A stretch of 60,443 nt of DNA from positions 1 through 60,443 of IMG/VR virus record IMGVR_UViG_3300042453_000310; one strand, written 5' to 3'. This document shows, piece after piece, positions 1 through 60,443 of this stretch. Position numbers and translations under genes: made by a program. The notes beneath the pieces are model-generated. The model worked only from the letters and a program-made list of their open reading frames with translations. It searched no databases and was not told where the DNA came from. The first letter of the stretch is position 1, and every line of letters begins with the position of its first letter. The stretch comes from a virus.

Positions 1-186
1 TCTAACATCGCCGATGTTGATAGTCACTTCGTCACTAAAGACAAGATCAGCCATCCCATTCTCACGAACGCGGTAAAACGGAACATAGTCACCGTCTTTG
101 AGCAGCTTGGCTGCCGTCTCTTTGGGTATTGCGCCAGTTGAAGCCAAGAACTTAATCAAGCCTGCGTTGTATGCGTTATACGTACT
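1..186. repeat. Overlapping end of the circular assembly (left copy)
   Basis: This matches 60258-60443 over 186 bp with mismatches only at 25, 58, 76 and 178. All four are third codon positions of the giant gene and are synonymous (GTG/GTC, AAT/AAC, TTT/TTC, TAT/TAC). The overlap lies inside a coding sequence, so it is best read as assembly closure of a circular map from a mixed population, not as a true terminal repeat. Confidence 0.9.
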
Positions 187-3100
187 GCGCACAACTTCCA
201 AAGCGTCTCTCAGTTTGGGGTTGGCGTTAACGTCAGCCATTGCAGCTTTAAGTTCTGCCTCTGTTACGCCTAGTGCACCTAAGTCAAGTTTAGACAAACC
301 CTTGTTGGCCGCACGTTGGGCAATCATGTACGTAGTGGCAAGATCAACACGGCCTCTAGCGTTGCCGCCCGGGATGCGCCCTATGGCATCAAAGACATCC
401 TTGGCGCTATTAGCTCCTGTAGACCTGATGCCGTGGAAGCCCTTGTCGTCTGTGTACAACGCCATCGGCCCTTCCATCAGCGTGGCGCTAACCACAGCCA
501 TCTTCTGGTCAGACTTGGTCACGCTGTACATAGCCTGTACAAAGTTCTTGGTGTCACCCATTTCCTTGGCGCCAGCCTTAAGCGCTTCACGCAAACCAGC
601 GCGCATATCCACCAAGTTCATCTCGGTCTCAAGCGCAATGTTCCTACCAAGGCGCTCACTAAAAGACTTGGGCTGTGCAATGATCTGTTTAGACAGGTCA
701 GTCAGCGCGTTGTCTTGTCCGTACTGTGCCTTGCGAGAGAACAGCAAGCCTTCGGACTGGCCGACAGGTTCCATATTGACGCCAATAATTTCAGGCGTGT
801 TGTCAATAAAAGCCCGTTCAATGTATCTACCGCGCTCGTTGTTCTGCTCAATCGCATCAATACCGGCAGCTTTAAGTATTTCTGTAAGTTTTTTTACCCC
901 AAGCTGTCTACGCATGTCGTAGAACAAACCATTAGCTTCGTATTCACCATCTTTCTTGGCTCTGTCCTGCAGTCTTTTGTCGCCGTACTTTTTCATCAAC
1001 GCGTCTAGTTTAGGGCGCTCGCCAAATGTAAACGTTGAATTAACGGAATAGACCCGCTCGCGAGGCACGTCATCCAAGGTGCGGTATATGTTGCCTATGG
1101 CAGGGCGTTTTGTAAGTGGTTTAATCTTGGACAGATCAAGCGACTTTAATATCTCTAATTCTTTTTCTCGTTTGGCAAGATGTTTTTCCAAGTTGGGAAT
1201 TCGAGTTGCACTGCTAGGTTTTTTTGCCTCAGAGATTACAGCCCTATCAAGCGCTGTTTGTGCGGTTTCAATTTCCCTTTCAACAAACAGTATTTTATTG
1301 TCAATGTGTTTTGCAGCGCCTTTATTCTTTGTTGGGTCAAGCGACTCCCCGTTATTTAAGGCACTGTTTACGTAAGCTGACAACAACCCAGATTCTAGTT
1401 TTGACTGCAGCATTGCTGTTGTCAACTCATCGTGTAGTGTATTTGTAAACTTATTGTCAAGGCTGCGGTAGTCTTGGTACGTTTTGTTTCCATACCCAGT
1501 TTCGTTTGCGGCTTTGCCAAAAGGCACTGCTTGCCTGTAATACTCGGCGTATTCTTTTTGCGGTGTAGTGTATGGCCCTTCGCCCAAAGACTCTTCTGCC
1601 AAGAACCTTAAATCAAAAGCACCTTCTCCTGAGCCAGCGTAACCAGTATCAAACGCTTTAAACTTTGCATCTGAGCCGTGCCATGTGCCCCGAATTTCAA
1701 GTTGTGCAGCACCATACGCAAGGTTTACCAACTCCCCAGCTTTGAGGTTTTTAGGATTGATACCAAACGCAGACAGTGCTCGTTTCAAAGTATCCACAAC
1801 CATGCGCAACCAGTTTGCAATAGGCGAACCTTTGGAACCGAGGGCTGCAGGTTTAACGCCTGCTTTGATTGCTTCCTCAACAGCGTATGCTAATAGCTCG
1901 TCGTCAAACTGTTCTTTGGATGTTTGTGCAGATTTAACACGAGCAAGCGCCGCTTTAGCAATCCTAGCTTCTACAGAGTTGTCGTTTAGCTTTGACCAGT
2001 TTTGAACAGCTTTTACTAGGTTCTTGTACTGCCCAGCATTGAACAAGTTTTTAAAGCCGAGGTGAACACCGACTTCGTGCAGCAATATTCCTAAGCCGTC
2101 GCCCTTGTCTATATTGTTGGCAAACATAAACGCTTTGCCAGTTCTTGGATCAACAAAAGCTTTAGCGTCTGTTGGAATGTCGCTGGCTTCTGGTGCTTTG
2201 GCTCGTTTTATGTTGTACTCGTACTGCAGATCCGAAAAGCTGTTGCTGTCTAAAAACTCTTCAACACTGTTAAATATCTCAATGCGGCCTTTGGTAAGCC
2301 CCGCCCCGCCCAACGCAGTGTCAATTTCTTTTTGCAACCCATCAACACTCAGCCCGTTTTTAGCCGCGCCGCGAGAAAATTCATAGCGAGGGTCGTACGT
2401 AGTATCAATGTCTTCGTCTGTAACGTTTGAAAATTCTGTGCCAGACAACTGGGTAAAATCTTCAGATGAGTACGGGACAATTTGTGCTTTCAATAGGCGG
2501 TTGATGTCATCGCCAACGCGATCCAACATAAATTGTGCAGACTCTATATCTTCCTTCAGCTTATCTCTGCGGTCTGCCAGCGTTGGGTTGCCCGATAGCA
2601 CTTCGCCAATTTCTGCAAGCTCGTCTTGGCTTCTGTTTATAAACTTGGTTAGACGTACTCGGTTATCTTCCATCGCATCAAGAATCTGGTTCTGTTGCTC
2701 GTACTCTTTGGCTTTAAACTCAGCGTCTAGCGTTGCTTTGTCCTTGGCTGCAGCAATACGCTCAGCAAACGCGTTGGCATCGGCCACTGCTTTCTCGGAC
2801 GTAATTGGTGCAGGTGTGCGGCTTTCAACAATCGGCTGTTTACTAATACCAACGTTTGCTTTTGACTGCTCTGTGCCACCGCGCAGTTTGCCCGGAGCTT
2901 GTGACTGTATGCGTGTAGCTTGGGAGACCTTAGCCATACTAGGCGGACGAACCTCATTGACGGCTTCTAGCTGTTCGTTGATAAGACGTTGTAAGTCGAT
3001 GATCTTATCGGTACGGTTTTGTTTAGCCTTTGTAGTTTTAGGCTCTGCGCTTGCTTGCAGTGCGTCCATTTGCTTTTGCAAATCTGCAAGGCGTTTAGTA

Positions 3101-6100
3101 CGACTGTCATACAGCTTGGCACGTTCTTCTTCAGCGGTAAACTCTTCGTCAAGCGTGCCAGACGCTTTCTTTGCGCGTGGGACTAATCGGTACTCGCCGG
3201 TTTCTTCGTCTTTCTCACGAACCAGCGTACCAACATTTTGCCCAGTCAAAACATTTGTACGGGTAATCCCTAAGCGATTTGATTTGCGTGCTTGCAATAC
3301 TTCGCGTTCTTTGAGGAACTCATTAAAACGCTTGCGGCGCTCTCTTTGAGACGACTGCATTTCTGCCAGCCGTTTTTGCATGTTCTTTAAGGTTTCAAGT
3401 GTTGCTTTGCCCTCTGACCAAGACAGCTTCTTAGCCTTGATGTCCTTGCGCAACTTGACAATAGCTTCTTCGCTCTTGTTGACGGCTTCTTGCTTTTTGG
3501 AAATGGTTTTCTCAAGCTTGGCAATACGATCGTCAATCAGCTTTGTAACTTCTGCGTAGACTTCTGGGTCGCTGGACGTAGCGCGCTCTGCTTCTGACAA
3601 CGCTTTTTGTTTGGTAATTTTTGACTTCTCGTAGTCAACAATAGAATTTTGCAGTGTCTCGACACGTTTGTTGCCAGCTTCAATTTGTTTCTTAAAGTCC
3701 TCGATCTGGGCAAACAACGCCTTAGCTTCTTTGAGGTTCTTGCGTGGGCCGCGGTAAGACGCCGCCTTTTCGGTTGCCTCGTCTAGTTTAATTTGCACGA
3801 GTTCTACGCGAACCTGCATTTCCAACACACCCTCTTCCATTCCTTGGATGCGTGCGTCTAACTCTGCAAAGTCTTTTGTGGCAGTTTTAATCAACTCCAA
3901 CATCTCACGACGCTTGCTAAAGTCAATACGCTGACCGGACAAAGCCTGCAACCTAGCGGTGCTTGCTTGGAAATCTTCTAACTGCGCTTTATTTCTAGTC
4001 TCTATTGTTTCACGTTCAGCAGAACTCAAAGGCTCGATAGGTACGTTAGCCATCTGCGCACCAAAACCACGAGACTCTGCGGCATCTTTAATAGCCTGCT
4101 CAACGCTTTTGGCAAGTTGTGATTCAACGTAACTAGCGTTCTCAGCCTTTTCAATCTCGCTGTCAAGTAAAGCTAGGTCGTTGTCTAGCGCACGTACGGC
4201 ATCGGCACCCAGCTCTTTGGCGGCACCAATTTCTTGTTTAATAGCTACAATTTCTGGATGCGTAGACAAGTTAACATCCAAGTCAACAGCCGCCAGTTCC
4301 AGTTGCAAGCCTAAGTCCAAAAGCGTTTTGCCAGCTTTGTTTAACTTACGCGTTTCTTCTCGTGCATCTAACTGCAAACGTAAATCGTTGTTCAAAAACG
4401 TGATAAAAGCCGATGATGGAATGTAGGGGTTAACCCTTTGTGTCTCCATCAAAAGTTCTAACTCGGCAATTTCTTTTTGCAAACGAGCCACGGTGCGTGG
4501 TTGCGTAACCCGTGCTTTGGATAACTGCTTCTGTAAATCTTGCAGTTGTTGCCTAGACTCGTACAGCAACGGATTGCGTTGACGCTCAAGCGCAGTAATA
4601 ACTTTCTGTTGCGCTGCTTCAATGCCGGGTAGTTTTTCGGCAAGACTGCCAAGTTTGTTTCGTGCTTGGCGCAACTCTTCTTTGGCTTTAAGCGTCTCTT
4701 GTGCGGCGTCAACCGCACGGTCGTCCATCTCTTTAAAGTTGGCAATGTTGTTGGCAATTAGGCGGCTAGTCTCTTCTGATCTATCAGCCAACTGATCTAC
4801 TTGCGATCTGACCCGCATGTACTCTAAACGCAAAGGCTCAAGCTCATCAGACAGACGTTTTAAAATACCTTCCATACGCACTTCAACATCCGCAACAATG
4901 TTTTTGGCGGCGCGGTCTTCAGAAATTTGTGACTTTTCCAACGCGGCTTTGCGTGCTTTTAACGCTTCAACTTGCTTACGAATATTGCCGATCTTTGCCT
5001 CATGTTCTTTGACTTGCAACTCCATACGGGCCACAGTCTCACGAGTAAGACCCATCTCTTGCCGAGCAGTCTTCAAGTAGTCGCTGGCCAGATAGCGATT
5101 CAGTTCAGCAAACGACTCAAAGATCGTACCTTTCTGTGTGGGGGCGAACCGCTCGGCTGCACTGCCTTGGATGGGGCCACGGTCTTCGGGAGCCACGTAC
5201 TGGACTTTGCCGTTGACGATGCGTGTAGCGGCTTGCGGAGCCACTTGCTGCGGCATGAACTCAGCGCCCAACTCTTGCTGAACGGCTGTTTGTGTAGGCT
5301 TAGTTGCTGTGCCAAACGCTGTCTCGCGTGTAGGCGTCTCTGTTTCAGAACGTTTGCCTTCTTCCAATGTACGCAGTGCGGCCTGCACATCGCGGGTCAT
5401 CTCAGGGCTTAGGTTGCCTGTGGTTGCTCGGTTGAGCCACTCCCCAATCAGGTTGCGGCGGTCTTCGTTGGATGTCACAGCGCCGTAGTTATCGGCAATC
5501 TGATCCAGTATCGACATGGTTTGCGTGTCGTAACGCTGGCGCTGTGCGTAGGCTCGATCCATCTGGTCGAGCAACATGTCTTGGGTGGTTGTAGTTGGTA
5601 TTGTTTCTGCGGGGCCAAACGCGCTGTACTTCGTACCCGCACGCCAGCGTGTGCTGATTGCGTCAAGCTCGGGGGTAATGTCGTTGCCGTAGCGTGCTGA
5701 AGAGTCTAGCAACGCACCCAGTTCTTTTTCAATCTCGGTAATGGTCTCGGGTTTAAGCTGGCCACGAACCAAAGAAATTTCTTTAAGCAAGCCGTCTATA
5801 ACGTCTTGCTTGGCTTCTTTATCCCCGCTTTTAAACTTGCCATAAGCGGCTTCTCGTTCCGCCGCTGCATCACGCAGAGCACGTTCTTGCCTTGGCAATC
5901 TACCAAGTTGTGGGCGAATACCCTGCCCACCAATTTTTAATTCGTCTGGAATAGTTACATTTTCCAGCATCCAATCGGGCGCGTACTGAAGAATTTCTTT
6001 TGCAGCGTCAAAATTATTTTTTGCAGTGTTTACAAGATATTTTGGATCCAAAGGGTTTTTAGAAACCGATGCCCATGTTACAAGTCTGTAGATGGAATCT

Positions 6101-8307
6101 CTGAGCATCTTGCTTCCGCTCAAGAAATTTAACTCACCTTTGTCATTGTTTGCCAACGCTTCAATAGCTTTTTGTTCCGCACGATTTAGTGGCTCTGTTC
6201 CAGCAACGGTTGTTGCAGTTCCAGTGCTTTTTATTTTGGCTTTACGGTCTTCCAAGTCACGGATCTGCTCTAACAGCGTAGACACACGCTCACGGTTAGA
6301 CCTACGTTCAATAGCAGTAGGAGCGCCATACGAACGGGCAACGTCTAGTTCTTTTTGTAGTCCAGCAATCTGTGCGTCAATATCTACACGGGTTCCAGCC
6401 ACAGGCATGTTTACCCGTTGCTGTTCACCACCAAACAATTCGCCTTGGGCTACTGTTTCTGGCAGGGGCTTAATCTGCTCAATGTCTGTAGCGAGGCGGC
6501 CTTCCTGTTGCATCTCATACGCTTGGCGCATCTGGCGCTGGTCTTCCAGAGCCGCTGCTTCTTCTTCTTCAAGCACTCGCTGAGTCTTCTGTGTTCTCTC
6601 TGTAACTGCCGCGCCAGTGGCTCTTTCTGCGGCTTCAATCTTGTTAATTTCTAGTTGTAAAGCATCGTAAATATTGCTTTGGCGTTTCTTTGCTAGACCC
6701 GGTATAGGCGTGCGGTTTTGCAGTGCTTGTTTAGCTAATACCGGATTAGCAACCAAATACTTTACATAGTCTTTATTAGCGTCTTCAATTTCTTTTTCGT
6801 TTGCAAACGCTTGCGTGTTTGCCAAATCCATTTGTTTTGCAACATACCCCTCCAGTGCTTGCCTTTGCGCTTGGCCGGGCACAGCAATCTGTTGCTCGTA
6901 GTAGCCTTCAAGATCAGGCGTACCTTTTGGTGTAGGAGCAGAAGAAACAGTGCCGGTCTGCTCCAACATGTAGTCGTATGGAGACATCCCAGCAACGCGA
7001 GCCTTTTCAGTTTCCTGCTCACGCAGGGGCTTGGTGCGGCGGTACTCAGGGACAAGCTCTTTTAACTGGTCTTGTAAATCTTTAAGAGCGTCTTGTGCTT
7101 CTTTGTACTCGGCTTTTTCAATAAGCGAGGGGTTGGCACCGGGCTTTTTGATCGCTGCCCTTTGTGTATTGAACTGCGCTAGCAAATCGTCATACTGTTT
7201 GCCAATATCAATTGCGTACTTTGGTGTCTGTTTTTCTGCCTCTAGCTCTTGTGCTTTAGCTTCTTCTTCGGCTTTCTGCTGGGCAGCAGTCAGTTGCTCT
7301 TGTTGCAAACGCAACGCACGCTTTTGCTGATCGGCTTCTTTCTCTTTCTCTGCGACTTCTGTTCTTGCACCAGAGCGCTCAGACAAACGACCAACACCAC
7401 CCAGCGGAGCCAACAGACCCACTTGATACGCTGTTTCGCCGTATTCTTTCATGGCACTGGGGTCTGTCAAAGACAGGCCAGCTTGGTAACGCTCCAGCAT
7501 CTGCTGGGCAATCTCGGTTGGGATTTCAGCCAAGGCACCAGTGGCCAGACCTTTAGACAACGTAACGGCTAGGCGTTCTTCAGCTAACTTGGCAACCTGT
7601 GCCGCGCTACGTCCGAGCAGTGCCTCGGCAGGGATACCTGTCAGCTTGCTAATAATCCTGCCGCCAAGGGGGATAAACGTACCAGCTACGTCCAGTGCGG
7701 CCGAGGGAATGGCTGTGCCCACAGCCTTGCGCATATCGATATTGATAGGCTCTCCGGCACGTTCTTGTTCAGCCGCTTGGCGCTCAACGTTCTGACCCAA
7801 GGCTTGTGCAGTACCGGAGGTGAGTGCACCCAACGCACCGCCAACCAATCTACCCTTTGCGCCAAACGCACTGCCCAGCGTAGAACCCAAACGACCGCTG
7901 GCGGCAAGGGCTGCAATGTTTGCGCCTTGCTCTGCAATGGCTCCGGGTACTTGACTGACTGCTTCGCCTGCGGCAGACAGAAGGCCACGTTCTTCGTATG
8001 CTTTTTTGACTTTCTCTAAGTCTGCGCCTTCTTCGTAGCGAGAACCGATGTCTCGGCTACGAGCTAAACCGGCTTTAGCCGCCTCTTCTTTGTCACCCAA
8101 CAGCGATGCGCCAGCAGTGCGGCCAGACGATATTAAAGACTCAAGACCCTTGCTGGCTTGTGCAAGGATGCCTTTTTTGCGTGCAGGGGCTTCTTCGGCA
8201 AAGGCTTCTGGGTATCTTTCTTTAGCCAAAGCCATGGCTTCGTCATACCCCATGCTGTTGGGAACTTTAAAGGAAGTGCCGTCTGGAAGGGGTAGGTATT
8301 TAGCCAT
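1..8307 (-). CDS. Giant polyvalent virion protein, N-terminal 2,769 codons (continues at 60257)
   Basis: The frame is open from ATG 8307 to base 1 and continues in frame at 60257 down to the TAA at 58326, about 3,412 residues in all. I see a short N-terminal motif (LPDGTSFKVP), a small-residue hydrophobic stretch near residues 120-170, about 1,700 residues of Lys/Glu/Gln-rich predicted coiled coil, a zincin-type HEVGVH motif at residues 2077-2082 (bases 2062-2079), and a WHGSD...GSGEGAF...EYAEYYR segment from about residue 2209 that resembles the ADP-ribosyltransferase domain of phage polyvalent proteins. Such proteins are packaged and injected with the DNA; that role is inferred here. No Shine-Dalgarno sequence precedes the ATG, unlike almost all neighbours. 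It is last in the late transcription unit, after three other internal-protein candidates. Confidence 0.85.
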   Translation of the reverse strand, partial: MAKYLPLPDGTSFKVPNSMGYDEAMALAKERYPEAFAEEAPARKKGILAQASKGLESLISSGRTAGASLLGDKEEAAKAGLARSRDIGSRYEEGADLEKVKKAYEERGLLSAAGEAVSQVPGAIAEQGANIAALAASGRLGSTLGSAFGAKGRLVGGALGALTSGTAQALGQNVERQAAEQERAGEPINIDMRKAVGTAIPSAALDVAGTFIPLGGRIISKLTGIPAEALLGRSAAQVAKLAEERLAVTLSKGLATGALAEIPTEIAQQMLERYQAGLSLTDPSAMKEYGETAYQVGLLAPLGGVGRLSERSGARTEVAEKEKEADQQKRALRLQQEQLTAAQQKAEEEAKAQELEAEKQTPKYAIDIGKQYDDLLAQFNTQRAAIKKPGANPSLIEKAEYKEAQDALKDLQDQLKELVPEYRRTKPLREQETEKARVAGMSPYDYMLEQTGTVSSAPTPKGTPDLEGYYEQQIAVPGQAQRQALEGYVAKQMDLANTQAFANEKEIEDANKDYVKYLVANPVLAKQALQNRTPIPGLAKKRQSNIYDALQLEINKIEAAERATGAAVTERTQKTQRVLEEEEAAALEDQRQMRQAYEMQQEGRLATDIEQIKPLPETVAQGELFGGEQQRVNMPVAGTRVDIDAQIAGLQKELDVARSYGAPTAIERRSNRERVSTLLEQIRDLEDRKAKIKSTGTATTVAGTEPLNRAEQKAIEALANNDKGELNFLSGSKMLRDSIYRLVTWASVSKNPLDPKYLVNTAKNNFDAAKEILQYAPDWMLENVTIPDELKIGGQGIRPQLGRLPRQERALRDAAAEREAAYGKFKSGDKEAKQDVIDGLLKEISLVRGQLKPETITEIEKELGALLDSSARYGNDITPELDAISTRWRAGTKYSAFGPAETIPTTTTQDMLLDQMDRAYAQRQRYDTQTMSILDQIADNYGAVTSNEDRRNLIGEWLNRATTGNLSPEMTRDVQAALRTLEEGKRSETETPTRETAFGTATKPTQTAVQQELGAEFMPQQVAPQAATRIVNGKVQYVAPEDRGPIQGSAAERFAPTQKGTIFESFAELNRYLASDYLKTARQEMGLTRETVARMELQVKEHEAKIGNIRKQVEALKARKAALEKSQISEDRAAKNIVADVEVRMEGILKRLSDELEPLRLEYMRVRSQVDQLADRSEETSRLIANNIANFKEMDDRAVDAAQETLKAKEELRQARNKLGSLAEKLPGIEAAQQKVITALERQRNPLLYESRQQLQDLQKQLSKARVTQPRTVARLQKEIAELELLMETQRVNPYIPSSAFITFLNNDLRLQLDAREETRKLNKAGKTLLDLGLQLELAAVDLDVNLSTHPEIVAIKQEIGAAKELGADAVRALDNDLALLDSEIEKAENASYVESQLAKSVEQAIKDAAESRGFGAQMANVPIEPLSSAERETIETRNKAQLEDFQASTARLQALSGQRIDFSKRREMLELIKTATKDFAELDARIQGMEEGVLEMQVRVELVQIKLDEATEKAASYRGPRKNLKEAKALFAQIEDFKKQIEAGNKRVETLQNSIVDYEKSKITKQKALSEAERATSSDPEVYAEVTKLIDDRIAKLEKTISKKQEAVNKSEEAIVKLRKDIKAKKLSWSEGKATLETLKNMQKRLAEMQSSQRERRKRFNEFLKEREVLQARKSNRLGITRTNVLTGQNVGTLVREKDEETGEYRLVPRAKKASGTLDEEFTAEEERAKLYDSRTKRLADLQKQMDALQASAEPKTTKAKQNRTDKIIDLQRLINEQLEAVNEVRPPSMAKVSQATRIQSQAPGKLRGGTEQSKANVGISKQPIVESRTPAPITSEKAVADANAFAERIAAAKDKATLDAEFKAKEYEQQNQILDAMEDNRVRLTKFINRSQDELAEIGEVLSGNPTLADRRDKLKEDIESAQFMLDRVGDDINRLLKAQIVPYSSEDFTQLSGTEFSNVTDEDIDTTYDPRYEFSRGAAKNGLSVDGLQKEIDTALGGAGLTKGRIEIFNSVEEFLDSNSFSDLQYEYNIKRAKAPEASDIPTDAKAFVDPRTGKAFMFANNIDKGDGLGILLHEVGVHLGFKNLFNAGQYKNLVKAVQNWSKLNDNSVEARIAKAALARVKSAQTSKEQFDDELLAYAVEEAIKAGVKPAALGSKGSPIANWLRMVVDTLKRALSAFGINPKNLKAGELVNLAYGAAQLEIRGTWHGSDAKFKAFDTGYAGSGEGAFDLRFLAEESLGEGPYTTPQKEYAEYYRQAVPFGKAANETGYGNKTYQDYRSLDNKFTNTLHDELTTAMLQSKLESGLLSAYVNSALNNGESLDPTKNKGAAKHIDNKILFVEREIETAQTALDRAVISEAKKPSSATRIPNLEKHLAKREKELEILKSLDLSKIKPLTKRPAIGNIYRTLDDVPRERVYSVNSTFTFGERPKLDALMKKYGDKRLQDRAKKDGEYEANGLFYDMRRQLGVKKLTEILKAAGIDAIEQNNERGRYIERAFIDNTPEIIGVNMEPVGQSEGLLFSRKAQYGQDNALTDLSKQIIAQPKSFSERLGRNIALETEMNLVDMRAGLREALKAGAKEMGDTKNFVQAMYSVTKSDQKMAVVSATLMEGPMALYTDDKGFHGIRSTGANSAKDVFDAIGRIPGGNARGRVDLATTYMIAQRAANKGLSKLDLGALGVTEAELKAAMADVNANPKLRDALEVVRSTYNAYNAGLIKFLASTGAIPKETAAKLLKDGDYVPFYRVRENGMADLVFSDEVTINIGDVR

Positions 8308-8402
8308 AAAAATTAAATTGTAGACCGCACATTTGTAGCGCTCTGGCGGGTCAAACCAGAGTGCCGTTTAGCTATTGTCGCGCAAATTCATGCGCTGTCA
8401 AC
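8308..8402 (-). promoter_or_regulatory. Leader with two hairpins upstream of the giant gene
   Basis: This 95-bp gap separates the 711-residue protein from the giant gene. On the minus strand it holds a 9-bp stem (GCACTCTGG / CCAGAGCGC, one G-T pair, bases 8338-8364) and a small GCGC...GCGC stem near 8380, followed by an AT-rich stretch (CAATTTAATTTTT) directly before the ATG. No U-run follows the strong stem, so it is not a clear terminator. The absence of a purine-rich ribosome site suggests structure- or AT-dependent initiation. Confidence 0.4.
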
Positions 8403-10538
8403 TTATTCGTCACCGGCGTTTCGCACAGGGCCTGTGGCTTCATTTTCAAAGCCCAAATTCAGTGCATACGCACTTAAGAATGGGTTGGTCATCAGCGCGG
8501 AACGAAGTCTGTCTTTGTAGATTTTGTCTTTAGCCGCTTGTGATGTTGCTGTTGAGTAGTCCACGTCTTTGGCCAAGTCTGCCATGACTTGTTTCTGCAC
8601 CTTGGTGAACTCTGCCATTTTCTTGTCGTCACCAGCAAAACGCTTAGCGATCATTGCATTTCGTGCAAGGCCGGGAGCCGCTGCGATACGAGACTGTTCA
8701 AGGTTAACGGCACCGCCAAACATTGTCTTGGCTTCATCACGCCCGATGTCAAACTCTTTCATAGCAAAGTCAGTTAAAGAGCGCAATCCTGCGTTTGCCG
8801 CCTTATCAACATCACGCTTGGCTTCACGCAATTCTTTGGTGTCCATGCTCTTCTGGTTAAAGCGCACATCTTCCAAGCGTCCGTATGCATCGTCCAACTT
8901 GTCACGGGCGTCCGTAATCTTTTCCATGCTCTTGCGGTAAGCGGCAGTGCCGGCCATAGCGCCTTGACCGATGTTGGCAAAAGCGTTGGGGGACGTGCCA
9001 GCCATCATAGCTAAGCCAGCTTCAAGTAGTGCCAACCCGCCAGACTGACCTTCTTCTTTTGCAATGCGCTCTTCTTTGCCTTTGAGTTTGGTTTCACGGT
9101 CTTTGCCATACTCGCCACGAGCAGCAATATCGTCTTGCAGTTGTTTGTAATAGTTTTGCGCTTGCAACGTTTCGGAACCCGCAAGGCTGCCCATCTGACT
9201 GCGTATTGAATCGAGCTTAGCTTGGCGCTCGTCAGGCTTGCCTGCAAACAACGCGTACATGTCTTTAATGCTCTGAGCACTACTGCCTGTGCCGCCACCT
9301 TGACCGCCTGCACCACCTTGACCACCTGCACCACCAGTATCGGCAGGTTCTTTGGCTTCGGGAAGCTTAGACATTGTGTTTGGGTTGACCTTCAGACCTA
9401 AGCGCTGAGCCTCGGCATTTGACTGCTGGTCGGGGCTGTATGTTGGAATAAACTTGGCCGCGGCTTTTTTGGTCTGCTCTGGCGTAGCTTTTGGATTGGC
9501 TTTAAGCCAATCTTCGTACTCTTTGCTGGTTAGCATCCCTTCGCTATCCAAATACGCTGTAAGAGCACCACCACCAAGCATACCGCCAGCAGTACCCAAA
9601 GGGCCTAAGAAAGAACCCAAGCCAGTTGTAAGCATTGGAATACCCGCTTTAGCTGCTGTACCAAACGCTTGTTTTGCTTTACCAAAAGAAGACACGTTAG
9701 GGTCGTCATAGAAAGCGCCTTGCTGATACGCTTCATACCCAGCAGGGAGCGCGCCCAATACGCCCGCTGTTTTCACGGCCCCACCTACTGGCAGTTTGCT
9801 CGTCTTTGTAGTGCCTATATCAGACAACGTATCGCCAATTTTTCTAAGTGTGGGGCCATATTTCTGACCTGCTTCAAACGCCTTACTTGGTGCGGCTGGC
9901 GGTGCCGCCGTAGGCGTTGCTGCTTTTGGCGTTGCTGCTGGTTTTTGTGGGCCAGCAGTGTCTTTTTTAAACTCGTTTAATACTTTTTCTTTTTCTGAAA
10001 AATCAAGCGATGTGAAAGCTTTTTCGTCAATGTTTTTGGTTTTTAAAAACGCTTTAAAAGATGCGCTGTTAAATACACCACCAGCATAGCCCGGCACACC
10101 GCCACCAGACATACGAACCACGGGCTCGCTTTGCTGGGCAAAGTTAAACATGCCGCCCATACCGCCAGTGGCCATACCTTCTTCGTCATCTTCGTAGCCT
10201 GCAATACCGCCATCAGCCATACGCTGAATGTTGGGGGTGGGGATACGCGCAATACCTTGATCTTCTGGCAAACCGCCAGCGGCCATACCAGTCACGTTAC
10301 CCATAGCATCCACAGGTGCTGCTTCTTGCGCAATGCCGGCAATAGCGGCATCTGCCACCTTGGGTTGCGGAGCAGCCATGCGTGCTTGCGCGGCAGTACG
10401 CAGTTGTTTGCGTTGATTGCTCTCAGCTACAGCCAAAGACAGAATATAGGGATTACCCTTATTCATCATTGCGTACTGTTGAAGGGCGCGGTCAGCCATG
10501 CCGCGCAGGGTTGTAGTGATTTGGTTTACGTTAATCAT
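8403..10538 (-). CDS. Internal virion protein candidate, 711 aa
   Basis: I recognise no enzymatic domain. The N-terminal third has repeats of a 'MADGGIAGY / MAAGGLP / MATGGMG' type, common in structural and ejection proteins of environmental podoviruses. An Ala/Gly-rich potentially membrane-active stretch lies near residues 270-330 (GLGSFLGPLGTAGGMLGGG), followed by a Gly/Gln linker and a charged helical C-terminal region. It sits between two other large Gly-rich proteins and the giant protein, the position internal core proteins occupy in podoviruses. The ATG at 10538 follows the stop of the upstream gene by 5 bp. The role as an ejection or core protein is inferred from position and composition. 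Confidence 0.65.
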   Translation of the reverse strand: MINVNQITTTLRGMADRALQQYAMMNKGNPYILSLAVAESNQRKQLRTAAQARMAAPQPKVADAAIAGIAQEAAPVDAMGNVTGMAAGGLPEDQGIARIPTPNIQRMADGGIAGYEDDEEGMATGGMGGMFNFAQQSEPVVRMSGGGVPGYAGGVFNSASFKAFLKTKNIDEKAFTSLDFSEKEKVLNEFKKDTAGPQKPAATPKAATPTAAPPAAPSKAFEAGQKYGPTLRKIGDTLSDIGTTKTSKLPVGGAVKTAGVLGALPAGYEAYQQGAFYDDPNVSSFGKAKQAFGTAAKAGIPMLTTGLGSFLGPLGTAGGMLGGGALTAYLDSEGMLTSKEYEDWLKANPKATPEQTKKAAAKFIPTYSPDQQSNAEAQRLGLKVNPNTMSKLPEAKEPADTGGAGGQGGAGGQGGGTGSSAQSIKDMYALFAGKPDERQAKLDSIRSQMGSLAGSETLQAQNYYKQLQDDIAARGEYGKDRETKLKGKEERIAKEEGQSGGLALLEAGLAMMAGTSPNAFANIGQGAMAGTAAYRKSMEKITDARDKLDDAYGRLEDVRFNQKSMDTKELREAKRDVDKAANAGLRSLTDFAMKEFDIGRDEAKTMFGGAVNLEQSRIAAAPGLARNAMIAKRFAGDDKKMAEFTKVQKQVMADLAKDVDYSTATSQAAKDKIYKDRLRSALMTNPFLSAYALNLGFENEATGPVRNAGDE

Positions 10539-10543
10539 GTTCT

Positions 10544-11599
10544 TTAGCCCATGTTGTAGATAGCTAAATCCGCCAAACCTGCGGGCTTGTCTCTATATTC
10601 GACATCCTCAACAGAGCCGCCTCCGGCAAACATGCCTAGTTTACTTGCTCCAATTGCAGCCGTACCTAAACCAGCCGCTTGAGACAACATTGATGGGGGT
10701 TGCTGATACATAGTCTGCGACTGCTGAGTCAAAGGTAAACCACGGATCATGTCAGACATGAAGCCCATCTGCTTGTATGGGTAGTTCTGAGAGTTCAGGT
10801 AGTCTTGGTATTGATTGTTCAATACGTTCTGTGTTTGCTGTTGCTGCTGGCCACCAAATTGGTTCTGCATACCCAAGATACCCATGTTTTGCTGGTACTG
10901 CGTATTGCCAATGTTGGCCAAGTTACTAGCGGCTTGATTGGCTGTTTGCAAGCCCTGTAGTCCCAGACCTGCACCAAACTGTTGCTGCTGAGCGTTTAGT
11001 TGGTTCTGCGTGTTGTACTGCCCCATTGCTTGGTTGTAAGCGGTATTCAACCCTTGCGCTTGAATGTCGCCCTTTTGACGAGCCAAGTTACCTGCGGCTT
11101 GCCCACGCATGAGGTAGTCGCCACTGCCACCAAACGCGCCTGAACGAGCAGCCTGCGCACCCTGTGCTTGACGGGCAATATCAGATTGACGCTGAGCATC
11201 CGCTTGTTGACGGGCAACGATGTTATCCATGTAAGGATTCATCATGCTGTTACCAGTCACATTGCCCTGCGCGTCTCGGGTAGTGGCAGCGCTAAACGCT
11301 TGGTTAAAGTCCGCTGGGTTAAATGTGTACTGCGTATTAAGTGCGCCTAACCCCGCCATACCCGCCATAGCTGTAGCATCACCCAACTGAGGAGCCGCTT
11401 TCATTAAGCCTGCGTTTTCATACGCTTGTTTCTGCAAAGGTGTGAACTGCGCTACACGATCGCCCATGTACTGCTGGAAGGGGTTGATGTCAGGATCGGT
11501 GTAAAGCTGTGCTTTACCTAACAGTTCTTCGGCGTAAGGGCGGATCGGTTCCGCAAAGCCTGTTTGGTATTCTGTTACTGCGGATGGTGCTGTAGCCAT
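10544..11599 (-). CDS. Gln/Asn-rich internal virion protein candidate, 351 aa
   Basis: The protein opens with YQTGFAEPIRPYAEELLGKA, then consists of helical Gln/Asn/Ala-rich sequence (for example QQQQFGAGLGLQGLQTANQAA) with Met-Gly-Gln repeats, and ends with FAGGGSVEDVEYRDKPAGL. Many phages have a protein with this opening between the tail hub and the largest ejection proteins. There is no enzyme motif. Position and low-complexity helical composition suggest an internal core or ejection protein, possibly forming a conduit with its two large neighbours. Confidence 0.65.
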   Translation of the reverse strand: MATAPSAVTEYQTGFAEPIRPYAEELLGKAQLYTDPDINPFQQYMGDRVAQFTPLQKQAYENAGLMKAAPQLGDATAMAGMAGLGALNTQYTFNPADFNQAFSAATTRDAQGNVTGNSMMNPYMDNIVARQQADAQRQSDIARQAQGAQAARSGAFGGSGDYLMRGQAAGNLARQKGDIQAQGLNTAYNQAMGQYNTQNQLNAQQQQFGAGLGLQGLQTANQAASNLANIGNTQYQQNMGILGMQNQFGGQQQQQTQNVLNNQYQDYLNSQNYPYKQMGFMSDMIRGLPLTQQSQTMYQQPPSMLSQAAGLGTAAIGASKLGMFAGGGSVEDVEYRDKPAGLADLAIYNMG

Positions 11600-11609
11600 G
11601 ATCTATTCC

Positions 11610-13946
11610 TTAAGCGGGAAGATATTTATCAGAGCGGCTGTTGGCCGCTACTTTGTTTTTGCCTGTGGTCTTACCTCGCGCACGTTGTACACGATCCATC
11701 ATGGCGTAAAGCTTCTTAGCGCCTGCATCAGTAGAGCCGTTGCCTAGTTCAGACACGATACGTGCAGGGATTACAAACTCACCATCGGCAAGGCGTGCGG
11801 GTTGTCGCTTGCGCCCAATCGTTGCAGGGATGCTGTCAGACACGCCATCTCCGGGGCCTTTGAGTAAACGGCCACCATCAGAGTAAGAACCAAGAGAGCC
11901 TAAACCACCGCCAATGGCGTAACCAACCATACCACCACTAGCCATTTTGCCGTACTGCACCCATCGTTTTGATGGCACATCCCATGACCACGGGCCGTTG
12001 TTGTCTTCGGATGGCGCTTTTGTAGGGTCTGTTAAATCAAAGCTAACTCCACCAACAACGGCGGTATCACCAGCAACGGTTTCTTTTGTATCTGTTTTCT
12101 TAACGGCAGGTTTTAAACCCACAGTCTTTTTACCCAACGCGTACTCAGCGTACGGCACAGCCATTTGAGAAGTTAGAGATTTAGCAGGATACTTACCGCC
12201 GCCTTTACCCATGAGGTAGTCGTAAGCGGCCAGTGAGTCCCCGGTCTGCTTGTTGTACAGTTGGTTAAACTCGTTAATATCTTTTGGTGCTTTTGATGTG
12301 TAGCCCAAGCTGCCGCCACCGGCGGTGTATCTGCTTTTGAGTTCCTCAATGCCCGTGAACCCGCCTGTTGGACGACCGGGGATGTTAGGTGTAACTGTGC
12401 GTGAGCCATCGGGGTTTGTGATGATGTCACCGGGAGTGGCAATGGATACGGTATTACCACGATAGTCTACACCCGTAGCAGGGCCAGAGCCATAGTAACC
12501 ATCAGGATTTACGCCTGTGGGTGGTGGAGGTTTAACCGCCGTACTTGCTCGTGCGGCATCATACCGACGCGCAACATCGTTCAAAGACAATCCTGTTTCC
12601 CGAGCAATATCCTCAATCTGTTGCGCACGATCTCCTACAAATTTTCCAGCATCGTACTGTTTGAGGAAGTCAACATCTTTTGCAAGATCGGTGCCTCCAG
12701 CTTTACCGTACTCATACGTATCAAACTGCTTGGCAACACCAAAAGCTCTTTTTAAAGCGTTAAGACCCGCTTCGCCAGTTTGCGCATCAAAAGCGTAGTT
12801 TGGGTTTTGTGCTTGTTCAGCAGCAAACAACTCGTTAGCGTCAATACCACTTTTTGTAAAAGCATCATAGTACTTTTGCGCACCGGAGCCTGCTGCGGTT
12901 TGAGTTGGGTCAAGGTAACCCGAAGACACTTGAGTAATGGCTCGACTTACAGCAGTGGGGTCTGCGTTAAATTGTTTAGTAGCGGCTGCAATATCTACAT
13001 TGGGGTTATCAGTTAAGTACTTATTAATTTCTTCGTTTGAGTACTGCGTATAACCGCCATCAGCCAAAGCCACGATACCGCCTGTTGCCATAGGAGTTGT
13101 TTGTTGCTGCGGGGGTTGGTTTAAAGACCCTACGCCAAGTTCATACGGATTTGGGTTCTGTTGTCTAAATAAATCGCGCTGGCCTTGGAAGGTTTTGTTT
13201 CCAAACTCACTGGCTTTGACGGGTGTCATAGCGCGTACACCATACAACGGGTCAGGCTTGCCTGTGTCTGGGTTAATGTTGAAATCAAACTGACGGATAT
13301 AACCAGTGTCTTTTGGGTCTGGCATCTTAGTCGTTGGCTGCATTGCCAACAAGGGGGCGGCGGCCATGCCTATATTGCCAAGGTTTTGTTTGGCAAAAGC
13401 CCCCATAGCTGCTGGGTTTGCGGTAGCTGAATTAAATCCAGCAGACAATACGTCAGCTCTAGGTGCAGCGGCAATAGCTTGCGTAGCTCCAAACCCACTC
13501 TCAGGAGAGCCAATAGGCCCTTGAATACCTTCTGCCGCAGCACCAATAGCTGTTTCGCCAGCACCCATCATACTAGCGCCAAGACCTGCTCCACCATACG
13601 CACCCAATCCGGCCATGAGGCCGCGAGACAAACTGCCAGTAGCTAAAGCAGTGATACCGCCCGTAGCAATACCTGCCGACATTGCGCTAGACAAACCGCC
13701 AAAAGTTAGACCCATACCAGCAGGGCCAAGGAATGCGCCAAGGGCAATAGGGGCAACAGCTTTAAACAAATCAGACAACATGCCCGCTTCGGGTAAACCC
13801 GTAGTAGGGTTCATGGTCAGCGTTGTGCCGTTAGCTTGGGCAAACTTTTGTAGATTTCGGACTTCGTCCGGCGTCATGTGTACAAGTAAAGAGTCTTCAC
13901 CGCGGCCATTGGCGGCTACCTGTTCGGCAAACTTATGTAGGCTCAT
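11610..13946 (-). CDS. Large internal or tail-associated virion protein, 778 aa
   Basis: After a short charged N-terminus, residues 55-200 are a long Gly/Ala-rich hydrophobic region (LSDLFKAVAPIALGAFLGPA) of the kind that inserts into membranes. The middle is mixed-charge with 'MATGGIVALADGGY' style motifs. The C-terminus carries GPGDGVSDSIPATI, ARLADGEFVIPARIVSELG and GAKKLYAMMDRVQRARG, a tail signature I know from many podovirus internal proteins. It lies between the tail-hub genes and the Gln-rich protein. A role in DNA ejection across the envelope is inferred. Confidence 0.7.
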   Translation of the reverse strand: MSLHKFAEQVAANGRGEDSLLVHMTPDEVRNLQKFAQANGTTLTMNPTTGLPEAGMLSDLFKAVAPIALGAFLGPAGMGLTFGGLSSAMSAGIATGGITALATGSLSRGLMAGLGAYGGAGLGASMMGAGETAIGAAAEGIQGPIGSPESGFGATQAIAAAPRADVLSAGFNSATANPAAMGAFAKQNLGNIGMAAAPLLAMQPTTKMPDPKDTGYIRQFDFNINPDTGKPDPLYGVRAMTPVKASEFGNKTFQGQRDLFRQQNPNPYELGVGSLNQPPQQQTTPMATGGIVALADGGYTQYSNEEINKYLTDNPNVDIAAATKQFNADPTAVSRAITQVSSGYLDPTQTAAGSGAQKYYDAFTKSGIDANELFAAEQAQNPNYAFDAQTGEAGLNALKRAFGVAKQFDTYEYGKAGGTDLAKDVDFLKQYDAGKFVGDRAQQIEDIARETGLSLNDVARRYDAARASTAVKPPPPTGVNPDGYYGSGPATGVDYRGNTVSIATPGDIITNPDGSRTVTPNIPGRPTGGFTGIEELKSRYTAGGGSLGYTSKAPKDINEFNQLYNKQTGDSLAAYDYLMGKGGGKYPAKSLTSQMAVPYAEYALGKKTVGLKPAVKKTDTKETVAGDTAVVGGVSFDLTDPTKAPSEDNNGPWSWDVPSKRWVQYGKMASGGMVGYAIGGGLGSLGSYSDGGRLLKGPGDGVSDSIPATIGRKRQPARLADGEFVIPARIVSELGNGSTDAGAKKLYAMMDRVQRARGKTTGKNKVAANSRSDKYLPA

Positions 13947-13980
13947 TTTTGCCTCTCAAAATGGGGGTTGATTGAGTTTA

Positions 13981-14622
13981 TCATGTTGAGAGCGCAGACA
14001 CAAACGAAAGTGTGGCTACAACGGATTGAGTAGCTGGCTTAGTGGGTGTACCGGAAGCGGCAAGGTGTTGAATAGTCACATCGGTAGTAGGTACAGACCA
14101 GTAAATCTCAATGTAGTCATTCGCTGCCATGTTTAAAAAATAGTTCCAGCCAACAATTGAGTGACCGTCCGTACCAGCGTGTCTGTTTGGAATAGATACA
14201 AACCCCGTTGACCCTGTAATATCCGCACCATTTTGTTTTAACCAAATGTAAACATCTTGAAAAGCAGTGTCTGTGTTTTGGAACTGCGCACTAAACTGCA
14301 AGTTGTATATGCCAGCGTTGGCTACAGTAATCTCTGAGTTTGCAATACTTACCTCGTTAGCAAAATCGGTGGTGTTGAATGTCATCAACGTGGCGGTGTT
14401 GGCTACAGCCGTCTGGTCTTGGTCGCTTGAAAATGCGCCATACGGAAACGCTACATACTTACCACCAGTCGGGCCAAATAACTCACCAAACGCATTTTGC
14501 AGTTGATTAAAATACAGGCGTAAGACGTTTGTAAATTGATCTTGATACCGGCGTTCGTACTTATCCGTACCCAACGGTAAGTTGGGTGGCGCGGGGGTAA
14601 TAATCCTGTTTTTGGATGTCAT
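13981..14622 (-). CDS. Virion surface protein with C1q/TNF-like beta fold, 213 aa
   Basis: Residues 1-55 are a short Pro-rich and helical attachment region (YERRYQDQFTNVLRLYFNQL). From about residue 60 the sequence looks like a beta-sandwich: ITVANAGIYNLQFSAQFQNT, VYIWLKQNGADI, IVGWNYFLNMAANDYIEIYW. That pattern matches C1q/TNF-like head domains found in phage fibres and decorations. It directly follows the tail-hub gene, with overlapping ends at 14622, so a tail-fibre or needle-tip role fits. The fold call comes from reading the pattern, not from a search. Confidence 0.6.
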   Translation of the reverse strand: MTSKNRIITPAPPNLPLGTDKYERRYQDQFTNVLRLYFNQLQNAFGELFGPTGGKYVAFPYGAFSSDQDQTAVANTATLMTFNTTDFANEVSIANSEITVANAGIYNLQFSAQFQNTDTAFQDVYIWLKQNGADITGSTGFVSIPNRHAGTDGHSIVGWNYFLNMAANDYIEIYWSVPTTDVTIQHLAASGTPTKPATQSVVATLSFVSALST

Positions 14623-16730
14623 CAGCGTCTGCCGTCAGGTCTGATATCTATACGCGGAGCGCCCAGTTGCCAGCAAGTGTTGATTTGGTTTGAGCTAATT
14701 TTAAATATCATCTGGCGACCGCGCATACGGGTAAAGATCATGCCGGTGAACTGTTCTGTAATAACGTATGTACTACTCTTAGCTACAGGTTGTGAAGCTG
14801 TACTTGTAACCCCAGAGCCAGAATTAGCCAAACCGTACAACGTCATAGCCACTGAAGGCACAGCGCCAGCAGGGGTGTTCTCAGCGTTCTCAAAAGTCAA
14901 GTCAGGTAAGACGCGCCACACAAAACCAAAGTTATGGCCGTCACCAATATCAAACTCAGACGAGCTAATGTAAGCGTCAATTGCAACAGCGGTGCCGGTC
15001 GTATCATCGTTCAGCCCCGTTTCGTGGTTAATCAAGTTGCCTGTTAACGTAGCCGTAGTGTAGTTTGCCGCAATAGGAACAGACTGCAAACCAGAGTCAA
15101 GCCAAGCAGTTCGAGACATGGTGCCGTAGTACCATATTTTTTCCATATAGTTATAGATGACATACCTGTCGATAGCCGACGCGCTGGCTGAGCAATAGAA
15201 CCACCAGACCTCATTAAAGCCCTCGTTTGTCCCTGCAAATACTTGCAGTGATTGCTCTTGGTTAAGGTCACCAAACACAAAACGACGCAAGTCACAATTC
15301 AAAGTGTTTACACGGCCATCATAGGAATAGAACTTGTCCACGCCCATCCAGTACACGATACCTGAAGCAATCACAGCCGAGTTAGGACTCATGATTGAGA
15401 TGTTGTCACCAAGCAACTGCGGTACCCACACGTACGGGGGGCCAAGATACTGGAGTGAATATATAGCCGAGTCGGTAAACATCACAATCTCTTGACGAGT
15501 CTGAACCGTAGCAACAATCTCAGAGCCGTGAGATATACGTATAAACCCTGCTTGGTTTGTAGGGTCAGGTGTCCAGTTATAAATATCGTCTTGCGCTGAC
15601 CAGCGAATCAGCATGGGGTCAAGCGTAGCTGAGCCGTAATCGTTACAGCCAAACGCAATTACAAAGCGTGATGTGTCAGACACGGTCATGTTGTTTTGAA
15701 TTGTAGGCACATCCACAATCAGAGACACATACACCCCCGTGCCTGTACTTGAAGTGTTGACCGCTGCACCCGCAGAATCAAGTAATTTAAACGTCAACCC
15801 GTTTACTTCAAACACATAATATGTAGTTGTAGCAGATATACCCGTAGGGAGTGACGTAGTAGCAGCAAACTGAAGCGCAGCGCCTTCTGTAAACAAAACA
15901 GTTGAAGTCACCACAGTTGGTGAAGCATTGGTAAATGTAACTGTACCGCCCAGAGAATTAAGTAGTACGCCACGGGCTGTTAATGTAGGTGCTTCCCAAT
16001 AGTAAATACCTCCTGTACGGGGGCCAAAAACTAAATCTTCGCCGTAATTGATTTGGTTCCACAAACGCAGTGATGATGTAGATGTCCCACCGATGCCCCA
16101 TGTTGTACCCGTCTCACCCCAAGAACCAGCGCCCCAACCAACCAAAGGGATTTGAAACGCTGGGCCAACACTGATTTCGTATGCTGCTACAACAGAAGCA
16201 CCACCACCGGGAGAAACGTCTGAACCGTTGGCCGTGGCTGTAGCGGTAAACGTGTAAGTGTTAGAAGTTAAAACAGTAACTTGATAATTGGCATTCAACA
16301 CTGTTGCGGTGATGTTCCCGCCTAAACCTACAGCGCCACTGAAAGTTACAAAATCCCCAGTAACACAACCATGCGCTGTGTCCGTAACGGTGATTGTGGC
16401 TGAGCCATTCGTAGCCGCAAAAGGGTTATTGTTAATTGTGGAAGTTGCCCGGATAGGCGTGATGTCGTAATATGCACTGCCATTTTCTAAGTAAAACTTA
16501 AGATTTGTGCCAACACCCACAATGTTTCTGCCATCAAGCAACACCCAATTCCACAGGGAACGGCATGCGCCTTGGAACGTAGCGGCAGAGAAAGGTTGCC
16601 AGCCGCCAATAACTTCTGGATTGCCTTGACGAAATCGCACCTTGTCGGCTTCGTACCAACCGCCTTCTGTGGTGTAGCGGGTGTTTTCTTTATTTACCCC
16701 CGGCTTAAACAGTATTTTTTGTAATGGCAT
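14622..16730 (-). CDS. Tail hub / DNA-stabilisation protein (P22 gp10-like), 702 aa
   Basis: The opening MPLQKILFKPGVNKENTRYT...GGWYEADKVRFRQG and the later blocks LIRWSAQDDIYNWTPDPTNQ, TRQEIVMFTDSAIYSLQYLG, YWMGVDKFYSYDGRV and VIYNYMEKIWYYGT are typical of beta-propeller tail-hub proteins related to P22 gp10, which plug the portal-tail channel. Two Thr/Gly-rich beta insertions (about residues 95-190 and 260-340) interrupt the propeller and look like surface Ig-like additions. It starts 9 bp after the 3TM holin gene on the late transcript. Confidence 0.75.
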   Translation of the reverse strand: MPLQKILFKPGVNKENTRYTTEGGWYEADKVRFRQGNPEVIGGWQPFSAATFQGACRSLWNWVLLDGRNIVGVGTNLKFYLENGSAYYDITPIRATSTINNNPFAATNGSATITVTDTAHGCVTGDFVTFSGAVGLGGNITATVLNANYQVTVLTSNTYTFTATATANGSDVSPGGGASVVAAYEISVGPAFQIPLVGWGAGSWGETGTTWGIGGTSTSSLRLWNQINYGEDLVFGPRTGGIYYWEAPTLTARGVLLNSLGGTVTFTNASPTVVTSTVLFTEGAALQFAATTSLPTGISATTTYYVFEVNGLTFKLLDSAGAAVNTSSTGTGVYVSLIVDVPTIQNNMTVSDTSRFVIAFGCNDYGSATLDPMLIRWSAQDDIYNWTPDPTNQAGFIRISHGSEIVATVQTRQEIVMFTDSAIYSLQYLGPPYVWVPQLLGDNISIMSPNSAVIASGIVYWMGVDKFYSYDGRVNTLNCDLRRFVFGDLNQEQSLQVFAGTNEGFNEVWWFYCSASASAIDRYVIYNYMEKIWYYGTMSRTAWLDSGLQSVPIAANYTTATLTGNLINHETGLNDDTTGTAVAIDAYISSSEFDIGDGHNFGFVWRVLPDLTFENAENTPAGAVPSVAMTLYGLANSGSGVTSTASQPVAKSSTYVITEQFTGMIFTRMRGRQMIFKISSNQINTCWQLGAPRIDIRPDGRR

Positions 16731-16739
16731 GGGCTACCT

Positions 16740-17177
16740 TTATTTACTGGCAACGCCTTTGGTCTTCTCAAAAGAACGCATACCGGCAATGCCCAAGATG
16801 CCTGATAATATCACCCAAAGCTGGTCTGCGTCTAGTACCGGAGGGGGATCCATGCCGACAGGAACCCAGCCCATAGCCTGCAAGTATTTCCACGCCCACT
16901 GAAACAACGGGTAGAGCAGGAACTGATAGCCCATAGCCGCCACACCAATCCAACCGATGGCTGGCCTCCAGCCTGAAACAAACACATTAGATGACGCAGC
17001 TTCAATCTTGTTGACCTCAATCTGCGCTAGGTCTGTGGCTTGGTCAATGCGCTTCTCTTCCAGATCGAGCTTACGTTGCTCAATCTCCATTTCCATCTTT
17101 TCTTTGTCGGTGGTAATCAGGTCGCCTGCAACCTTACCAACAGCTTCAATAATTGATCCAACGGCAAGCAAGCTCAT
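16740..17177 (-). CDS. Three-TM holin (GTA/Rhodobacter-type), 145 aa
   Basis: The N-terminus is a hydrophobic helix (LLAVGSIIEAVGKVAGDLI), followed by a charged coiled coil (KEKMEMEIEQRKLDLEEKRI) and the hallmark NVFVSGWRPAIGWIGVAAMG block, then two further membrane segments ending in SGILGIAGMRSFEKTKG. This matches the 3TM holin family. Holins perforate the inner membrane so the endolysin can reach the cell wall. I chose ATG 17177 because AAAGG lies 7 bp upstream; a longer frame to 17207 would overlap the muramidase gene further. Confidence 0.8.
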   Translation of the reverse strand: MSLLAVGSIIEAVGKVAGDLITTDKEKMEMEIEQRKLDLEEKRIDQATDLAQIEVNKIEAASSNVFVSGWRPAIGWIGVAAMGYQFLLYPLFQWAWKYLQAMGWVPVGMDPPPVLDADQLWVILSGILGIAGMRSFEKTKGVASK

Positions 17178-17689
17178 TTCAAACCTTTCAATGTACGGTT
17201 CAGCCAACCCTTCAGGAACTTAACCTGCACGGGGTTCTTGTTGCAGATCTCTACGTACCGCGCAATCTTGGCTAAAGCGTACTGCTCTTTAAACCTTTGG
17301 CCGTCAGGTATCTGGTTAAGTTTCTCAACGGTCTTAGCCCCAATACCGCCGTCTGGCGTAGCACCAACAACCAACTGGGCCAGCTTGACCGCCATGCCCA
17401 TGCCTGCGTTTACACCAAAATTAAAGATGGTGTTGGCTACGTCTTGATTGCTGATCTCATTGCCACGCATCTTGTCCCAAAACTCCACACGGTAGAACTC
17501 ACGCACCATAGGCGTCAAAGAGCCGCCCATTTCCTTTTTGTCCACTAGCGCCCAGCCGGGCCACTGCGGATTCTTGTTACGGGCAATGCCAGCGTAGGTC
17601 ATGCCACCCGTGTCGCCGGGGACTTCATGGAGAACGTAGCCACCCTCGTCCTGCATCATCTGCTCAAAGGCTGGTTCAAACTGGGCCAT
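17174..17689 (-). CDS. Endolysin: GH108 N-acetylmuramidase, 171 aa
   Basis: This enzyme cleaves peptidoglycan at lysis. The N-terminal motif DEGGYVLHEVPGDTGGMTYAG is the GH108 active site, with predicted catalytic Glu15. It is followed by REFYRVEFWDKMRG and the C-terminal peptidoglycan-binding-like part (VANTIFNFGVNAGMGMAVK, GATPDGGIGAKTVEKLN). The length is normal for the family. No signal peptide is visible, so release through the adjacent 3TM holin is expected. Its 3' end overlaps the holin start by 4 bp. Confidence 0.9.
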   Translation of the reverse strand: MAQFEPAFEQMMQDEGGYVLHEVPGDTGGMTYAGIARNKNPQWPGWALVDKKEMGGSLTPMVREFYRVEFWDKMRGNEISNQDVANTIFNFGVNAGMGMAVKLAQLVVGATPDGGIGAKTVEKLNQIPDGQRFKEQYALAKIARYVEICNKNPVQVKFLKGWLNRTLKGLK

Positions 17690-17699
17690 TTATAGTCCT

Positions 17700-18311
17700 T
17701 TACTGTTTGCTTTTACTAAGCATGTTACTGGCAATCTGTAGCATCCCCATTGCCTTGGTTAAATCTTTGGGTTCTTTATCCCAACCCACCGTAATCTGAC
17801 CAACAAACCTACCCTGCTCTGGGGGGACGCTAACACGGCATCCAAACTTCACACCTTTGTCGATGTACCAAAGGCCAATTTCACTCTGCGGTACGTTGTA
17901 TTCACTGCAAGGAATCTCATTTGCCATTAAAGCTACAACATCGCGGTTGTTGGCTGAACTCTGTGTAAACAGCCCCACATCCAATCCTTCGTGCGTTCTT
18001 TCCCTGCCTTCGCGGGTATAGGCGCGGTACAAAATCCTTGTACCAAACAGTGGGTTAACTTTAAAGATAGCAACTACCGTGGCATTGGTGTTTTTAAACA
18101 GGTGCGCTGCAACATCTTCTGCCCTGTCTTCTGCAATAGCGGGTAGCTTCTTGTTTTCTTTATACGCTTCAAATAGGAACGCTTGGTTCTGCCAAATGAA
18201 ATAACCAGAAAAAGCAAACACCGCCATGAGTACCAAGGCAAACAACTTGAACGGGCTATCCACATAGGACAACACCTTACTTAAAACGTCTGCTGGCTTT
18301 TCTTCACTCAC
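17700..18311 (-). CDS. Membrane-anchored lysis-cassette protein, 203 aa
   Basis: A single N-terminal membrane segment lies at residues 20-42 (FKLFALVLMAVFAFSGYFIW), followed by a soluble domain with conserved-looking NATVVAIFKVNPLFGTRILY and CRVSVPPEQGRFVGQITVGW. I do not recognise the family with certainty; similar N-anchored proteins are found beside endolysins in other environmental phages. It starts at a GTG whose last bases overlap the upstream TGA (GTGA), a coupling repeated through this cassette. A signal-anchor lysis regulator or spanin-like part is possible but not shown. Confidence 0.65.
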   Translation of the reverse strand: MSEEKPADVLSKVLSYVDSPFKLFALVLMAVFAFSGYFIWQNQAFLFEAYKENKKLPAIAEDRAEDVAAHLFKNTNATVVAIFKVNPLFGTRILYRAYTREGRERTHEGLDVGLFTQSSANNRDVVALMANEIPCSEYNVPQSEIGLWYIDKGVKFGCRVSVPPEQGRFVGQITVGWDKEPKDLTKAMGMLQIASNMLSKSKQ

Positions 18312-18457
18312 AATCCCATCCTTCCAAGTAGCGCATTCACAATGCGGTCTGAAATAAAGTTTGGCAACACTGTAATCACATCCAAAAACAAGTTAGCCGC
18401 CCACCACGCACCGACAATCTTGAACGCCATGTCTGCTTGCTTCTGGTACTCATTCAC
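18308..18457 (-). CDS. Small hydrophobic protein, 49 aa (lysis cassette)
   Basis: This short frame starts at GTG 18457, coupled by a GTGA overlap to the upstream stop, and ends at TGA 18308, coupled in the same way to the downstream gene. The protein reads VNEYQKQADMAFKIVGAWWA then ANLFLDVITVLPNFISDRIV, so most of it can form one or two membrane-interacting helices. It fills what would otherwise be a 140-bp gap in a tightly packed operon. A small holin or antiholin role is inferred from position only. Confidence 0.65.
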   Translation of the reverse strand: MNEYQKQADMAFKIVGAWWAANLFLDVITVLPNFISDRIVNALLGRMGL

Positions 18458-18945
18458 CGACCACACCTATTTTGAGCGCAATGGTCTAGCACTTCAAAAA
18501 TACCATAAGCAGAAAGCAAAAGGGCTAAAACTAGCCCTCCAATTAGCAACCCCAGTTCTAGGTCTTCTTGGTCTGCTTTCTTTTTACGTTCAGCCGCTTC
18601 TCTTTCACGCCTAGCGTTGTGCGCATCTTCTATATCACTTGCGGCGGCTCTGGCTTTAATCCTAGCCCACACGTCCATTTTATTTGCTTGGAAGAACAGT
18701 AACTCCACGCTTTTTTCAAAATCACGGGCTTGCTCCAAAGCCAACTCAATCTGCAAAGCCGTGCCCATAGAAGAGCCGCCCTTTTTCTTTGACTCTGCAA
18801 CCGCTTTGGTAGCATCAGACTTAGCGTTAAAGTATTTACCGAGCAGTGGGCCAAGCGAAGCTACGTCATCAACCGTCTTGGACGCTTGCTTAATGAGTTT
18901 GACAGCCGACTGTATGCCAGCTAGAGCCGTTAATGGATCAATCAC
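18454..18945 (-). CDS. Coiled-coil protein with C-terminal membrane segment, 163 aa
   Basis: Residues 1-130 are helical and charged (IKQASKTVDDVASLGPLLGK, then REREAAERKKKADQEDLELG). A single strongly hydrophobic segment near residues 130-155 (LLIGGLVLALLLSAYGIFEV) precedes a short Cys-containing tail. It starts at GTG 18945, overlapping the TGA of the 30-residue gene upstream. Similar tail-anchored proteins occur in lysis regions of podoviruses. I cannot assign a reaction; spanin- or holin-associated functions are candidates. Confidence 0.65.
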   Translation of the reverse strand: MIDPLTALAGIQSAVKLIKQASKTVDDVASLGPLLGKYFNAKSDATKAVAESKKKGGSSMGTALQIELALEQARDFEKSVELLFFQANKMDVWARIKARAAASDIEDAHNARREREAAERKKKADQEDLELGLLIGGLVLALLLSAYGIFEVLDHCAQNRCGR

Positions 18946-19034
18946 GGAAAGGCCCAGAGAACAATATAACTGCCCGCTATGATGAAGCAGACTAAACAGG
19001 CTGCGGCAATGAATGCTTCAGCCCAGTCCCACAT
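18942..19034 (-). CDS. Single-pass membrane micro-protein, 30 aa
   Basis: The frame ATG 19034 to TGA 18942 reads MWDWAEAFIAAACLVCFIIA then GSYIVLWAFP. Nearly the whole peptide is one transmembrane helix with a short acidic N-terminus. It sits 2 bp after the preceding gene, and its stop overlaps the next GTG start, so it fills the operon exactly. That packing and the clean hydrophobic profile support it as a gene. Tiny holin-like or holin-regulating peptides of this size are known in phages; the function here is inferred. Confidence 0.6.
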   Translation of the reverse strand: MWDWAEAFIAAACLVCFIIAGSYIVLWAFP

Positions 19035-19036
19035 GG

Positions 19037-19270
19037 CTACAACGCTTGAATTTGGGCTGACAAGGCGTTTAGTTGCACAAGCAGCTCTTCTTTAGTAGGT
19101 GTTGTTACAGTAGGCTCAACTACTACAGGCGCAGTAAATACGCCATCAGCATAAGTCCAATTTGGCCCTGCATCTGGACACTCCACTAGCGTTTGATTGG
19201 GTGCAAGTTCTGGTTGTCCAACAACAACATTAACTACTAAACCATTTTCAATAATTGCATATCTGTTCAT
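19037..19270 (-). CDS. Small fibre-associated protein, 77 aa
   Basis: The protein begins MNRYAIIENGLVVNVVVGQP and continues ECPDAGPNWTYADGVFTAPV with a C-terminal helix (KEELLVQLNALSAQIQAL). This 'ENG-V-N-V' plus 'VGPNWTYADGVF' arrangement is seen in small proteins next to tail fibres, sometimes as fibre-assembly or chaperone-like domains. I chose ATG 19270, which gives a compact protein; the longer upstream frame is a shadow of the glycine-rich fibre gene. Confidence 0.65.
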   Translation of the reverse strand: MNRYAIIENGLVVNVVVGQPELAPNQTLVECPDAGPNWTYADGVFTAPVVVEPTVTTPTKEELLVQLNALSAQIQAL

Positions 19271-19277
19271 AACAACC

Positions 19278-20276
19278 TCAGAATGTGTAAATAATGGCGT
19301 AACCATCACCACCAACAGCGCCAGCGCCAGAGGCTTGACCATTGAAAGAAGCCCCACCACCGCCACCACCTGCCGCACGAGCGCCAACAGCACCTGATCC
19401 ACCAGTTCCAGCAGCACTAGAACCGCCACCACCACCGCCAGAGCCAGAATTATTGCTCTTGACAGTGCCAGCAGTACCTGAAGTGTTGATTGCTCCACCA
19501 GCTCCACCACCTCCTGATGAATATGACATTGCGTCGCCACCAGCACCGCCAGCACTTGCCGTGTTGGCAGTATCTAATCCTCCACCACCACCGCCACCAG
19601 CGCCTCCATATATGGAACTACCGCCCGCTATTGAGCCGATGCCATCTGGAGAAGAACCCCCGCCAGCACCACCACCCCATTCAGCATTGCCTACTGAAGC
19701 TCCACCATTTGCAGCACCACCACCGCCCACACTGTTATTGAGGCCAACAGTAGTACCGCCAAAAGCACTTGCGCTTTGCGGAGCGCCACCACTTGAGTTA
19801 TTAGCACCAGTGCCTCCTGAACCGCCAGTGCCGCCACCACCACCACCACCAACATAATTAGATACACTGTTTTGACCGCCAGGGCCTGCACCGCCTCCAT
19901 AGCTAGTTAGAAAAGCACCAAAAGTTGTATTACCTCCAGCACTACCATTATTACCATTTGTGTCATTTGCTGTTATTGCCGCACCAGCACCACCACCTGC
20001 TCCAATGCTTACAGCTACTGTAGGCGTAAGGTCAGAAGCCATGAACATGAGCCTTGATCGTGCGCCACCACCGCCACCACCACCGCCTTGACGTACAGAG
20101 CCACTACCACCTCTGCGACCAGAACCACCACCGCCACCCGCACCCCATAGTTCTACAATAACAAAATTAGCATTTGGCGGCTTGACCCATCGACCTGATG
20201 ATGAAAATGTTTTTACGTCAGCGGCACGATTAGTTACAGCATAGTTAAATGCGCCGGGTTGATTGGACTGTGCCAT
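19278..20276 (-). CDS. Glycine-rich tail fibre-like protein, 332 aa
   Basis: After FSSSGRWVKPPNANFVIVEL, a motif at the start of phage glycine-rich fibre domains, residues 45-320 are dominated by poly-Gly tracts (GGGGGSGRRGG, GGGGGGTGGSGG), which form polyglycine-II-like sandwiches in phage adhesins. The C-terminus ends DGYAIIYTF, typical of the same family. ATG 20276 lies just before the stop of the upstream gene. It probably contacts the host surface. The opposite strand gives a spurious Pro-rich frame. Confidence 0.75.
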   Translation of the reverse strand: MAQSNQPGAFNYAVTNRAADVKTFSSSGRWVKPPNANFVIVELWGAGGGGGSGRRGGSGSVRQGGGGGGGGARSRLMFMASDLTPTVAVSIGAGGGAGAAITANDTNGNNGSAGGNTTFGAFLTSYGGGAGPGGQNSVSNYVGGGGGGGTGGSGGTGANNSSGGAPQSASAFGGTTVGLNNSVGGGGAANGGASVGNAEWGGGAGGGSSPDGIGSIAGGSSIYGGAGGGGGGGLDTANTASAGGAGGDAMSYSSGGGGAGGAINTSGTAGTVKSNNSGSGGGGGGSSAAGTGGSGAVGARAAGGGGGGASFNGQASGAGAVGGDGYAIIYTF

Positions 20277-20277
20277 T

Positions 20278-20760
20278 TTAGTAATTTCCACCAAATGCAG
20301 AAACAGCGATAGCAATGTTTGTACCGCCAGCCGCTACTGTTGTGCCCGCATAAATTCTGTATGTTGCAGGGATATTCAAACCCACATTAGGAATAGTCAA
20401 TGGGTAAGTTGTTAAAGCAGACGTTCCCAAAGCAGTAACAGCAGTTGCGGGGATAGCAACTTCACCCAAGAAGATATTGTTTGTGGCCGTGGTATTGACT
20501 GAAGCATTGTTGATCCAAAAACGAACCACCGTTGCTGATGATGTGCCAGAAGCCGTAGCCCCATTGGTTGAAGCCAAACGACACATAACTTGATCAATGC
20601 GAGAGCCATCAGCCCCAGCAGTAAAGACCAGTGCTAAAGCAGTCCCTGCGGCTTCTGTGCCATCAAAGGCTTTTGTGTTTGTCATTGCTGTGCTAAGAAC
20701 AGCATTTAATGCCCCTACGTTAGGGGTCTGTGTGAATACGGGTGTTGATGTAACTGCCAT
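20278..20760 (-). CDS. Small structural protein, beta-rich, 160 aa
   Basis: The sequence is Thr/Ala/Asn-rich with beta-strand character (TPVFTQTPNVGALNAVLSTA, VVRFWINNASVNTT, YRIYAGTTVAAGGTNIAIAV). Proteins with this arrangement, in which NxNTKAFDGT is followed by RLASTNGA, are common beside fibre genes in environmental phages. I recognise no enzyme motif. Its place between two fibre-like genes suggests a minor virion or fibre-assembly component. Confidence 0.6.
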   Translation of the reverse strand: MAVTSTPVFTQTPNVGALNAVLSTAMTNTKAFDGTEAAGTALALVFTAGADGSRIDQVMCRLASTNGATASGTSSATVVRFWINNASVNTTATNNIFLGEVAIPATAVTALGTSALTTYPLTIPNVGLNIPATYRIYAGTTVAAGGTNIAIAVSAFGGNY

Positions 20761-20762
20761 GA

Positions 20763-21413
20763 TTAAAATCCTCCAAAATTTGTTGCCGCGTATGTGTTTA
20801 AAGCACCTACACCCGAAGATGAAATGGTGATTGAACCTGCCCCATTTGAAATGGTAATGCCCGAACCAGCCGTTAATGTTGTTTTAGCAAGCGTATTGCC
20901 TGCTGTGTTTCCAATTAACAACTGTCCATCTGTATAAGATGTCTGACCAGTGCCGCCGTTTGCTACGGGCAACGTCCCAGTTAAGGCACTCAATATGCTA
21001 GAAGCTACCTTGACGTAGTCGGTGCCGTTGTAATATACAAAACATTTTTCACCCACAGCGACAGAAACACCTGTTTGACCGGATGCTTTGAACGTTACCG
21101 CGCTGGTAGCGCCTGCGTGATCTACCATGTATAGTTTGCTGTAACTTGGGCCTGTAATAACTTTGGCAACCGTTTGCGTGCCGGTGATACGAATCACCAT
21201 GTACTGTGCGGTCGTAGAAGTTATCCCGTTTCCTGACGAGCTACCCAAAGTGTTAGCCAAAGTAATAGCGCCATCGCCTGCAAAAGACAGTGTGCCTGCA
21301 ATGGCAATATCAAGGTAATCTGTAATACCGTAGTTAACCGTATCGCCCCACGTACCAGAAAGCGTTCCCTGTGTTGGGGTGACTAAGCCCAAAAGAGTCG
21401 TTGTTCCTGCCAT
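20763..21413 (-). CDS. Tail fibre/baseplate-type protein, 216 aa
   Basis: The opening TTLLGLVTPTQGTLSGTWGD and the C-terminal block LPVANGGTGQTSYTDGQLLI followed by SGITISNGAGSITIS are hallmarks of phage fibre proteins, in which the GGTGQT motif marks the shaft connector. The C-terminus (YAATNFGGF) is short and ends in Phe, as in many trimeric fibres. It opens the fibre block on the minus strand. Confidence 0.7.
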   Translation of the reverse strand: MAGTTTLLGLVTPTQGTLSGTWGDTVNYGITDYLDIAIAGTLSFAGDGAITLANTLGSSSGNGITSTTAQYMVIRITGTQTVAKVITGPSYSKLYMVDHAGATSAVTFKASGQTGVSVAVGEKCFVYYNGTDYVKVASSILSALTGTLPVANGGTGQTSYTDGQLLIGNTAGNTLAKTTLTAGSGITISNGAGSITISSSGVGALNTYAATNFGGF

Positions 21414-21423
21414 TTAAATGCTC

Positions 21424-21519
21424 CTAAGTTGTTGAAACAGGAGTCCAAGCCGCTGTTTGCGTATTACTGATAATCTGCCAGTTTGCGGTCTGTGTGTTAC
21501 TGATAATCTGCCAGTTCAT
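21424..21519 (-). CDS. Micro-protein with tandem NWQIISNTQTA repeat, 31 aa
   Basis: ATG 21519 has a strong ribosome site (AAGGAGTCAAC) and ends at TAG 21424. The peptide is two exact copies of NWQIISNTQTA preceded by Met and followed by AWTPVSTT. The DNA of the repeats differs at synonymous sites, so the peptide repeat appears to be maintained. It fills the gap between two structural genes. Tandem Trp-containing repeats of this kind occur at the ends of phage structural proteins; here they stand alone. The function is unknown. Confidence 0.65.
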   Translation of the reverse strand: MNWQIISNTQTANWQIISNTQTAAWTPVSTT

Positions 21520-21528
21520 GTTGACTCC

Positions 21529-21948
21529 TTAATTGGAACTACGAATCAACGCCGCTGTCGCTGTGTTTGCAGGCATAGTGATTGTAAATGTGCCGGTGGA
21601 TGTTTTGTCCGACCCAAAATCCAGCACAGCTATGGATTTGTTGCCTTGTGTAAAGTTGTAGATCAACGCACAACGAGCCGTAATAGCCCCAGTCCAACTG
21701 ATGTTAGGGAAGCCCACATAGGCTGTGTATCCAGAAGTGTTGACTGTGATTGGTGTTAACTGTGCCCCACCCGCAGAGTAAGTGCCTGTATTGGCTACTT
21801 CGTTCGTAGCTGAATATACCGTTGTGTCTTCGTTCAAATCAGCAGAGGCTGTGTACAGGGCAATTTTTATGACATCCGTAGTCAGGTCATGAATACCTTG
21901 ATAAAGCTCTGCCTTAAAGCTAGTGGTTTGGGTCTGAATAATTGACAT
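21529..21948 (-). CDS. Conserved minor structural protein, 139 aa
   Basis: The sequence SFKAELYQGIHDLTTDVIKI followed by ALYTASADLNEDTTVYSATN is a recurrent phage protein opening, and the rest is beta-rich (YVGFPNISWTGAITARCALI, SIAVLDFGSDKTSTGTFTIT). It is usually found near the neck and tail genes. I recognise the family as structural but cannot give it a precise role. The start at 21948 lies just beyond the end of the connector gene. Confidence 0.65.
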   Translation of the reverse strand: MSIIQTQTTSFKAELYQGIHDLTTDVIKIALYTASADLNEDTTVYSATNEVANTGTYSAGGAQLTPITVNTSGYTAYVGFPNISWTGAITARCALIYNFTQGNKSIAVLDFGSDKTSTGTFTITMPANTATAALIRSSN

Positions 21949-21949
21949 A

Positions 21950-22864
21950 TCAAGTTACCTTCTGACGGAACTGACCAGAACGATATGCGTCTTGACGCTC
22001 CATACCATCACCCAAACGTTTAGCCAACGCTAATGCTTCCATGAACTTCTGGTTGTACAACTGCATCATGTCTTGCTCACCCTTCATGTAGGTGTAAGCC
22101 TCAACCAAAGACGCGTACAACAACACCGTATCAAAGTTATCACCTAGCCATGTAGTACCAGTAGAATTAGTCACAGTGGCAACCGGAATAGAAAACGAAG
22201 AACCTGTGCCGCCAATTGTGGAAGCTGCTGCAGACATAACGTCTCCAACTGTGTACTGAACTCCGCCGTTGGTAATAGTCACAACCGTCACCGCCCCGCC
22301 AGCCACAGTAATTGTTGCTAACGCTCCGCTACCCGTACCACCAGTCAAGGGCACATTAAAATAAGTACCTGCCGTATATGCGCTACCGCCGGTAATAGCA
22401 CCAAGCGTAGCTATGGGGCTTTGCACAATGGACACTGGGTAGAAATAGTAGTGGAGTTCAGACCCGTAAGCCGCGTCGGGTGTTGGGCCGAGAATAAACG
22501 TTAACTCTGTTGCGTCGTCAGAACGTGGGCCAAACAAAGCATAGTACTTAGGTATCCCCGTGTCTGTGGGCTGTGGGTACGCTTGCCGAATAAAGTTAAC
22601 ATCTTTGTTTAACAAGTACTCGTACTCACCACTGGCGTTAATGACAGCCAACGAATACACTGCCAAAAAATCCGTAGGGCACTGTAAGTATTTATTGCTC
22701 GTAGTCATTGACCCCGTCACGTTCTTACGAATAGACGGAAACTGCACCGAGTTATAAATACGTTGCTCAGCTTGCTCAACAAACACGGGAATACTAGCCA
22801 CGAAATCTGCTTCCGTGTTCTCCGTGTACGCTTGAAGCGCGTTGCTGAGTTCAGTGTAATTCAT
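21950..22864 (-). CDS. Head-tail adaptor with inserted beta domain, 304 aa
   Basis: The opening ELSNALQAYTENTEADFVAS, IPVFVEQAEQRIYNSVQFPS and KYLQCPTDFLAVYSLAVIN, together with the C-terminal WLGDNFDTVLLYASLVEAYT, are strongly characteristic of the phage adaptor/neck family that joins portal to tail. Between the two halves (about residues 150-225) sits a Gly/Thr-rich beta module (TGGTGSGALATITVAGGAV, ITNGGVQYTVGDV) that looks like an inserted domain facing outward. It is followed closely by other virion genes. Confidence 0.75.
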   Translation of the reverse strand: MNYTELSNALQAYTENTEADFVASIPVFVEQAEQRIYNSVQFPSIRKNVTGSMTTSNKYLQCPTDFLAVYSLAVINASGEYEYLLNKDVNFIRQAYPQPTDTGIPKYYALFGPRSDDATELTFILGPTPDAAYGSELHYYFYPVSIVQSPIATLGAITGGSAYTAGTYFNVPLTGGTGSGALATITVAGGAVTVVTITNGGVQYTVGDVMSAAASTIGGTGSSFSIPVATVTNSTGTTWLGDNFDTVLLYASLVEAYTYMKGEQDMMQLYNQKFMEALALAKRLGDGMERQDAYRSGQFRQKVT

Positions 22865-22867
22865 GCT

Positions 22868-23113
22868 TTACGCCATTGGCCCACGGGCCATAGTTCCCTT
22901 GGTTGCCGCGCCATTGCCGCGGGTGACGATACCGGATGTCTTGGTGGCTTCGCTACCAGTAGATTTGTTGATGTTGCCAATAGTCATATTAACGGTATCA
23001 ACTTTACTGCGGTTTGGGGGAGTGCCGGGGTTCTCGGATATGCCTACGGGCTTACCACTCATGGTGTGGGGCTTAGCGTATGCAGAAGCAGGTAGATTGT
23101 TAATCTTGGCCAT
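22868..23113 (-). CDS. Small basic phage protein, 81 aa
   Basis: The sequence is rich in Asn, Lys, Ser, Thr and Gly (NLPASAYAKPHTMSGKPVGI, KTSGIVTRGNGAATKGTMAR) with no predicted fold that I can recognise. It is one of a row of short Lys/Gly-rich proteins between the neck and capsid genes. Such proteins are widespread in environmental phages and are often virion-associated or DNA-interacting. The assignment here rests on position and composition. Confidence 0.6.
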   Translation of the reverse strand: MAKINNLPASAYAKPHTMSGKPVGISENPGTPPNRSKVDTVNMTIGNINKSTGSEATKTSGIVTRGNGAATKGTMARGPMA

Positions 23114-23114
23114 G

Positions 23115-23291
23115 TTATTTCCCCTGATTTGCGGCGCGAGACAAGTTACGTCCCAAACGCATGCGGTCTTCAGATGTGGGGCCGCCAGCCTTAAGCTTTG
23201 TCATTGGCTTACCGGGGTGCATGTTTTTCTCGTGCTTGCCGACAGCAGACTTAATCATCTTCTTGTCTTGGGCTAAATCTTTCTTGTCCAT
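23115..23291 (-). CDS. Small Lys-rich phage protein, 58 aa
   Basis: The frame from ATG 23291 to TAA 23115 reads MDKKDLAQDKKMIKSAVGKH, then EKNMHPGKPMTKLKAGGPTS, then a basic Arg-containing tail. It fills the gap between neighbouring genes with 1 bp to the next start. The K-H-x-x-x-M-H-P-G-K-P motif recurs in small proteins of related phages. The function is unknown; high basicity suggests nucleic acid or virion association. Confidence 0.65.
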   Translation of the reverse strand: MDKKDLAQDKKMIKSAVGKHEKNMHPGKPMTKLKAGGPTSEDRMRLGRNLSRAANQGK

Positions 23292-23300
23292 ATTAGACTC

Positions 23301-23690
23301 CTATGTAACGGTTACTGTAACTGTACCAACAAACGTCGTTGCCACCAAGTAATTTGGCGTCAAAGCGACATCAAAATTACTCGACCCACCAACGGGGTTC
23401 CACCCCCACTGAACATCCCGCGAACCACCAGTCAGACTGCCAGTAGCGTTTGTGCCTGCTGTAACGTACGTTGTGTCCTTGCGCGGGTTACGCACTGCTT
23501 GCGGGTCATCCACTGGGTACATACCCAACTGCAACTGCGGCTGGTCGGGATCAAAACAAGTAGAACACACAAGCAGATTATAAATCTTTGTCTTCTGTAT
23601 CTCTTTACGAAGCGCTGTCAATTTAAACTGTTGGCCGCACCTATCGCACATGGCGATACTGTTTTTACCAGAAGCAAACCGATTGCCCAT
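23301..23690 (-). CDS. Zinc-ribbon structural protein, 129 aa
   Basis: The N-terminal half has two Cys pairs, CDRCGQQF and CSTCFDPDQP, forming a probable zinc ribbon, followed by MYPVDDPQAVRNPRKD, a motif I know from phage head-tail region proteins. The C-terminal half is Gly/Thr-rich and beta-like (SRDVQWGWNPVGGSSNFDVA) and ends VGTVTVTVT. It lies between the HNH gene and small basic proteins. A minor virion or fibre-bound role is likely. Confidence 0.65.
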   Translation of the reverse strand: MGNRFASGKNSIAMCDRCGQQFKLTALRKEIQKTKIYNLLVCSTCFDPDQPQLQLGMYPVDDPQAVRNPRKDTTYVTAGTNATGSLTGGSRDVQWGWNPVGGSSNFDVALTPNYLVATTFVGTVTVTVT

Positions 23691-24266
23691 TTACGCAACC
23701 TCCATTCGGTTGCCCTTGCGAGAATTTTCAGCCCCGGGGATAACTTGCAAATTAGTCGGAACATGAAGCCCCGAAACAGTTTTGCCACGCAGTGGAACAG
23801 TGTGGTCTACGTGCCACGGAAAACCAAAAAGGTCTGTGCGAAGCTGTGCAAGTTCGTACGCCTGCTCTATGAGCCAGTAATCGTCCTCAACCAACCACGA
23901 AGGTGTGCGCTGTACTTTTGCCAACTGTCGCTGACGTGTCCAAGCTAGCACCCGACCGGAATTGCGCCGTGCCCATGCCGCTTTTTCTGCGTTTCGGGCT
24001 TCTCTGTTCTTTGCCATCGTATTTTTTACGGTGGCCTTAACTTTTTCGGGGTTGCACGCCACATATTTTTTTTGAGCAATCCGTTTTCTTTCAAGCAGGG
24101 CAGGTCGGTTTGCTTCCTTGTATGCAGCAAGTTTTATGTGTGCGCATGTTATGCACTGCCGATTACTTACAAGACGCTCCGCAACGTGCCCATGTTTACA
24201 CGCAATACCCGTAAAGTAACGCGTTAATCCGTCGGTTTTGGCTTGTAAAAGAGAAACGATTTGCAT
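23691..24266 (-). CDS. HNH homing-type endonuclease, 191 aa
   Basis: The C-terminal HNH nuclease motif is clear: WHVDHTVPLRGKTVSGLHVP TNLQ, with His152, Asp154, His155 and Asn172, ending in NSRKGNR. The N-terminus carries a zinc-knuckle-like set (CKHGH, C38, C41), and the middle is a basic helical DNA-binding region. It shares its start base with the end of the neck gene and sits alone among structural genes, as expected for a mobile homing endonuclease. There is no sign of an intron or intein. Confidence 0.85.
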   Translation of the reverse strand: MQIVSLLQAKTDGLTRYFTGIACKHGHVAERLVSNRQCITCAHIKLAAYKEANRPALLERKRIAQKKYVACNPEKVKATVKNTMAKNREARNAEKAAWARRNSGRVLAWTRQRQLAKVQRTPSWLVEDDYWLIEQAYELAQLRTDLFGFPWHVDHTVPLRGKTVSGLHVPTNLQVIPGAENSRKGNRMEVA

Positions 24267-25195
24267 CAGGTTCCGCTTCCAATAAACATCTGACGGGGCA
24301 CAAATCGGACACTAGCTTTTTCCCTGTCCTCGTCGGCGGCTAATTGCCACGCCGTATCATACTGCTCTTTCAAGATGGGCAAACGATCAGCACCGCCTTC
24401 AATCTTCAGAGCCAAGTAATAGGCTAAGCCTGCCACCATACAGGGCAGGAAGCGGAAAGGTACATCCATCGTGCGTACACCCCCGCCAGCATCATCAATA
24501 CGGCGCATGCGCCAGTAAACAAACTGATACGTTGCACTGTTGTCTGGGGTCGGCCAGAGGGTTACAGAGGGCAAATTCTGCGTGTACACAGCCACACCAG
24601 TTAAGTGTGCTGCTGCAGTTGTGCCGTTCTGCCCACGGAAGCAGTTGTTAAGCACGTTGCCAGAGATGTAGCCGTACTGAATAGTCTCGTTTTCAATCAA
24701 CAAGAACCCCGTAGCTGGAAGCCCGACTACTGAAGTTAGTGTGATTGTGGTGGCCGTAGCTGTAATCCCGCCGTTAAGCGTAGTGCCAATAGAAGAAGTT
24801 TGACCATCCAAACGCTGATACCACACCTGAATCGGTCGGGCTTGTTGCAGTTTGTTGGGGATTGTGGCATAGGTAGAAACACTGATACGCGTGATGGTTA
24901 AGTCAGCCTGTGTGGATGCGCTTCCCGCGCCCGTGCGAATCACATGCTCAAGTAGATCCACCGTATCTACGGGTAGTGCGTAGTTGTTTAGACCCGGAGT
25001 TAGGTTAATTGTCCCCTGCTCAAACGTCCACATGTTGACACCACGGTTTGCCCAATCAGCAAACATCAAGTTCAATGACCGACGGGCTGTACGTAAATCG
25101 TAGCCCGTACGCAACTCCGAACCAGCGCGTTCAAACGCTTCCTCAACCAACTCAGTAAGGTCAAGGTTAAACGCTGTGGTTCCTGAAGTGGTCAT
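24266..25195 (-). CDS. Neck / head-tail connector protein candidate, 309 aa
   Basis: The opening FNLDLTELVEEAFERAGSEL and RTARRSLNLMFADWANRGVN MWT, followed by beta-rich NNYALPVDTVDLLEHVIRTG and the RFLPCMVAGLAYYLALKIEG helix, is a recurrent pattern for phage neck or stopper proteins encoded upstream of the adaptor. I recognise the pattern but do not know an exact family name. It overlaps its upstream neighbour by ATGA and is followed by the HNH gene. Confidence 0.65.
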   Translation of the reverse strand: MTTSGTTAFNLDLTELVEEAFERAGSELRTGYDLRTARRSLNLMFADWANRGVNMWTFEQGTINLTPGLNNYALPVDTVDLLEHVIRTGAGSASTQADLTITRISVSTYATIPNKLQQARPIQVWYQRLDGQTSSIGTTLNGGITATATTITLTSVVGLPATGFLLIENETIQYGYISGNVLNNCFRGQNGTTAAAHLTGVAVYTQNLPSVTLWPTPDNSATYQFVYWRMRRIDDAGGGVRTMDVPFRFLPCMVAGLAYYLALKIEGGADRLPILKEQYDTAWQLAADEDREKASVRFVPRQMFIGSGT

Positions 25196-25425
25196 CTAAA
25201 TCCTGCCGTTTTCTTTGCAATCGTTTTGGGTTGAGCTACGAATTGTTTGCCGGCGGCTTTTCCGGCTCGCTTGGCTTTGGTCGTCGCAGCGTACTCACTA
25301 GCACTGAGACTTTTAATCGCAGCGCTTGGAAGGTATCTTTCACCAGTGTCAGAAGATTTTTTACCACTTTTGGTTCTCCATTTTTGGTCGCCCCAATCCT
25401 TCAATGATTTTTGAGGCGCTTTCAA
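25192..25425 (-). CDS. Small basic phage protein, 77 aa
   Basis: The protein reads SLKDWGDQKWRTKSGKKSSD, TGERYLPSAAIKSLSASEYA and AGKQFVAQPKTIAKKTAGFR, a very regular basic sequence that I know as a conserved small protein in many marine and freshwater phages. Its function is unknown. The ends overlap both neighbours by 4 bp, showing translational coupling in the late operon. Confidence 0.75.
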   Translation of the reverse strand: MKAPQKSLKDWGDQKWRTKSGKKSSDTGERYLPSAAIKSLSASEYAATTKAKRAGKAAGKQFVAQPKTIAKKTAGFR

Positions 25426-25697
25426 TCTCGGTAACCCCCGCCTGCCGCCTTGTACTTCTTGGCAACAAGCTGCGCTTTACGCGCTGACCACTGACCTGCA
25501 CCAGTACCTTGCGTAGCTGCTGACATCACCTGAGACACAATCTTCTTGCGAAGACTTGGCTTTGTGTAATTGCCAGCCGCATTCACCTTCCCACCCTCTT
25601 TGTACTGGGTAAAGTCAGTGTCGTCCCGCCGAGCTTTCTTCTTGCCCTTGGGCATCTTAGAGGGGGAGATGTCCCCCATACCGCGACTGGCCATCAT
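25422..25697 (-). CDS. Small basic phage protein, 91 aa
   Basis: The block NAAGNYTKPSLRKKIVSQVM followed by TGAGQWSARKAQLVAKKYKA and AGGGYRD is a conserved motif of short proteins found in many environmental phages and related elements. It is rich in Lys/Gly and likely binds DNA or the virion interior. Function is not established. It is coupled to the next gene by a 4-bp overlap. Confidence 0.75.
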   Translation of the reverse strand: MMASRGMGDISPSKMPKGKKKARRDDTDFTQYKEGGKVNAAGNYTKPSLRKKIVSQVMSAATQGTGAGQWSARKAQLVAKKYKAAGGGYRD

Positions 25698-25699
25698 AT

Positions 25700-26140
25700 C
25701 TATGCCCTCGTTTTACCGCGAATAGCAATACCGTCAGCACGTTTGGAAGCAGAAGAAACCCTGCCGCCTTTTTTCATGTCAACCATATTGTCTTTGATTT
25801 TGCCCGGAGTGTCACTGCCATAAGCAGCGCGATCACGTTCTTTATACTCGGCAGAATCTTTGGCTTCTTGCAAACGGCGCTGGCGCTCGGACTCACGTTT
25901 AGCAGTCAAAGCATCCGACTCAGCCTGCTGTCGTTTAGCGCTGGGGGAACCTGCAAGGGATCGAATAACGCGCCCAGCTACATCTTTGCCACGTTGGGTA
26001 AGAGAGTCGCCCGCATCAGCTTCTGCTTTCGCTTCTTTTAGACGCGCTCGCTTGGCCAAATCCAATTCTTGCTTGTCGCCACGCGACAGATTATCGTATT
26101 TCTTCAAATACGTTTCGTCGTCTGCCAGTCTTGTAGCCAT
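25700..26140 (-). CDS. Charged helical virion-region protein, 146 aa
   Basis: The protein is a highly charged helix (LSRGDKQELDLAKRARLKEA, then ESERQRRLQEAKDSAEYKER) with a C-terminal MVDMKKGGRVSSASKRADGI AIRGKT motif. The KKGG-RV-S-ASKRADGIA-RGKT ending is very common in phage proteins of the packaging and neck region. I cannot assign a biochemical role. It lies in the row of small basic genes. Confidence 0.7.
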   Translation of the reverse strand: MATRLADDETYLKKYDNLSRGDKQELDLAKRARLKEAKAEADAGDSLTQRGKDVAGRVIRSLAGSPSAKRQQAESDALTAKRESERQRRLQEAKDSAEYKERDRAAYGSDTPGKIKDNMVDMKKGGRVSSASKRADGIAIRGKTRA

Positions 26141-26149
26141 GGTATGTCC

Positions 26150-26551
26150 TTAGCAGGTCTTGCCGCCCATTTTCATGGCGATCATCTTGCCTTTGGTTTT
26201 GCCTTTTTCAGCAATACCGTCTTTGCTAGGGGCGGCTGTTTTAACTTTGCCCATTGCCATACCGCCTTTTTTCATGCCTTTGCCGTCACCGATAAAAGCG
26301 GGCTTACCGTCTTTCATGGGCATACCGCCACCAGCCATTTTGGTTGCGCCTTTTTTCTTAGCCATCATTGCCATGAAGCCAGCATTCATTTTGGAAGCCA
26401 TAGTATCACCACCTTTTGAAAATTTGCGGTTTTTGTCCGCAGTTGTAAAATCCTTACCCACAGACTGCGGGACTCCTACTTTCTTAGCAAACGATGGCGA
26501 ATTTGCAATCGCTGCCATGAAATTGTGTTGCTTTTTGCTGGTGCTAGGCAT
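26150..26551 (-). CDS. Conserved phage protein with KKQHNFMAA motif, 133 aa
   Basis: From ATG 26551 the protein opens MPSTSKKQHNFMAAIANSPS, then FAKKVGVPQSVGKDFTTADK, a block conserved in countless phage small proteins. The rest is Met/Gly/Lys-rich repeats (KMAGGGMPMKDGKPAFIGDG) ending AIAEKGKTKGK-like sequence. The start at 26551 lies 2 bp from the end of the upstream gene; the longer frame to 26596 would overlap it. Function unknown. Confidence 0.7.
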   Translation of the reverse strand: MPSTSKKQHNFMAAIANSPSFAKKVGVPQSVGKDFTTADKNRKFSKGGDTMASKMNAGFMAMMAKKKGATKMAGGGMPMKDGKPAFIGDGKGMKKGGMAMGKVKTAAPSKDGIAEKGKTKGKMIAMKMGGKTC

Positions 26552-26552
26552 G

Positions 26553-26741
26553 TCAAACCTTAATGATCCAGCCTTTGCCAAATATAAAACCGACAACCAC
26601 TAAGCCAATCCAAATCAGCGCCTTCTCTACAATGGTCTTACCAACCATCTTATAGAACTCGCCAGACATCTCTTCGATAGCCATCTTTGCCGCTTTACGG
26701 GCAATGGCTTCTTCACGCTCTGTCAATTCAATTTCATTCAT
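26553..26741 (-). CDS. Small tail-anchored membrane protein, 62 aa
   Basis: A charged N-terminal helix (IELTEREEAIARKAAKMAIE) leads into one transmembrane segment near residues 42-58 (ALIWIGLVVVGFIFGKGWII). It is far from the lysis cassette but in the same late operon. It could be a virion membrane-interacting or accessory holin-like protein. No family is recognised with certainty. Confidence 0.65.
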   Translation of the reverse strand: MNEIELTEREEAIARKAAKMAIEEMSGEFYKMVGKTIVEKALIWIGLVVVGFIFGKGWIIKV

Positions 26742-26742
26742 A

Positions 26743-26997
26743 TCAGCATTTCCAAGCCTTGAGGCTTTTGTTGATCCGTGAATTTGGGTCTTTGGCCGTC
26801 TTCTCGCTGGTTAGCTTCTTCTTCATGCCTTCCATACGGGCGCAGAAAGAGTCGCGGCGTTTGCCGCCCTCTGGTTGAGGTGCTTTCAACCCCGGTTTGC
26901 CCGGATTGGCTTTGTTGTAGGAAGCCCGACCCTTGGCGTTCAAGCCGCCCTTGTCCGATTTGCCTTCTTTCCTCTGCCATGCTGGTGACTTTGCCAT
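26743..26997 (-). CDS. Conserved small Cys-containing phage protein, 84 aa
   Basis: The sequence MAKSPAWQRKEGKSDKGGLN, AKGRASYNKANPGKPGLKAP, FCARMEGMKKKLTSEKTAKD and PNSRINKSLKAWKC is a strongly conserved small protein seen in cyanophages and many other environmental phages. Its function is unknown (I believe it corresponds to a named DUF, probably DUF6321). I chose ATG 26997, where the conserved block begins; the upstream extension belongs to the overlapping adhesin gene. Confidence 0.8.
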   Translation of the reverse strand: MAKSPAWQRKEGKSDKGGLNAKGRASYNKANPGKPGLKAPQPEGGKRRDSFCARMEGMKKKLTSEKTAKDPNSRINKSLKAWKC

Positions 26998-26998
26998 T

Positions 26999-28576
26999 TT
27001 ATATCCTAAACCCAAAACCAAAAGCAATGGTATTACCACCACCCCCAACTGCTACATCACTAAAATCCCATCCTAGATTATTACCTGCATTTACGTTTGT
27101 TGACGCGGTGGCATCAAAAATTGCGCCGCCCGTAGCGTTGCTGTCTTGAATCGTTAAATACTCAACAGTGTTTGTTCCACTAGCATCAGAGATGGTGGCC
27201 CGTGTTCCGGGCGTTGTTGCTGACAGAAACTTCTGGTTTGTACCTGATGTGCCAAATGCTCCAACAGTGCTTGTTGTACCTGACTTGAGTTTCAACGTGC
27301 CGTTGGTCATTGTGAGCGTACTTGTCACAGACAAAGCATCTTGACATTCCCATGCCCCGCCAATACCGTTAATTGTGACGTTTGCCGGAAAACTAAAGCC
27401 GTTTGACGTAATTGTTTTTGTACCAGATGTTGCAGAAAAAGCAACTGTGCCTGTGCCTGCGCCTAGTAAAGTCGTGCCACCCCAATTCCAGTTGCCAAAA
27501 ACCAAAATTGAGTTTTGAATGGAAACCGTACCAGTAAACCCTGTAAAGTTTACATTTTTATAAGCACCGCTAGTTGTTGACAAGTTAACTTGATCCGAAC
27601 CAGCCGTGACATCTACACTGATCGAGTTGGCTTCACCCGCAGCACCAAAAATTACACCCCGTGTGCCCGTTGTGGCATTGGTCGTAAGTTGAATTAGCGG
27701 GTTGGTTCCTGTGACTGTCAGGTTGGTGGCTGTTGATGTTGTAAACAACGTAGCGGCAGTGTTCAGCAAAACAAACTTACCAGTCGATCCAAACGCAAAT
27801 GTTCTGACGTTGCTGTTGCTTGAGCTAACAGAGCCAAACGTGGCTGTATAGCCGTTCAAGTCAAGTGTGCCGTTGGTCAATGTGCAAGCACGTGTAGAAC
27901 CAGAAGTCAATGCGGCTTGAAGCTGCCAAGTACCGCCTACTCCGTTAAAGGTGAATGGGCGGTCAAAGGTTACGCCAGCAGTGTCAATTGTTTTTGTGCC
28001 TGATGTAGCGGCAAACGTAAGAGCGTTTGCAGTAGCGGTTGCCGACATCCCCGTAGACGCTTTAAAATTTCCATAAATAGTCGCTGGGGTTGTCCCAAGC
28101 GCTCCAGCATACCCTGTTGGATTTGTGCCATCGGTAAAATCTAAATTTCTATATGCTGGTGCAGTACCCAAACTCAAAGTTCCCGTGCCAGCAGTAATCC
28201 TAAACGAAATACTGTTAGCTTCCGTAACTGTTCCTGGTTGAAGTGTCCTCGCCGTTGCACTTGAGTCAGTGCAAATAATCAAAGGCGTACCAGTGACCGT
28301 CATGGTCGTAGCGCCAGTGAAGATCGTGCCCGTGCTGTTCAATGAGATCGTATTTGTGCCAAAAGCAAGCGTGCCCGTAAACCCCGTCATGGTCAAAGTT
28401 TGAATTGTTGGGCTGATGTCAAGCGTGACTGTGCCAGCGCCAGAGTTGGCGTCAAACGTTGCAGTGTCACCAGAACCCGGCACAGACGCGCCAGAAGCCC
28501 CGCCAGAGGTCGCAGACCAGTTGGTTGTGCTGTTCCAGTCACCTGTGCCGCCTGTTACCCAAAATCGTGCAGCCAT
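26999..28576 (-). CDS. Repetitive beta-structure adhesin/fibre protein, 525 aa
   Basis: The protein starts ARFWVTGGTGDWNSTTNWSA and then repeats Thr/Gly/Asn-rich beta units (GTKTIDTAGVTFDRPFTFNG, GTKTITSNGFSFPANVTING), with repeated 'NLTVTGT-P-I' and 'L-GTLDLNGYTATFGSV' type blocks. This is the pattern of a beta-helix or autotransporter-like passenger domain. The C-terminus (NNLGWDFSDVAVGGGGNTIA) resembles other phage surface proteins. It is probably a capsid or tail surface fibre. No enzymatic residues are visible. Confidence 0.65.
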   Translation of the reverse strand: MAARFWVTGGTGDWNSTTNWSATSGGASGASVPGSGDTATFDANSGAGTVTLDISPTIQTLTMTGFTGTLAFGTNTISLNSTGTIFTGATTMTVTGTPLIICTDSSATARTLQPGTVTEANSISFRITAGTGTLSLGTAPAYRNLDFTDGTNPTGYAGALGTTPATIYGNFKASTGMSATATANALTFAATSGTKTIDTAGVTFDRPFTFNGVGGTWQLQAALTSGSTRACTLTNGTLDLNGYTATFGSVSSSNSNVRTFAFGSTGKFVLLNTAATLFTTSTATNLTVTGTNPLIQLTTNATTGTRGVIFGAAGEANSISVDVTAGSDQVNLSTTSGAYKNVNFTGFTGTVSIQNSILVFGNWNWGGTTLLGAGTGTVAFSATSGTKTITSNGFSFPANVTINGIGGAWECQDALSVTSTLTMTNGTLKLKSGTTSTVGAFGTSGTNQKFLSATTPGTRATISDASGTNTVEYLTIQDSNATGGAIFDATASTNVNAGNNLGWDFSDVAVGGGGNTIAFGFGFRI

Positions 28577-28578
28577 AT

Positions 28579-28749
28579 TTATTCCTCAACAGGCTCATCA
28601 ACCACAGGTGGGGGATTCTTGACAAAATCATCCCACTTGTCGTAACGGGCTTGCTTCATGGCCTCAATCTCAGCATCCGTCAGGCCGTGGTCATCCGCCA
28701 AATGCAAGGCATCTGTAAACCCGTTAATGGTGAAATCAATTCTTATCAT
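28579..28749 (-). CDS. Small acidic protein, 56 aa
   Basis: From ATG 28749 the protein reads MIRIDFTINGFTDALHLADD, then HGLTDAEIEAMKQARYDKWD and ends PPPVVDEPVEE. The D-H-x-L-T-D-A-E-I-E-x-M motif is frequent in short phage proteins downstream of capsid genes. A longer frame to 28842 exists but overlaps the upstream gene; the chosen start is 1 bp from its stop. It may be a fibre or head accessory protein; function unknown. Confidence 0.65.
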   Translation of the reverse strand: MIRIDFTINGFTDALHLADDHGLTDAEIEAMKQARYDKWDDFVKNPPPVVDEPVEE

Positions 28750-28750
28750 G

Positions 28751-29008
28751 TTAGTAAATACGCAACAAATTAGTAGCTGTAGTACCTGTAGACCAGACGC
28801 GGATAACTTGCACTGGGATGACTTGTCCCGGTTGTAGGCCAATAAAAGTTGTATCGTCGCCTTGTGCAGTTGTTACTTTGACATTGCCTGTTCCACCCAC
28901 GTAAATAACAGAGGGCGTATCTAAATAAAGTGTATCACTTGCCGAAAAAGTAGTAGCCCCGCCCGGGAACATTGGGAATGTTGGGCTGTAATTAGTTTGT
29001 CGTCCCAT
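28751..29008 (-). CDS. Small head-associated beta protein, 85 aa
   Basis: The protein is MGRQTNYSPTFPMFPGGATT then a compact beta-rich domain (IYVGGTGNVKVTTAQGDDTT, GQVIPVQVIRVWSTGTTATN). AAAGGAG lies 9 bp upstream of ATG 29008 and immediately follows a terminator U-run, so this gene may be transcribed by readthrough or from its own site. Size and position just after the capsid genes suggest a decoration or minor head protein. Confidence 0.65.
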   Translation of the reverse strand: MGRQTNYSPTFPMFPGGATTFSASDTLYLDTPSVIYVGGTGNVKVTTAQGDDTTFIGLQPGQVIPVQVIRVWSTGTTATNLLRIY

Positions 29009-29021
29009 AATCAATCTCCTT

Positions 29022-29047
29022 TAAAAAAAGGGCCGAAGCCCCTTGGG
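29022..29047 (-). terminator. Rho-independent terminator
   Basis: On the minus strand AAGGGGC-TTCG-GCCC is followed by seven T. The UUCG tetraloop and U-run form a classical terminator directly after the 161-residue gene and before the ribosome site of the next gene. Confidence 0.85.
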
Positions 29048-29051
29048 TTGA

Positions 29052-29537
29052 TTAAGCAGTAGCTGGGTTAGCAACACCATCAGAGCCTTTAACAACATAC
29101 GTCACAGTCAATACGCCAGCACCAGAGGTAGCAGTGACGTTGGCCTGCGTAAACGTGATGTTTGCATCTGTCGTACCTACGTTGTTACACAATACTGCGC
29201 CAGCGGCGTTGTTATTGCCAAGTAAAATATTTACGATGCCCGTGTTTGTAAACACGCTTCCGTTTGCTGCTGTGTTAATGGCTGTGCCATTTACTTGCAA
29301 AACGTATGTGGGAGTTGTTGTTGCATAAGCAACTGTAGTATTAAACGCAGCGCTCAGAATCTGTGAGCCTGCGGGAATTGTAAAAGCCGCTGTAGCCGCC
29401 GTAATATCCGTGTACAGAATAGCTTTGGATTGCGAAACAATAGTCGCGCCCAAGTTACGGATTGTGCCAGCAGTGGTGCCGGTTGTATTTTTAACAGTGC
29501 CAAGCAGCCAAGGGCCGAGGTGAGTAGCAAATCCCAT
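29052..29537 (-). CDS. Capsid-region structural protein, 161 aa
   Basis: The protein is Ala/Thr-rich and beta-like (GTIRNLGATIVSQSKAILYT, TIPAGSQILSAAFNTTVAYA, VLTVTYVVKGSDGVANPATA) with an N-terminal GPWLLGTVKNTTG block common in phage virion proteins. It has its own transcription neighbourhood: a terminator on each side (29634-29664 and 29022-29047). A head decoration or fibre function is plausible, and it may be highly expressed. Confidence 0.65.
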   Translation of the reverse strand: MGFATHLGPWLLGTVKNTTGTTAGTIRNLGATIVSQSKAILYTDITAATAAFTIPAGSQILSAAFNTTVAYATTTPTYVLQVNGTAINTAANGSVFTNTGIVNILLGNNNAAGAVLCNNVGTTDANITFTQANVTATSGAGVLTVTYVVKGSDGVANPATA

Positions 29538-29633
29538 GATATTTCCTTACATACAAGTTAGGCGCATCAATCTGTATGTCGTCAGCCGGGACTGTTTGAT
29601 GCACCGGAAAGCCCGGATTAAAGACAATATACA
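29538..29633 (-). promoter_or_regulatory. Leader with GCATCAA/TTGATGC inverted repeat
   Basis: Between the capsid terminator and the next gene, the DNA holds an inverted repeat (GCATCAA near 29566 and TTGATGC near 29598). It may be a leader hairpin or part of a promoter region; no clear -35/-10 pair was found. Confidence 0.3.
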
Positions 29634-29664
29634 CCAAAAGAAAAAGGGGCACAAGGCCCCTTTT
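29634..29664 (-). terminator. Strong terminator after the major capsid gene
   Basis: The minus strand reads GGGGCCTTGTGCCCC followed by TTTTTCTTTT, with A-rich sequence on the other side, so it can act in both directions. A second weaker stem (AATATTTC/GAAATATT) lies between it and the capsid stop. Confidence 0.85.
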
Positions 29665-29684
29665 CAAATATTTCCGAAGAAATA

Positions 29685-30596
29685 TTAGGACGAACCGGGT
29701 GAACCGAAGACACCCAGTGGATCAGAGAAGCCAAAGCTGTAACGCTCACGGGCTTTGTAACGCACGTTACCGGTGTCGAAGTCTCCATCCATTGACGTAG
29801 ACAAGGCCATACGTTCAAAGTGCTTCAAGCCGTTAGGAACGTCTGTGCATAAGAACCAAGCGTTTGTGTCGGTCAAATAGTGGTTAATTGTGTAACCTTC
29901 AGGGATTGAACCGTTGTTCTTCAACGCGTTGATGTCGTTGTCTGTTGTACCAACACGCAGGCTGGTTTCAAGCAAACGAGTAGCAACGAATTGAAGTGCT
30001 GGAGGCACGACCAATTTCCTAGGCTTAGCGGCGATCAACAGGCCACGCTCATCAGTCCAAGCGGCGATCTGAATCACAGCGTTTTCCAACGATGTTTCAT
30101 TCAAGTCAGCATTGGTTGAAGGACGGTTGCTGTTAGTGCCACCAGACACCAATGGGTGCGCTGTAGAGAACAGAGCAACACCATCACCACCGGGGAAAGA
30201 TGCACTAAAACCGTTGTTTAAGACGGATGCAGCTTTAACCTGCTTGGTGTAAGCCATAGCACGAGCCAAGCCCTTGGTGTAGCGAGCAGACAAGCTGTCG
30301 TACAAGTTATCTTCAACCGCTTCTTCAGTGATTGAGAAACCCAAGGCAATGGTTTCGTGGTTGTAGCGAGCCGTGAACGCTTCTTGCGCATTGTCATAAG
30401 CAATGGCAGAACCTTCGTTCTTGACAGGAGCCGCAGAGAAGCCAGACAATTTTGTCTCTTCTTCAAAGCTACGCTCAGATTTCTCTGTTTCGTAGATTTC
30501 TTTGTGCTCTTCGCCGTAGGTAGCGTACTGCAAGCCAAACAAGGCGTTGAGGCCCGGGAGCAGTTCTTTAAGTAGTTGTGCGCGTGAAATAGCCAT
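29685..30596 (-). CDS. Major capsid protein (HK97-fold type), 303 aa
   Basis: The protein forms the icosahedral shell. It shows the features of the Mu-like/HK97-fold family: an N-terminal helical arm (ISRAQLLKELLPGLNALFGL), an E-loop-like charged region (EIYETEKSERSFEEETKLSG), GFSITEEAVEDNLYDSLSAR, ALFSTAHPLVSGGTNSNRPS, and a C-terminal core (YKARERYSFGFSDPLGVFGS). Its length is usual, and a strong terminator follows it, consistent with high expression. The upstream neighbours are a capsid-associated protein and scaffold. Confidence 0.85.
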   Translation of the reverse strand: MAISRAQLLKELLPGLNALFGLQYATYGEEHKEIYETEKSERSFEEETKLSGFSAAPVKNEGSAIAYDNAQEAFTARYNHETIALGFSITEEAVEDNLYDSLSARYTKGLARAMAYTKQVKAASVLNNGFSASFPGGDGVALFSTAHPLVSGGTNSNRPSTNADLNETSLENAVIQIAAWTDERGLLIAAKPRKLVVPPALQFVATRLLETSLRVGTTDNDINALKNNGSIPEGYTINHYLTDTNAWFLCTDVPNGLKHFERMALSTSMDGDFDTGNVRYKARERYSFGFSDPLGVFGSPGSS

Positions 30597-30607
30597 GATT
30601 TAGCTCC

Positions 30608-31438
30608 TTATGCTGTTGCAGTTGCTGCGTAATACTCGTGCTGGCCAAAATTCAATTTAACCAGAATCTCTGGGAACTGATTAAAGACCAACGTTGAGCT
30701 TGCACCAAAAGCGGTGATGGGGGCTTGATTCAAAATCACAGTCGTCGCACCAGCCGCCGCTGCTGTATCTACAAAGGAGCCTGAAGCAATGTAATTGCCG
30801 TTAGAGTCCAATGAGCCTACATCAGTACCAACAGGCAACGCAAAAGGAATTGCGCTACAAGTAATGGTGGCGGTTGAAATGCTTGTGAATGTGGCAGTAC
30901 CAAGAGAGACTTCAGTATCTGGATTCAAACCCAACACACGCAAAGGCAGAGCATCTGTCGTTGCAGGCGTATCGCTTGGAGCTAGAACTGCGTTCTTTGA
31001 ATTACCAGTTGCAGTGTTACCAGTGTTGTTAATCATCGCCACGTTTTGGCCGACCATTGCACGAGCACCAGAAGCAACAGCAGTAGTAGCCGAGCAAACA
31101 ACAGCAGAAAACACAGTGTCAGGATCGTCACAAACGATACCAACGATGTCGCCCGCAGCAGTACTTGCTGGGTAATACTGAGAAAACGTCTTCTGTTTGG
31201 TCAACGGGTTAGTAAACGAGCATCCCAAAAAGACGCCGACTACCGTACCCAATGTACCAGTACTTACAGAAATACGTTCTAAGTTACCGCGAACTAAGGC
31301 CACAAGATCACCATAGAAGATGTTTGTAGCGTAGTTGTTGATGATTGCGTATTCACGAGTAGAACCCGCAAATACCTGACCTCCGATCAAGTTGATCGGT
31401 TTTAGCCCGTAAGGGGCGTCAATTACCGGATAAGCCAT
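30608..31438 (-). CDS. Capsid-associated protein (decoration candidate), 276 aa
   Basis: The opening YPVIDAPYGLKPINLIGGQV FAGSTREYAI and later GDLVALVRGNLERISVSTGT, GVFLGCSFTNPLTKQKTFSQ and FPEILVKLNFGQHEYYAATA match a beta-rich protein regularly encoded just before the capsid gene in environmental podoviruses. It is probably a head decoration or stabilising protein. No catalytic residues were seen. Confidence 0.7.
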   Translation of the reverse strand: MAYPVIDAPYGLKPINLIGGQVFAGSTREYAIINNYATNIFYGDLVALVRGNLERISVSTGTLGTVVGVFLGCSFTNPLTKQKTFSQYYPASTAAGDIVGIVCDDPDTVFSAVVCSATTAVASGARAMVGQNVAMINNTGNTATGNSKNAVLAPSDTPATTDALPLRVLGLNPDTEVSLGTATFTSISTATITCSAIPFALPVGTDVGSLDSNGNYIASGSFVDTAAAAGATTVILNQAPITAFGASSTLVFNQFPEILVKLNFGQHEYYAATATA

Positions 31439-31453
31439 AAAGACTCCTATAAA

Positions 31454-31912
31454 TTATTTAGAACCAGAACCAAATCCTGTTCCGCGACTTGTTGTTGACT
31501 TGCGATCAGCAAACAAGGGCATCCGAGGGTCATTATTTCGCATGAAATGATTGTCAACTGAATCCATCTGGTTTTGAGCTTGCTTGTTGTAATACTCAGC
31601 ACGAGCTTCAACGCGTTCCTTGGGAGCTTTGCAAAGCATCAGCCCACCAATTTCCACATTGCCGTTTGCGTTGTTGCCAAACAAGGCCAATTCTGGATGA
31701 TCCACTGCTTTCACCGGCTCATAGCCATCGCGCATCTGTAAGGACACGTTGTTGGCTAGTGGCTGACCTAGCACATGAGTCGCTACCCAGCGAAACGTGT
31801 AATCTGGATCAGGTGTCGGATCGGGCAAGTTGCTCGGCGGCACATATACCGTACGAGCAGATTTATCGCGTGACTTAGTGTCACGATTTGAGCGGTCAAT
31901 TGTTTCAGCCAT
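31454..31912 (-). CDS. Head-region protein, 152 aa
   Basis: The sequence PDPDYTFRWVATHVLGQPLA, SLQMRDGYEPVKAVDHPELA, IEIGGLMLCKAPKERVEARA-like and YYNKQAQNQMDSVDNHFMRN is a pattern seen between scaffold and capsid genes in many environmental phages. The C-terminus (KSTTSRGTGFGSGSK) is basic and flexible. A head-assembly role is inferred; I do not know a formal family name. Confidence 0.7.
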   Translation of the reverse strand: MAETIDRSNRDTKSRDKSARTVYVPPSNLPDPTPDPDYTFRWVATHVLGQPLANNVSLQMRDGYEPVKAVDHPELALFGNNANGNVEIGGLMLCKAPKERVEARAEYYNKQAQNQMDSVDNHFMRNNDPRMPLFADRKSTTSRGTGFGSGSK

Positions 31913-31913
31913 T

Positions 31914-32864
31914 TCAGTTCTCCAACTTTGCTACTTGAACAGCGTATTGCTGTGGGGTTAAACCAAATTTTTTCGCTAACGCTACTTGCGTTTGAGTTAG
32001 CCTAATTTTTCCTGCACTCGTAGAACGAGATACAGAGGCAACCACTGTCGTAGGTCGTTTTTGAACCTCACCAGACCTTGGCTTGTCATTTGCTTGCCCG
32101 AATAAATCCGGAAAAGTTGACTTCATGCGACCATCAATTTGGTCGAAATATTCAGCAGAGCGGGGATCCACTCCGTTTGTGACTAGTTTTTGATGCAGCC
32201 CTAGTGCGTAGCTGGTGTATTCCTCAAACCCTTGCTGTCCGAACCACTGGTTTTTTGCCTGCCAGCGCAGGGTTTTTTCGTCCGGTTCAGCCTTTGTGGG
32301 TTGGGCTTGTTGCGTTTGTACCTCAAAATTTTCTTCCTGTAAAGGGGTAGGACGATAATTTTTTACTTGTTCTGCACGAATCTTTGCATCCATCACAGCT
32401 TCTTGGGCTTCAATGATAGCGTCTGTGTCAAACGATTCTTGCGCTGCTTTGAGTTTGCTGCGGGCTTCTTTTAACTCAGACTCAGCTTTGCCTTTGGCTC
32501 CCTCAATGACAGCTTCCTGCCCTGTGTAGACGTTTTGTTTGAGGCGTTTGTTCTCCTCAATTAACTGCTGTGCAAGACGCTCAAGTTCTTGCTTTTCACG
32601 CATTGTTGCTTCTTTGACACGGCGCTCGTCGTGACGGGCGTGCGTTAGCTCTTTAATGCGTCCCTTGACTTTGTCAGAATAGGACTCGATTTCTTCATCG
32701 GTTGGATCAAGCACTTCACGGTCTAGGGGCTTGCGGCCCCTGTCACGTTCAGGCGTGTCGTCTTCAATTTCAATCTCTATCTCGTCTTCACCTTCTATTT
32801 CAAACTCAACGTTTGATGTCTTTTTATCCTCGACTTCGTCGGGGAACTTGTACGGTTCAGCCAT
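31914..32864 (-). CDS. Capsid scaffolding protein, 316 aa
   Basis: It has a very acidic N-terminus (EFEIEGEDEIEIEIEDDTPE), a long central coiled coil (KGRIKELTHARHDERRVKEA to LKAAQESFDTDAIIEAQEAV) and a basic C-terminal helix (KIRLTQTQVALAKKFGLTPQ) that would dock to the coat protein. This composition and its place between portal and coat genes are typical of scaffolds, which guide shell assembly and then leave. Confidence 0.8.
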   Translation of the reverse strand: MAEPYKFPDEVEDKKTSNVEFEIEGEDEIEIEIEDDTPERDRGRKPLDREVLDPTDEEIESYSDKVKGRIKELTHARHDERRVKEATMREKQELERLAQQLIEENKRLKQNVYTGQEAVIEGAKGKAESELKEARSKLKAAQESFDTDAIIEAQEAVMDAKIRAEQVKNYRPTPLQEENFEVQTQQAQPTKAEPDEKTLRWQAKNQWFGQQGFEEYTSYALGLHQKLVTNGVDPRSAEYFDQIDGRMKSTFPDLFGQANDKPRSGEVQKRPTTVVASVSRSTSAGKIRLTQTQVALAKKFGLTPQQYAVQVAKLEN

Positions 32865-32874
32865 ATTCTTCCTT

Positions 32875-33306
32875 TCAAGCGCGGGTTAAGCCGCGGGGGT
32901 CTTGCACAACAGCATCAACTTGGTCGTCGTTGATGAGACGAAACTCCTTGCCAAAAATCTTAAATCTTGTGCCGGAGTAAGTACGTACTAACACAAAGTC
33001 GCCCTCTTTACACCATGCTCCGTTAGGAAACTTGGCGGTGTCGTTGTACGCGTCGGGGCCGACTTTTAAAACAAACAACACAGTGGTTGCTGTTTCTTCA
33101 AGACGCATACCCTCAATAGGCCGGACTAAGTCCAGACTTGTACCGTCGATACGTTCAGAGATGTCAGGCACGGCGCAAAGAATCTTCCAACCTGTGGGGA
33201 TTGGGAGTTGCGTGGCCTTTAGCTCATCAGTAGCTTCAGGAGCATCCAGAGGCTGGATGGGTTCAGGCAGTGCAAGAGCACCGGGGGAGAGATCAAGATC
33301 ACTCAT
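32875..33306 (-). CDS. GroES-like co-chaperonin, 143 aa
   Basis: The domain from about residue 35 (IPTGWKILCAVPDISERIDG) through TTVLFVLKVGPDAYNDTAKF, GAWCKEGDFVLVRTYSGTRF and KIFGKEFRLINDDQVDAVVQ matches phage Cpn10-type proteins. Such proteins, like T4 gp31, replace or assist host GroES so that GroEL can fold the coat protein. No GroEL gene is present, so it must work with the host chaperonin. I chose ATG 33306, which overlaps the preceding stop as ATGAGTGA. Confidence 0.7.
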   Translation of the reverse strand: MSDLDLSPGALALPEPIQPLDAPEATDELKATQLPIPTGWKILCAVPDISERIDGTSLDLVRPIEGMRLEETATTVLFVLKVGPDAYNDTAKFPNGAWCKEGDFVLVRTYSGTRFKIFGKEFRLINDDQVDAVVQDPRGLTRA

Positions 33307-33493
33307 CGGATTGTTCAACTTTCTGTGCAAGGTCAAGTAAATAACGCTCTGCGAGGGCTAGACCCTGAATAATCCCGCAGAGTTTTTGGTACTCTTCAAA
33401 AGTACGGCACGAACCACCAGCCAAGTCATCAGCGTAGTTGTTCATGTCAGTGCGTATTTTTTCACGTAATACGCGTACGAAGTCTTGGATCAT
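33299..33493 (-). CDS. Small helical head-gene-cluster protein, 64 aa
   Basis: The protein is MIQDFVRVLREKIRTDMNNY followed by CRTFEEYQKLCGIIQGLALA ERYLLDLAQKVE, a small helical protein that regularly follows the portal gene in related phages. It overlaps the portal stop by 4 bp and the co-chaperonin start at the other end. The role is unknown, possibly in portal or capsid assembly. Confidence 0.75.
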   Translation of the reverse strand: MIQDFVRVLREKIRTDMNNYADDLAGGSCRTFEEYQKLCGIIQGLALAERYLLDLAQKVEQSDE

Positions 33494-35985
33494 TTTCTAG
33501 AACCTTGGTTTCTACTGTTTGAGAGCGCAGCAGTACGCGCTTGTAAATCCATCTGGGCTTTACTCTTTGCGATGTCGGCGCCCATTTGGAGGCCGGCACG
33601 TTCTTGTTCAAACTGTTGCTTGAATTCGCTCTCTTTTATTTGCGCACCTGTGCGAAGAGCCTCTAGTTCCAGTTTGCCGCTGACTTCTTGCTCTTTCAGA
33701 GCCTGTGCGTCGGCCTTGGCAGCAGCGTCCATCATGATCTTTTGTTTCTTTAACTCAAGTTCCTGACCTTTGAGTTGGAGTTCCTGCATCTGCAACTGCA
33801 TGACGGGGTCTTGCATCTGTTGTTGTGCCTGCTGTTGTGCAGCCTTGGCTTGGTTTTGCATCATCACCTGTTGCGCTGCTTGAGCCATCATGCCCGACAA
33901 GGCAATCTCGATCTGCGGTGGCAACTTCTCGTCTTCGGGAGGCAGGGGCATGCCCAACTGCTGCTCGATCTGCTGGCGCATTTGGTAACCAACGTGCTCT
34001 GCAATGTGCGCCGTAATTGCGCCCATGATCTTGGGAGCCTGTGGGTTCTGGCCAATAAACTGTTGCATCATTGGGTCTTGGAGTAGCATCATGTGCACTT
34101 GGATATGTGACTGATGGTCTTGGTGTAAGAACGCTTTAATCGGCTTGCCCTTGAGTGCGTTTTGATTCTCCTGCACAGGGTCTGTCGGTTTCTGGTCGTC
34201 TTCAATTGGCACAAGTTTTTCAGCGTTCTTGATGCCTAAGACATTGAGCATCCCCCTGTGCAATTCTGGCAAGTTGTAAATATCCGGAGCCATCTGCGCC
34301 ATCTGGATCACAGCTTGGTACTGGATAACGCGCTGAGACATGGTGGCCGCATTGGGGTCTGACACGGGGATGATGTCCACCAAGTCGTAGTCAGCTTTCT
34401 TAGCTTTACGTGTGCCGTACTCAGGCGTGTACTTGTAGTCTGGGTCTGTGTAGTCGCGAATGATGTTCTTCAAGAGCTTGAACTCTTGCTTCAGCGCAAA
34501 GTGCACACGGGCCTGAACAGCCGTCATCACCTTAAGCTGGCGCTCTAACAGCGCAAGTGTGGTTCCCACAGGAGCCTGCGCAGACATGTCAGACACCTTC
34601 ATGTCAGCAGTCGCGGCAAAACGCCTGCCTTCATCAACGATGGTCTGCATCAAGTTAAACAGCGTAGCGCTTGGCTCCTTGTACGGCAGAGGCAAGATGT
34701 TGTCACGAATTGTGCCCGAGCCAACGTCTACATCACGGAACTCTCCGGGTGCGATTGGTGTGTCATCTCCTTTGATGCGCAGACCCCGTGTCTTAAGTCC
34801 GCCGGGCAGATTGCTGAGTGTTCCTGCATCGACAAGCTGGCGCATGAGGGATGTAGCGGATTTAGCAAAGCCTCCGATAAGGTGGAAAAGCCCGAAGCCG
34901 TAAGCTCCAAAACCCGGAATATATTGGTAGTGCACAAAGTGCTGGCGCTTGAGTCTGAGGTCATCTTCTTCCTTCCAGTTGCGGCGGATTGACAGAATGT
35001 CGTTAGAGCCTTTAATCAACGTAACAACGTACGGCAACATGATGCCGGTCTCTTCGTCTGCGTCGTCTTTGTCTTCGTAACCTTCAAGGTTCAAGTCAAC
35101 GTGGCACTCGTATAGTGTGTAGCGGTCGTCGTTTAAGTCACTAAAGCCAGTCTCTTTGTCCTTGGCTTTCTGAATGTCTGTCAAATCTTTGGGTGAGTCA
35201 GGCAACTCAATGTCAACGTAGAAGCCCACTTGTTGGAGCTTGACGATCTCGTTCTTGGTCTTGCGCATGACGTGCGTGATGCGGTAGCAAGTATCCAAAT
35301 CCGTTGTACCGTACGGCAGATACATATCTTCCGCAGGAATAAACATCGACACCTGACGTCCCAAATTGGGATCGTAGTACACCTTCTTAAACGCTGAGCC
35401 TGTGGCCGGTAGTGACCAGAGCATGCGCTCGTGTTCAGCGCGGTACTCCGTCATGACTTCCGTCAACTCGTAGTTCATGTCCTCTTCGATGTTAGCCGCA
35501 ATCTCTTTCATCTCTGGCGTTTCTTTACCGATGAGTTTGCTGCGCACTGGCCCTTGGGCTGGGAACGTCTCAGTGATTGTCTCAGCTTGAAAGCGCACAA
35601 CAGCTTCTGTAATCATGGGGTGGAACACACCACATGCACCGTTCCAAGGTTCTGTGCGTTCTTCTATCTGCAGACCCAACAGCTTCAGACCATCAACGTA
35701 CGTCTTCTCCCAATCCTTGCGGCCATTTTTGTCATTGTCAATGTCAGACACCAAGTCACCAGCCAGCGACTGCAGGACACCGTCTTTTATGTACTCGGCC
35801 AAGTTATCGTCAAAACCTTCTTCATCGTCGTCTTCTCCGGGCGTGAGAGTAATCTCTATCCCGTCCATGCCGATGGTGACTTCTTCGGGATCAACAATCT
35901 CAATCTCAAGAGGAGACTCCTGTTCACCCAGCGCGTCAATGCCCATAGGTTGTTGGTACAGCGCTTTGTCGATGTTCGTTGCCAT
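33490..35985 (-). CDS. Portal protein, 831 aa
   Basis: The dodecameric DNA channel of the head. I see an acidic N-terminal segment, then WEKTYVDGLKLLGLQIEERT EPWNGACGVFHPMITEAVVR, YVDIELP..., HYQYIPGFGAYGFGLFHLIG, GTLSNLPGGLKTRGLRIKGD and DMSAQAPVGTTLALLERQLK, all typical of large podovirus portal proteins. The C-terminal 180 residues are Gln/Met/Lys-rich coiled coil (MQDPVMQLQMQELQLKGQEL), resembling a portal barrel. It lies directly after the terminase. Confidence 0.85.
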   Translation of the reverse strand: MATNIDKALYQQPMGIDALGEQESPLEIEIVDPEEVTIGMDGIEITLTPGEDDDEEGFDDNLAEYIKDGVLQSLAGDLVSDIDNDKNGRKDWEKTYVDGLKLLGLQIEERTEPWNGACGVFHPMITEAVVRFQAETITETFPAQGPVRSKLIGKETPEMKEIAANIEEDMNYELTEVMTEYRAEHERMLWSLPATGSAFKKVYYDPNLGRQVSMFIPAEDMYLPYGTTDLDTCYRITHVMRKTKNEIVKLQQVGFYVDIELPDSPKDLTDIQKAKDKETGFSDLNDDRYTLYECHVDLNLEGYEDKDDADEETGIMLPYVVTLIKGSNDILSIRRNWKEEDDLRLKRQHFVHYQYIPGFGAYGFGLFHLIGGFAKSATSLMRQLVDAGTLSNLPGGLKTRGLRIKGDDTPIAPGEFRDVDVGSGTIRDNILPLPYKEPSATLFNLMQTIVDEGRRFAATADMKVSDMSAQAPVGTTLALLERQLKVMTAVQARVHFALKQEFKLLKNIIRDYTDPDYKYTPEYGTRKAKKADYDLVDIIPVSDPNAATMSQRVIQYQAVIQMAQMAPDIYNLPELHRGMLNVLGIKNAEKLVPIEDDQKPTDPVQENQNALKGKPIKAFLHQDHQSHIQVHMMLLQDPMMQQFIGQNPQAPKIMGAITAHIAEHVGYQMRQQIEQQLGMPLPPEDEKLPPQIEIALSGMMAQAAQQVMMQNQAKAAQQQAQQQMQDPVMQLQMQELQLKGQELELKKQKIMMDAAAKADAQALKEQEVSGKLELEALRTGAQIKESEFKQQFEQERAGLQMGADIAKSKAQMDLQARTAALSNSRNQGSRK

Positions 35986-35993
35986 GTGTAGTC

Positions 35994-37535
35994 CTAGTAG
36001 TATTCGTGTTTCCTGCGGTGAAAGATCGCAAGATCGTCTTTCTCGTCCGTGTCTAAACTGATAAAGCCGCCTTGCCTAAAGCGTAGCAGCGCCTGTGTTG
36101 TCGTGTCCACGTAGTCGTCGTGCTCCCCAACTGGAAACGCGGCCATCTCTTCAATCACTTCCCGTGCCCAGCGTGTGTCGGGTGCCCAGACTTTACCTGA
36201 ACTGAACAAATCCGCAACCGCGTTGACGCGCACCATCTTGTCGTTGCCGCGTGATGGGCTGAACTCCTGCACAGGTATGCCCAACGCCCTGAGTTCCTGA
36301 ATCAACGGCCCCCCAGATGCCTTTTTCTCCACAATGAACGCGTCGGGTTCCCACTCTTTGTACTGCTTAAGCGCCACCACCTTAAGTTCAGGGAAAGCCA
36401 TGCGATCTTTAAACGCATCCAGTAGGATAAGTTGGGGCGAGTCATTTTCTTCCTCGTTGTAGAAGATGCCCCACGTTGTGCAGGCGGAATAGTCGGATGT
36501 GTTCTTAGTTTCAAACGCCGTATCCCAAGACTGAATTATGTACTCGCACTTGGGCGGGTCATCCGGCTCCCAAATACGCCACATCTTACGGCTGACGATG
36601 GCAGAGTTCTCAGATGTGGGCTGCTGCATGTACTGCGCATTCCAATACCGCGGGTCAATACTGGCTTTTGTTGATTTCAGCGCTTCAAGCGACCACTGCT
36701 CTGGCCACAGGGACTTCTCGTCTTCGTCCCCGTCGTTCAAAATGGCCGGCAACTCCACAATCTCCCATGGCACAGCCTCTGGGTTCTTGGTTTGGTAATC
36801 AATCAGGCGCCCAGTCAGGTCTAGGAGCGACCAACGGGTCATCACAATGATAATCCCCCCGCCCGGCATCAGACGCTGCAGTGGGCCCGTCTGGAACCAA
36901 GACCAAGCTGTATCAAATGCGAGTCGAGAGTTGGACTTTACGTCCTGCTCCGAGTGAGGATCGTCAATAACGAACAGATCAGCACCACGACCAGCAAGAG
37001 CGCCCCCGACACCAGCAGCATAGTACTGACCGCCAGCGCTTGTAGACCACTTACCGGCAGCTTTCTGGTCATCTGCCACCATAGTTTGGGGGAAAACTTC
37101 TCTGTATTCATCAGAATCGATCAAGTTACGTATGCGCCGTCCAAAGTCCTCTGACAGACCCGCAGTGTGCGTGCCCATGATGATCTTCTTCTCAGGATAC
37201 TTACCTAGAAAGTACGCAGGAAACAGGTAAGATGAGAACTCAGACTTACCCATACGTGGCGCGATGTTGATAATCACGCGCTTCTTGCGACCTTCAACCA
37301 CATCTGTAAAGATTTTGGCAAGTTTTTTATGGTGTGGGCCAATCTTAAAGCCGGGGTACACGGCAGTAGCGAACCCCAGCATGTTTGTTTTAGCCGCCTG
37401 TAGTCTAGCGCGGGACTCCCGAAGCTCTAAGTCTTCAAAGAGCTCCATCTTTTCTTTGACGCTCATGCGCGGCAAAGCTTTGGCCATAGCTTCTAGCTCA
37501 ATCTTGCTCAGCGTCGTGAAGTTCTCAGGCTTCAT
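35994..37535 (-). CDS. terL: Terminase large subunit, 513 aa
   Basis: The DNA-packaging motor. The ATPase has a Walker A-like APRMGKSE at residues 92-99 and Walker B DLFVIDDPHSE near 187-196, followed by VMTRWSLLDLTGRLIDYQ. The nuclease has QSWDTAFETKNTSDYSACTT, VEKKASGG and HDDYVDTTTQALL acidic clusters. ATG 37535 lies 11 bp inside the small subunit gene; an upstream ATG-like start at 37556 would deepen that overlap. The coupling is normal for terminase pairs. Confidence 0.9.
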   Translation of the reverse strand: MKPENFTTLSKIELEAMAKALPRMSVKEKMELFEDLELRESRARLQAAKTNMLGFATAVYPGFKIGPHHKKLAKIFTDVVEGRKKRVIINIAPRMGKSEFSSYLFPAYFLGKYPEKKIIMGTHTAGLSEDFGRRIRNLIDSDEYREVFPQTMVADDQKAAGKWSTSAGGQYYAAGVGGALAGRGADLFVIDDPHSEQDVKSNSRLAFDTAWSWFQTGPLQRLMPGGGIIIVMTRWSLLDLTGRLIDYQTKNPEAVPWEIVELPAILNDGDEDEKSLWPEQWSLEALKSTKASIDPRYWNAQYMQQPTSENSAIVSRKMWRIWEPDDPPKCEYIIQSWDTAFETKNTSDYSACTTWGIFYNEEENDSPQLILLDAFKDRMAFPELKVVALKQYKEWEPDAFIVEKKASGGPLIQELRALGIPVQEFSPSRGNDKMVRVNAVADLFSSGKVWAPDTRWAREVIEEMAAFPVGEHDDYVDTTTQALLRFRQGGFISLDTDEKDDLAIFHRRKHEYY

Positions 37536-38184
37536 CTTTATCTTCTGTAACGTCAATCACATCAATCACACCCATGAACCTGTTGAGCTTCTCTTTAATT
37601 CGTGTCTCTAGCTCAACATCAGACATCTGAGTCTTCTTGACCTCAATGCGTTCCGTGAACAAGGCCACTTCCGTGACCTTGCCCAACATGTCTAGCGCCT
37701 TGAGTCTGATGCGGGCGTCTGGATGTTCGACTTCATCTAAGATTTTAGCCACAGCAAAACCCCGTAGCTCCTTGGCCTGCTCAACAAACGCCCAATCGTA
37801 GGCTGTAAGCATCCCGACTAAATGCTGCACTGCAGCAGGAGCCTTAATGTTAGCAAGCGCTTGCTGTGTGTTCTGGGGTGGCTGGCCGGTGACTAGGCTT
37901 GCAAACGATTGACGTGCGGCTTGCGCGTCTGCCTTGGATTCTGCCTCATCGTCGTCTAGCTCTAACTCTTTTAGCCAGTTGGCTGTTTGTACTTGCGCGT
38001 CAATGATGTCTGCTGGCGCTGCTTCAGCAAAAGGCAACGGCGTAGCCTCAGTCATGTCGACCACGTTTGGTTCAAACTCGCCGTTAATCAAATGTTCTAG
38101 CATTGCGTAGGGGTAGTACTGGCGTCGTACTTGTTGCCTCGTTGGTGTTAGTGTACACTTCTTTTCGGTGATGGCGCAAGTCAT
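37525..38184 (-). CDS. terS: Terminase small subunit candidate, 219 aa
   Basis: It recognises phage DNA for packaging. The C-terminal half (LTAYDWAFVEQAKELRGFAV, AKILDEVEHPDARIRLKALD, MLGKVTEVALFTERIEVKK) is the conserved helical oligomerisation block of small subunits in this type of phage. I chose ATG 38184 because AAGGAG lies 8 bp upstream; the longer frame to 38274 would run through a terminator. It is the first gene of the late minus-strand unit. Confidence 0.75.
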   Translation of the reverse strand: MTCAITEKKCTLTPTRQQVRRQYYPYAMLEHLINGEFEPNVVDMTEATPLPFAEAAPADIIDAQVQTANWLKELELDDDEAESKADAQAARQSFASLVTGQPPQNTQQALANIKAPAAVQHLVGMLTAYDWAFVEQAKELRGFAVAKILDEVEHPDARIRLKALDMLGKVTEVALFTERIEVKKTQMSDVELETRIKEKLNRFMGVIDVIDVTEDKDEA

Positions 38185-38218
38185 TGCTTCTCCTTGATGG
38201 TTTCCAGTTGCCATCTTT

Positions 38219-38247
38219 GCCCCGGCTCGCAAGGTCGGGGCTTTTTT
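38219..38247 (+). terminator. Rho-independent terminator between the divergent units
   Basis: GCCCCGGC-TCGCAAG-GTCGGGGC followed by seven T on the plus strand. It would stop antisense transcription coming from the late region before it enters the early genes. Confidence 0.75.
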
Positions 38248-38401
38248 TATTTGGTATTGTCCAACGTTTGACATTGATCCTTGGAAATTTTTTAAAATTT
38301 TTGGGGGGTGGGGTGTTTGGTTTTTAGATCGTAATTTTTGAAAATTGGAATTGCGGGTGTGGAACAGTGTTTATATAGGACTGTGACGGTGACCTCAAAT
38401 A

Positions 38402-38424
38402 GGGTTGGTGGGGGATGGGTGGGG
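38402..38424 (+). other. G-quadruplex motif
   Basis: Four G-runs with short loops: GGG-TTGGT-GGGGG-AT-GGG-T-GGGG. It lies between the divergent promoters. Formation in vivo is inferred from sequence only. Confidence 0.6.
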
Positions 38425-38526
38425 TCAACGCCACGCCAAAAACGCCCCCTCAGAGAGCCGATACAGCCCCAAAATGACCCCCATACGTAACATAGAGGTA
38501 TCGGTTGGGACAAGCCTAGCCGATGT

Positions 38527-38542
38527 GGGGAACTTGTTCCCC
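38527..38542 (+). repeat. Oriented hairpin element, copy 1 (TT orientation)
   Basis: GGGGAACTTGTTCCCC: 6-bp stem with a CTTG loop, in the leader of the first early gene, 34 bp before its ATG. No U-run follows. Confidence 0.9.
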
Positions 38543-38575
38543 GCTTTAACCAATAGTCAATTCAAGGAGAATCAA

Positions 38576-39022
38576 ATGACTAAAGCAAACGCAATCACAG
38601 TAACGTATCAACAGTTCGCTAGAGGTGTAGGTGCAACTGATCGCATCACACTAGAGGCGAGCCTTGCATGGCACAAAGAGTATCTGACTCTCGATGCAGG
38701 TAAGCAAAGCGAGTGGCGATCTGACTGGGTGCTGAACTATGTGATCGGTCGCCTAGATTGCACACAGAAGGAAGCCGAGATTATTTGTAGCAAGACTCGC
38801 ACAAAACGCACAGCCAGTCAGGAGAAGGCTGTCAATACTGGTGGTGCAAAGTTCCGTGACCACATCAGTAGGACTGGTCGCACATCGGGCAAGAAGACTG
38901 TGGTCAAGTTCACATCTGAGCAGGTGAAGGCTTGTGACAATGCCTTGGCATCTTTCCCTGCTGACACACTCAAGAAGCAAGTCGAGTTGTTGCGTGCTTA
39001 CTTGGCAACATTGCCATTGTAA
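38576..39022 (+). CDS. First early gene, unknown basic protein, 148 aa
   Basis: ATG 38576 follows AAGGAGAATCAA. The protein (ITVTYQQFARGVGATDRITL, SDWVLNYVIGRLDCTQKEAE, SARTKRTASQEKAVNTGGAK-like Lys/Arg region, DNALASFPADTLKKQVELLR) is helical and basic. I recognise no family. As the first gene after the early control region it could be a host-takeover or regulatory protein. A strong terminator follows it, so it may be transcribed separately from the rest. Confidence 0.7.
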   Translation: MTKANAITVTYQQFARGVGATDRITLEASLAWHKEYLTLDAGKQSEWRSDWVLNYVIGRLDCTQKEAEIICSKTRTKRTASQEKAVNTGGAKFRDHISRTGRTSGKKTVVKFTSEQVKACDNALASFPADTLKKQVELLRAYLATLPL

Positions 39023-39030
39023 ATAATCTT

Positions 39031-39046
39031 GGGGAACTTGTTCCCC
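39031..39046 (+). repeat. Oriented hairpin element, copy 2 (TT orientation)
   Basis: GGGGAACTTGTTCCCC, 8 bp after the stop of the first early gene and just before the terminator at 39059-39093. Confidence 0.9.
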
Positions 39047-39058
39047 GATTATCCAGAT

Positions 39059-39093
39059 CACCGCAAGGGCGAGTCTCTTGCGGTGTTTCTTTT
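39059..39093 (+). terminator. Rho-independent terminator
   Basis: A perfect 9-bp stem CACCGCAAG / CTTGCGGTG with a 9-nt loop, followed by TTTCTTTT. Confidence 0.85.
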
Positions 39094-39128
39094 CCTGTCC
39101 AATCAATAATCTCAAGGAGTCAATAATC

Positions 39129-39377
39129 ATGTACCAACTATTCAATCAGTACAGAGTCAAAGAAGTAGGCGTAGTACAAATGGGCGCAAGTAAGTATCAC
39201 CTGCAATACCATTACCCCAATGGGGGCAGCAACTACGTTGTCTATGTCTTTAGCAAGAACCTAGCTGAACGAGGGCGTGTATTCAGCACAGATGACGCCT
39301 TCTTTGACTGGCTTGAGACACAACCTAAGCAGTTAAACCTACCATTTGGGGAACAAGTTCCCCGATCTGCACTATAG
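39129..39377 (+). CDS. Small early protein, 82 aa
   Basis: ATG 39129 follows AAGGAGTCAATAATC. The protein YQLFNQYRVKEVGVVQMGAS KYHLQYHYPNGG... with YVFSKNLAERGRVFSTDDAF is a small alpha/beta protein of unknown family. Its last ten residues, FGEQVPRSAL, contain the translation (GEQVP) of a copy of the hairpin element at 39348-39363, so the element appears to have been inserted into, or to have extended, the C-terminus. Confidence 0.65.
   Translation: MYQLFNQYRVKEVGVVQMGASKYHLQYHYPNGGSNYVVYVFSKNLAERGRVFSTDDAFFDWLETQPKQLNLPFGEQVPRSAL
39348..39363 (+). repeat. Oriented hairpin element, copy 3 (AA orientation), in a coding sequence
   Basis: GGGGAACAAGTTCCCC, the reverse complement form. It is in frame and encodes GEQVP near the C-terminus of the 82-residue protein. 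Confidence 0.9.
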
Positions 39378-39741
39378 TGCGAGATTATTGAGGCAAAAAA
39401 CAAGACCCAGCCAAATGTCCGACACTACAACCCGTGAACTAAGTTCCGTGTAACCCCGCAAGCCGCATCCACGCTAGCGTTCCGCAAAAACTGTCCTATC
39501 TATCTATCTATTTAATATATATTTATATATATAGATGTATGTATTAGGGGGTGCTCATTCTTTTTCTTTGAGACACTTTCTTTTTTTGTTTGGCTATAGC
39601 CGTTCAGAAATAAGATAGATACATCGCACACTTTTCGTGCTAAGCTAGTACTGGTGCGGCTTCACAACCTACACGCATCTTAGTCACAGCCCTGTAGTGT
39701 TGGACATTTGTCCGACCCTCACTTTTGGAGTAAATAATCTC
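39378..39741. other. Non-coding AT-rich region with long inverted repeat: possible origin
   Basis: I see no gene here. An 18-bp inverted repeat with one mismatch flanks the interval (39412-39429 and 39693-39710; core CAAATGTCCGACACTAC / GTAGTGTTGGACATTTG). Inside lie TATC-type tandem repeats followed by a very AT-rich run (about 39490-39545), pyrimidine tracts (39561-39589), the palindrome GGCTATAGCC (39592-39601) and the palindrome ACGCTAGCGT (near 39470). An AT-rich unwinding element bracketed by protein-binding inverted repeats fits a replication origin or a control region. Unproven. Confidence 0.4.
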
Positions 39742-40449
39742 ATGTACGAAACCTACCTCAAACTCTCAGCCAACGACCTACACAACCGCCTAACCGAGCG
39801 CAAGCTACACCCAGCCGAGATCGAAAGAATAAAAATGGAAGTCTCTGCGTTGAAAGAAACGCTACGTGTCTCACGCATCACACGCACCCAACGCAAAGCC
39901 GAATGGGACAAGGTATTAGCACCCCTGCGCTACGAGATCAACAACGCCCGTGTGGGCATGAGATACGGCGGGGAACTTGTTCCCCAGAATGAACGCAAGC
40001 TAGCGTTCAGCGAGTACATACGCATCATGGAGAAGCTGGTAGCCATGCTAGACGCCCCATACAAGGCTCTTGACCACACACCCATACAGATAGCCCGTGA
40101 CAAGGGGCTACCCAACGATGGCGAGCATTGGACTGACTGGATACCCGCACGGGTCAAGGACAAAATCTCTTTGCTGTTCGATGCCGTGCCTGTTGTACCT
40201 AGGGGCAAACGCAAGACACCCTTCCAACGCACGATGCTGCCCCACCAACATGAAACAGCCAAGGTGAGATTATTGACCAAGACAAGGAAGGAGATGGAAA
40301 CCCTCGAACGCCAAGCCACCATCAAACCAACAGACGCACGCACAGCCAAACTAGCGCAGATGCGCAAAGCCCTCAAGATTATTGACACGCTTGATAAGAA
40401 CGAAGCTGTGCCTGCCACATGGACAAAACTCAGCTTAGGGGAGGACTGA
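39742..40449 (+). CDS. Unknown helical early protein, 235 aa
   Basis: ATG 39742 follows TTTTGGAG, 10 bases away. The protein is charged and helical (RLTERKLHPAEIERIKMEVS, SRITRTQRKAEWDKVLAPLR, TDARTAKLAQMRKALKIIDT) with a central GLPNDGEHWTDWIPARVKD block. I recognise no family. Residues 77-81 (GELVP) are encoded by a copy of the hairpin element at 39970-39985. Early position suggests host interaction; there is no enzymatic motif. Confidence 0.65.
   Translation: MYETYLKLSANDLHNRLTERKLHPAEIERIKMEVSALKETLRVSRITRTQRKAEWDKVLAPLRYEINNARVGMRYGGELVPQNERKLAFSEYIRIMEKLVAMLDAPYKALDHTPIQIARDKGLPNDGEHWTDWIPARVKDKISLLFDAVPVVPRGKRKTPFQRTMLPHQHETAKVRLLTKTRKEMETLERQATIKPTDARTAKLAQMRKALKIIDTLDKNEAVPATWTKLSLGED
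39970..39985 (+). repeat. Oriented hairpin element, copy 4 (TT orientation), in a coding sequence
   Basis: GGGGAACTTGTTCCCC, in frame, encoding GELVP in the middle of the 235-residue protein. Confidence 0.9.
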
Positions 40450-40477
40450 CTACTATCATCAACTATCAACATCTTTC

Positions 40478-40493
40478 GGGGAACAAGTTCCCC
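40478..40493 (+). repeat. Oriented hairpin element, copy 5 (AA orientation)
   Basis: GGGGAACAAGTTCCCC in the 112-bp gap at 40450-40562. A second hairpin, TCGGCGT-GTGGGCT-ACGCCGA (40499-40519), follows directly. Neither has a U-run. Confidence 0.9.
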
Positions 40494-40562
40494 AAGCGTT
40501 CGGCGTGTGGGCTACGCCGAGCACCATCCCGTTAGTGCCTTGTATTTTTAAGGAGAAAGCAA

Positions 40563-40856
40563 ATGACATATGAAGAACAAGCTCGTGCGTGGATACAAAA
40601 CGCACCAGAGGCGGACATCCGTATTGGGCGGTTCACGCTCAAGTTCTACTTCACAGCCAGCAGAGATTGGACTTGGTGTTGGGACTTTAAGCGCTGGCTT
40701 ACGCCAGACGAGTACAGAGGTTCGCCTGAGCATAACTACTTAGACAGAATACTTGACGGCTTAGACGTTAGTTATAACGAGATTGAGTTCATCGACTGCC
40801 TGCAAGAAGCAATGCAAGCCAAACCATTTAACCAAGGAGAAAACTATGAAATCTAA
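40563..40856 (+). CDS. Small early protein, 97 aa
   Basis: ATG 40563 follows AAGGAGAAAGCAA. The protein (QARAWIQNAPEADIRIGRFT LKFYFTASRDWTWCWDFKRW, then LDGLDVSYNEIEFIDCLQEA) is a compact Trp-rich alpha/beta protein of unknown family. It overlaps the next gene by 11 bp. Early operon position is the only functional clue. Confidence 0.65.
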   Translation: MTYEEQARAWIQNAPEADIRIGRFTLKFYFTASRDWTWCWDFKRWLTPDEYRGSPEHNYLDRILDGLDVSYNEIEFIDCLQEAMQAKPFNQGENYEI

Positions 40857-41070
40857 ACACGTAACGAACGTAGAGCTTATCAACGGGCTGATGACGCACT
40901 CACAGCAGGGCGTACTAATGCAAGCGTTCATCATCGAGGCTATTGCTAAGTACGCAGAACAAACCAAAGTGTCACCGCCTTGGTCAAAGGACAACACATT
41001 CATAAGCGAGGAATCGTGGCGTGCGTGTGCTGATGAGGTAGTAGAAGCAATCAACAACAGGAGTAAGTAA
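40846..41070 (+). CDS. Small early protein, 74 aa
   Basis: ATG 40846 follows AAGGAGAAAACT. The helical protein (VELINGLMTHSQQGVLMQAF IIEAIAKYAEQTK...SEESWRACADEVVEAINNRS) resembles small helical proteins found in many early phage operons. Family unknown. Its stop overlaps the next start (TAATG). Confidence 0.7.
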   Translation: MKSKHVTNVELINGLMTHSQQGVLMQAFIIEAIAKYAEQTKVSPPWSKDNTFISEESWRACADEVVEAINNRSK

Positions 41071-41258
41071 TGAAATCATGTAGGAACTGCGCACTCTCAA
41101 CGCACACAAGCAATTGGAACGTAGGGCTTGCTTGTTTCAAAGGGCAGTTAGTTCAGCGTGTGTCTATGAGCACAGAGGAGAACCAAGCGATGGATGCACA
41201 TCTACGGACAGTAGCCGATCGTTGCGAAGATTATCAACCAGAAGGAGAAACAGTATGA
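41070..41258 (+). CDS. Small Cys-containing protein, 62 aa
   Basis: Start overlaps the preceding stop (TAATG). Four Cys (CRNCALS, ACFKG, RCEDY) suggest a zinc-binding site of the kind seen in short early phage proteins, here with an acidic C-terminus (DRCEDYQPEGETV). The stop overlaps the next ATG (ATGA). No enzymatic motif. Confidence 0.65.
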   Translation: MKSCRNCALSTHTSNWNVGLACFKGQLVQRVSMSTEENQAMDAHLRTVADRCEDYQPEGETV

Positions 41259-41506
41259 GTACAGCTAAGTTAATTTGTATCGAGGGGTATTGGAACGATG
41301 ACAACAAACCATTCGAGCATCGTTGTTTAGTCATGCCGCAAGGGTTATCCGACTCTATGCGTGACGCTGTGCTCGACAGCCTGATAGACAGACACAACCT
41401 GTTCTATATCTTCGAGGCAGGTGAGCGCATCTTAGGTAAGCATCGTGACTTCACGATCAATTTCTTTAACCCAATAGATGAAGTGGAGGTTCCTGCGGTC
41501 TGTTGA
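41255..41506 (+). CDS. Small early protein, 83 aa
   Basis: ATG 41255 lies 9 bp after AAGGAG and overlaps the upstream TGA. The protein (STAKLICIEGYWNDDNKPFE HRCLVMPQGL, then FYIFEAGERILGKHRDFTIN) is a small alpha/beta protein of unknown family. A longer frame beginning at 41114 is not needed. It closes the first early subcluster before a terminator. Confidence 0.65.
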   Translation: MSTAKLICIEGYWNDDNKPFEHRCLVMPQGLSDSMRDAVLDSLIDRHNLFYIFEAGERILGKHRDFTINFFNPIDEVEVPAVC

Positions 41507-41525
41507 GATCGTGTGTTAGTACAAC

Positions 41526-41550
41526 GGGGAACTTGTTCCCCATTTTTTAT
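41526..41550 (+). terminator. Hairpin element copy 6 acting as terminator (TT orientation)
   Basis: GGGGAACTTGTTCCCC (41526-41541) followed by ATTTTTTAT. Here the dispersed element is a complete rho-independent terminator, directly before the amidoligase gene. Confidence 0.8.
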
Positions 41551-41567
41551 ACATCAAGGAGAAACGT

Positions 41568-43658
41568 ATGTTTCAAATAACTAGATTCGTGATGGAAGAT
41601 TTTGTTGACTCACTAGATCAGGTGATCTACATCGTGTCACTCAACAAGCGGTATATGGTGTACAACGCATCCCGTAGGCGTCTTGTCTGGTCGGATGTGC
41701 TGCACATGGATGCGGGTATTGCACCTCTCGATCTGATCACAGTAGAGAACCTATGTGCGTGGACTCGTACCTCACGCTATCGTGTCAAGGGTGAGGGTGC
41801 TTTTGCACCTCGTGCTATGACTTACAAAGAGGCTGTTGTCGAGAGCCGTGATCGCTACGATATGCATCAGATGATGCGCAGGTTGTTGACACCCACGAGC
41901 ACTGCGGATTTGCCACGGTTTGCTCGTAACCTGTTGTCTACTCGTGTCGACACAATCGTCGAGTCTTATGCCAAGAAGCATGACCCGAATGTAAACCAGT
42001 CACCGCCTGTGCCTTGCGCTAGGTTCAAGGGTTCTTGGTACTACGATCACAGCAACGACTACTTCAAGATTGCTCGCAAGCATTACTTAGACTTCGGCAG
42101 GCTCGTTGCTCGTGCCAAGGCAGGCGATGAGTCCATCACCAACGATGAGCTTCGCTCTAAGTTCTTCGAGTTGTCTGGTCGTTACAGCGAGGCCGAAAGC
42201 CATATCGATAGTGCGTTCACTGTGATTGATGCGATGGGTGACATGAACATTACGCACTGCGACTGCGGTCACTATGAGGACAGCGACAACACACACAGCG
42301 TGCGTAACGATACATGGTGCGACTCGTGCTACGACGATAACGCTGTGTATGTCGAGGATCAAGACGAGTACTGGCCTCGTGACGATGCGTACTACAGCGA
42401 GAGTGATGACTTGTACTACTCGTATGAGCGTACCGATGACGATGACGATGACGACGACGATGACGACAGCGATCAGCCAATCATGTCGTACTCTACCAAT
42501 GTGCTTCGTGTTCTTGACTACCCCTCTGGCATCACGTCTTCTCACTTCGGTGAGTTCACGATGGGCATCGAGCTTGAGATGACGTCTGGCGATCACGATA
42601 CCAACGAGTCTGCTGAGTCTGTGCGTAGCCGTTTAGGTAACGCCTACTGCATCATCAAGAGTGACGGCTCGCTTCCACACAATGGCTTCGAAGTCGTGAC
42701 TTCACCGCAAGGTCTTGCGCTTCACATCGACAAGTTCAAGAACTGGATTATCGACCCAGCCTATCGTGCATGGAACACAGGCAAGTGCGGTATGCATGTA
42801 CACATTGACTCTCGTGCCTTCACGCAGTTGACGCTCGGTAAGTTCTTGATGTTCATCAATAGCTCTGGCAACGTTGACTTCATTCGCAAGATTGCAGGTC
42901 GTCACCCATCTGTCGATGACCAAGCCCGTAGCTACTGTGCAGCAGAGCATCAGTCTATCCTTACCAACCCCAAGAAGGCGGTCAAGGGTAAGTCTGGTGA
43001 GCGCTATCGCATGGTCAATATGTGCAACCTTGGTGGTCGTGAGGCACAGCGTCTTGGTCTTAGCATGGACAACAGCTACAACGGCAAGTACAACACTGTC
43101 GAGCTTCGCATCTTCCGTGCTTCGCTCAAGAAGGAACGTCTGCTTGCACAGATCGAGTTCACTCATGCGTCTGTCATGTTCTGTCGTGTCGCATCGTGGC
43201 GTGATCTCAACGGCACATCGTTCGTCAAGTGGCTCAAGACTGTGGCGGGTCAGTACCCTGCGCTGACTAAGTGGTATGGCGTACGCAATGTACACACATC
43301 CACACCGACAGTCATAGCGCCAGCGATGGACACTTGCACTGACGCTGTGCCTCCTGCGCCTTGGCAACCTGCGGATACGGAGGATAGGCATGACAGAGAC
43401 TACCCAGTGCACATACCCTACGACAACGAGGCCGAGACGTTGAGAACGTGGGTCAATCGTCACAGTCTGTACTTCCGCTTCGCTACATACGCAGGCTCTG
43501 AGTATGTGTACTTCCCATACGGGGGCGACTTAGAAACCATCAGCAGTAGCGATGTTGTCTATATGCGTATCGGTCAACTGTGGGTTCTTATGAACGAGGA
43601 GTTTGCTGCTTCGCTTGCGCAGTCTTCATACAGAGTGTCTGAAGTACAGCCTGTTTAA
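41568..43658 (+). CDS. Predicted amidoligase, 696 aa
   Basis: ATG 41568 follows AAGGAGAAACGT. The catalytic region (about residues 325-560) has GEFTMGIELEMTSGD, IKSDGSLPHNGFEVVTSPQG, CGMHVHIDSRAFTQLTLGKF, RYRMVNMCNLGG and NTVELRIFRASLKKERLLAQ, the pattern of the glutamine-synthetase-like 'putative amidoligase' family, which joins carboxylates to amines using ATP. Before it lie a long uncharacterised N-terminal region, a Cys cluster (CDCGHYEDSD...WCDSCYDD, residues about 230-255) and a run of 11 Asp (about residues 291-301). The substrate is unknown. The gene is flanked by hairpin terminators and is next to a class II glutamine amidotransferase. Confidence 0.8.
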   Translation: MFQITRFVMEDFVDSLDQVIYIVSLNKRYMVYNASRRRLVWSDVLHMDAGIAPLDLITVENLCAWTRTSRYRVKGEGAFAPRAMTYKEAVVESRDRYDMHQMMRRLLTPTSTADLPRFARNLLSTRVDTIVESYAKKHDPNVNQSPPVPCARFKGSWYYDHSNDYFKIARKHYLDFGRLVARAKAGDESITNDELRSKFFELSGRYSEAESHIDSAFTVIDAMGDMNITHCDCGHYEDSDNTHSVRNDTWCDSCYDDNAVYVEDQDEYWPRDDAYYSESDDLYYSYERTDDDDDDDDDDDSDQPIMSYSTNVLRVLDYPSGITSSHFGEFTMGIELEMTSGDHDTNESAESVRSRLGNAYCIIKSDGSLPHNGFEVVTSPQGLALHIDKFKNWIIDPAYRAWNTGKCGMHVHIDSRAFTQLTLGKFLMFINSSGNVDFIRKIAGRHPSVDDQARSYCAAEHQSILTNPKKAVKGKSGERYRMVNMCNLGGREAQRLGLSMDNSYNGKYNTVELRIFRASLKKERLLAQIEFTHASVMFCRVASWRDLNGTSFVKWLKTVAGQYPALTKWYGVRNVHTSTPTVIAPAMDTCTDAVPPAPWQPADTEDRHDRDYPVHIPYDNEAETLRTWVNRHSLYFRFATYAGSEYVYFPYGGDLETISSSDVVYMRIGQLWVLMNEEFAASLAQSSYRVSEVQPV

Positions 43659-43675
43659 TTCATCAACAACCAAAC

Positions 43676-43699
43676 GGGGAGCTTGCTCCCCATTCTTTT
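43676..43699 (+). terminator. Hairpin element variant (copy 7) acting as terminator
   Basis: GGGGAGCTTGCTCCCC (43676-43691), then ATTCTTTTA. Compared with the standard element, an A-T stem pair is replaced by G-C on both arms, a compensatory change that keeps the stem around the CTTG loop. Confidence 0.8.
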
Positions 43700-43717
43700 A
43701 CATCAAGGAAATTTATT

Positions 43718-44824
43718 ATGTGTCTTATTATTACTGGTCAGTCTGCCAAAGTTCGTTCAACCTTGCTCAATACACACGGGCTACTGAGCGACATCTTTAC
43801 AGCCAATCCTGACGGCATTGGCTTTATGTATGGTTCAGCCAAGGGACTCAAGGTCACCAAGACTTTACCCAAGAACATTGGCGATGCTACTGCATTCATT
43901 CAGCGCCTACCGCAAGACGATCGTGAGATTGCCATTCACTTCCGCTGGACTACACACGGCAAGACCGACATGCTCAACTGCCATCCCTATGATGTGATTC
44001 CTGGCTTCATCGCCATGATGCACAACGGCGTACTGCATACAGGCAATGCTGCTGACAAGACCAAGTCAGATACATGGCACTTCATCAAGGACTACTTGCA
44101 TACCGCTGTGTCGTCTGCACCTGACCTTGTGTATGACACGGGCTTCGTGTCTATGATGGAGGAGTTCATCGGCAACAATCGCTTCGTGTTCATGAATGGC
44201 GAGGGTCGTATGCAACACGTCAACTTCGAGCAGGGTATCGAGCACGACGATATGTGGTTTAGCAATACCTATGCTTGGACTCCATCACGCCTGATCCCTA
44301 GCTACAAGAGTGCGACACTCAAGTCATACAAGTACGCCAGCGCCTATGGTAGCTACATGGATGACGAGTACGACGAGATGTATGACTACAACGCAAGCTT
44401 TGGCATCTATCCCCGCAGTGTCAGCGCACACAGCGCCAACTATGACGAGACAGCGTTTGACTTTCCCGATGACGAAGATGGTTTCATTCGCCCTGAGCTT
44501 GATGATCTTGCTACTGCGCTTACTGAGGCAGACGTAGAGACGATGGAGATATGGCTTGACCAGATGCCTGCTTACACGTTGACTACTGTACTGCACCTGC
44601 TCGCACCCGAGCCACTTAGTTACACACATCGTGATGACTTGTGCTTTGCCGAGCAGGGTATCTACGATATGTTTATAGAGGGCGATGCGTCTGGTCTTAT
44701 CAGCACGGCGACCAAGTCGTCTGGTGCAGTCAGCCTAATTGCCGAGGTCATGTGTTACTACCTGCAATGGGATGTACGCAAGCCTGTATCGTTCAAGTCA
44801 ACATTGCCTGCACTGTTGACCTGA
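43718..44824 (+). CDS. Class II glutamine amidotransferase-like protein, 368 aa
   Basis: The second residue is Cys (MCLIITGQSAK), the N-terminal nucleophile of Ntn-type glutaminases once Met is removed. NPDGIGFMYG, IHFRWTTHGKTDMLNCHPYD, IAMMHNGVLHTGNAADKTKS and DTWHFIKDYL match the GATase-II domain (about residues 1-150), which releases ammonia from glutamine. The C-terminal half is acidic and unknown (DDEYDEMYDYN). It follows the amidoligase across a terminator hairpin, and the two probably form one pathway in which the amidotransferase could feed or reverse amide transfer. The acceptor is unknown. Confidence 0.85.
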   Translation: MCLIITGQSAKVRSTLLNTHGLLSDIFTANPDGIGFMYGSAKGLKVTKTLPKNIGDATAFIQRLPQDDREIAIHFRWTTHGKTDMLNCHPYDVIPGFIAMMHNGVLHTGNAADKTKSDTWHFIKDYLHTAVSSAPDLVYDTGFVSMMEEFIGNNRFVFMNGEGRMQHVNFEQGIEHDDMWFSNTYAWTPSRLIPSYKSATLKSYKYASAYGSYMDDEYDEMYDYNASFGIYPRSVSAHSANYDETAFDFPDDEDGFIRPELDDLATALTEADVETMEIWLDQMPAYTLTTVLHLLAPEPLSYTHRDDLCFAEQGIYDMFIEGDASGLISTATKSSGAVSLIAEVMCYYLQWDVRKPVSFKSTLPALLT

Positions 44825-44830
44825 TGTGTA

Positions 44831-44855
44831 GCGGGGGTAACACCCCCGCATTTTT
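44831..44855 (+). terminator. Rho-independent terminator after the amidotransferase
   Basis: GCGGGGG-TAACA-CCCCCGC followed by ATTTTT. The stem differs from the dispersed element but occupies the equivalent position. Confidence 0.85.
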
Positions 44856-44874
44856 AAACCAAAGGAGAGAGAAG

Positions 44875-45177
44875 ATGAAGTACAGAGTACAAGTAGTTAT
44901 GTCCTACTGGCAGACAGTAGAGGTCGAAGCCGACAGCAGTGCCGATGCTGCAAGCAAGGCGTTCGATGAGTTTGACATTACCAAAGCCCGTGTCGGGGAA
45001 GGTCAGACATACGACACCGAGTTGATTGACAAAGTGCAATACGTAGTTAGAAACCACAACCACACAGTACTTGGTGTGTTTGACAACGAGCATGACGCTG
45101 AGAAAGATGCCAAAGAGTATCGAGATCAAACAGGCAATCCTGCCTATGTAGACAAGGAGCACGAAGATGACGCCTAA
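44875..45177 (+). CDS. Small acidic early protein, 100 aa
   Basis: ATG 44875 follows AAAGGAGAGAGAAG. The protein begins KYRVQVVMSYWQTVEVEADS SADAASKAFDEF, a small alpha/beta fold with alternating charged residues that I have seen in short phage and plasmid proteins, and ends in an acidic tail (VDKEHEDDA). The 3' end overlaps the next gene by 11 bp. Function unknown. Confidence 0.7.
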   Translation: MKYRVQVVMSYWQTVEVEADSSADAASKAFDEFDITKARVGEGQTYDTELIDKVQYVVRNHNHTVLGVFDNEHDAEKDAKEYRDQTGNPAYVDKEHEDDA

Positions 45178-45964
45178 CATAATGAAGGTGGTCAAAGAGG
45201 ACGTTTATACCGAAGGCGATCCAATGGACTACACATGGGTTGATCTTGGGAATTTTGATTCCATGATAGACGCTAAATTCGATAAGGTTATGGATGCTAT
45301 ACCTGATTTGTTTACCTCTGACCCCGCTGATCTGATGCTACCCTTTGAGCAGATGGGCATAGTTCGGCAACCAACCACGGCTGTTCATCCGCTCGGCATA
45401 ACTATTGAGCGCAATGTCGGTGAATTGATTGTTCGCTTGCGTGGCAGGAGCGGCGACGCAGGGGCGATACGCAGTACAGGAAAAGAGCAGTTTGTTTCCA
45501 TGCCCCCAAACGAGACAGCCGAAAGCTATATACAAGCCTTGAGAGACAGAGGGATGGCGCCTTCCGACGAAGGGCTTACTCCCGAGCGTTATGTGTTTCA
45601 AATATGGAGTTCAATGGTCAGCCATCTTTATGCCGAGTACATGCGTAAGGCTATGGATATGCACGAGAGAACCCGTGTGTACAAACCCATCGCATCGCCA
45701 TCCAACAGTAAGCGTATCCGCAAAGGCAAGCACCCCTTGTTCGAGTGGAAAGTTATCGACGTGACTGCTAGACCTGAAGACCACGACATCGTGGCGACAG
45801 GCAATGGGCGTAACAGCCCACGACAACACAAGAGACGCGGACATTTCAGGCAGTACAAGGATGGACGCAGAACTTGGATACCCGAAGCCCTAGTGGGCAA
45901 GATTGAGTTTGGCTATATTTATCACAGCTACACAGTTACACAAACAAAGGAGAAACAACAATGA
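45167..45964 (+). CDS. Phage protein with HKRRGHFR motif, 265 aa
   Basis: The C-terminal part PRQHKRRGHFRQYKDGRRTW IPEALVGKIEFGYIYHSY is characteristic of a widespread phage early protein (basic R-R-G-H-x-R block followed by W-V/I-P...VG). The N-terminal 200 residues are acidic and helical (WVDLGNFDSMIDAKFDKVMD, YAEYMRKAMDMHERTRVYKP). The family's function is not established. It overlaps the previous gene and ends just before a micro-protein gene. Confidence 0.7.
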   Translation: MTPNIMKVVKEDVYTEGDPMDYTWVDLGNFDSMIDAKFDKVMDAIPDLFTSDPADLMLPFEQMGIVRQPTTAVHPLGITIERNVGELIVRLRGRSGDAGAIRSTGKEQFVSMPPNETAESYIQALRDRGMAPSDEGLTPERYVFQIWSSMVSHLYAEYMRKAMDMHERTRVYKPIASPSNSKRIRKGKHPLFEWKVIDVTARPEDHDIVATGNGRNSPRQHKRRGHFRQYKDGRRTWIPEALVGKIEFGYIYHSYTVTQTKEKQQ

Positions 45965-46053
45965 TGACACGCTGGGAGAAATTCGAAAGAGTAGTACTTT
46001 TGTTATCGGTGATTGTACTAATACTGGATCTTTTATACTGGAGACCCTATTGA
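45961..46053 (+). CDS. Single-pass membrane micro-protein, 30 aa
   Basis: ATG 45961 follows AAAGGAGAAACAACA. The protein is MMTRWEKFERVVLLLSVIVL ILDLLYWRPY: a charged N-terminus and one long transmembrane helix. The strong ribosome site and tight packing support translation. In an early operon such a peptide could act in superinfection exclusion or membrane remodelling; not shown. Confidence 0.6.
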   Translation: MMTRWEKFERVVLLLSVIVLILDLLYWRPY

Positions 46054-46099
46054 CTTCTGTCTACTCTTGGACAAATAATATTCACTCAAGGAGAAAATA

Positions 46100-46318
46100 T
46101 TGAACCACCCACCCTACAACACGGGTAAAGTCAAGATCGGCCTGACCTATACCCCACCACCCCCTGAATGTACGCCTGAGTCCGAATGGATACAAGGCGT
46201 ACTGCTTGGCGACAAGCAGGGTATGTCCGAGCTTACGCTCGCAACAGTACAGTCCATTGGGCTTATTGCTTTCATCGTTATCGTCATGCTTATAACAGGA
46301 GGAACCTCAAATGCCTGA
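46100..46318 (+). CDS. Small membrane protein, 72 aa
   Basis: TTG 46100 follows AAGGAGAAAATA. A soluble Pro-rich N-terminal half (GLTYTPPPPECTPESEWIQG) leads into one membrane helix near the end (TVQSIGLIAFIVIVMLITGG). It overlaps the next gene by 8 bp and follows the 30-residue membrane peptide, so two membrane proteins sit in tandem here. Confidence 0.65.
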   Translation: MNHPPYNTGKVKIGLTYTPPPPECTPESEWIQGVLLGDKQGMSELTLATVQSIGLIAFIVIVMLITGGTSNA

Positions 46319-46973
46319 CATTCAAACTGCCCTTAAAAACGCACTAACCCGCACCTTACAGGAGTGGGATGACGACGGGGAACAAGTTCCCCCTCCTCCT
46401 ACTGTCAACACTACTATCAACAACTCTTTATCTACACCTTCTCAAGGAATTCCCATGGCCAAGAAAACTTTCAACGTCACCAACAATGTGTCACGCGTGA
46501 CCTTCGACTACATCAAGAACAACCCCGGCTCCACACGCAAGGAGATCATTCAAGACCTTGAGCACGAAGGGTTTGGGGGCGGCTCAGTCTCTAGCCTTAT
46601 TGCGCAGATGCGCCGTAACAAAATGGTTCACGAAACCAACGGCCTGCACTACGCAGACATTGACGAGTACCGCCCGATCAAAACACTTAAAGCTATGAAC
46701 AAAGATAAAGACGCCACACCCAAGCGCAAGTACGAAAAGAAAGCCGTGACAGGCATCGGTGCGTTGCTACGCGAGAAGCTGGAGGCTGAGCCTAGCCAAG
46801 CTGCATTGGATGCCTCCGCTGCTTTTTCCATGGGCGGGACTGTTGAAACAGACAGACGCGCATTTCTCACAAAGCTTGTGCGTAATAAAACACCGCAGGA
46901 TATTTTGTCAGATATGACTGTGTATCAGGCGCACGAGTTGTATGTACACTTGAAGCAAATGTTTGGAGGTTGA
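46311..46973 (+). CDS. Predicted winged-helix DNA-binding protein, 220 aa
   Basis: Residues about 50-115 (VTFDYIKNNPGSTRKEIIQD LEHEGFGGGSVSSLIAQMRR NKMVHETNGLHYADIDEY) form a winged-helix pattern. A C-terminal helix (RRAFLTKLVRNKTPQDILSD MTVYQAHELYVHLKQMF) could mediate dimerisation. The N-terminal 48 residues contain GEQVP from a copy of the hairpin element at 46377-46392. A second start, ATG 46455, with AAGGAATTCCC before it, would exclude this extension. It probably regulates early transcription. Confidence 0.7.
   Translation: MPDIQTALKNALTRTLQEWDDDGEQVPPPPTVNTTINNSLSTPSQGIPMAKKTFNVTNNVSRVTFDYIKNNPGSTRKEIIQDLEHEGFGGGSVSSLIAQMRRNKMVHETNGLHYADIDEYRPIKTLKAMNKDKDATPKRKYEKKAVTGIGALLREKLEAEPSQAALDASAAFSMGGTVETDRRAFLTKLVRNKTPQDILSDMTVYQAHELYVHLKQMFGG
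46377..46392 (+). repeat. Oriented hairpin element, copy 8 (AA orientation), in a coding sequence
   Basis: GGGGAACAAGTTCCCC, in frame, encoding GEQVP in the N-terminal extension of the winged-helix gene. It is the last copy I found in this window. Confidence 0.9.
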
Positions 46974-46974
46974 T

Positions 46975-47301
46975 ATGAAACCCATAGAACTTGAAGTAGA
47001 CGAGCACCCGCACTCGGGTGAGGTTAACGAACAAGGCGACTTTGTCTTCTACCTGTACGCGTCAAACGAATGCGGGCAAGAGTTTGAAGAGGCGATTGAG
47101 ACTTTGATACATCTTTGGCCTTTGCAAACAGAAGTGTCTATAAAGATCAATGTAAAACTTAAAGATGTTTACAACGACACGTACGAAATGTTCAACGCTG
47201 GAGGAAAGATTCAGCAAAAAGACACGCCACGTTTTGAAGCCCTGCGCAAAGATTGCCAATGGATAATTGACCAAATTAACGAACTGGAGATGAACACATG
47301 A
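46975..47301 (+). CDS. Small acidic protein, 108 aa
   Basis: ATG 46975 follows GGAGGTTGAT; this start fits better than the TTG 12 bp upstream. The protein (MKPIELEVDEHPHSGEVNEQ, YASNECGQEFEEAIETLIHL, FEALRKDCQWIIDQINELEM) is a small acidic alpha/beta protein of unknown family. Its stop overlaps the next ATG. Confidence 0.65.
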   Translation: MKPIELEVDEHPHSGEVNEQGDFVFYLYASNECGQEFEEAIETLIHLWPLQTEVSIKINVKLKDVYNDTYEMFNAGGKIQQKDTPRFEALRKDCQWIIDQINELEMNT

Positions 47302-47489
47302 GCAACACAATTTTCAACAAAGAAGACTTCGACAACGTCTTTGGCAAGCCCGAAATGTATATAAGGCCAGACCCTCTCGTGCGCAACGCTGTGCTTGAAG
47401 AGGTAGCGCTGGAGTTCGATGCCATGCGCATTGCTTTTGGTGACACAGCCCACAGCTTTGCCACGTATGTGAGGGACATGAAGACATGA
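47298..47489 (+). CDS. Small protein, 63 aa
   Basis: Start overlaps the previous TGA as ATGA. The sequence FNKEDFDNVFGKPEMYIRPD followed by VRNAVLEEVALEFDAMRIAF GDTAHSFATYVRD is mixed alpha/beta with no family recognised. It is tightly packed with the next gene. Confidence 0.6.
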   Translation: MSNTIFNKEDFDNVFGKPEMYIRPDPLVRNAVLEEVALEFDAMRIAFGDTAHSFATYVRDMKT

Positions 47490-47677
47490 GTGGGTTTGTT
47501 AAGCGGCAATTATTTATTGGCGGCGTACAGCATGTGCACAAGTACAAAGAGTGCGCTCGGTGCAATGAATCGAAGCCACCAGAGGGCGGGATTCAACTGA
47601 GCGATACCAAATGGCACTGCGCACGATGCTGGGCCAACGGAGTAATAAGTAGGAACTTAAAAAATGCCAAGACCTAA
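47486..47677 (+). CDS. Small zinc-ribbon protein, 63 aa
   Basis: Two Cys pairs, CARCNESK and CARCWANG, separated by about 19 residues, form a probable zinc ribbon. The N-terminus is basic. Such small proteins often accompany replication operons. Overlaps both neighbours. Confidence 0.65.
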   Translation: MSGFVKRQLFIGGVQHVHKYKECARCNESKPPEGGIQLSDTKWHCARCWANGVISRNLKNAKT

Positions 47678-47885
47678 ACCACCCGAGCCCATAACTTTTA
47701 GAAACATCCGTATGTCTGACAGGCAGTGGATCATATTCAACCAACTTGGCGGGGCTGAATGGTTGCGTGGGTTTCTTGAAAAGAAAGCACCAATGCCCAA
47801 GCAGTACTACGACAACGAACTAGCGCGCATACACAATCCTGCTGATGCTGCTTTTATAAACAGAAAGAGAGAGATCAATGACTAA
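47664..47885 (+). CDS. Small DNA-associated protein, 73 aa
   Basis: The protein reads PKPPEPITFRNIRMSDRQWI IFNQLGGAEWLRGFLEKKA, a pattern (basic N-terminus, then x-x-R-x-S-D-x-Q-W-x-x-F) known in small phage proteins next to replication genes and reminiscent of ribbon-helix-helix DNA binders. Overlaps the preceding gene by 14 bp. Confidence 0.65.
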   Translation: MPRPKPPEPITFRNIRMSDRQWIIFNQLGGAEWLRGFLEKKAPMPKQYYDNELARIHNPADAAFINRKREIND

Positions 47886-47893
47886 GGTACAAC

Positions 47894-48205
47894 ATGGCAG
47901 AGACACCTGAATGGAAAGTAAAGAAGGCGGTACGGCTGTTGCTTGACAAGCTAGGCGTGTACCACTTCATGCCCCCTGCTAACGGCTTTGGCCGTGCAGG
48001 GATACCTGACATCGTTGGCTGTATGGACGGGCACTTCATCGCCATCGAGTGCAAGGCTGGCAAGGGGCAGACCACTGCACTGCAAGACAGGGAACTTAAC
48101 ATGATTCTCAATGCAGGCGGTACTGTGTTCATTGCCCGTGAGCACAACATACCAGACCTAGAACTACTACTGAAGGAGAAACAAAATGAGTTACGTGGAC
48201 TTTGA
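47894..48205 (+). CDS. VRR-NUC-type endonuclease, 103 aa
   Basis: The minimal VRR-NUC nuclease motif is present: FGRAGIPDIVGCMDGHFIAI ECKAGKGQTTALQ, with Asp and E-x-K catalytic residues, and LNMILNAGGTVFIAREHNI. Enzymes of this kind resolve or cut branched DNA. It is the first enzyme of the replication-recombination cluster. Length matches the stand-alone phage version. Confidence 0.85.
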   Translation: MAETPEWKVKKAVRLLLDKLGVYHFMPPANGFGRAGIPDIVGCMDGHFIAIECKAGKGQTTALQDRELNMILNAGGTVFIAREHNIPDLELLLKEKQNELRGL

Positions 48206-48482
48206 CGGCTCAATGTCTGAGGCAGAACTGCACCGCAGGGTAACAGCTATGTCTGACGAAGAGCAAGCCCACTTCAAGCTACTGATTCACAAGTTGGTGA
48301 TGTGCTACGGCGAGGGCAAGGCGCAGGGCATTGTCATCATTGGACGCGCTGAAGATGCGCTGGCAGGAGTCGTTACCCTAAACTGTGACGAGATGGAGGC
48401 GTCGCAACTTATGTTGGCGGCAAACGATTTTTTCGGCTTTCTCAACGTCCTAGGCGCACCACCCAAGGAGAACTTTAATTGA
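48186..48482 (+). CDS. Small replication-region protein, 98 aa
   Basis: The protein (SEAELHRRVTAMSDEEQAHF KLLIHKLVMCYGEG, VTLNCDEMEASQLMLAANDF FGFLNVLGAPPKE) is alpha/beta with no recognised enzyme motif. It overlaps the nuclease gene by 20 bp and the polymerase start by 4 bp (TTGA), suggesting translational coupling to the polymerase. Confidence 0.65.
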   Translation: MSYVDFDGSMSEAELHRRVTAMSDEEQAHFKLLIHKLVMCYGEGKAQGIVIIGRAEDALAGVVTLNCDEMEASQLMLAANDFFGFLNVLGAPPKENFN

Positions 48483-50449
48483 GCAAGCCATACGACAGAA
48501 TAATAACCATCGATTTCGAAACCTACTGGGACACCAAGGAAGGTTACACACTCAGCAAGATGACAACAGAGGAGTACATACGCCATGATAAATTTAGAGC
48601 GTTCGGAGCTTGCGTCCATGTATACGGAAGCGATGAGCCAACTAGATGGGTTAGCGCAGAGGGACTACGTGAGTACTTCAATGGTGTCGATTGGGGACGA
48701 ACCGCAGTGCTTGCGCATAACGCACAGTTCGATGTATCCATTATGGAGTGGGTCTACGCTGTACATCCAGCCTTCATCTTCGACACCTTATCAATGGCGC
48801 GAGCTTTACGTGGCGTGGAAGTTGGTAACAGTCTCGCCCGACTCGCAAAGGATTTTGGACTTGCAGAAAAAGGCACCGCCGTTCATTCAACTAACGGAGT
48901 TCACGAGTTGGACGCCACGCTCGAGCGAGACCTCGCTGAGTACTGCAAACATGATGTGTTTCTGTGCGAGGAAATATTCAAACGGTTGGTGGATGCCTAT
49001 CCATCCAAGGAGTTAAGACTCATAGACATGACGCTGAAGATGTACACACGCCCTGTGTTGCAGCTTGACCCCAACATGCTGACGGACGCCATACTAGACG
49101 AAAAGGAAAAACGTGAAGCCCTATTACAAAAGCTCGGCGTGGAAGAAACTGCGCTGGCATCGAACCCGCAGTTTGCTGCACTACTTGAGAAACTCAATGT
49201 GGTTCCGCCAACCAAGACAAGCAAGACAACTGGGAAGCAAACACTTGCCCTCGCTAAGAACGATGCCCTATTTCAAACGCTACTCAACAGTGAACGTGAA
49301 GACGTTGCCCTACTTTGTGAAGCGCGTCTTCGGGTTAAATCAACCACTGAGAGAACACGAGCACAAAGGTTCTTGGACATCAGCCAACGCGGTGCATTAC
49401 CCGTACCTCTCTCCTACTACGGGGCGCAGACTGGCCGGTGGACAGCAAGCAAGGGTTCGGCCATCAACATGCAGAACCTCAAGCGAGGATCGTTCTTACG
49501 CAAAGCGATAATGGCTCCCGAAGGGCATCAACTCGTCGTCGGTGATCTCTCGCAGATTGAACCGCGAGTCCTTGCGTGGCTATCGGATTACACAGACATG
49601 CTCGGTATCTTCAGCGCTGGCGGTGACCCCTACGCCGCGTTCGGTGCGCAGATGTTTAACATTCCGGGGCTTACCAAAGAGTCTCATCCAGACCTACGCC
49701 AATCGGCTAAGTCAGCTCTACTTGGGTGCGGCTATGGATTGGGTTGGGCTTCATTCGCTTCGCAACTCACAACAGGTTTCTTGGGTGCGCCACCTGTACG
49801 CTACGAGGCGGAGTTCACACGGCAGTTGGGGGTCAGCAAGAAGCAGGCTATTGCGTTCTTGAACTGGCACGACACCGAGGCCAAGCTGCGGGACATCCCG
49901 CATACTTGTAGCCTCTACGAGTTAGCAATGCACGCTGTCGCATCCAAGCGCATCATTGATATGTACCGAGCCACCGCGTACCCTGTAGTTGAGTTCTGGC
50001 AGATGTGTGAGAGACAGATTGAGTCGGCTTTGTACTATGGCGAAGACTACACATACAAGTGCTTGACGTTTCGCAAGGGTCGTATAGAATTACCCAATGG
50101 AATGAGCTTGCACTACCCCGCTCTGAGACGAGAGAAGGATGAGAAGGGTAGAGACCAGTGGGTTTACGGCGCCGATGCAACCAAGTTGTATGCAGGCAAG
50201 GTAACAAACAATGTCACGCAAGCGCTGGCGCGTATTGTGATGACTGACGGAATGCTACGGGTATCCAAAAGATACTTCATAGCTGGCACAGTGCACGACG
50301 AATTGATCGCTGTTGTACCTGATGCCGAGGTGGAAGATGCTAAGACTTGGGTCTTGGCGCAGATGACTATGGAGCCAAGCTATATGCAAGGCATACCATT
50401 GTCCGCTGACGGTGGCGCGCACCGTAGGTATGGGTTAGCAAAAAACTAG
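48479..50449 (+). CDS. polA: Family A DNA polymerase, 656 aa
   Basis: Replicative polymerase. The 3'-5' exonuclease has DFET at 12-15, NAQFDVSIMEWVY near 83, and YCKHDVFLCEEIF near 156. The polymerase has motif A GDLSQIEPRVLAWLSD (catalytic Asp356), motif B around KSALLGCGYGLGWASFASQ, and motif C VHDELIAVV (His606-Asp607-Glu608). Start is TTG 48479 with AAGGAGAACTTTA upstream; it overlaps the previous TGA. No separate 5' nuclease domain is present. T7-type length. Confidence 0.95.
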   Translation: MSKPYDRIITIDFETYWDTKEGYTLSKMTTEEYIRHDKFRAFGACVHVYGSDEPTRWVSAEGLREYFNGVDWGRTAVLAHNAQFDVSIMEWVYAVHPAFIFDTLSMARALRGVEVGNSLARLAKDFGLAEKGTAVHSTNGVHELDATLERDLAEYCKHDVFLCEEIFKRLVDAYPSKELRLIDMTLKMYTRPVLQLDPNMLTDAILDEKEKREALLQKLGVEETALASNPQFAALLEKLNVVPPTKTSKTTGKQTLALAKNDALFQTLLNSEREDVALLCEARLRVKSTTERTRAQRFLDISQRGALPVPLSYYGAQTGRWTASKGSAINMQNLKRGSFLRKAIMAPEGHQLVVGDLSQIEPRVLAWLSDYTDMLGIFSAGGDPYAAFGAQMFNIPGLTKESHPDLRQSAKSALLGCGYGLGWASFASQLTTGFLGAPPVRYEAEFTRQLGVSKKQAIAFLNWHDTEAKLRDIPHTCSLYELAMHAVASKRIIDMYRATAYPVVEFWQMCERQIESALYYGEDYTYKCLTFRKGRIELPNGMSLHYPALRREKDEKGRDQWVYGADATKLYAGKVTNNVTQALARIVMTDGMLRVSKRYFIAGTVHDELIAVVPDAEVEDAKTWVLAQMTMEPSYMQGIPLSADGGAHRRYGLAKN

Positions 50450-50460
50450 GAGAAGCACTA

Positions 50461-50760
50461 TTGAGGTTACCAACAAAAATAAGAGTAGGTAGGCGGTGGT
50501 ACAGCGTGGAAGTCATTGAGGCTATGATCGATAAGAGTTATGTGGGGCGTGTGCATTATGACGCGCAACACATTCGTATCGGTACACGCGACCACTCAGG
50601 CAAACCGTTTACAAAGCACGAAGTCGGCGACACATTCTGGCATGAGCTTACGCATGCAATCCTGCATGACATGGACAGCCCTTTGTATCGTGACGAGCGT
50701 TTTGTATCCGCGTTTGCAACACGGCTTAACAAAGCCATTAACACAGCGAAGTTCGAATGA
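50461..50760 (+). CDS. HExxH metalloprotease-like protein, 99 aa
   Basis: A zinc-protease motif FWHELTHAILHDMDS is embedded in a small domain with GRRWYSVEVIEAMI and YRDERFVSAFATRLNKAIN, similar to SprT/ImmA-like phage metallopeptidase domains. Starts at TTG 50461 after AGGAGAAGCA. The substrate is unknown; it could cleave a repressor or a host protein. The stop overlaps the next gene by 4 bp. Confidence 0.7.
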   Translation: MRLPTKIRVGRRWYSVEVIEAMIDKSYVGRVHYDAQHIRIGTRDHSGKPFTKHEVGDTFWHELTHAILHDMDSPLYRDERFVSAFATRLNKAINTAKFE

Positions 50761-51422
50761 AAAAACCAGCATGGTCACACAGCAGCCTCAAAGATTTTGA
50801 GGGTTGCCAACGCAGGTATCACGAGGTCAAGGTCTTGAAGAAGTACCCCTTCCAAGAGACTGAGGCCACGCGTTACGGCAATCAGGTGCATGAAGCTATT
50901 GAACACTACATCAGGGATCAAAAGCCTATACCGCCTGAGTACGAGCAGTTCCAGCCTGTGGTGGACGCCATGCTTGCCAAGCCCGGACGAAAGCTAGCAG
51001 AGTACGAGATGGCGCTACGCGCTGACCTTACGCCTACTAACTGGAAAGCACCTGATGTTTGGGTGCGGGGCATCGCGGACATTCTGATCGTTGACGATGA
51101 GAACCTTACGGCATGGGTGGGAGACTGGAAGACCGGCAACAACAAGTACCCCGACAGGGATCAGCTTGTGTTGATGTCGCTCATGGTGTTCCAGCACTTC
51201 CCGCACATACGTAAGGTTAACTCAGCGTTGCTGTTCATTGTGAAAAATGATATGGTCAAGATGCAGATGACACGCGATCAGTCTGAAGCCTTCTGGTGGA
51301 AGTATCGTGAGCGTACTGCGCGTCTTGAAGCATGCTTCGAGAACGAGGTATGGAACCCCAATCAAACCCCACTTTGCGGATGGTGTCAGGTCACCGGATG
51401 CGAGTTCAACCCTAAGCATTAG
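50757..51422 (+). CDS. PD-(D/E)XK nuclease (Cas4/RecB-like), 221 aa
   Basis: The motifs are SSLKDFEGCQRRYHEVKVLK, RYGNQVHEAIEHYIRD, VRGIADILIVDDENLTAWVG DWKTGNN and a C-terminal Cys group (LCGWCQVTGCEFN) that could hold an iron-sulfur cluster. The catalytic set is His (VHEA), Asp (GIAD), Asp (GDW), Lys (KTG). Such enzymes resect DNA ends for recombination or packaging. It lies between polymerase and helicase genes. Confidence 0.85.
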   Translation: MKKPAWSHSSLKDFEGCQRRYHEVKVLKKYPFQETEATRYGNQVHEAIEHYIRDQKPIPPEYEQFQPVVDAMLAKPGRKLAEYEMALRADLTPTNWKAPDVWVRGIADILIVDDENLTAWVGDWKTGNNKYPDRDQLVLMSLMVFQHFPHIRKVNSALLFIVKNDMVKMQMTRDQSEAFWWKYRERTARLEACFENEVWNPNQTPLCGWCQVTGCEFNPKH

Positions 51423-51430
51423 GAACAGTC

Positions 51431-51664
51431 ATGGCCACAAGAAACTATTCGTCAGAGTACGCTAACTACCAAGGCAAGCCCGATCAGATCAAGAAGCGAG
51501 CAGAGCGCGTTAAGGCTCGCCGCATGATGGAGAAGACGGGGGCAGCCACCAAGGGTGACGGCAAAGATGTGGATCACATCAAGCCCATGCGCTCAGGTGG
51601 TACATCAGCCAAAGGTAACCTGCGTATGCGTAGCAAATCTGCCAACAGAGCAGACAATAAATAA
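51431..51664 (+). CDS. Small HNH-like protein, 77 aa
   Basis: A basic protein with DVDHIKPMRSGGTSAKGNLR and MRSKSANRADNK, the pattern of small phage HNH-type domains (D-x-D-H, N-L, N-R). The first His pair is minimal, so nuclease activity is not certain; similar proteins are annotated as HNH endonucleases near replication genes. It lies just upstream of the helicase gene. Confidence 0.6.
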   Translation: MATRNYSSEYANYQGKPDQIKKRAERVKARRMMEKTGAATKGDGKDVDHIKPMRSGGTSAKGNLRMRSKSANRADNK

Positions 51665-51678
51665 TCCTCGGAGAAGCA

Positions 51679-53238
51679 ATGGAAATTGTAGAAGACAGAG
51701 CACTTATCTTACGAACAAGGAACCCGCACAAATACTCAATCATCCCTAAGAGCAAAGCCATGCTTCGTGCAGACGGAGGCTACGACGTTGCTGTGTACTG
51801 GGGTCTTGATGAAGCGCGGGTTTTGCGTAACCTAGGTGTTAAGGATGTGCCATCGCCGATCATTAGGCGCTACGACTGGCCGGGGCGTTACACGCCTATG
51901 GCTCATCAGATAGAGACGTCAGCGTTCTTGACGATGTACAGGAGAGCCTTTGTGTTCTCTGAACCCGGCACTGGCAAGACGCTATCTGCTCTATGGGCGG
52001 CTGACTACTTGATGAAGCTTAAGAAGGTGCGTAGGGTTCTGATCCTGTGCCCCTTGTCCATCATGCACAGCGCATGGATGGGCGACATCAACAACAGCAT
52101 CATTCATCGCTCTGCCGTTATCGCGCACCATGCGCAGGCTAGTCGGCGCATCGAGATGATTCAGCGAGATTACGAGATTGTCATTACCAACTATGAAGGT
52201 CTTAATCTGATCGCTGATGAGGTGCGTAACGATGGCCGCTTTGACCTTGTGATTGTGGACGAAGCCAACGCATACAAGACACCAACGACACGCAGATGGA
52301 AGGCACTTAACTCGATCCTTACGCCAACCACATACCTGTGGATGATGACCGGAACGCCGGCATCTCAGTCGCCAGTGGACGCGTATGGCTTGGCTAAGCT
52401 AGTTAACCCTGATGGCGTGCCTAAGTTCTTTACTGCGTGGCGAGACAAGGTGATGAACAAGATCACGCTGTTCAAGTGGGCGCCAAAGGCTGATGCTAAA
52501 GAGAAGGTACACGAGGCTCTACAGCCAGCGATACGCTACACCAAAGCACAATGCCTTGACTTACCCCCTGTCATTACCATGACTCGTGAGGTAGCTCTGA
52601 CACCACAGCAAGCCAAGTACTACAACATGCTCAAAGAACGCATGCTTGTGCTAGCCGCAGGCGAGACCATCACGGCAGTCAATGCCGCCGCTGGTGTGAG
52701 TAAGCTGTTGCAGATCAGTTGTGGTGCGGCCTACACAGACGACAAGGAAGTTGTTGAGTTTGACTCAGCGCCTCGGTTGGCTGTACTGGAGGAGATACTA
52801 GACGAGACCGATCGCAAGGTCATCATCTTTGCTTTGTTCCGTAGCACCATTGACACCATTAGCACGTACCTCACCAAGAAGGGCATTGTCAACGAGTGCA
52901 TCCACGGGGATGTAACGCCTAGCAAACGTGGGCAAACAATCAATCGCTTCCAGACTGAAGCCGACCCTAGAGTGTTGGTCATGCAGCCTGCGGCATCGGC
53001 CCACGGCATCACGCTGACTGCCGCTGATACTGTGGTGTTCTATGGCCCACTCATGAGCGTAGAGCAGTACATCCAGTGCTGTGCCCGTGCTGACCGCAAG
53101 GGGCAGGACTCAGATAAAGTTACTGTGATCCACATTCAGGGTAGCGCTATCGAGAGGAAGATGTTTGATGCGTTGGCAGGGAAAGTTAGCGATAACTTAC
53201 TTCTTACCGACATGTTCGAGACTGAAATTAAATCATGA
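51679..53238 (+). CDS. SNF2-type DNA helicase/ATPase, 519 aa
   Basis: Walker A SEPGTGKTLSALWA (Lys100), DEAN-box VDEANAYKTPTTRRWKAL (Asp194-Asn197), MMTGTPASQSPVDAYGLAKL and the C-terminal helicase lobe HGDVTPSKRGQTINRFQTEA, LVMQPAASAHGITLTAADTV and QYIQCCARADRKGQ identify an SNF2-family DNA translocase common in podovirus replication operons. It probably unwinds or clears DNA during replication. ATG 51679 follows CGGAGAAGCA. Confidence 0.9.
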   Translation: MEIVEDRALILRTRNPHKYSIIPKSKAMLRADGGYDVAVYWGLDEARVLRNLGVKDVPSPIIRRYDWPGRYTPMAHQIETSAFLTMYRRAFVFSEPGTGKTLSALWAADYLMKLKKVRRVLILCPLSIMHSAWMGDINNSIIHRSAVIAHHAQASRRIEMIQRDYEIVITNYEGLNLIADEVRNDGRFDLVIVDEANAYKTPTTRRWKALNSILTPTTYLWMMTGTPASQSPVDAYGLAKLVNPDGVPKFFTAWRDKVMNKITLFKWAPKADAKEKVHEALQPAIRYTKAQCLDLPPVITMTREVALTPQQAKYYNMLKERMLVLAAGETITAVNAAAGVSKLLQISCGAAYTDDKEVVEFDSAPRLAVLEEILDETDRKVIIFALFRSTIDTISTYLTKKGIVNECIHGDVTPSKRGQTINRFQTEADPRVLVMQPAASAHGITLTAADTVVFYGPLMSVEQYIQCCARADRKGQDSDKVTVIHIQGSAIERKMFDALAGKVSDNLLLTDMFETEIKS

Positions 53239-53309
53239 AAGGGGGTTGCAACCAATTGAAATATGTGTAAACTGTCCAACCTTAGACAATAATTAAACAG
53301 GAGAAGCAA
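53239..53309 (+). promoter_or_regulatory. Putative promoter with operator dyad
   Basis: TTGCAA (53246-53251) and TAAACT (53268-53273) are spaced by 16 bp and are followed at once by TGTCCAACCTTAGACA (53273-53288), a TGTC-N8-GACA element also present at 38258-38273. The next gene begins at 53310 after AGGAGAAGCAA. This looks like a regulated promoter inside the replication region. Confidence 0.5.
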
Positions 53310-53711
53310 GTGTCAGAAGACTCAGTACCGCTAGACAAACTAGCAAAAATCTACCGCAAACTGCGTAGCAAGATTGCCGACCTAACCCAAGAGTACGACA
53401 CCGAAGTCGAGCTACTCAAGGCGCAACAGGACGAGATCAAGAACGCAATGAAAGACCAGATGAAGACGCTTGGCGTCACATCTGTACGAACTCCAGAAGG
53501 CACAGTGGTGCTGTCTGTGAAAACGCGCTACTCCACCCAAGACTGGGACGAATTTAAAAAGTTTGTCTTGGCTCACGAAGCCATTGAGCTTTTGGAGAAG
53601 CGCATCGCACAGACCAACATGAAGCAGTTCTTGGACGAAAACCCCGGGGTCGTACCGCCCGGACTCAACTCAGCCTCTGAGTACGATATCTCTGTACGTA
53701 AACCAACTTAA
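53310..53711 (+). CDS. Replication-region helical protein, 133 aa
   Basis: GTG 53310 follows AGGAGAAGCAA. Residues 1-60 are a coiled coil (KLAKIYRKLRSKIADLTQEY DTEVELLKAQQDEIKNAM); the rest (TPEGTVVLSVKTRYSTQDWD EFKKFVLAHEAIELLEKRIA ... PPGLNSASEYDISVRKP) is a conserved phage pattern. It regularly precedes the ssDNA-binding-type gene in such phages. A Gam-like or primosome accessory role is possible, not shown. Confidence 0.7.
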   Translation: MSEDSVPLDKLAKIYRKLRSKIADLTQEYDTEVELLKAQQDEIKNAMKDQMKTLGVTSVRTPEGTVVLSVKTRYSTQDWDEFKKFVLAHEAIELLEKRIAQTNMKQFLDENPGVVPPGLNSASEYDISVRKPT

Positions 53712-53722
53712 ATGGAAATCAA

Positions 53723-54706
53723 ATGAGCAACATTGCAATGTTCAACCCCTCAAACGTGCCGTCATTCGCTAAGAACGCGGCTCTATCTGCAACTACTTTG
53801 GCCTTAGCCGGTGGCGTACCCACTGGCGGCGGCATGAAACGCGTCTCTATCAAGGGTGGCGTGTTCCGCTTGCTTTCTGGCGGCAAAGAAGTGGCCGCTA
53901 TTGACGAGCGCTTCTTAGATGTGATCGTGGTTAAAGCTGCCCCCAAGATCAGCCGTATCTTCTACGCAGGATCGTACGACAAGGATGCGGCGGCGGCTCC
54001 CCCTGACTGCACCTCTGGCGATGGCGACAAGCCTGATGCAGGCGTGCGGAACCCACAGGCTTCTACCTGTGCCGCTTGCCCACAAAACATCGCGGGGTCA
54101 GGCAATGGCAACAGCCGTGCTTGCCGTTACCAACAGCGCTTGGCTGTGGTGCTGGCTAACAACCCTGAAGGCGATGTGTTGCAGGTCACCCTGCCAGCTA
54201 CGTCCATCTTCGGCAAGGAAGAAGGCGACAAGCGCCCACTGCAAGCCTACGCCCGTGCTATGGCGGCTCAGACTCCTCCTGTTAACTTGGACTCCATCGT
54301 GACCCGCATGAAGTTTGACACCAAGGCTGAGTCACCCAAGTTGATCTTCGCCCCTGTGCGTTGGTTGACTGATGACGAGTACGAGATTGTGCAGTCGCAA
54401 TCTCAGTCTAAGGATGCTGAGAAGGCTGTATCTTCTACCCCTGCCGCTGTGGATGGCGTTACTGCCCCTGCACCATTGGCTATTGAAGGCAAGCGCCCTG
54501 CGGCTAAGCCTATGGGTGATATGCTGGACGAAGACGAGGCCGAAGCTATGGCTGAAGTCAAAGCCACCAAACCCAAGAAAGCCAAGGCTGTTGAGGTGGA
54601 GGCTGAAGAGGAGCCAGAAGTTCGCAAAGCCCCTGCCAAGGTGGAAGCCGCCCCAGCTAAGAAGAACAAGCTGGCCGACATCGTTGCTGACTGGGACGAT
54701 GAGTAA
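53723..54706 (+). CDS. Putative single-stranded DNA-binding protein, 327 aa
   Basis: The N-terminal 200 residues form a beta-rich core with a four-Cys knuckle (STCAACPQNIAGSGNGNSRA CRYQQRL) and RIFYAGSYDKD-type strands. The C-terminal 110 residues are a disordered Ala/Lys/Glu linker ending LADIVADWDDE, an acidic tip typical of SSB-type proteins that recruits other replication proteins. It lies between replication genes. The assignment rests on these features and context. Confidence 0.65.
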   Translation: MSNIAMFNPSNVPSFAKNAALSATTLALAGGVPTGGGMKRVSIKGGVFRLLSGGKEVAAIDERFLDVIVVKAAPKISRIFYAGSYDKDAAAAPPDCTSGDGDKPDAGVRNPQASTCAACPQNIAGSGNGNSRACRYQQRLAVVLANNPEGDVLQVTLPATSIFGKEEGDKRPLQAYARAMAAQTPPVNLDSIVTRMKFDTKAESPKLIFAPVRWLTDDEYEIVQSQSQSKDAEKAVSSTPAAVDGVTAPAPLAIEGKRPAAKPMGDMLDEDEAEAMAEVKATKPKKAKAVEVEAEEEPEVRKAPAKVEAAPAKKNKLADIVADWDDE

Positions 54707-54845
54707 TTAAAGGTTTCGCTAGGCCGCAGTCGGCGGTCGCATTGCGTGTGCCGGGGTTTTTAAAAGTTACCTCGTTAGATACACACACACAAGCACACGA
54801 CTGCGTTTCCCGTTCTGCGTGTCCTAGCGCCTTAACAAAACCACT
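54707..54845 (+). ncRNA. Highly structured leader or small RNA
   Basis: The 139-bp gap folds into nested stems: CGCTAGG (54717-54723) with CCTAGCG (54823-54829), CGCAGTCG (54725-54732) with CGACTGCG (54798-54805), and GTGTGC (54746-54751) with GCACAC (54793-54798). An outer TTAAAGG / CCTTAA pair also matches. It ends just before the ATG of an HTH gene. A structured regulatory leader, a phage small RNA or an origin-type structure are all possible. Confidence 0.5.
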
Positions 54846-55139
54846 ATGGCTTACTCTCAAAAAATCATTGACGAAGTAGCAAAGACTCCCAAGTCTCTGG
54901 GCAACCAGCTTGGGCGTTGGGCGATCCACCATGACTTTCCGGTCACGAAGATTGCCTATGCTCTCGGCGTCTCTCGACAGACTGTCTACAACTGGTTTAC
55001 AGGCACGGAAGTGTTTGTGGCCTACCGCAGTCGCGTCGAATTCTTAACTCACATAATGAAGACCTCGCATTCAGCAGACGAGGCATGGAGAAAAATATGT
55101 ACGGAATACAACCTCGATCCCTCACCACGCAAGAGCTGA
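54846..55139 (+). CDS. HTH DNA-binding protein, 97 aa
   Basis: The central HTH is ITKIAYALGVSRQTVYNWF-like (residues about 36-57: VTKIAYALGVSRQTVYNWFT). A C-terminal helix (RSRVEFLTHIMKTSHSADEA) may dimerise. The gene lacks a clear Shine-Dalgarno sequence; its ATG follows the structured region 54707-54845. It may repress early genes by binding dyads such as TGTCCAACnTTnGACA, a speculation from co-location. Confidence 0.7.
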   Translation: MAYSQKIIDEVAKTPKSLGNQLGRWAIHHDFPVTKIAYALGVSRQTVYNWFTGTEVFVAYRSRVEFLTHIMKTSHSADEAWRKICTEYNLDPSPRKS

Positions 55140-55282
55140 TCCGCTTTAGCGCAGAACTCATGGAGTTGGACACAGGCTTGCCCAAGGAGTGGCAACTGGA
55201 AGTGCTACGCCGTTTGACTGTGATGGCGCCCCCTGATGAATCCCAACTTAAAGATTCAAAGCAGCTAGACCTGTTCCTGTAA
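55097..55282 (+). CDS. Small helical protein, 61 aa
   Basis: ATG 55097 follows GGAGAAAAAT; a start at 55085 is also possible. The protein (SLTTQELIRFSAELMELDTG LPKEWQLEVLRRLTVMAPPD ESQLKDSKQLDLFL) is a small helical protein widely found before primase genes in phages. It overlaps the HTH gene by 43 bp. Function unknown. Confidence 0.7.
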   Translation: MYGIQPRSLTTQELIRFSAELMELDTGLPKEWQLEVLRRLTVMAPPDESQLKDSKQLDLFL

Positions 55283-55299
55283 CCCGATCAAGGACTCTA

Positions 55300-58194
55300 A
55301 TGACTCCGCTTGAGTTTTTAGCGGTTGTTCTGCCGCCGCCAGAATTTGGTCGGTACTGTGTAGCAGAACTTACTAGGACGAAAGAGCATGTGTTTGTTGA
55401 CGCGCTCGATCAGACCACAGCGCCAATTAAAGGTTGGCACGACAGCAAGCTAGATGTTTACTTTGCCTTGGCTACTTTTGGCAAGGAAGACAACCGACAA
55501 GCTGTAAACGCAAGGTATGTGAAGTCCCTGTTTATCGACATGGATGGCTATGCATCGAAGAAAGATGCCGCCCTTGCGCTCAATGCGTTCTTGGAAAAGA
55601 CTGGCCTTGATGCTTTGGGCACGCCCTATGTAGTCGGCTCTGGTGGTGGGTTGCACTGCTACTGGCCACTACTTACTGCCGTTCCTATCGACTCATGGAA
55701 GCCGGTGGCTGAGAACTTCAAACGCCTGTGCAAGCAGGAGAACATGGCGATCGACATGACCGTGACGGCAGATGCCGCCCGAGTCTTGCGTGTGCCTGAC
55801 ACAACCAACTTTAAGAAGAAGTACGCAACGCCGCGCCCTGTGCGCATACTGACTGAAGGCGATGTGTTCAGCTTCGAGGGTCTGGCGACTCTCATCCGAG
55901 AGAAACTGACAGGCGCAGTATATGAGCCTGTGGCTACACCAGCACTTGACTTGCCCGGACAGCGGCCAACCAAGGCAACGCCATCGGCTACGACAGTGAA
56001 GCTGTATGAGAACAGCATCACCAAGTTCAAACCGATATGGCTTGCTACGCAAAATGGCCGTGGCTGTGGTCAGTTAGCGCACTACGTGGAGCATGCAACC
56101 GAGGACGGCATGGAGCCGATCTGGAGGGGCTTGCTGTCATGGACGAAGGTTTGTGAAGACGGCAACAAGGCGGCTGTCTGGCTAAGCCAGATGCACCCCT
56201 ACGAGCCTGAGCGCATGAACCAGAAGCTGCAAAGCATCAAGGGCCCATACCCCTGCGTCAAGATGGACTCAGAGAACCCCGGAGTGTGCCAATCATGCGC
56301 GCATTGGGGCAAGATAACCAACCCCCTGATCTTGGGACGCGAGTTGTCTGTTGAGGTGGAAGAGAAAGAGATCGAGGTAAGGCTACCAAGCGACAGCACA
56401 GTCACTGCGAAAGAAGTCATCAAGGTCATGCGCCCAACACCGCCACGGGGTTACGCCTACGGCACAAACGGCGGTGTGTTCATGGAGCGCACAGTAGAAG
56501 ACGATGAGGGCGTTAAGTCCAAGAAGCAAGTGATGCTGTTGCCTTACGAGTTGTTTGTTGTGGACATCCTCAACAGCAACAACGACCACACTGTACACAT
56601 GATTGCGCTTAGACCCGAAGGGGCGCTGAATGTAACCATGCCGCAGAAGGCGGTGGTCAGCAAAGACGAAACGGTGAAAGCACTGGCAAGCCAAAACATA
56701 GTGGCGGCTTTTGGTGCCAACAATGACAAAAACTTATTTGAATATGTGAGGGCATGCGTGGAAGAATCTAGCACTAACAAAACACCAATCAAAGTTCCAG
56801 ACAGCTATGGTTGGCAACCTGACAACTCGTATGTATTTGCGGGTCGTATTTTTACTAAGGGTAAACCCCCTGTCAAAGTCCCAATGCCGGGCTTGGAGAA
56901 CATTACCAAGAACACCGAGCCTCGTGGCACTATGGAGCAGTGGCGCATCTTCATAGAGATGATGATTGCCAAGAAGATGTGGGATCACCTAGCCGTTTTG
57001 CTAGCCGGTGCTGGCGCACCTTTCATGCGCTTCACAGGCATCTACGGCATGACGTACCACTGCGCTAGTACCGAGTCTGGTACGGGTAAGACGCTTGCTC
57101 TGGAGGCTGCGGCATCGGTCTGGGGACACCCCACCCACTACCGCACAGGCAAGAGCACATCTCCTGTGGCTATGCAACAACGCCTTGGACTACTCAACAG
57201 CCACCCGCTGATTACTGACGAGATCACGTCCAAGAACCGAGACGACTTCGAGTGGTTGCCTGAGTTCCTGTTGGATATGACCGAGGGTCGGGGCAAGGAG
57301 CGTATGGAGTCTGGCTCCAACAAAGAGCGCTTAAACTTGTCCACATGGATGACCAACGCCCTGATGTCATCTAACACCCACATCGTGGACTATTTGACTG
57401 GTGGGCGTGCCCACTCATCTGAGGGTGAACTGCGCCGCTTGCTTGAGTTTGTGCTTGAAGACGAGTTGTCTTGGGAGCCACACGAGATTGAGATCATCAA
57501 GTCCTTGCAATCTAACTACGCTGTGGCCGGTTACGCACTGTCTCAGTACCTTGCTGACAATGTGGATCAGTTCCCTAAGATGGTGGGCGAAGCCGTTGCC
57601 GGTATGTACACTGAGTTCAAGGCAACCAACGATGAACGCTTCTGGATGGCAGGGGTTGGATGCTCTGTATGCGCCCTCAAAGCGTTTAAAGAGCTTGGCG
57701 TGGTGGACATACCCTACCGCCCTATTCTGAACTCCTACAAGAAAGCTGTGGACTACATGCGAGCTAGCATGAAGAGCAGTGTGCGCACCGCTGTGGATGT
57801 ACTGAACTCCTACACCCGTGACAACTACGGCAGTTTTGTGGTGATTAAGCCTAGCAAGGGCGGCCTCATGGCTGAACTGGGTAGCGGCAAGGATATCGAC
57901 CTGACGATCACGCGCAACAAGGTGTTTGGTCGGGTGGAGCATGAGCCGATCCCCAACCACATCGACTACTTCATCGAGGAGCAACTGCTCAAGGCGTACT
58001 GCGCCACCATGAGCTTCGGGTATTCGTCATTTAAGCGCCAGCTTGAACAACTGTACAACGTAGAGTATCTTAAGAAAGATATGATGGCCAAGACCAAGGG
58101 GCCGCAGATGCGGGTCACAGTTATGAAAATCAGACGCGAGATTATTGATGCCGATGAAGTACTACTCACTGCGCCTTCCGTGGGAGAAAGTTGA
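55300..58194 (+). CDS. Primase-helicase fusion, 964 aa
   Basis: The N-terminal region has an archaeo-eukaryotic-type primase pattern: FIDMDGY (Asp80, Asp82), SGGGLHCYWPL (residues 114-123, His119) and TADAARVLRVPDTTNFK. The C-terminal region has a helicase/ATPase with Walker A ESGTGKT (residues 592-598) and Walker B-like LITDEITSK, resembling DUF927-type helicases. Priming and unwinding are thus fused, as in other phages that lack separate DnaB and DnaG. A Cys cluster (CQSCAHWG, about residue 330) may bind zinc. Confidence 0.85.
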   Translation: MTPLEFLAVVLPPPEFGRYCVAELTRTKEHVFVDALDQTTAPIKGWHDSKLDVYFALATFGKEDNRQAVNARYVKSLFIDMDGYASKKDAALALNAFLEKTGLDALGTPYVVGSGGGLHCYWPLLTAVPIDSWKPVAENFKRLCKQENMAIDMTVTADAARVLRVPDTTNFKKKYATPRPVRILTEGDVFSFEGLATLIREKLTGAVYEPVATPALDLPGQRPTKATPSATTVKLYENSITKFKPIWLATQNGRGCGQLAHYVEHATEDGMEPIWRGLLSWTKVCEDGNKAAVWLSQMHPYEPERMNQKLQSIKGPYPCVKMDSENPGVCQSCAHWGKITNPLILGRELSVEVEEKEIEVRLPSDSTVTAKEVIKVMRPTPPRGYAYGTNGGVFMERTVEDDEGVKSKKQVMLLPYELFVVDILNSNNDHTVHMIALRPEGALNVTMPQKAVVSKDETVKALASQNIVAAFGANNDKNLFEYVRACVEESSTNKTPIKVPDSYGWQPDNSYVFAGRIFTKGKPPVKVPMPGLENITKNTEPRGTMEQWRIFIEMMIAKKMWDHLAVLLAGAGAPFMRFTGIYGMTYHCASTESGTGKTLALEAAASVWGHPTHYRTGKSTSPVAMQQRLGLLNSHPLITDEITSKNRDDFEWLPEFLLDMTEGRGKERMESGSNKERLNLSTWMTNALMSSNTHIVDYLTGGRAHSSEGELRRLLEFVLEDELSWEPHEIEIIKSLQSNYAVAGYALSQYLADNVDQFPKMVGEAVAGMYTEFKATNDERFWMAGVGCSVCALKAFKELGVVDIPYRPILNSYKKAVDYMRASMKSSVRTAVDVLNSYTRDNYGSFVVIKPSKGGLMAELGSGKDIDLTITRNKVFGRVEHEPIPNHIDYFIEEQLLKAYCATMSFGYSSFKRQLEQLYNVEYLKKDMMAKTKGPQMRVTVMKIRREIIDADEVLLTAPSVGES

Positions 58195-58357
58195 GAAGGG
58201 GCAGGGGTTTTTTATACCCTGCCTCGACACCGAAGCCATGAAAGAGTGGGGCTTAAAGAAAGCCTTCTCCTTGCGGATACTAGATGCCCACGCTAGCGTG
58301 GGCATCCTCGACGGCAAGCTCGGGGTTATGTTTTACCGGAAGCCTCAATTCGTTTAA
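58148..58357 (+). CDS. Small conserved phage protein, 69 aa
   Basis: The protein MPMKYYSLRLPWEKVEKGQG FFIPCLDTEAMKEWGLKKA... DAHASVGILDGKLGVMFYRK is a short conserved protein known from many phages, often next to replication or regulatory genes. It starts inside the end of the primase-helicase gene; ATG 58154 is an alternative start. The perfect palindrome at 58283-58306 encodes its DAHASVGI. The last 32 bp overlap the giant late gene in the opposite direction. Confidence 0.75.
   Translation: MPMKYYSLRLPWEKVEKGQGFFIPCLDTEAMKEWGLKKAFSLRILDAHASVGILDGKLGVMFYRKPQFV
58283..58306. repeat. Perfect 24-bp palindrome at the convergent junction
   Basis: One half-site is GATGCCCACGCT and the other is its exact reverse complement, centred at CT|AG. 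It lies in the last plus-strand gene, 20 bp from the end of the giant minus-strand gene, where early and late transcription meet. No U-run on either side. Confidence 0.9.
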
Positions 58358-60443
58358 TAGCCGCCTCAAACTTCTCAGAGATAGCCTGCCGAGCATCGTT
58401 GATTCGGTCGATACGCTTGCGTTTTTCTTCCCCTGACAGACCCGCCATACCTGTAACACGCTCTTCGTCTGCACGCAGTCGGCCCATCTGTGTGCGGTAC
58501 TGGTTAGCTATGCCTGCCGACACAATCTCTGTGCGGTTGTCAGCCAAGAACTCTTTAGCGTCTGCTGCACGGCCTTGCTTGAGCATGCTGTCGTAAGTGT
58601 CTTTAGCTTGCTTAGACTCCTTGGCTATGCGGTACACCACATCAGCATCAGCACCGCCATACTTCTTCTGGAACGAGCTGCCAATAAACGGCATGTCTGT
58701 GATGCGTTTCTCTGGGGCTTCGCCTTGCGTTTCCTTGCGGAACAAGCCATTGGCTGCAGCCGCAATAATCAGCGGTAGCTGACCAAAGTAGCCGTTAGAG
58801 ATGTGCTCAATCTGTATAGGCGACAGCATTGGCAACATTTTGCTCATAGATTTGGCGACTTCGGTCGTGCTTACATTGAAGCGCTCGGCAGTAGTCTTGT
58901 CCTGCATGCGTTGAGACTCGATGTCGCTACCTGTGTAAAAGTTCTTGTTGCTGTAAACCTCAAACGCAGGCTTAATAATCTGCGGCATAAACTTGGACGA
59001 GTAGCCGGGGATCGACATCAAGAACATATCGCGCAGTGCGTCAAACTGTTGCTTGCCATCCGTCTCCGCTTTCATAGCGTCTACTGCGGCAACAGCCAAC
59101 GAGAAGAACCAGCCAGCCTCATAGGGGATAGGCAGCTTAAACGGCTCTTCAACGCCCGGCACAGGGATAAAGAAATTGCTGTACTTGTCCTTTGGCTTGG
59201 CACGTTTGAAGGCTTCGTCGTCTTCCATAGCCATGGCGTAAACCACGCCAACGCCCACCAACAACATGGCGTTGTTGAAAAACTTCTGCTTGATCTTTTG
59301 CTGTTCTTCAAACGGCATTTGACCTGTAGCGGCTTTGTACAGCACGTTCAAGCCTTGGATCTGCGCATTAAAGAACGGGATCAAACGGCTGGCGTACTGC
59401 ACAGTAGGTGACAGACCACGCTTGTAGAAGTTCATCGACTCCATAGTCATCAAGTCGGCCTCGACTTCAGACAATCCGTTCTTGATTGCGTTTTGGAACA
59501 CCAACGCACGGGTAGCAGCATCGGCACGCATCGCGGCTCTGTCCATCGTAGCAAACAACTGGTTAACAGCGCCTTGTTGGTTACCCGCCAACTGCAATGC
59601 CATCTTAGCAATGTCGTCTGGGTCTCCTGTAAAGATGCCGCTTTGGACTAGGCCACGCTTGATGAGCTCTTCGCCTGCCTTGCTTGTACCGCGAGTCATA
59701 CGTACAAACTCAGTGGCAGCTTTAACAACCGCTGTTAGAGGGTTGTAGTTCAGACCGCCTGTAAACGATGCGGCCATTGGGTCACGAATTAACTGACGCG
59801 CAATATAGATTGGCATGCGGGTCACACCAGAACGCAGGAGATCGCCCGCAAGCCCGCCAATCTTCAAAAACGCAGGGAGCGTCAAGTGAGCGCCTTCCAA
59901 GCTCTTTACAATCAACTCAGCAGGGATACCACCCATGATGGTGTCGTCGGTTTTAACGCGTACCCAGCGGTCGCCCGTGTCTTTAGGATCGGCAGGGTCT
60001 GGCTCTTGGTTAAAGCGGACAATGTCTGCACCCGTCGGGCCTTTCCCTTTGTGGATTGGCATGGCGTTGGTTATCTTGCCTTCCTTGTCCACGGGGCCTT
60101 TGCCCGCACCAATTGATTGGAACGCGTAGCCCACATTGCGGGCTGCAAGGTTTGTCAGCGCTTTGTCTGTAATGAGCAGTGTGTTGCGTGGGAGCGACTC
60201 AGTCAGGGGAAGGATGCGAGTCTCGCCACCTTTGAGTTCCGCCAAGTACGGCTGGTATCTAACATCGCCGATGTTGATAGTGACTTCGTCACTAAAGACA
60301 AGATCAGCCATCCCGTTCTCACGAACGCGGTAGAACGGAACATAGTCACCGTCTTTGAGCAGCTTGGCTGCCGTCTCTTTGGGTATTGCGCCAGTTGAAG
60401 CCAAGAACTTAATCAAGCCTGCGTTGTATGCGTTGTACGTACT
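58326..60443 (-). CDS. Giant polyvalent virion protein, C-terminal part
   Basis: This is the C-terminal 643 residues of the gene that starts at 8307, plus 62 codons (60258-60443) that duplicate bases 1-186. It begins around DYVPFYRVRENG and contains hydrophobic segments (NNAMLLVGVGVVYAMAM near 59260), consistent with a membrane-interacting ejection protein. The pattern resembles the C-terminal 'large polyvalent protein' (LPD) regions of phage giant proteins; I recognise this from memory. It ends RIEASGKT-stop, and the last 32 bp overlap the convergent plus-strand gene ending at 58357. An internal TTG at 60416 could be mistaken for a start, but the frame is continuous upstream. Confidence 0.85.
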   Translation of the reverse strand, partial: STYNAYNAGLIKFLASTGAIPKETAAKLLKDGDYVPFYRVRENGMADLVFSDEVTINIGDVRYQPYLAELKGGETRILPLTESLPRNTLLITDKALTNLAARNVGYAFQSIGAGKGPVDKEGKITNAMPIHKGKGPTGADIVRFNQEPDPADPKDTGDRWVRVKTDDTIMGGIPAELIVKSLEGAHLTLPAFLKIGGLAGDLLRSGVTRMPIYIARQLIRDPMAASFTGGLNYNPLTAVVKAATEFVRMTRGTSKAGEELIKRGLVQSGIFTGDPDDIAKMALQLAGNQQGAVNQLFATMDRAAMRADAATRALVFQNAIKNGLSEVEADLMTMESMNFYKRGLSPTVQYASRLIPFFNAQIQGLNVLYKAATGQMPFEEQQKIKQKFFNNAMLLVGVGVVYAMAMEDDEAFKRAKPKDKYSNFFIPVPGVEEPFKLPIPYEAGWFFSLAVAAVDAMKAETDGKQQFDALRDMFLMSIPGYSSKFMPQIIKPAFEVYSNKNFYTGSDIESQRMQDKTTAERFNVSTTEVAKSMSKMLPMLSPIQIEHISNGYFGQLPLIIAAAANGLFRKETQGEAPEKRITDMPFIGSSFQKKYGGADADVVYRIAKESKQAKDTYDSMLKQGRAADAKEFLADNRTEIVSAGIANQYRTQMGRLRADEERVTGMAGLSGEEKRKRIDRINDARQAISEKFEAAIKRIEASGKT
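60258..60443. repeat. Overlapping end of the circular assembly (right copy)
   Basis: This is the partner of 1-186. It carries the alternative allele at four synonymous sites. Joining the window here restores the reading frame of the giant virion protein. Confidence 0.9.

What the first reader, a model, noticed from the sequence alone, without database searches (positions are those of the whole stretch)
1..8307. A 3,412-residue polyvalent virion protein spans the cut of the circular map
Read across the window ends, one open frame of 10,239 bp covers 17 percent of the genome. It combines a zincin motif (HEVGVH), an ADP-ribosyltransferase-like segment, about 1,700 residues of coiled coil and a C-terminal region with membrane segments. 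Any annotation that does not join the ends would split or miss it. Delivering a protease and an ART-like effector with the DNA would give the phage enzymatic activity in the first moments of infection.
Basis: partly seen in the sequence, partly recalled or inferred. Interest (0 to 1): 0.75.

Follow-up and report, generated by a model that had tools for sequence, protein, structure and literature searches.

The report
Giant injected phage protein, swappable protease module
This phage encodes a 3,412-residue protein, probably packed in the virion and injected, whose protease(-ADP-ribosyltransferase) section is swapped like a cassette among close relatives; it belongs to a known class, but the clean swapping and the short peptide marking both cassette edges make it testable what the protease cuts.

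Summary
The window ends overlap by exactly 186 bases (4 synonymous differences); joined, they give one 3,412-aa frame. An independent contig (L002) carries the same uninterrupted protein, 100% identical, across the join. The domain reading is partly right. HEVGVH is an HExxxH motif, not HExxH; with an invariant downstream Glu (E2144) it fits the HEXXXH zincin clade of polyvalent proteins (Iyer 2017), although Pfam's MPTase-PolyVal profile does not match. The ART is divergent: below Pfam's cut-off, supported by profile-profile comparison, but not folded confidently by AlphaFold. The coiled coil is nearer 700 than 1,700 residues. The C-terminal ~870 residues contain LPD38 (E 1e-28) and share a fold with many phage polyvalent proteins. 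So it is a new member of a known kind: a phage-type polyvalent, probable ejection protein. Among relatives the zincin(-ART) block is an exchangeable cassette: three zincin classes, at least 18 class changes on the C-terminal tree, and pairs with 97%-identical flanking DNA but unrelated cassettes. Cassette edges carry a class-linked tripeptide (FSR in this class; [FY]R[TSV] in another) with non-repeated codons, which I propose as self-cleavage sites. Virion location, cleavage and activity are untested.

The parts
1..8307 (-). residues 1-2769 of the 3,412-aa polyvalent protein (ATG at 8307)
   Evidence: identical frame in L002
58326..60443 (-). residues 2708-3412 (60258-60443 repeats residues 2708-2769); stop at 58326-58328
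1..186 (.). terminal overlap, head copy (same stretch as 60258-60443, 4 synonymous differences)
60258..60443 (.). terminal overlap, tail copy
8200..8307 (-). conserved N-terminal motif MAKYLPLPDG...A...YPEAF (residues 1-36)
   Evidence: found in many relatives
7666..7722 (-). hydrophobic segment, residues 196-214
4378..5139 (-). heptad-periodic coiled-coil stretch, residues 1057-1310
2608..4005 (-). heptad-periodic coiled-coil stretch, residues 1435-1900
2371..2379 (-). upstream edge tripeptide FSR, residues 1977-1979; proposed cleavage site
1693..2379 (-). HExxxH zincin domain, residues 1977-2205
2062..2079 (-). HEVGVH motif, residues 2077-2082
1876..1878 (-). E2144, presumed third zinc ligand, invariant in 45 relatives
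772..1692 (-). divergent ART-like domain, residues 2206-2512 (H2210, Y2246; acid E2497 or D2502)
1408..1683 (-). ART-PolyVal (PF18760) profile match, E 0.0023, below cut-off
733..741 (-). downstream edge tripeptide FSR, residues 2523-2525; proposed cleavage site
1..687 (-). start of the conserved C-terminal chassis, residues 2541-2769
58326..60257 (-). rest of the C-terminal chassis, residues 2770-3412
58683..59219 (-). LPD38 domain (PF18857)
59226..59282 (-). hydrophobic segment, residues 3095-3113
10544..11599 (-). gene two upstream, PHROG 4287 'DNA ejection protein'
   Evidence: E 8.8e-15
8403..10538 (-). 711-aa gene next to the giant gene, unknown, same strand

Best explanation
A phage-type polyvalent protein that works as a cargo-carrying ejection protein. 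The N-terminal part (short conserved motif, hydrophobic segment, heptad-rich spacer) and the ~870-residue helical C-terminal LPD38 region form a chassis that is packed in the capsid and leaves with the DNA. Between them sits an exchangeable cassette: a zincin of the HExxxH clade, here followed by a divergent ADP-ribosyltransferase. During packaging or after injection the zincin cuts at the FSR peptides that bound the cassette, freeing a ~546-residue zincin-ART piece that acts on the host. Shown: the intact frame, the conserved residues, the cassette exchange, and the edge peptides with class-linked identity. Inferred: packaging, injection, cleavage, enzyme activities and target. The confidence is for the polyvalent ejection-protein reading with an exchangeable zincin(-ART) cassette; the self-cleavage step alone is rated in the section on the most novel reading.
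For: Frame intact in an independent contig. LPD38 E 1e-28; the C-terminal model (pLDDT 73) has 63 BFVD matches with E <= 0.001, many named large polyvalent proteins, others RelA/SpoT, methylase or LT_GEWL proteins. LPD38 in isolated phages is fused to helicase, methylase and GNAT cargo. The gene two upstream is a DNA ejection protein homologue. Almost every survey member that reaches far enough has a HExx(x)H zincin at a fixed place before the chassis; H2077, E2078, E2144 are invariant in 45. Cassette swaps: at least 18 class changes on the C-terminal tree; L058/L045 have 97%, 94% and 97% identical flanking blocks with unrelated cassettes, breaks at the edge peptides. Edge peptides: this class FSR downstream 17/17, upstream FSR 15/17 plus 2 LSR; another class [FY]R[TSV]; new zincins: 12/31 FSR upstream against 0 in 23,060 background residues, 25/29 [FY]R[TSV] against 3%; codons differ between the two edges. 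ART: hhalign probability 93%.
Against: No virion or activity data. The MPTase-PolyVal profile does not match. The ART match is below cut-off and its first half folds with pLDDT < 50. The zincin-ART model has no PDB match. FS[RK]-like peptides also end domains in other polyvalent proteins and could be structural. N4 vRNAP, with a zincin at the same place, is packaged unprocessed (PMC5512222). L003's near-identical ART has N where this one has D2502.
Confidence: 0.6

Rival explanations
1. The zincin is itself the effector: it cuts host proteins after injection and does not process its own chain; the edge peptides are only end strands or linkers of an exchangeable domain.
For: Zincin classes diversify by wholesale exchange, as expected of arms-race effectors; FS[RK]-like peptides follow other domains too.
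Against: The same edge peptide follows the zincin class across different inserts (two ART types, a TAT-like insert), which a generic linker does not predict.
Confidence: 0.3
2. Mainly a structural ejection (envelope-crossing) protein; the zincin and ART folds are remnants without activity.
For: Ejection-gene neighbourhood; hydrophobic and heptad-rich parts; N4 vRNAP's zincin domain is a packaged, unprocessed part of a giant ejection protein.
Against: H-E...E are invariant in 45 zincins with otherwise only 12% mean column identity, so catalysis appears to be selected.
Confidence: 0.15
3. Member of the N4 virion RNA polymerase family (giant ejected protein of ~3,500 aa with a zincin and a large helical C-terminus).
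For: Same size and order: membrane-active N-terminus, middle, zincin, helical C-terminus; N4's zincin HELVHAST resembles the HExxH class of this family.
Against: No RNA polymerase similarity by BLASTP; the C-terminal profile does not match N4's C2 (probability 0.2%).
Confidence: 0.03
4. The joined frame is an assembly artefact of two unrelated ends.
For: 4 mismatches in the terminal overlap.
Against: L002 reads across the join with a 100% identical protein; L003 and L024 also span it.
Confidence: 0.01

Closest known systems
Phage-type polyvalent proteins (Iyer et al. 2017, PMC5512222)
   Same: Giant multidomain phage protein with zincin, ART and an LPD domain; LPD38 listed as phage-only; an HEXXXH zincin clade described.
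   Different: This ART and zincin fall outside the Pfam models; fine-scale cassette exchange with class-linked edge peptides was not found in that paper's text.
Uncultured Caudovirales LPD protein A0A6J5PFI7 and phage PTXU04/Pondi giant proteins
   Same: Same C-terminal fold: TM 0.94 at 58% identity for A0A6J5PFI7; TM 0.71 for PTXU04; Pondi has LPD38 (E 1e-37) and an HExxxH zincin 162 residues before the chassis.
   Different: Different N-terminal and cargo parts; Pondi's protein is 2,192 aa and has no convincing match to the ART profiles.
N4 virion RNA polymerase (Schitoviridae)
   Same: ~3,500-aa injected virion protein with a zincin before a large helical C-terminus (PMC12633501).
   Different: No polymerase here; C-terminal regions not detectably homologous.
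Polymorphic toxins (as discussed in PMC5512222)
   Same: Fixed carrier with exchanged effector cassettes.
   Different: Here the cassette is internal, flanked by chassis on both sides, and carried by a phage gene.

Membership tests
Phage-type polyvalent proteins | Large chain joining unrelated enzymatic and LPD domains | tested here: met
   LPD38 E 1e-28; zincin; ART-like
Phage-type polyvalent proteins | Encoded beside virion structural genes | tested here: met
   ejection protein homologue, structural protein, portal, terminase on the same strand
Phage-type polyvalent proteins | Packaged in the virion and injected | not testable with these tools
   needs virion proteomics
Polyvalent zincins (MPTase), HEXXXH clade | HExx(x)H helix plus downstream Glu helix | tested here: met
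   H2077, E2078, H2082, E2144; helix order in model
MPTase-PolyVal PF18818 | Match to the Pfam profile | tested here: not met
   no match at E <= 10
ART-PolyVal PF18760 | Match above the 31.2-bit cut-off | tested here: not met
   14.1 bits, E 0.0023; works-like evidence: hhalign 93%
ART, HYD type | H in strand 1, Y in strand 2, acid in strand 5 | tested here: inconclusive
   H2210 and Y2246 invariant in 10; acid E2497 or D2502 unresolved
N4 vRNAP | Single-subunit RNA polymerase domain | tested here: not met
   no BLASTP similarity
N4 vRNAP | Homologous C2 domain | tested here: not met
   hhalign probability 0.2%

The most novel reading that the evidence does not exclude
The cassette is a self-excising effector: each zincin class recognises its own edge tripeptide (FSR for this class, [FY]R[TS] for the HExxGH class) on both sides of the cassette and cuts itself and the attached ART out of an injected ejection protein, so that site and protease travel together when cassettes are swapped between phages.
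Probability: 0.22. Interest if true: 0.8.

Novelty: new member of a known kind. Interest (0 to 1): 0.5.

Why it matters
Zincins are the commonest domain in polyvalent proteins, yet what they cut is unknown; the literature mostly proposes self-processing without sites (PMC5512222). Near-identical phage genes with different cassettes, plus a peptide that tracks the protease class at both edges, give exact candidate sites and natural swap controls, so the question can be tested with purified fragments. It also shows phage injected proteins diversifying by cassette exchange.

Tried and rejected
AlphaFold of zincin-ART from 13 rows: pLDDT 61, ART first half < 50, no PDB match. C-terminal fold against PDB: nothing. 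Homology of the C-terminus to N4 vRNAP C2: rejected. Host or prophage: none of the 39 pattern hits in genome contigs encodes a relative; no host assigned. Pfam on whole chain and pieces found only LPD38 above cut-off. Ejection neighbours against PDB and phages: nothing useful. Edge peptide as a DNA repeat: rejected, codons differ and flanks are unrelated. Edge peptide as a universal end of canonical ART-PolyVal domains: only 14 of 40 show any form. PLxRFG motif literature: nothing relevant.

Full report
OBSERVATION. The window is an IMG/VR virus record of 60,443 bp. Its first and last 186 bases are the same stretch with four differences, all synonymous. Reading the minus strand from 8307 to 1 and on from 60257 to 58326 gives 3,412 residues and a stop. 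The junction is real: L002, from a separate IMG/VR contig, matches the window across the join and carries the identical 3,412-aa frame. The two end copies are alleles, one shared with L002 and one with L003.

ANATOMY. Residues 1-36 carry a motif (Y-[ILV]-x-LP[DN]G ... A ... P-x-F) found in many relatives. Residues 196-214 are hydrophobic. Heptad periodicity is significant mainly in 1057-1310 and 1435-1900, so the coiled coil is about 700 residues, not 1,700. Residues 1977-2205 are a zincin: H2077-E-V-G-V-H2082 is HExxxH, and H2077, E2078 and E2144 are invariant across 45 diverse relatives. The model shows a helix, three strands, the HExxxH helix and a later helix with E2144, the order that Iyer et al. 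give for polyvalent zincins. Residues 2206-2512 are ART-like: PF18760 matches 1408-1683 at E 0.0023, below cut-off; profile comparison with 27 canonical ART-PolyVal domains gives 93% probability over the H and Y motifs. The fold model does not confirm it. Residues 2541-3412 are the C-terminal chassis with LPD38; its model matches many phage polyvalent proteins in BFVD and no solved structure.

CONTEXT. The gene ends a minus-strand block that also encodes the terminase and portal, capsid and SU10-type adaptors, holin and endolysin, a virion structural protein and, two genes upstream, a DNA ejection protein homologue. This fits a short-tailed phage and an ejection protein; it does not prove virion location.

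RELATIVES. A scan with the C-terminal alignment found 121 viral relatives, of which 79 loci were kept, and none among genome contigs. Complete frames run from about 2,100 to 3,600 aa. Almost every member that reaches far enough has a zincin 130-170 residues before the chassis, or about 310 with a TAT-like insert, or about 430-470 with the ART. There are three zincin classes: HEVG[VA]H, HExxGHxG[LV] and HExxHAAT. The first two are related (probability 98%, E 6e-13); the third only weakly (61%). The divergent ART occurs only with HEVGVH; one HExxGH member, L067, has a canonical ART (E 3.3e-28).

CASSETTE EXCHANGE. On the C-terminal tree the cassette class changes at least 18 times in 52 labelled tips (minimum 3; shuffled mean 24). 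L058 and L045 share 97%, 94% and 97% identical DNA in three flanking blocks, yet one has the zincin plus ART and the other an HExxGH zincin; L020 and L022 behave alike at 83-86%. The breaks fall at the edge peptides. The architectures recur in contigs from many samples, so chimeric assembly is unlikely.

EDGE PEPTIDES. In this class FSR (or LSR) lies 80-100 residues before HE, and FSR lies 14-18 residues before the chassis start in 17 of 17 members; FSR is absent from 22 HExxGH proteins, which instead have [FY]R[TSV] at the matching places in most cases. In zincins not used to find the pattern, FSR is upstream in 12 of 31 (none in 23,060 background residues) and [FY]R[TSV] in 25 of 29 (3% expected). 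These loci share descent, so the counts are not fully independent, and some of the new members have FSK rather than FSR at the downstream edge. Codons at the two edges differ about as wobble would predict and flanks are unrelated, so the peptide, not a DNA repeat, is kept.

MECHANISM. Best reading: an injected carrier whose zincin cuts at its own edges to release zincin-ART. Shown: frame, conserved residues, exchange, edges. Inferred: packaging, injection, cutting, ART activity, target. N4 vRNAP has the same order and a zincin resembling the HExxH class, but no detectable C-terminal homology and is packaged unprocessed, which is the main caution.

NOVELTY. Polyvalent proteins, the HEXXXH clade, phage ARTs and LPD38 are described in PMC5512222; the protein is a new member. 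I did not find fine-scale cassette exchange or edge peptides in that paper or in the searches made, which cover open-licence papers only.

Noticed in passing
L026, L049, L055, L064 (after the HEVGAH zincin): A twin-arginine (TAT-like) sequence MSRRTFLRGA sits inside the giant protein right after the zincin, in the slot where other members carry the ART.
   Followed up: partly
L025:6605-10117: About 1,000 residues of unidentified cargo between an HExxH zincin and the chassis; no convincing Pfam match.
   Followed up: no
window 41568-43658 (+): 696-aa protein with a weak amidoligase match (PHROG 2443, E 5e-6).
   Followed up: no
window 58283-58306: 24-base perfect palindrome GATGCCCACGCTAGCGTGGGCATC between the convergent ends of the giant gene and the 964-aa primase/helicase-like gene.
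   Followed up: no
window 21950-22864 and 24266-25195 (-): Two separate SU10-adaptor-like genes, each matching a partly different stretch of the profile.
   Followed up: no
L105, L121, L124, L129, L154 and others: Canonical ART-PolyVal domains elsewhere are often followed by a DIR[FY]-type strand, e.g. DIRFSK; a possible general domain-end motif of polyvalent proteins.
   Followed up: partly
N4 vRNAP residue 2228 (L161): N4's zincin motif LIHELVHAST resembles the HExxHAAT class of this family (hmmsearch E 0.003).
   Followed up: partly
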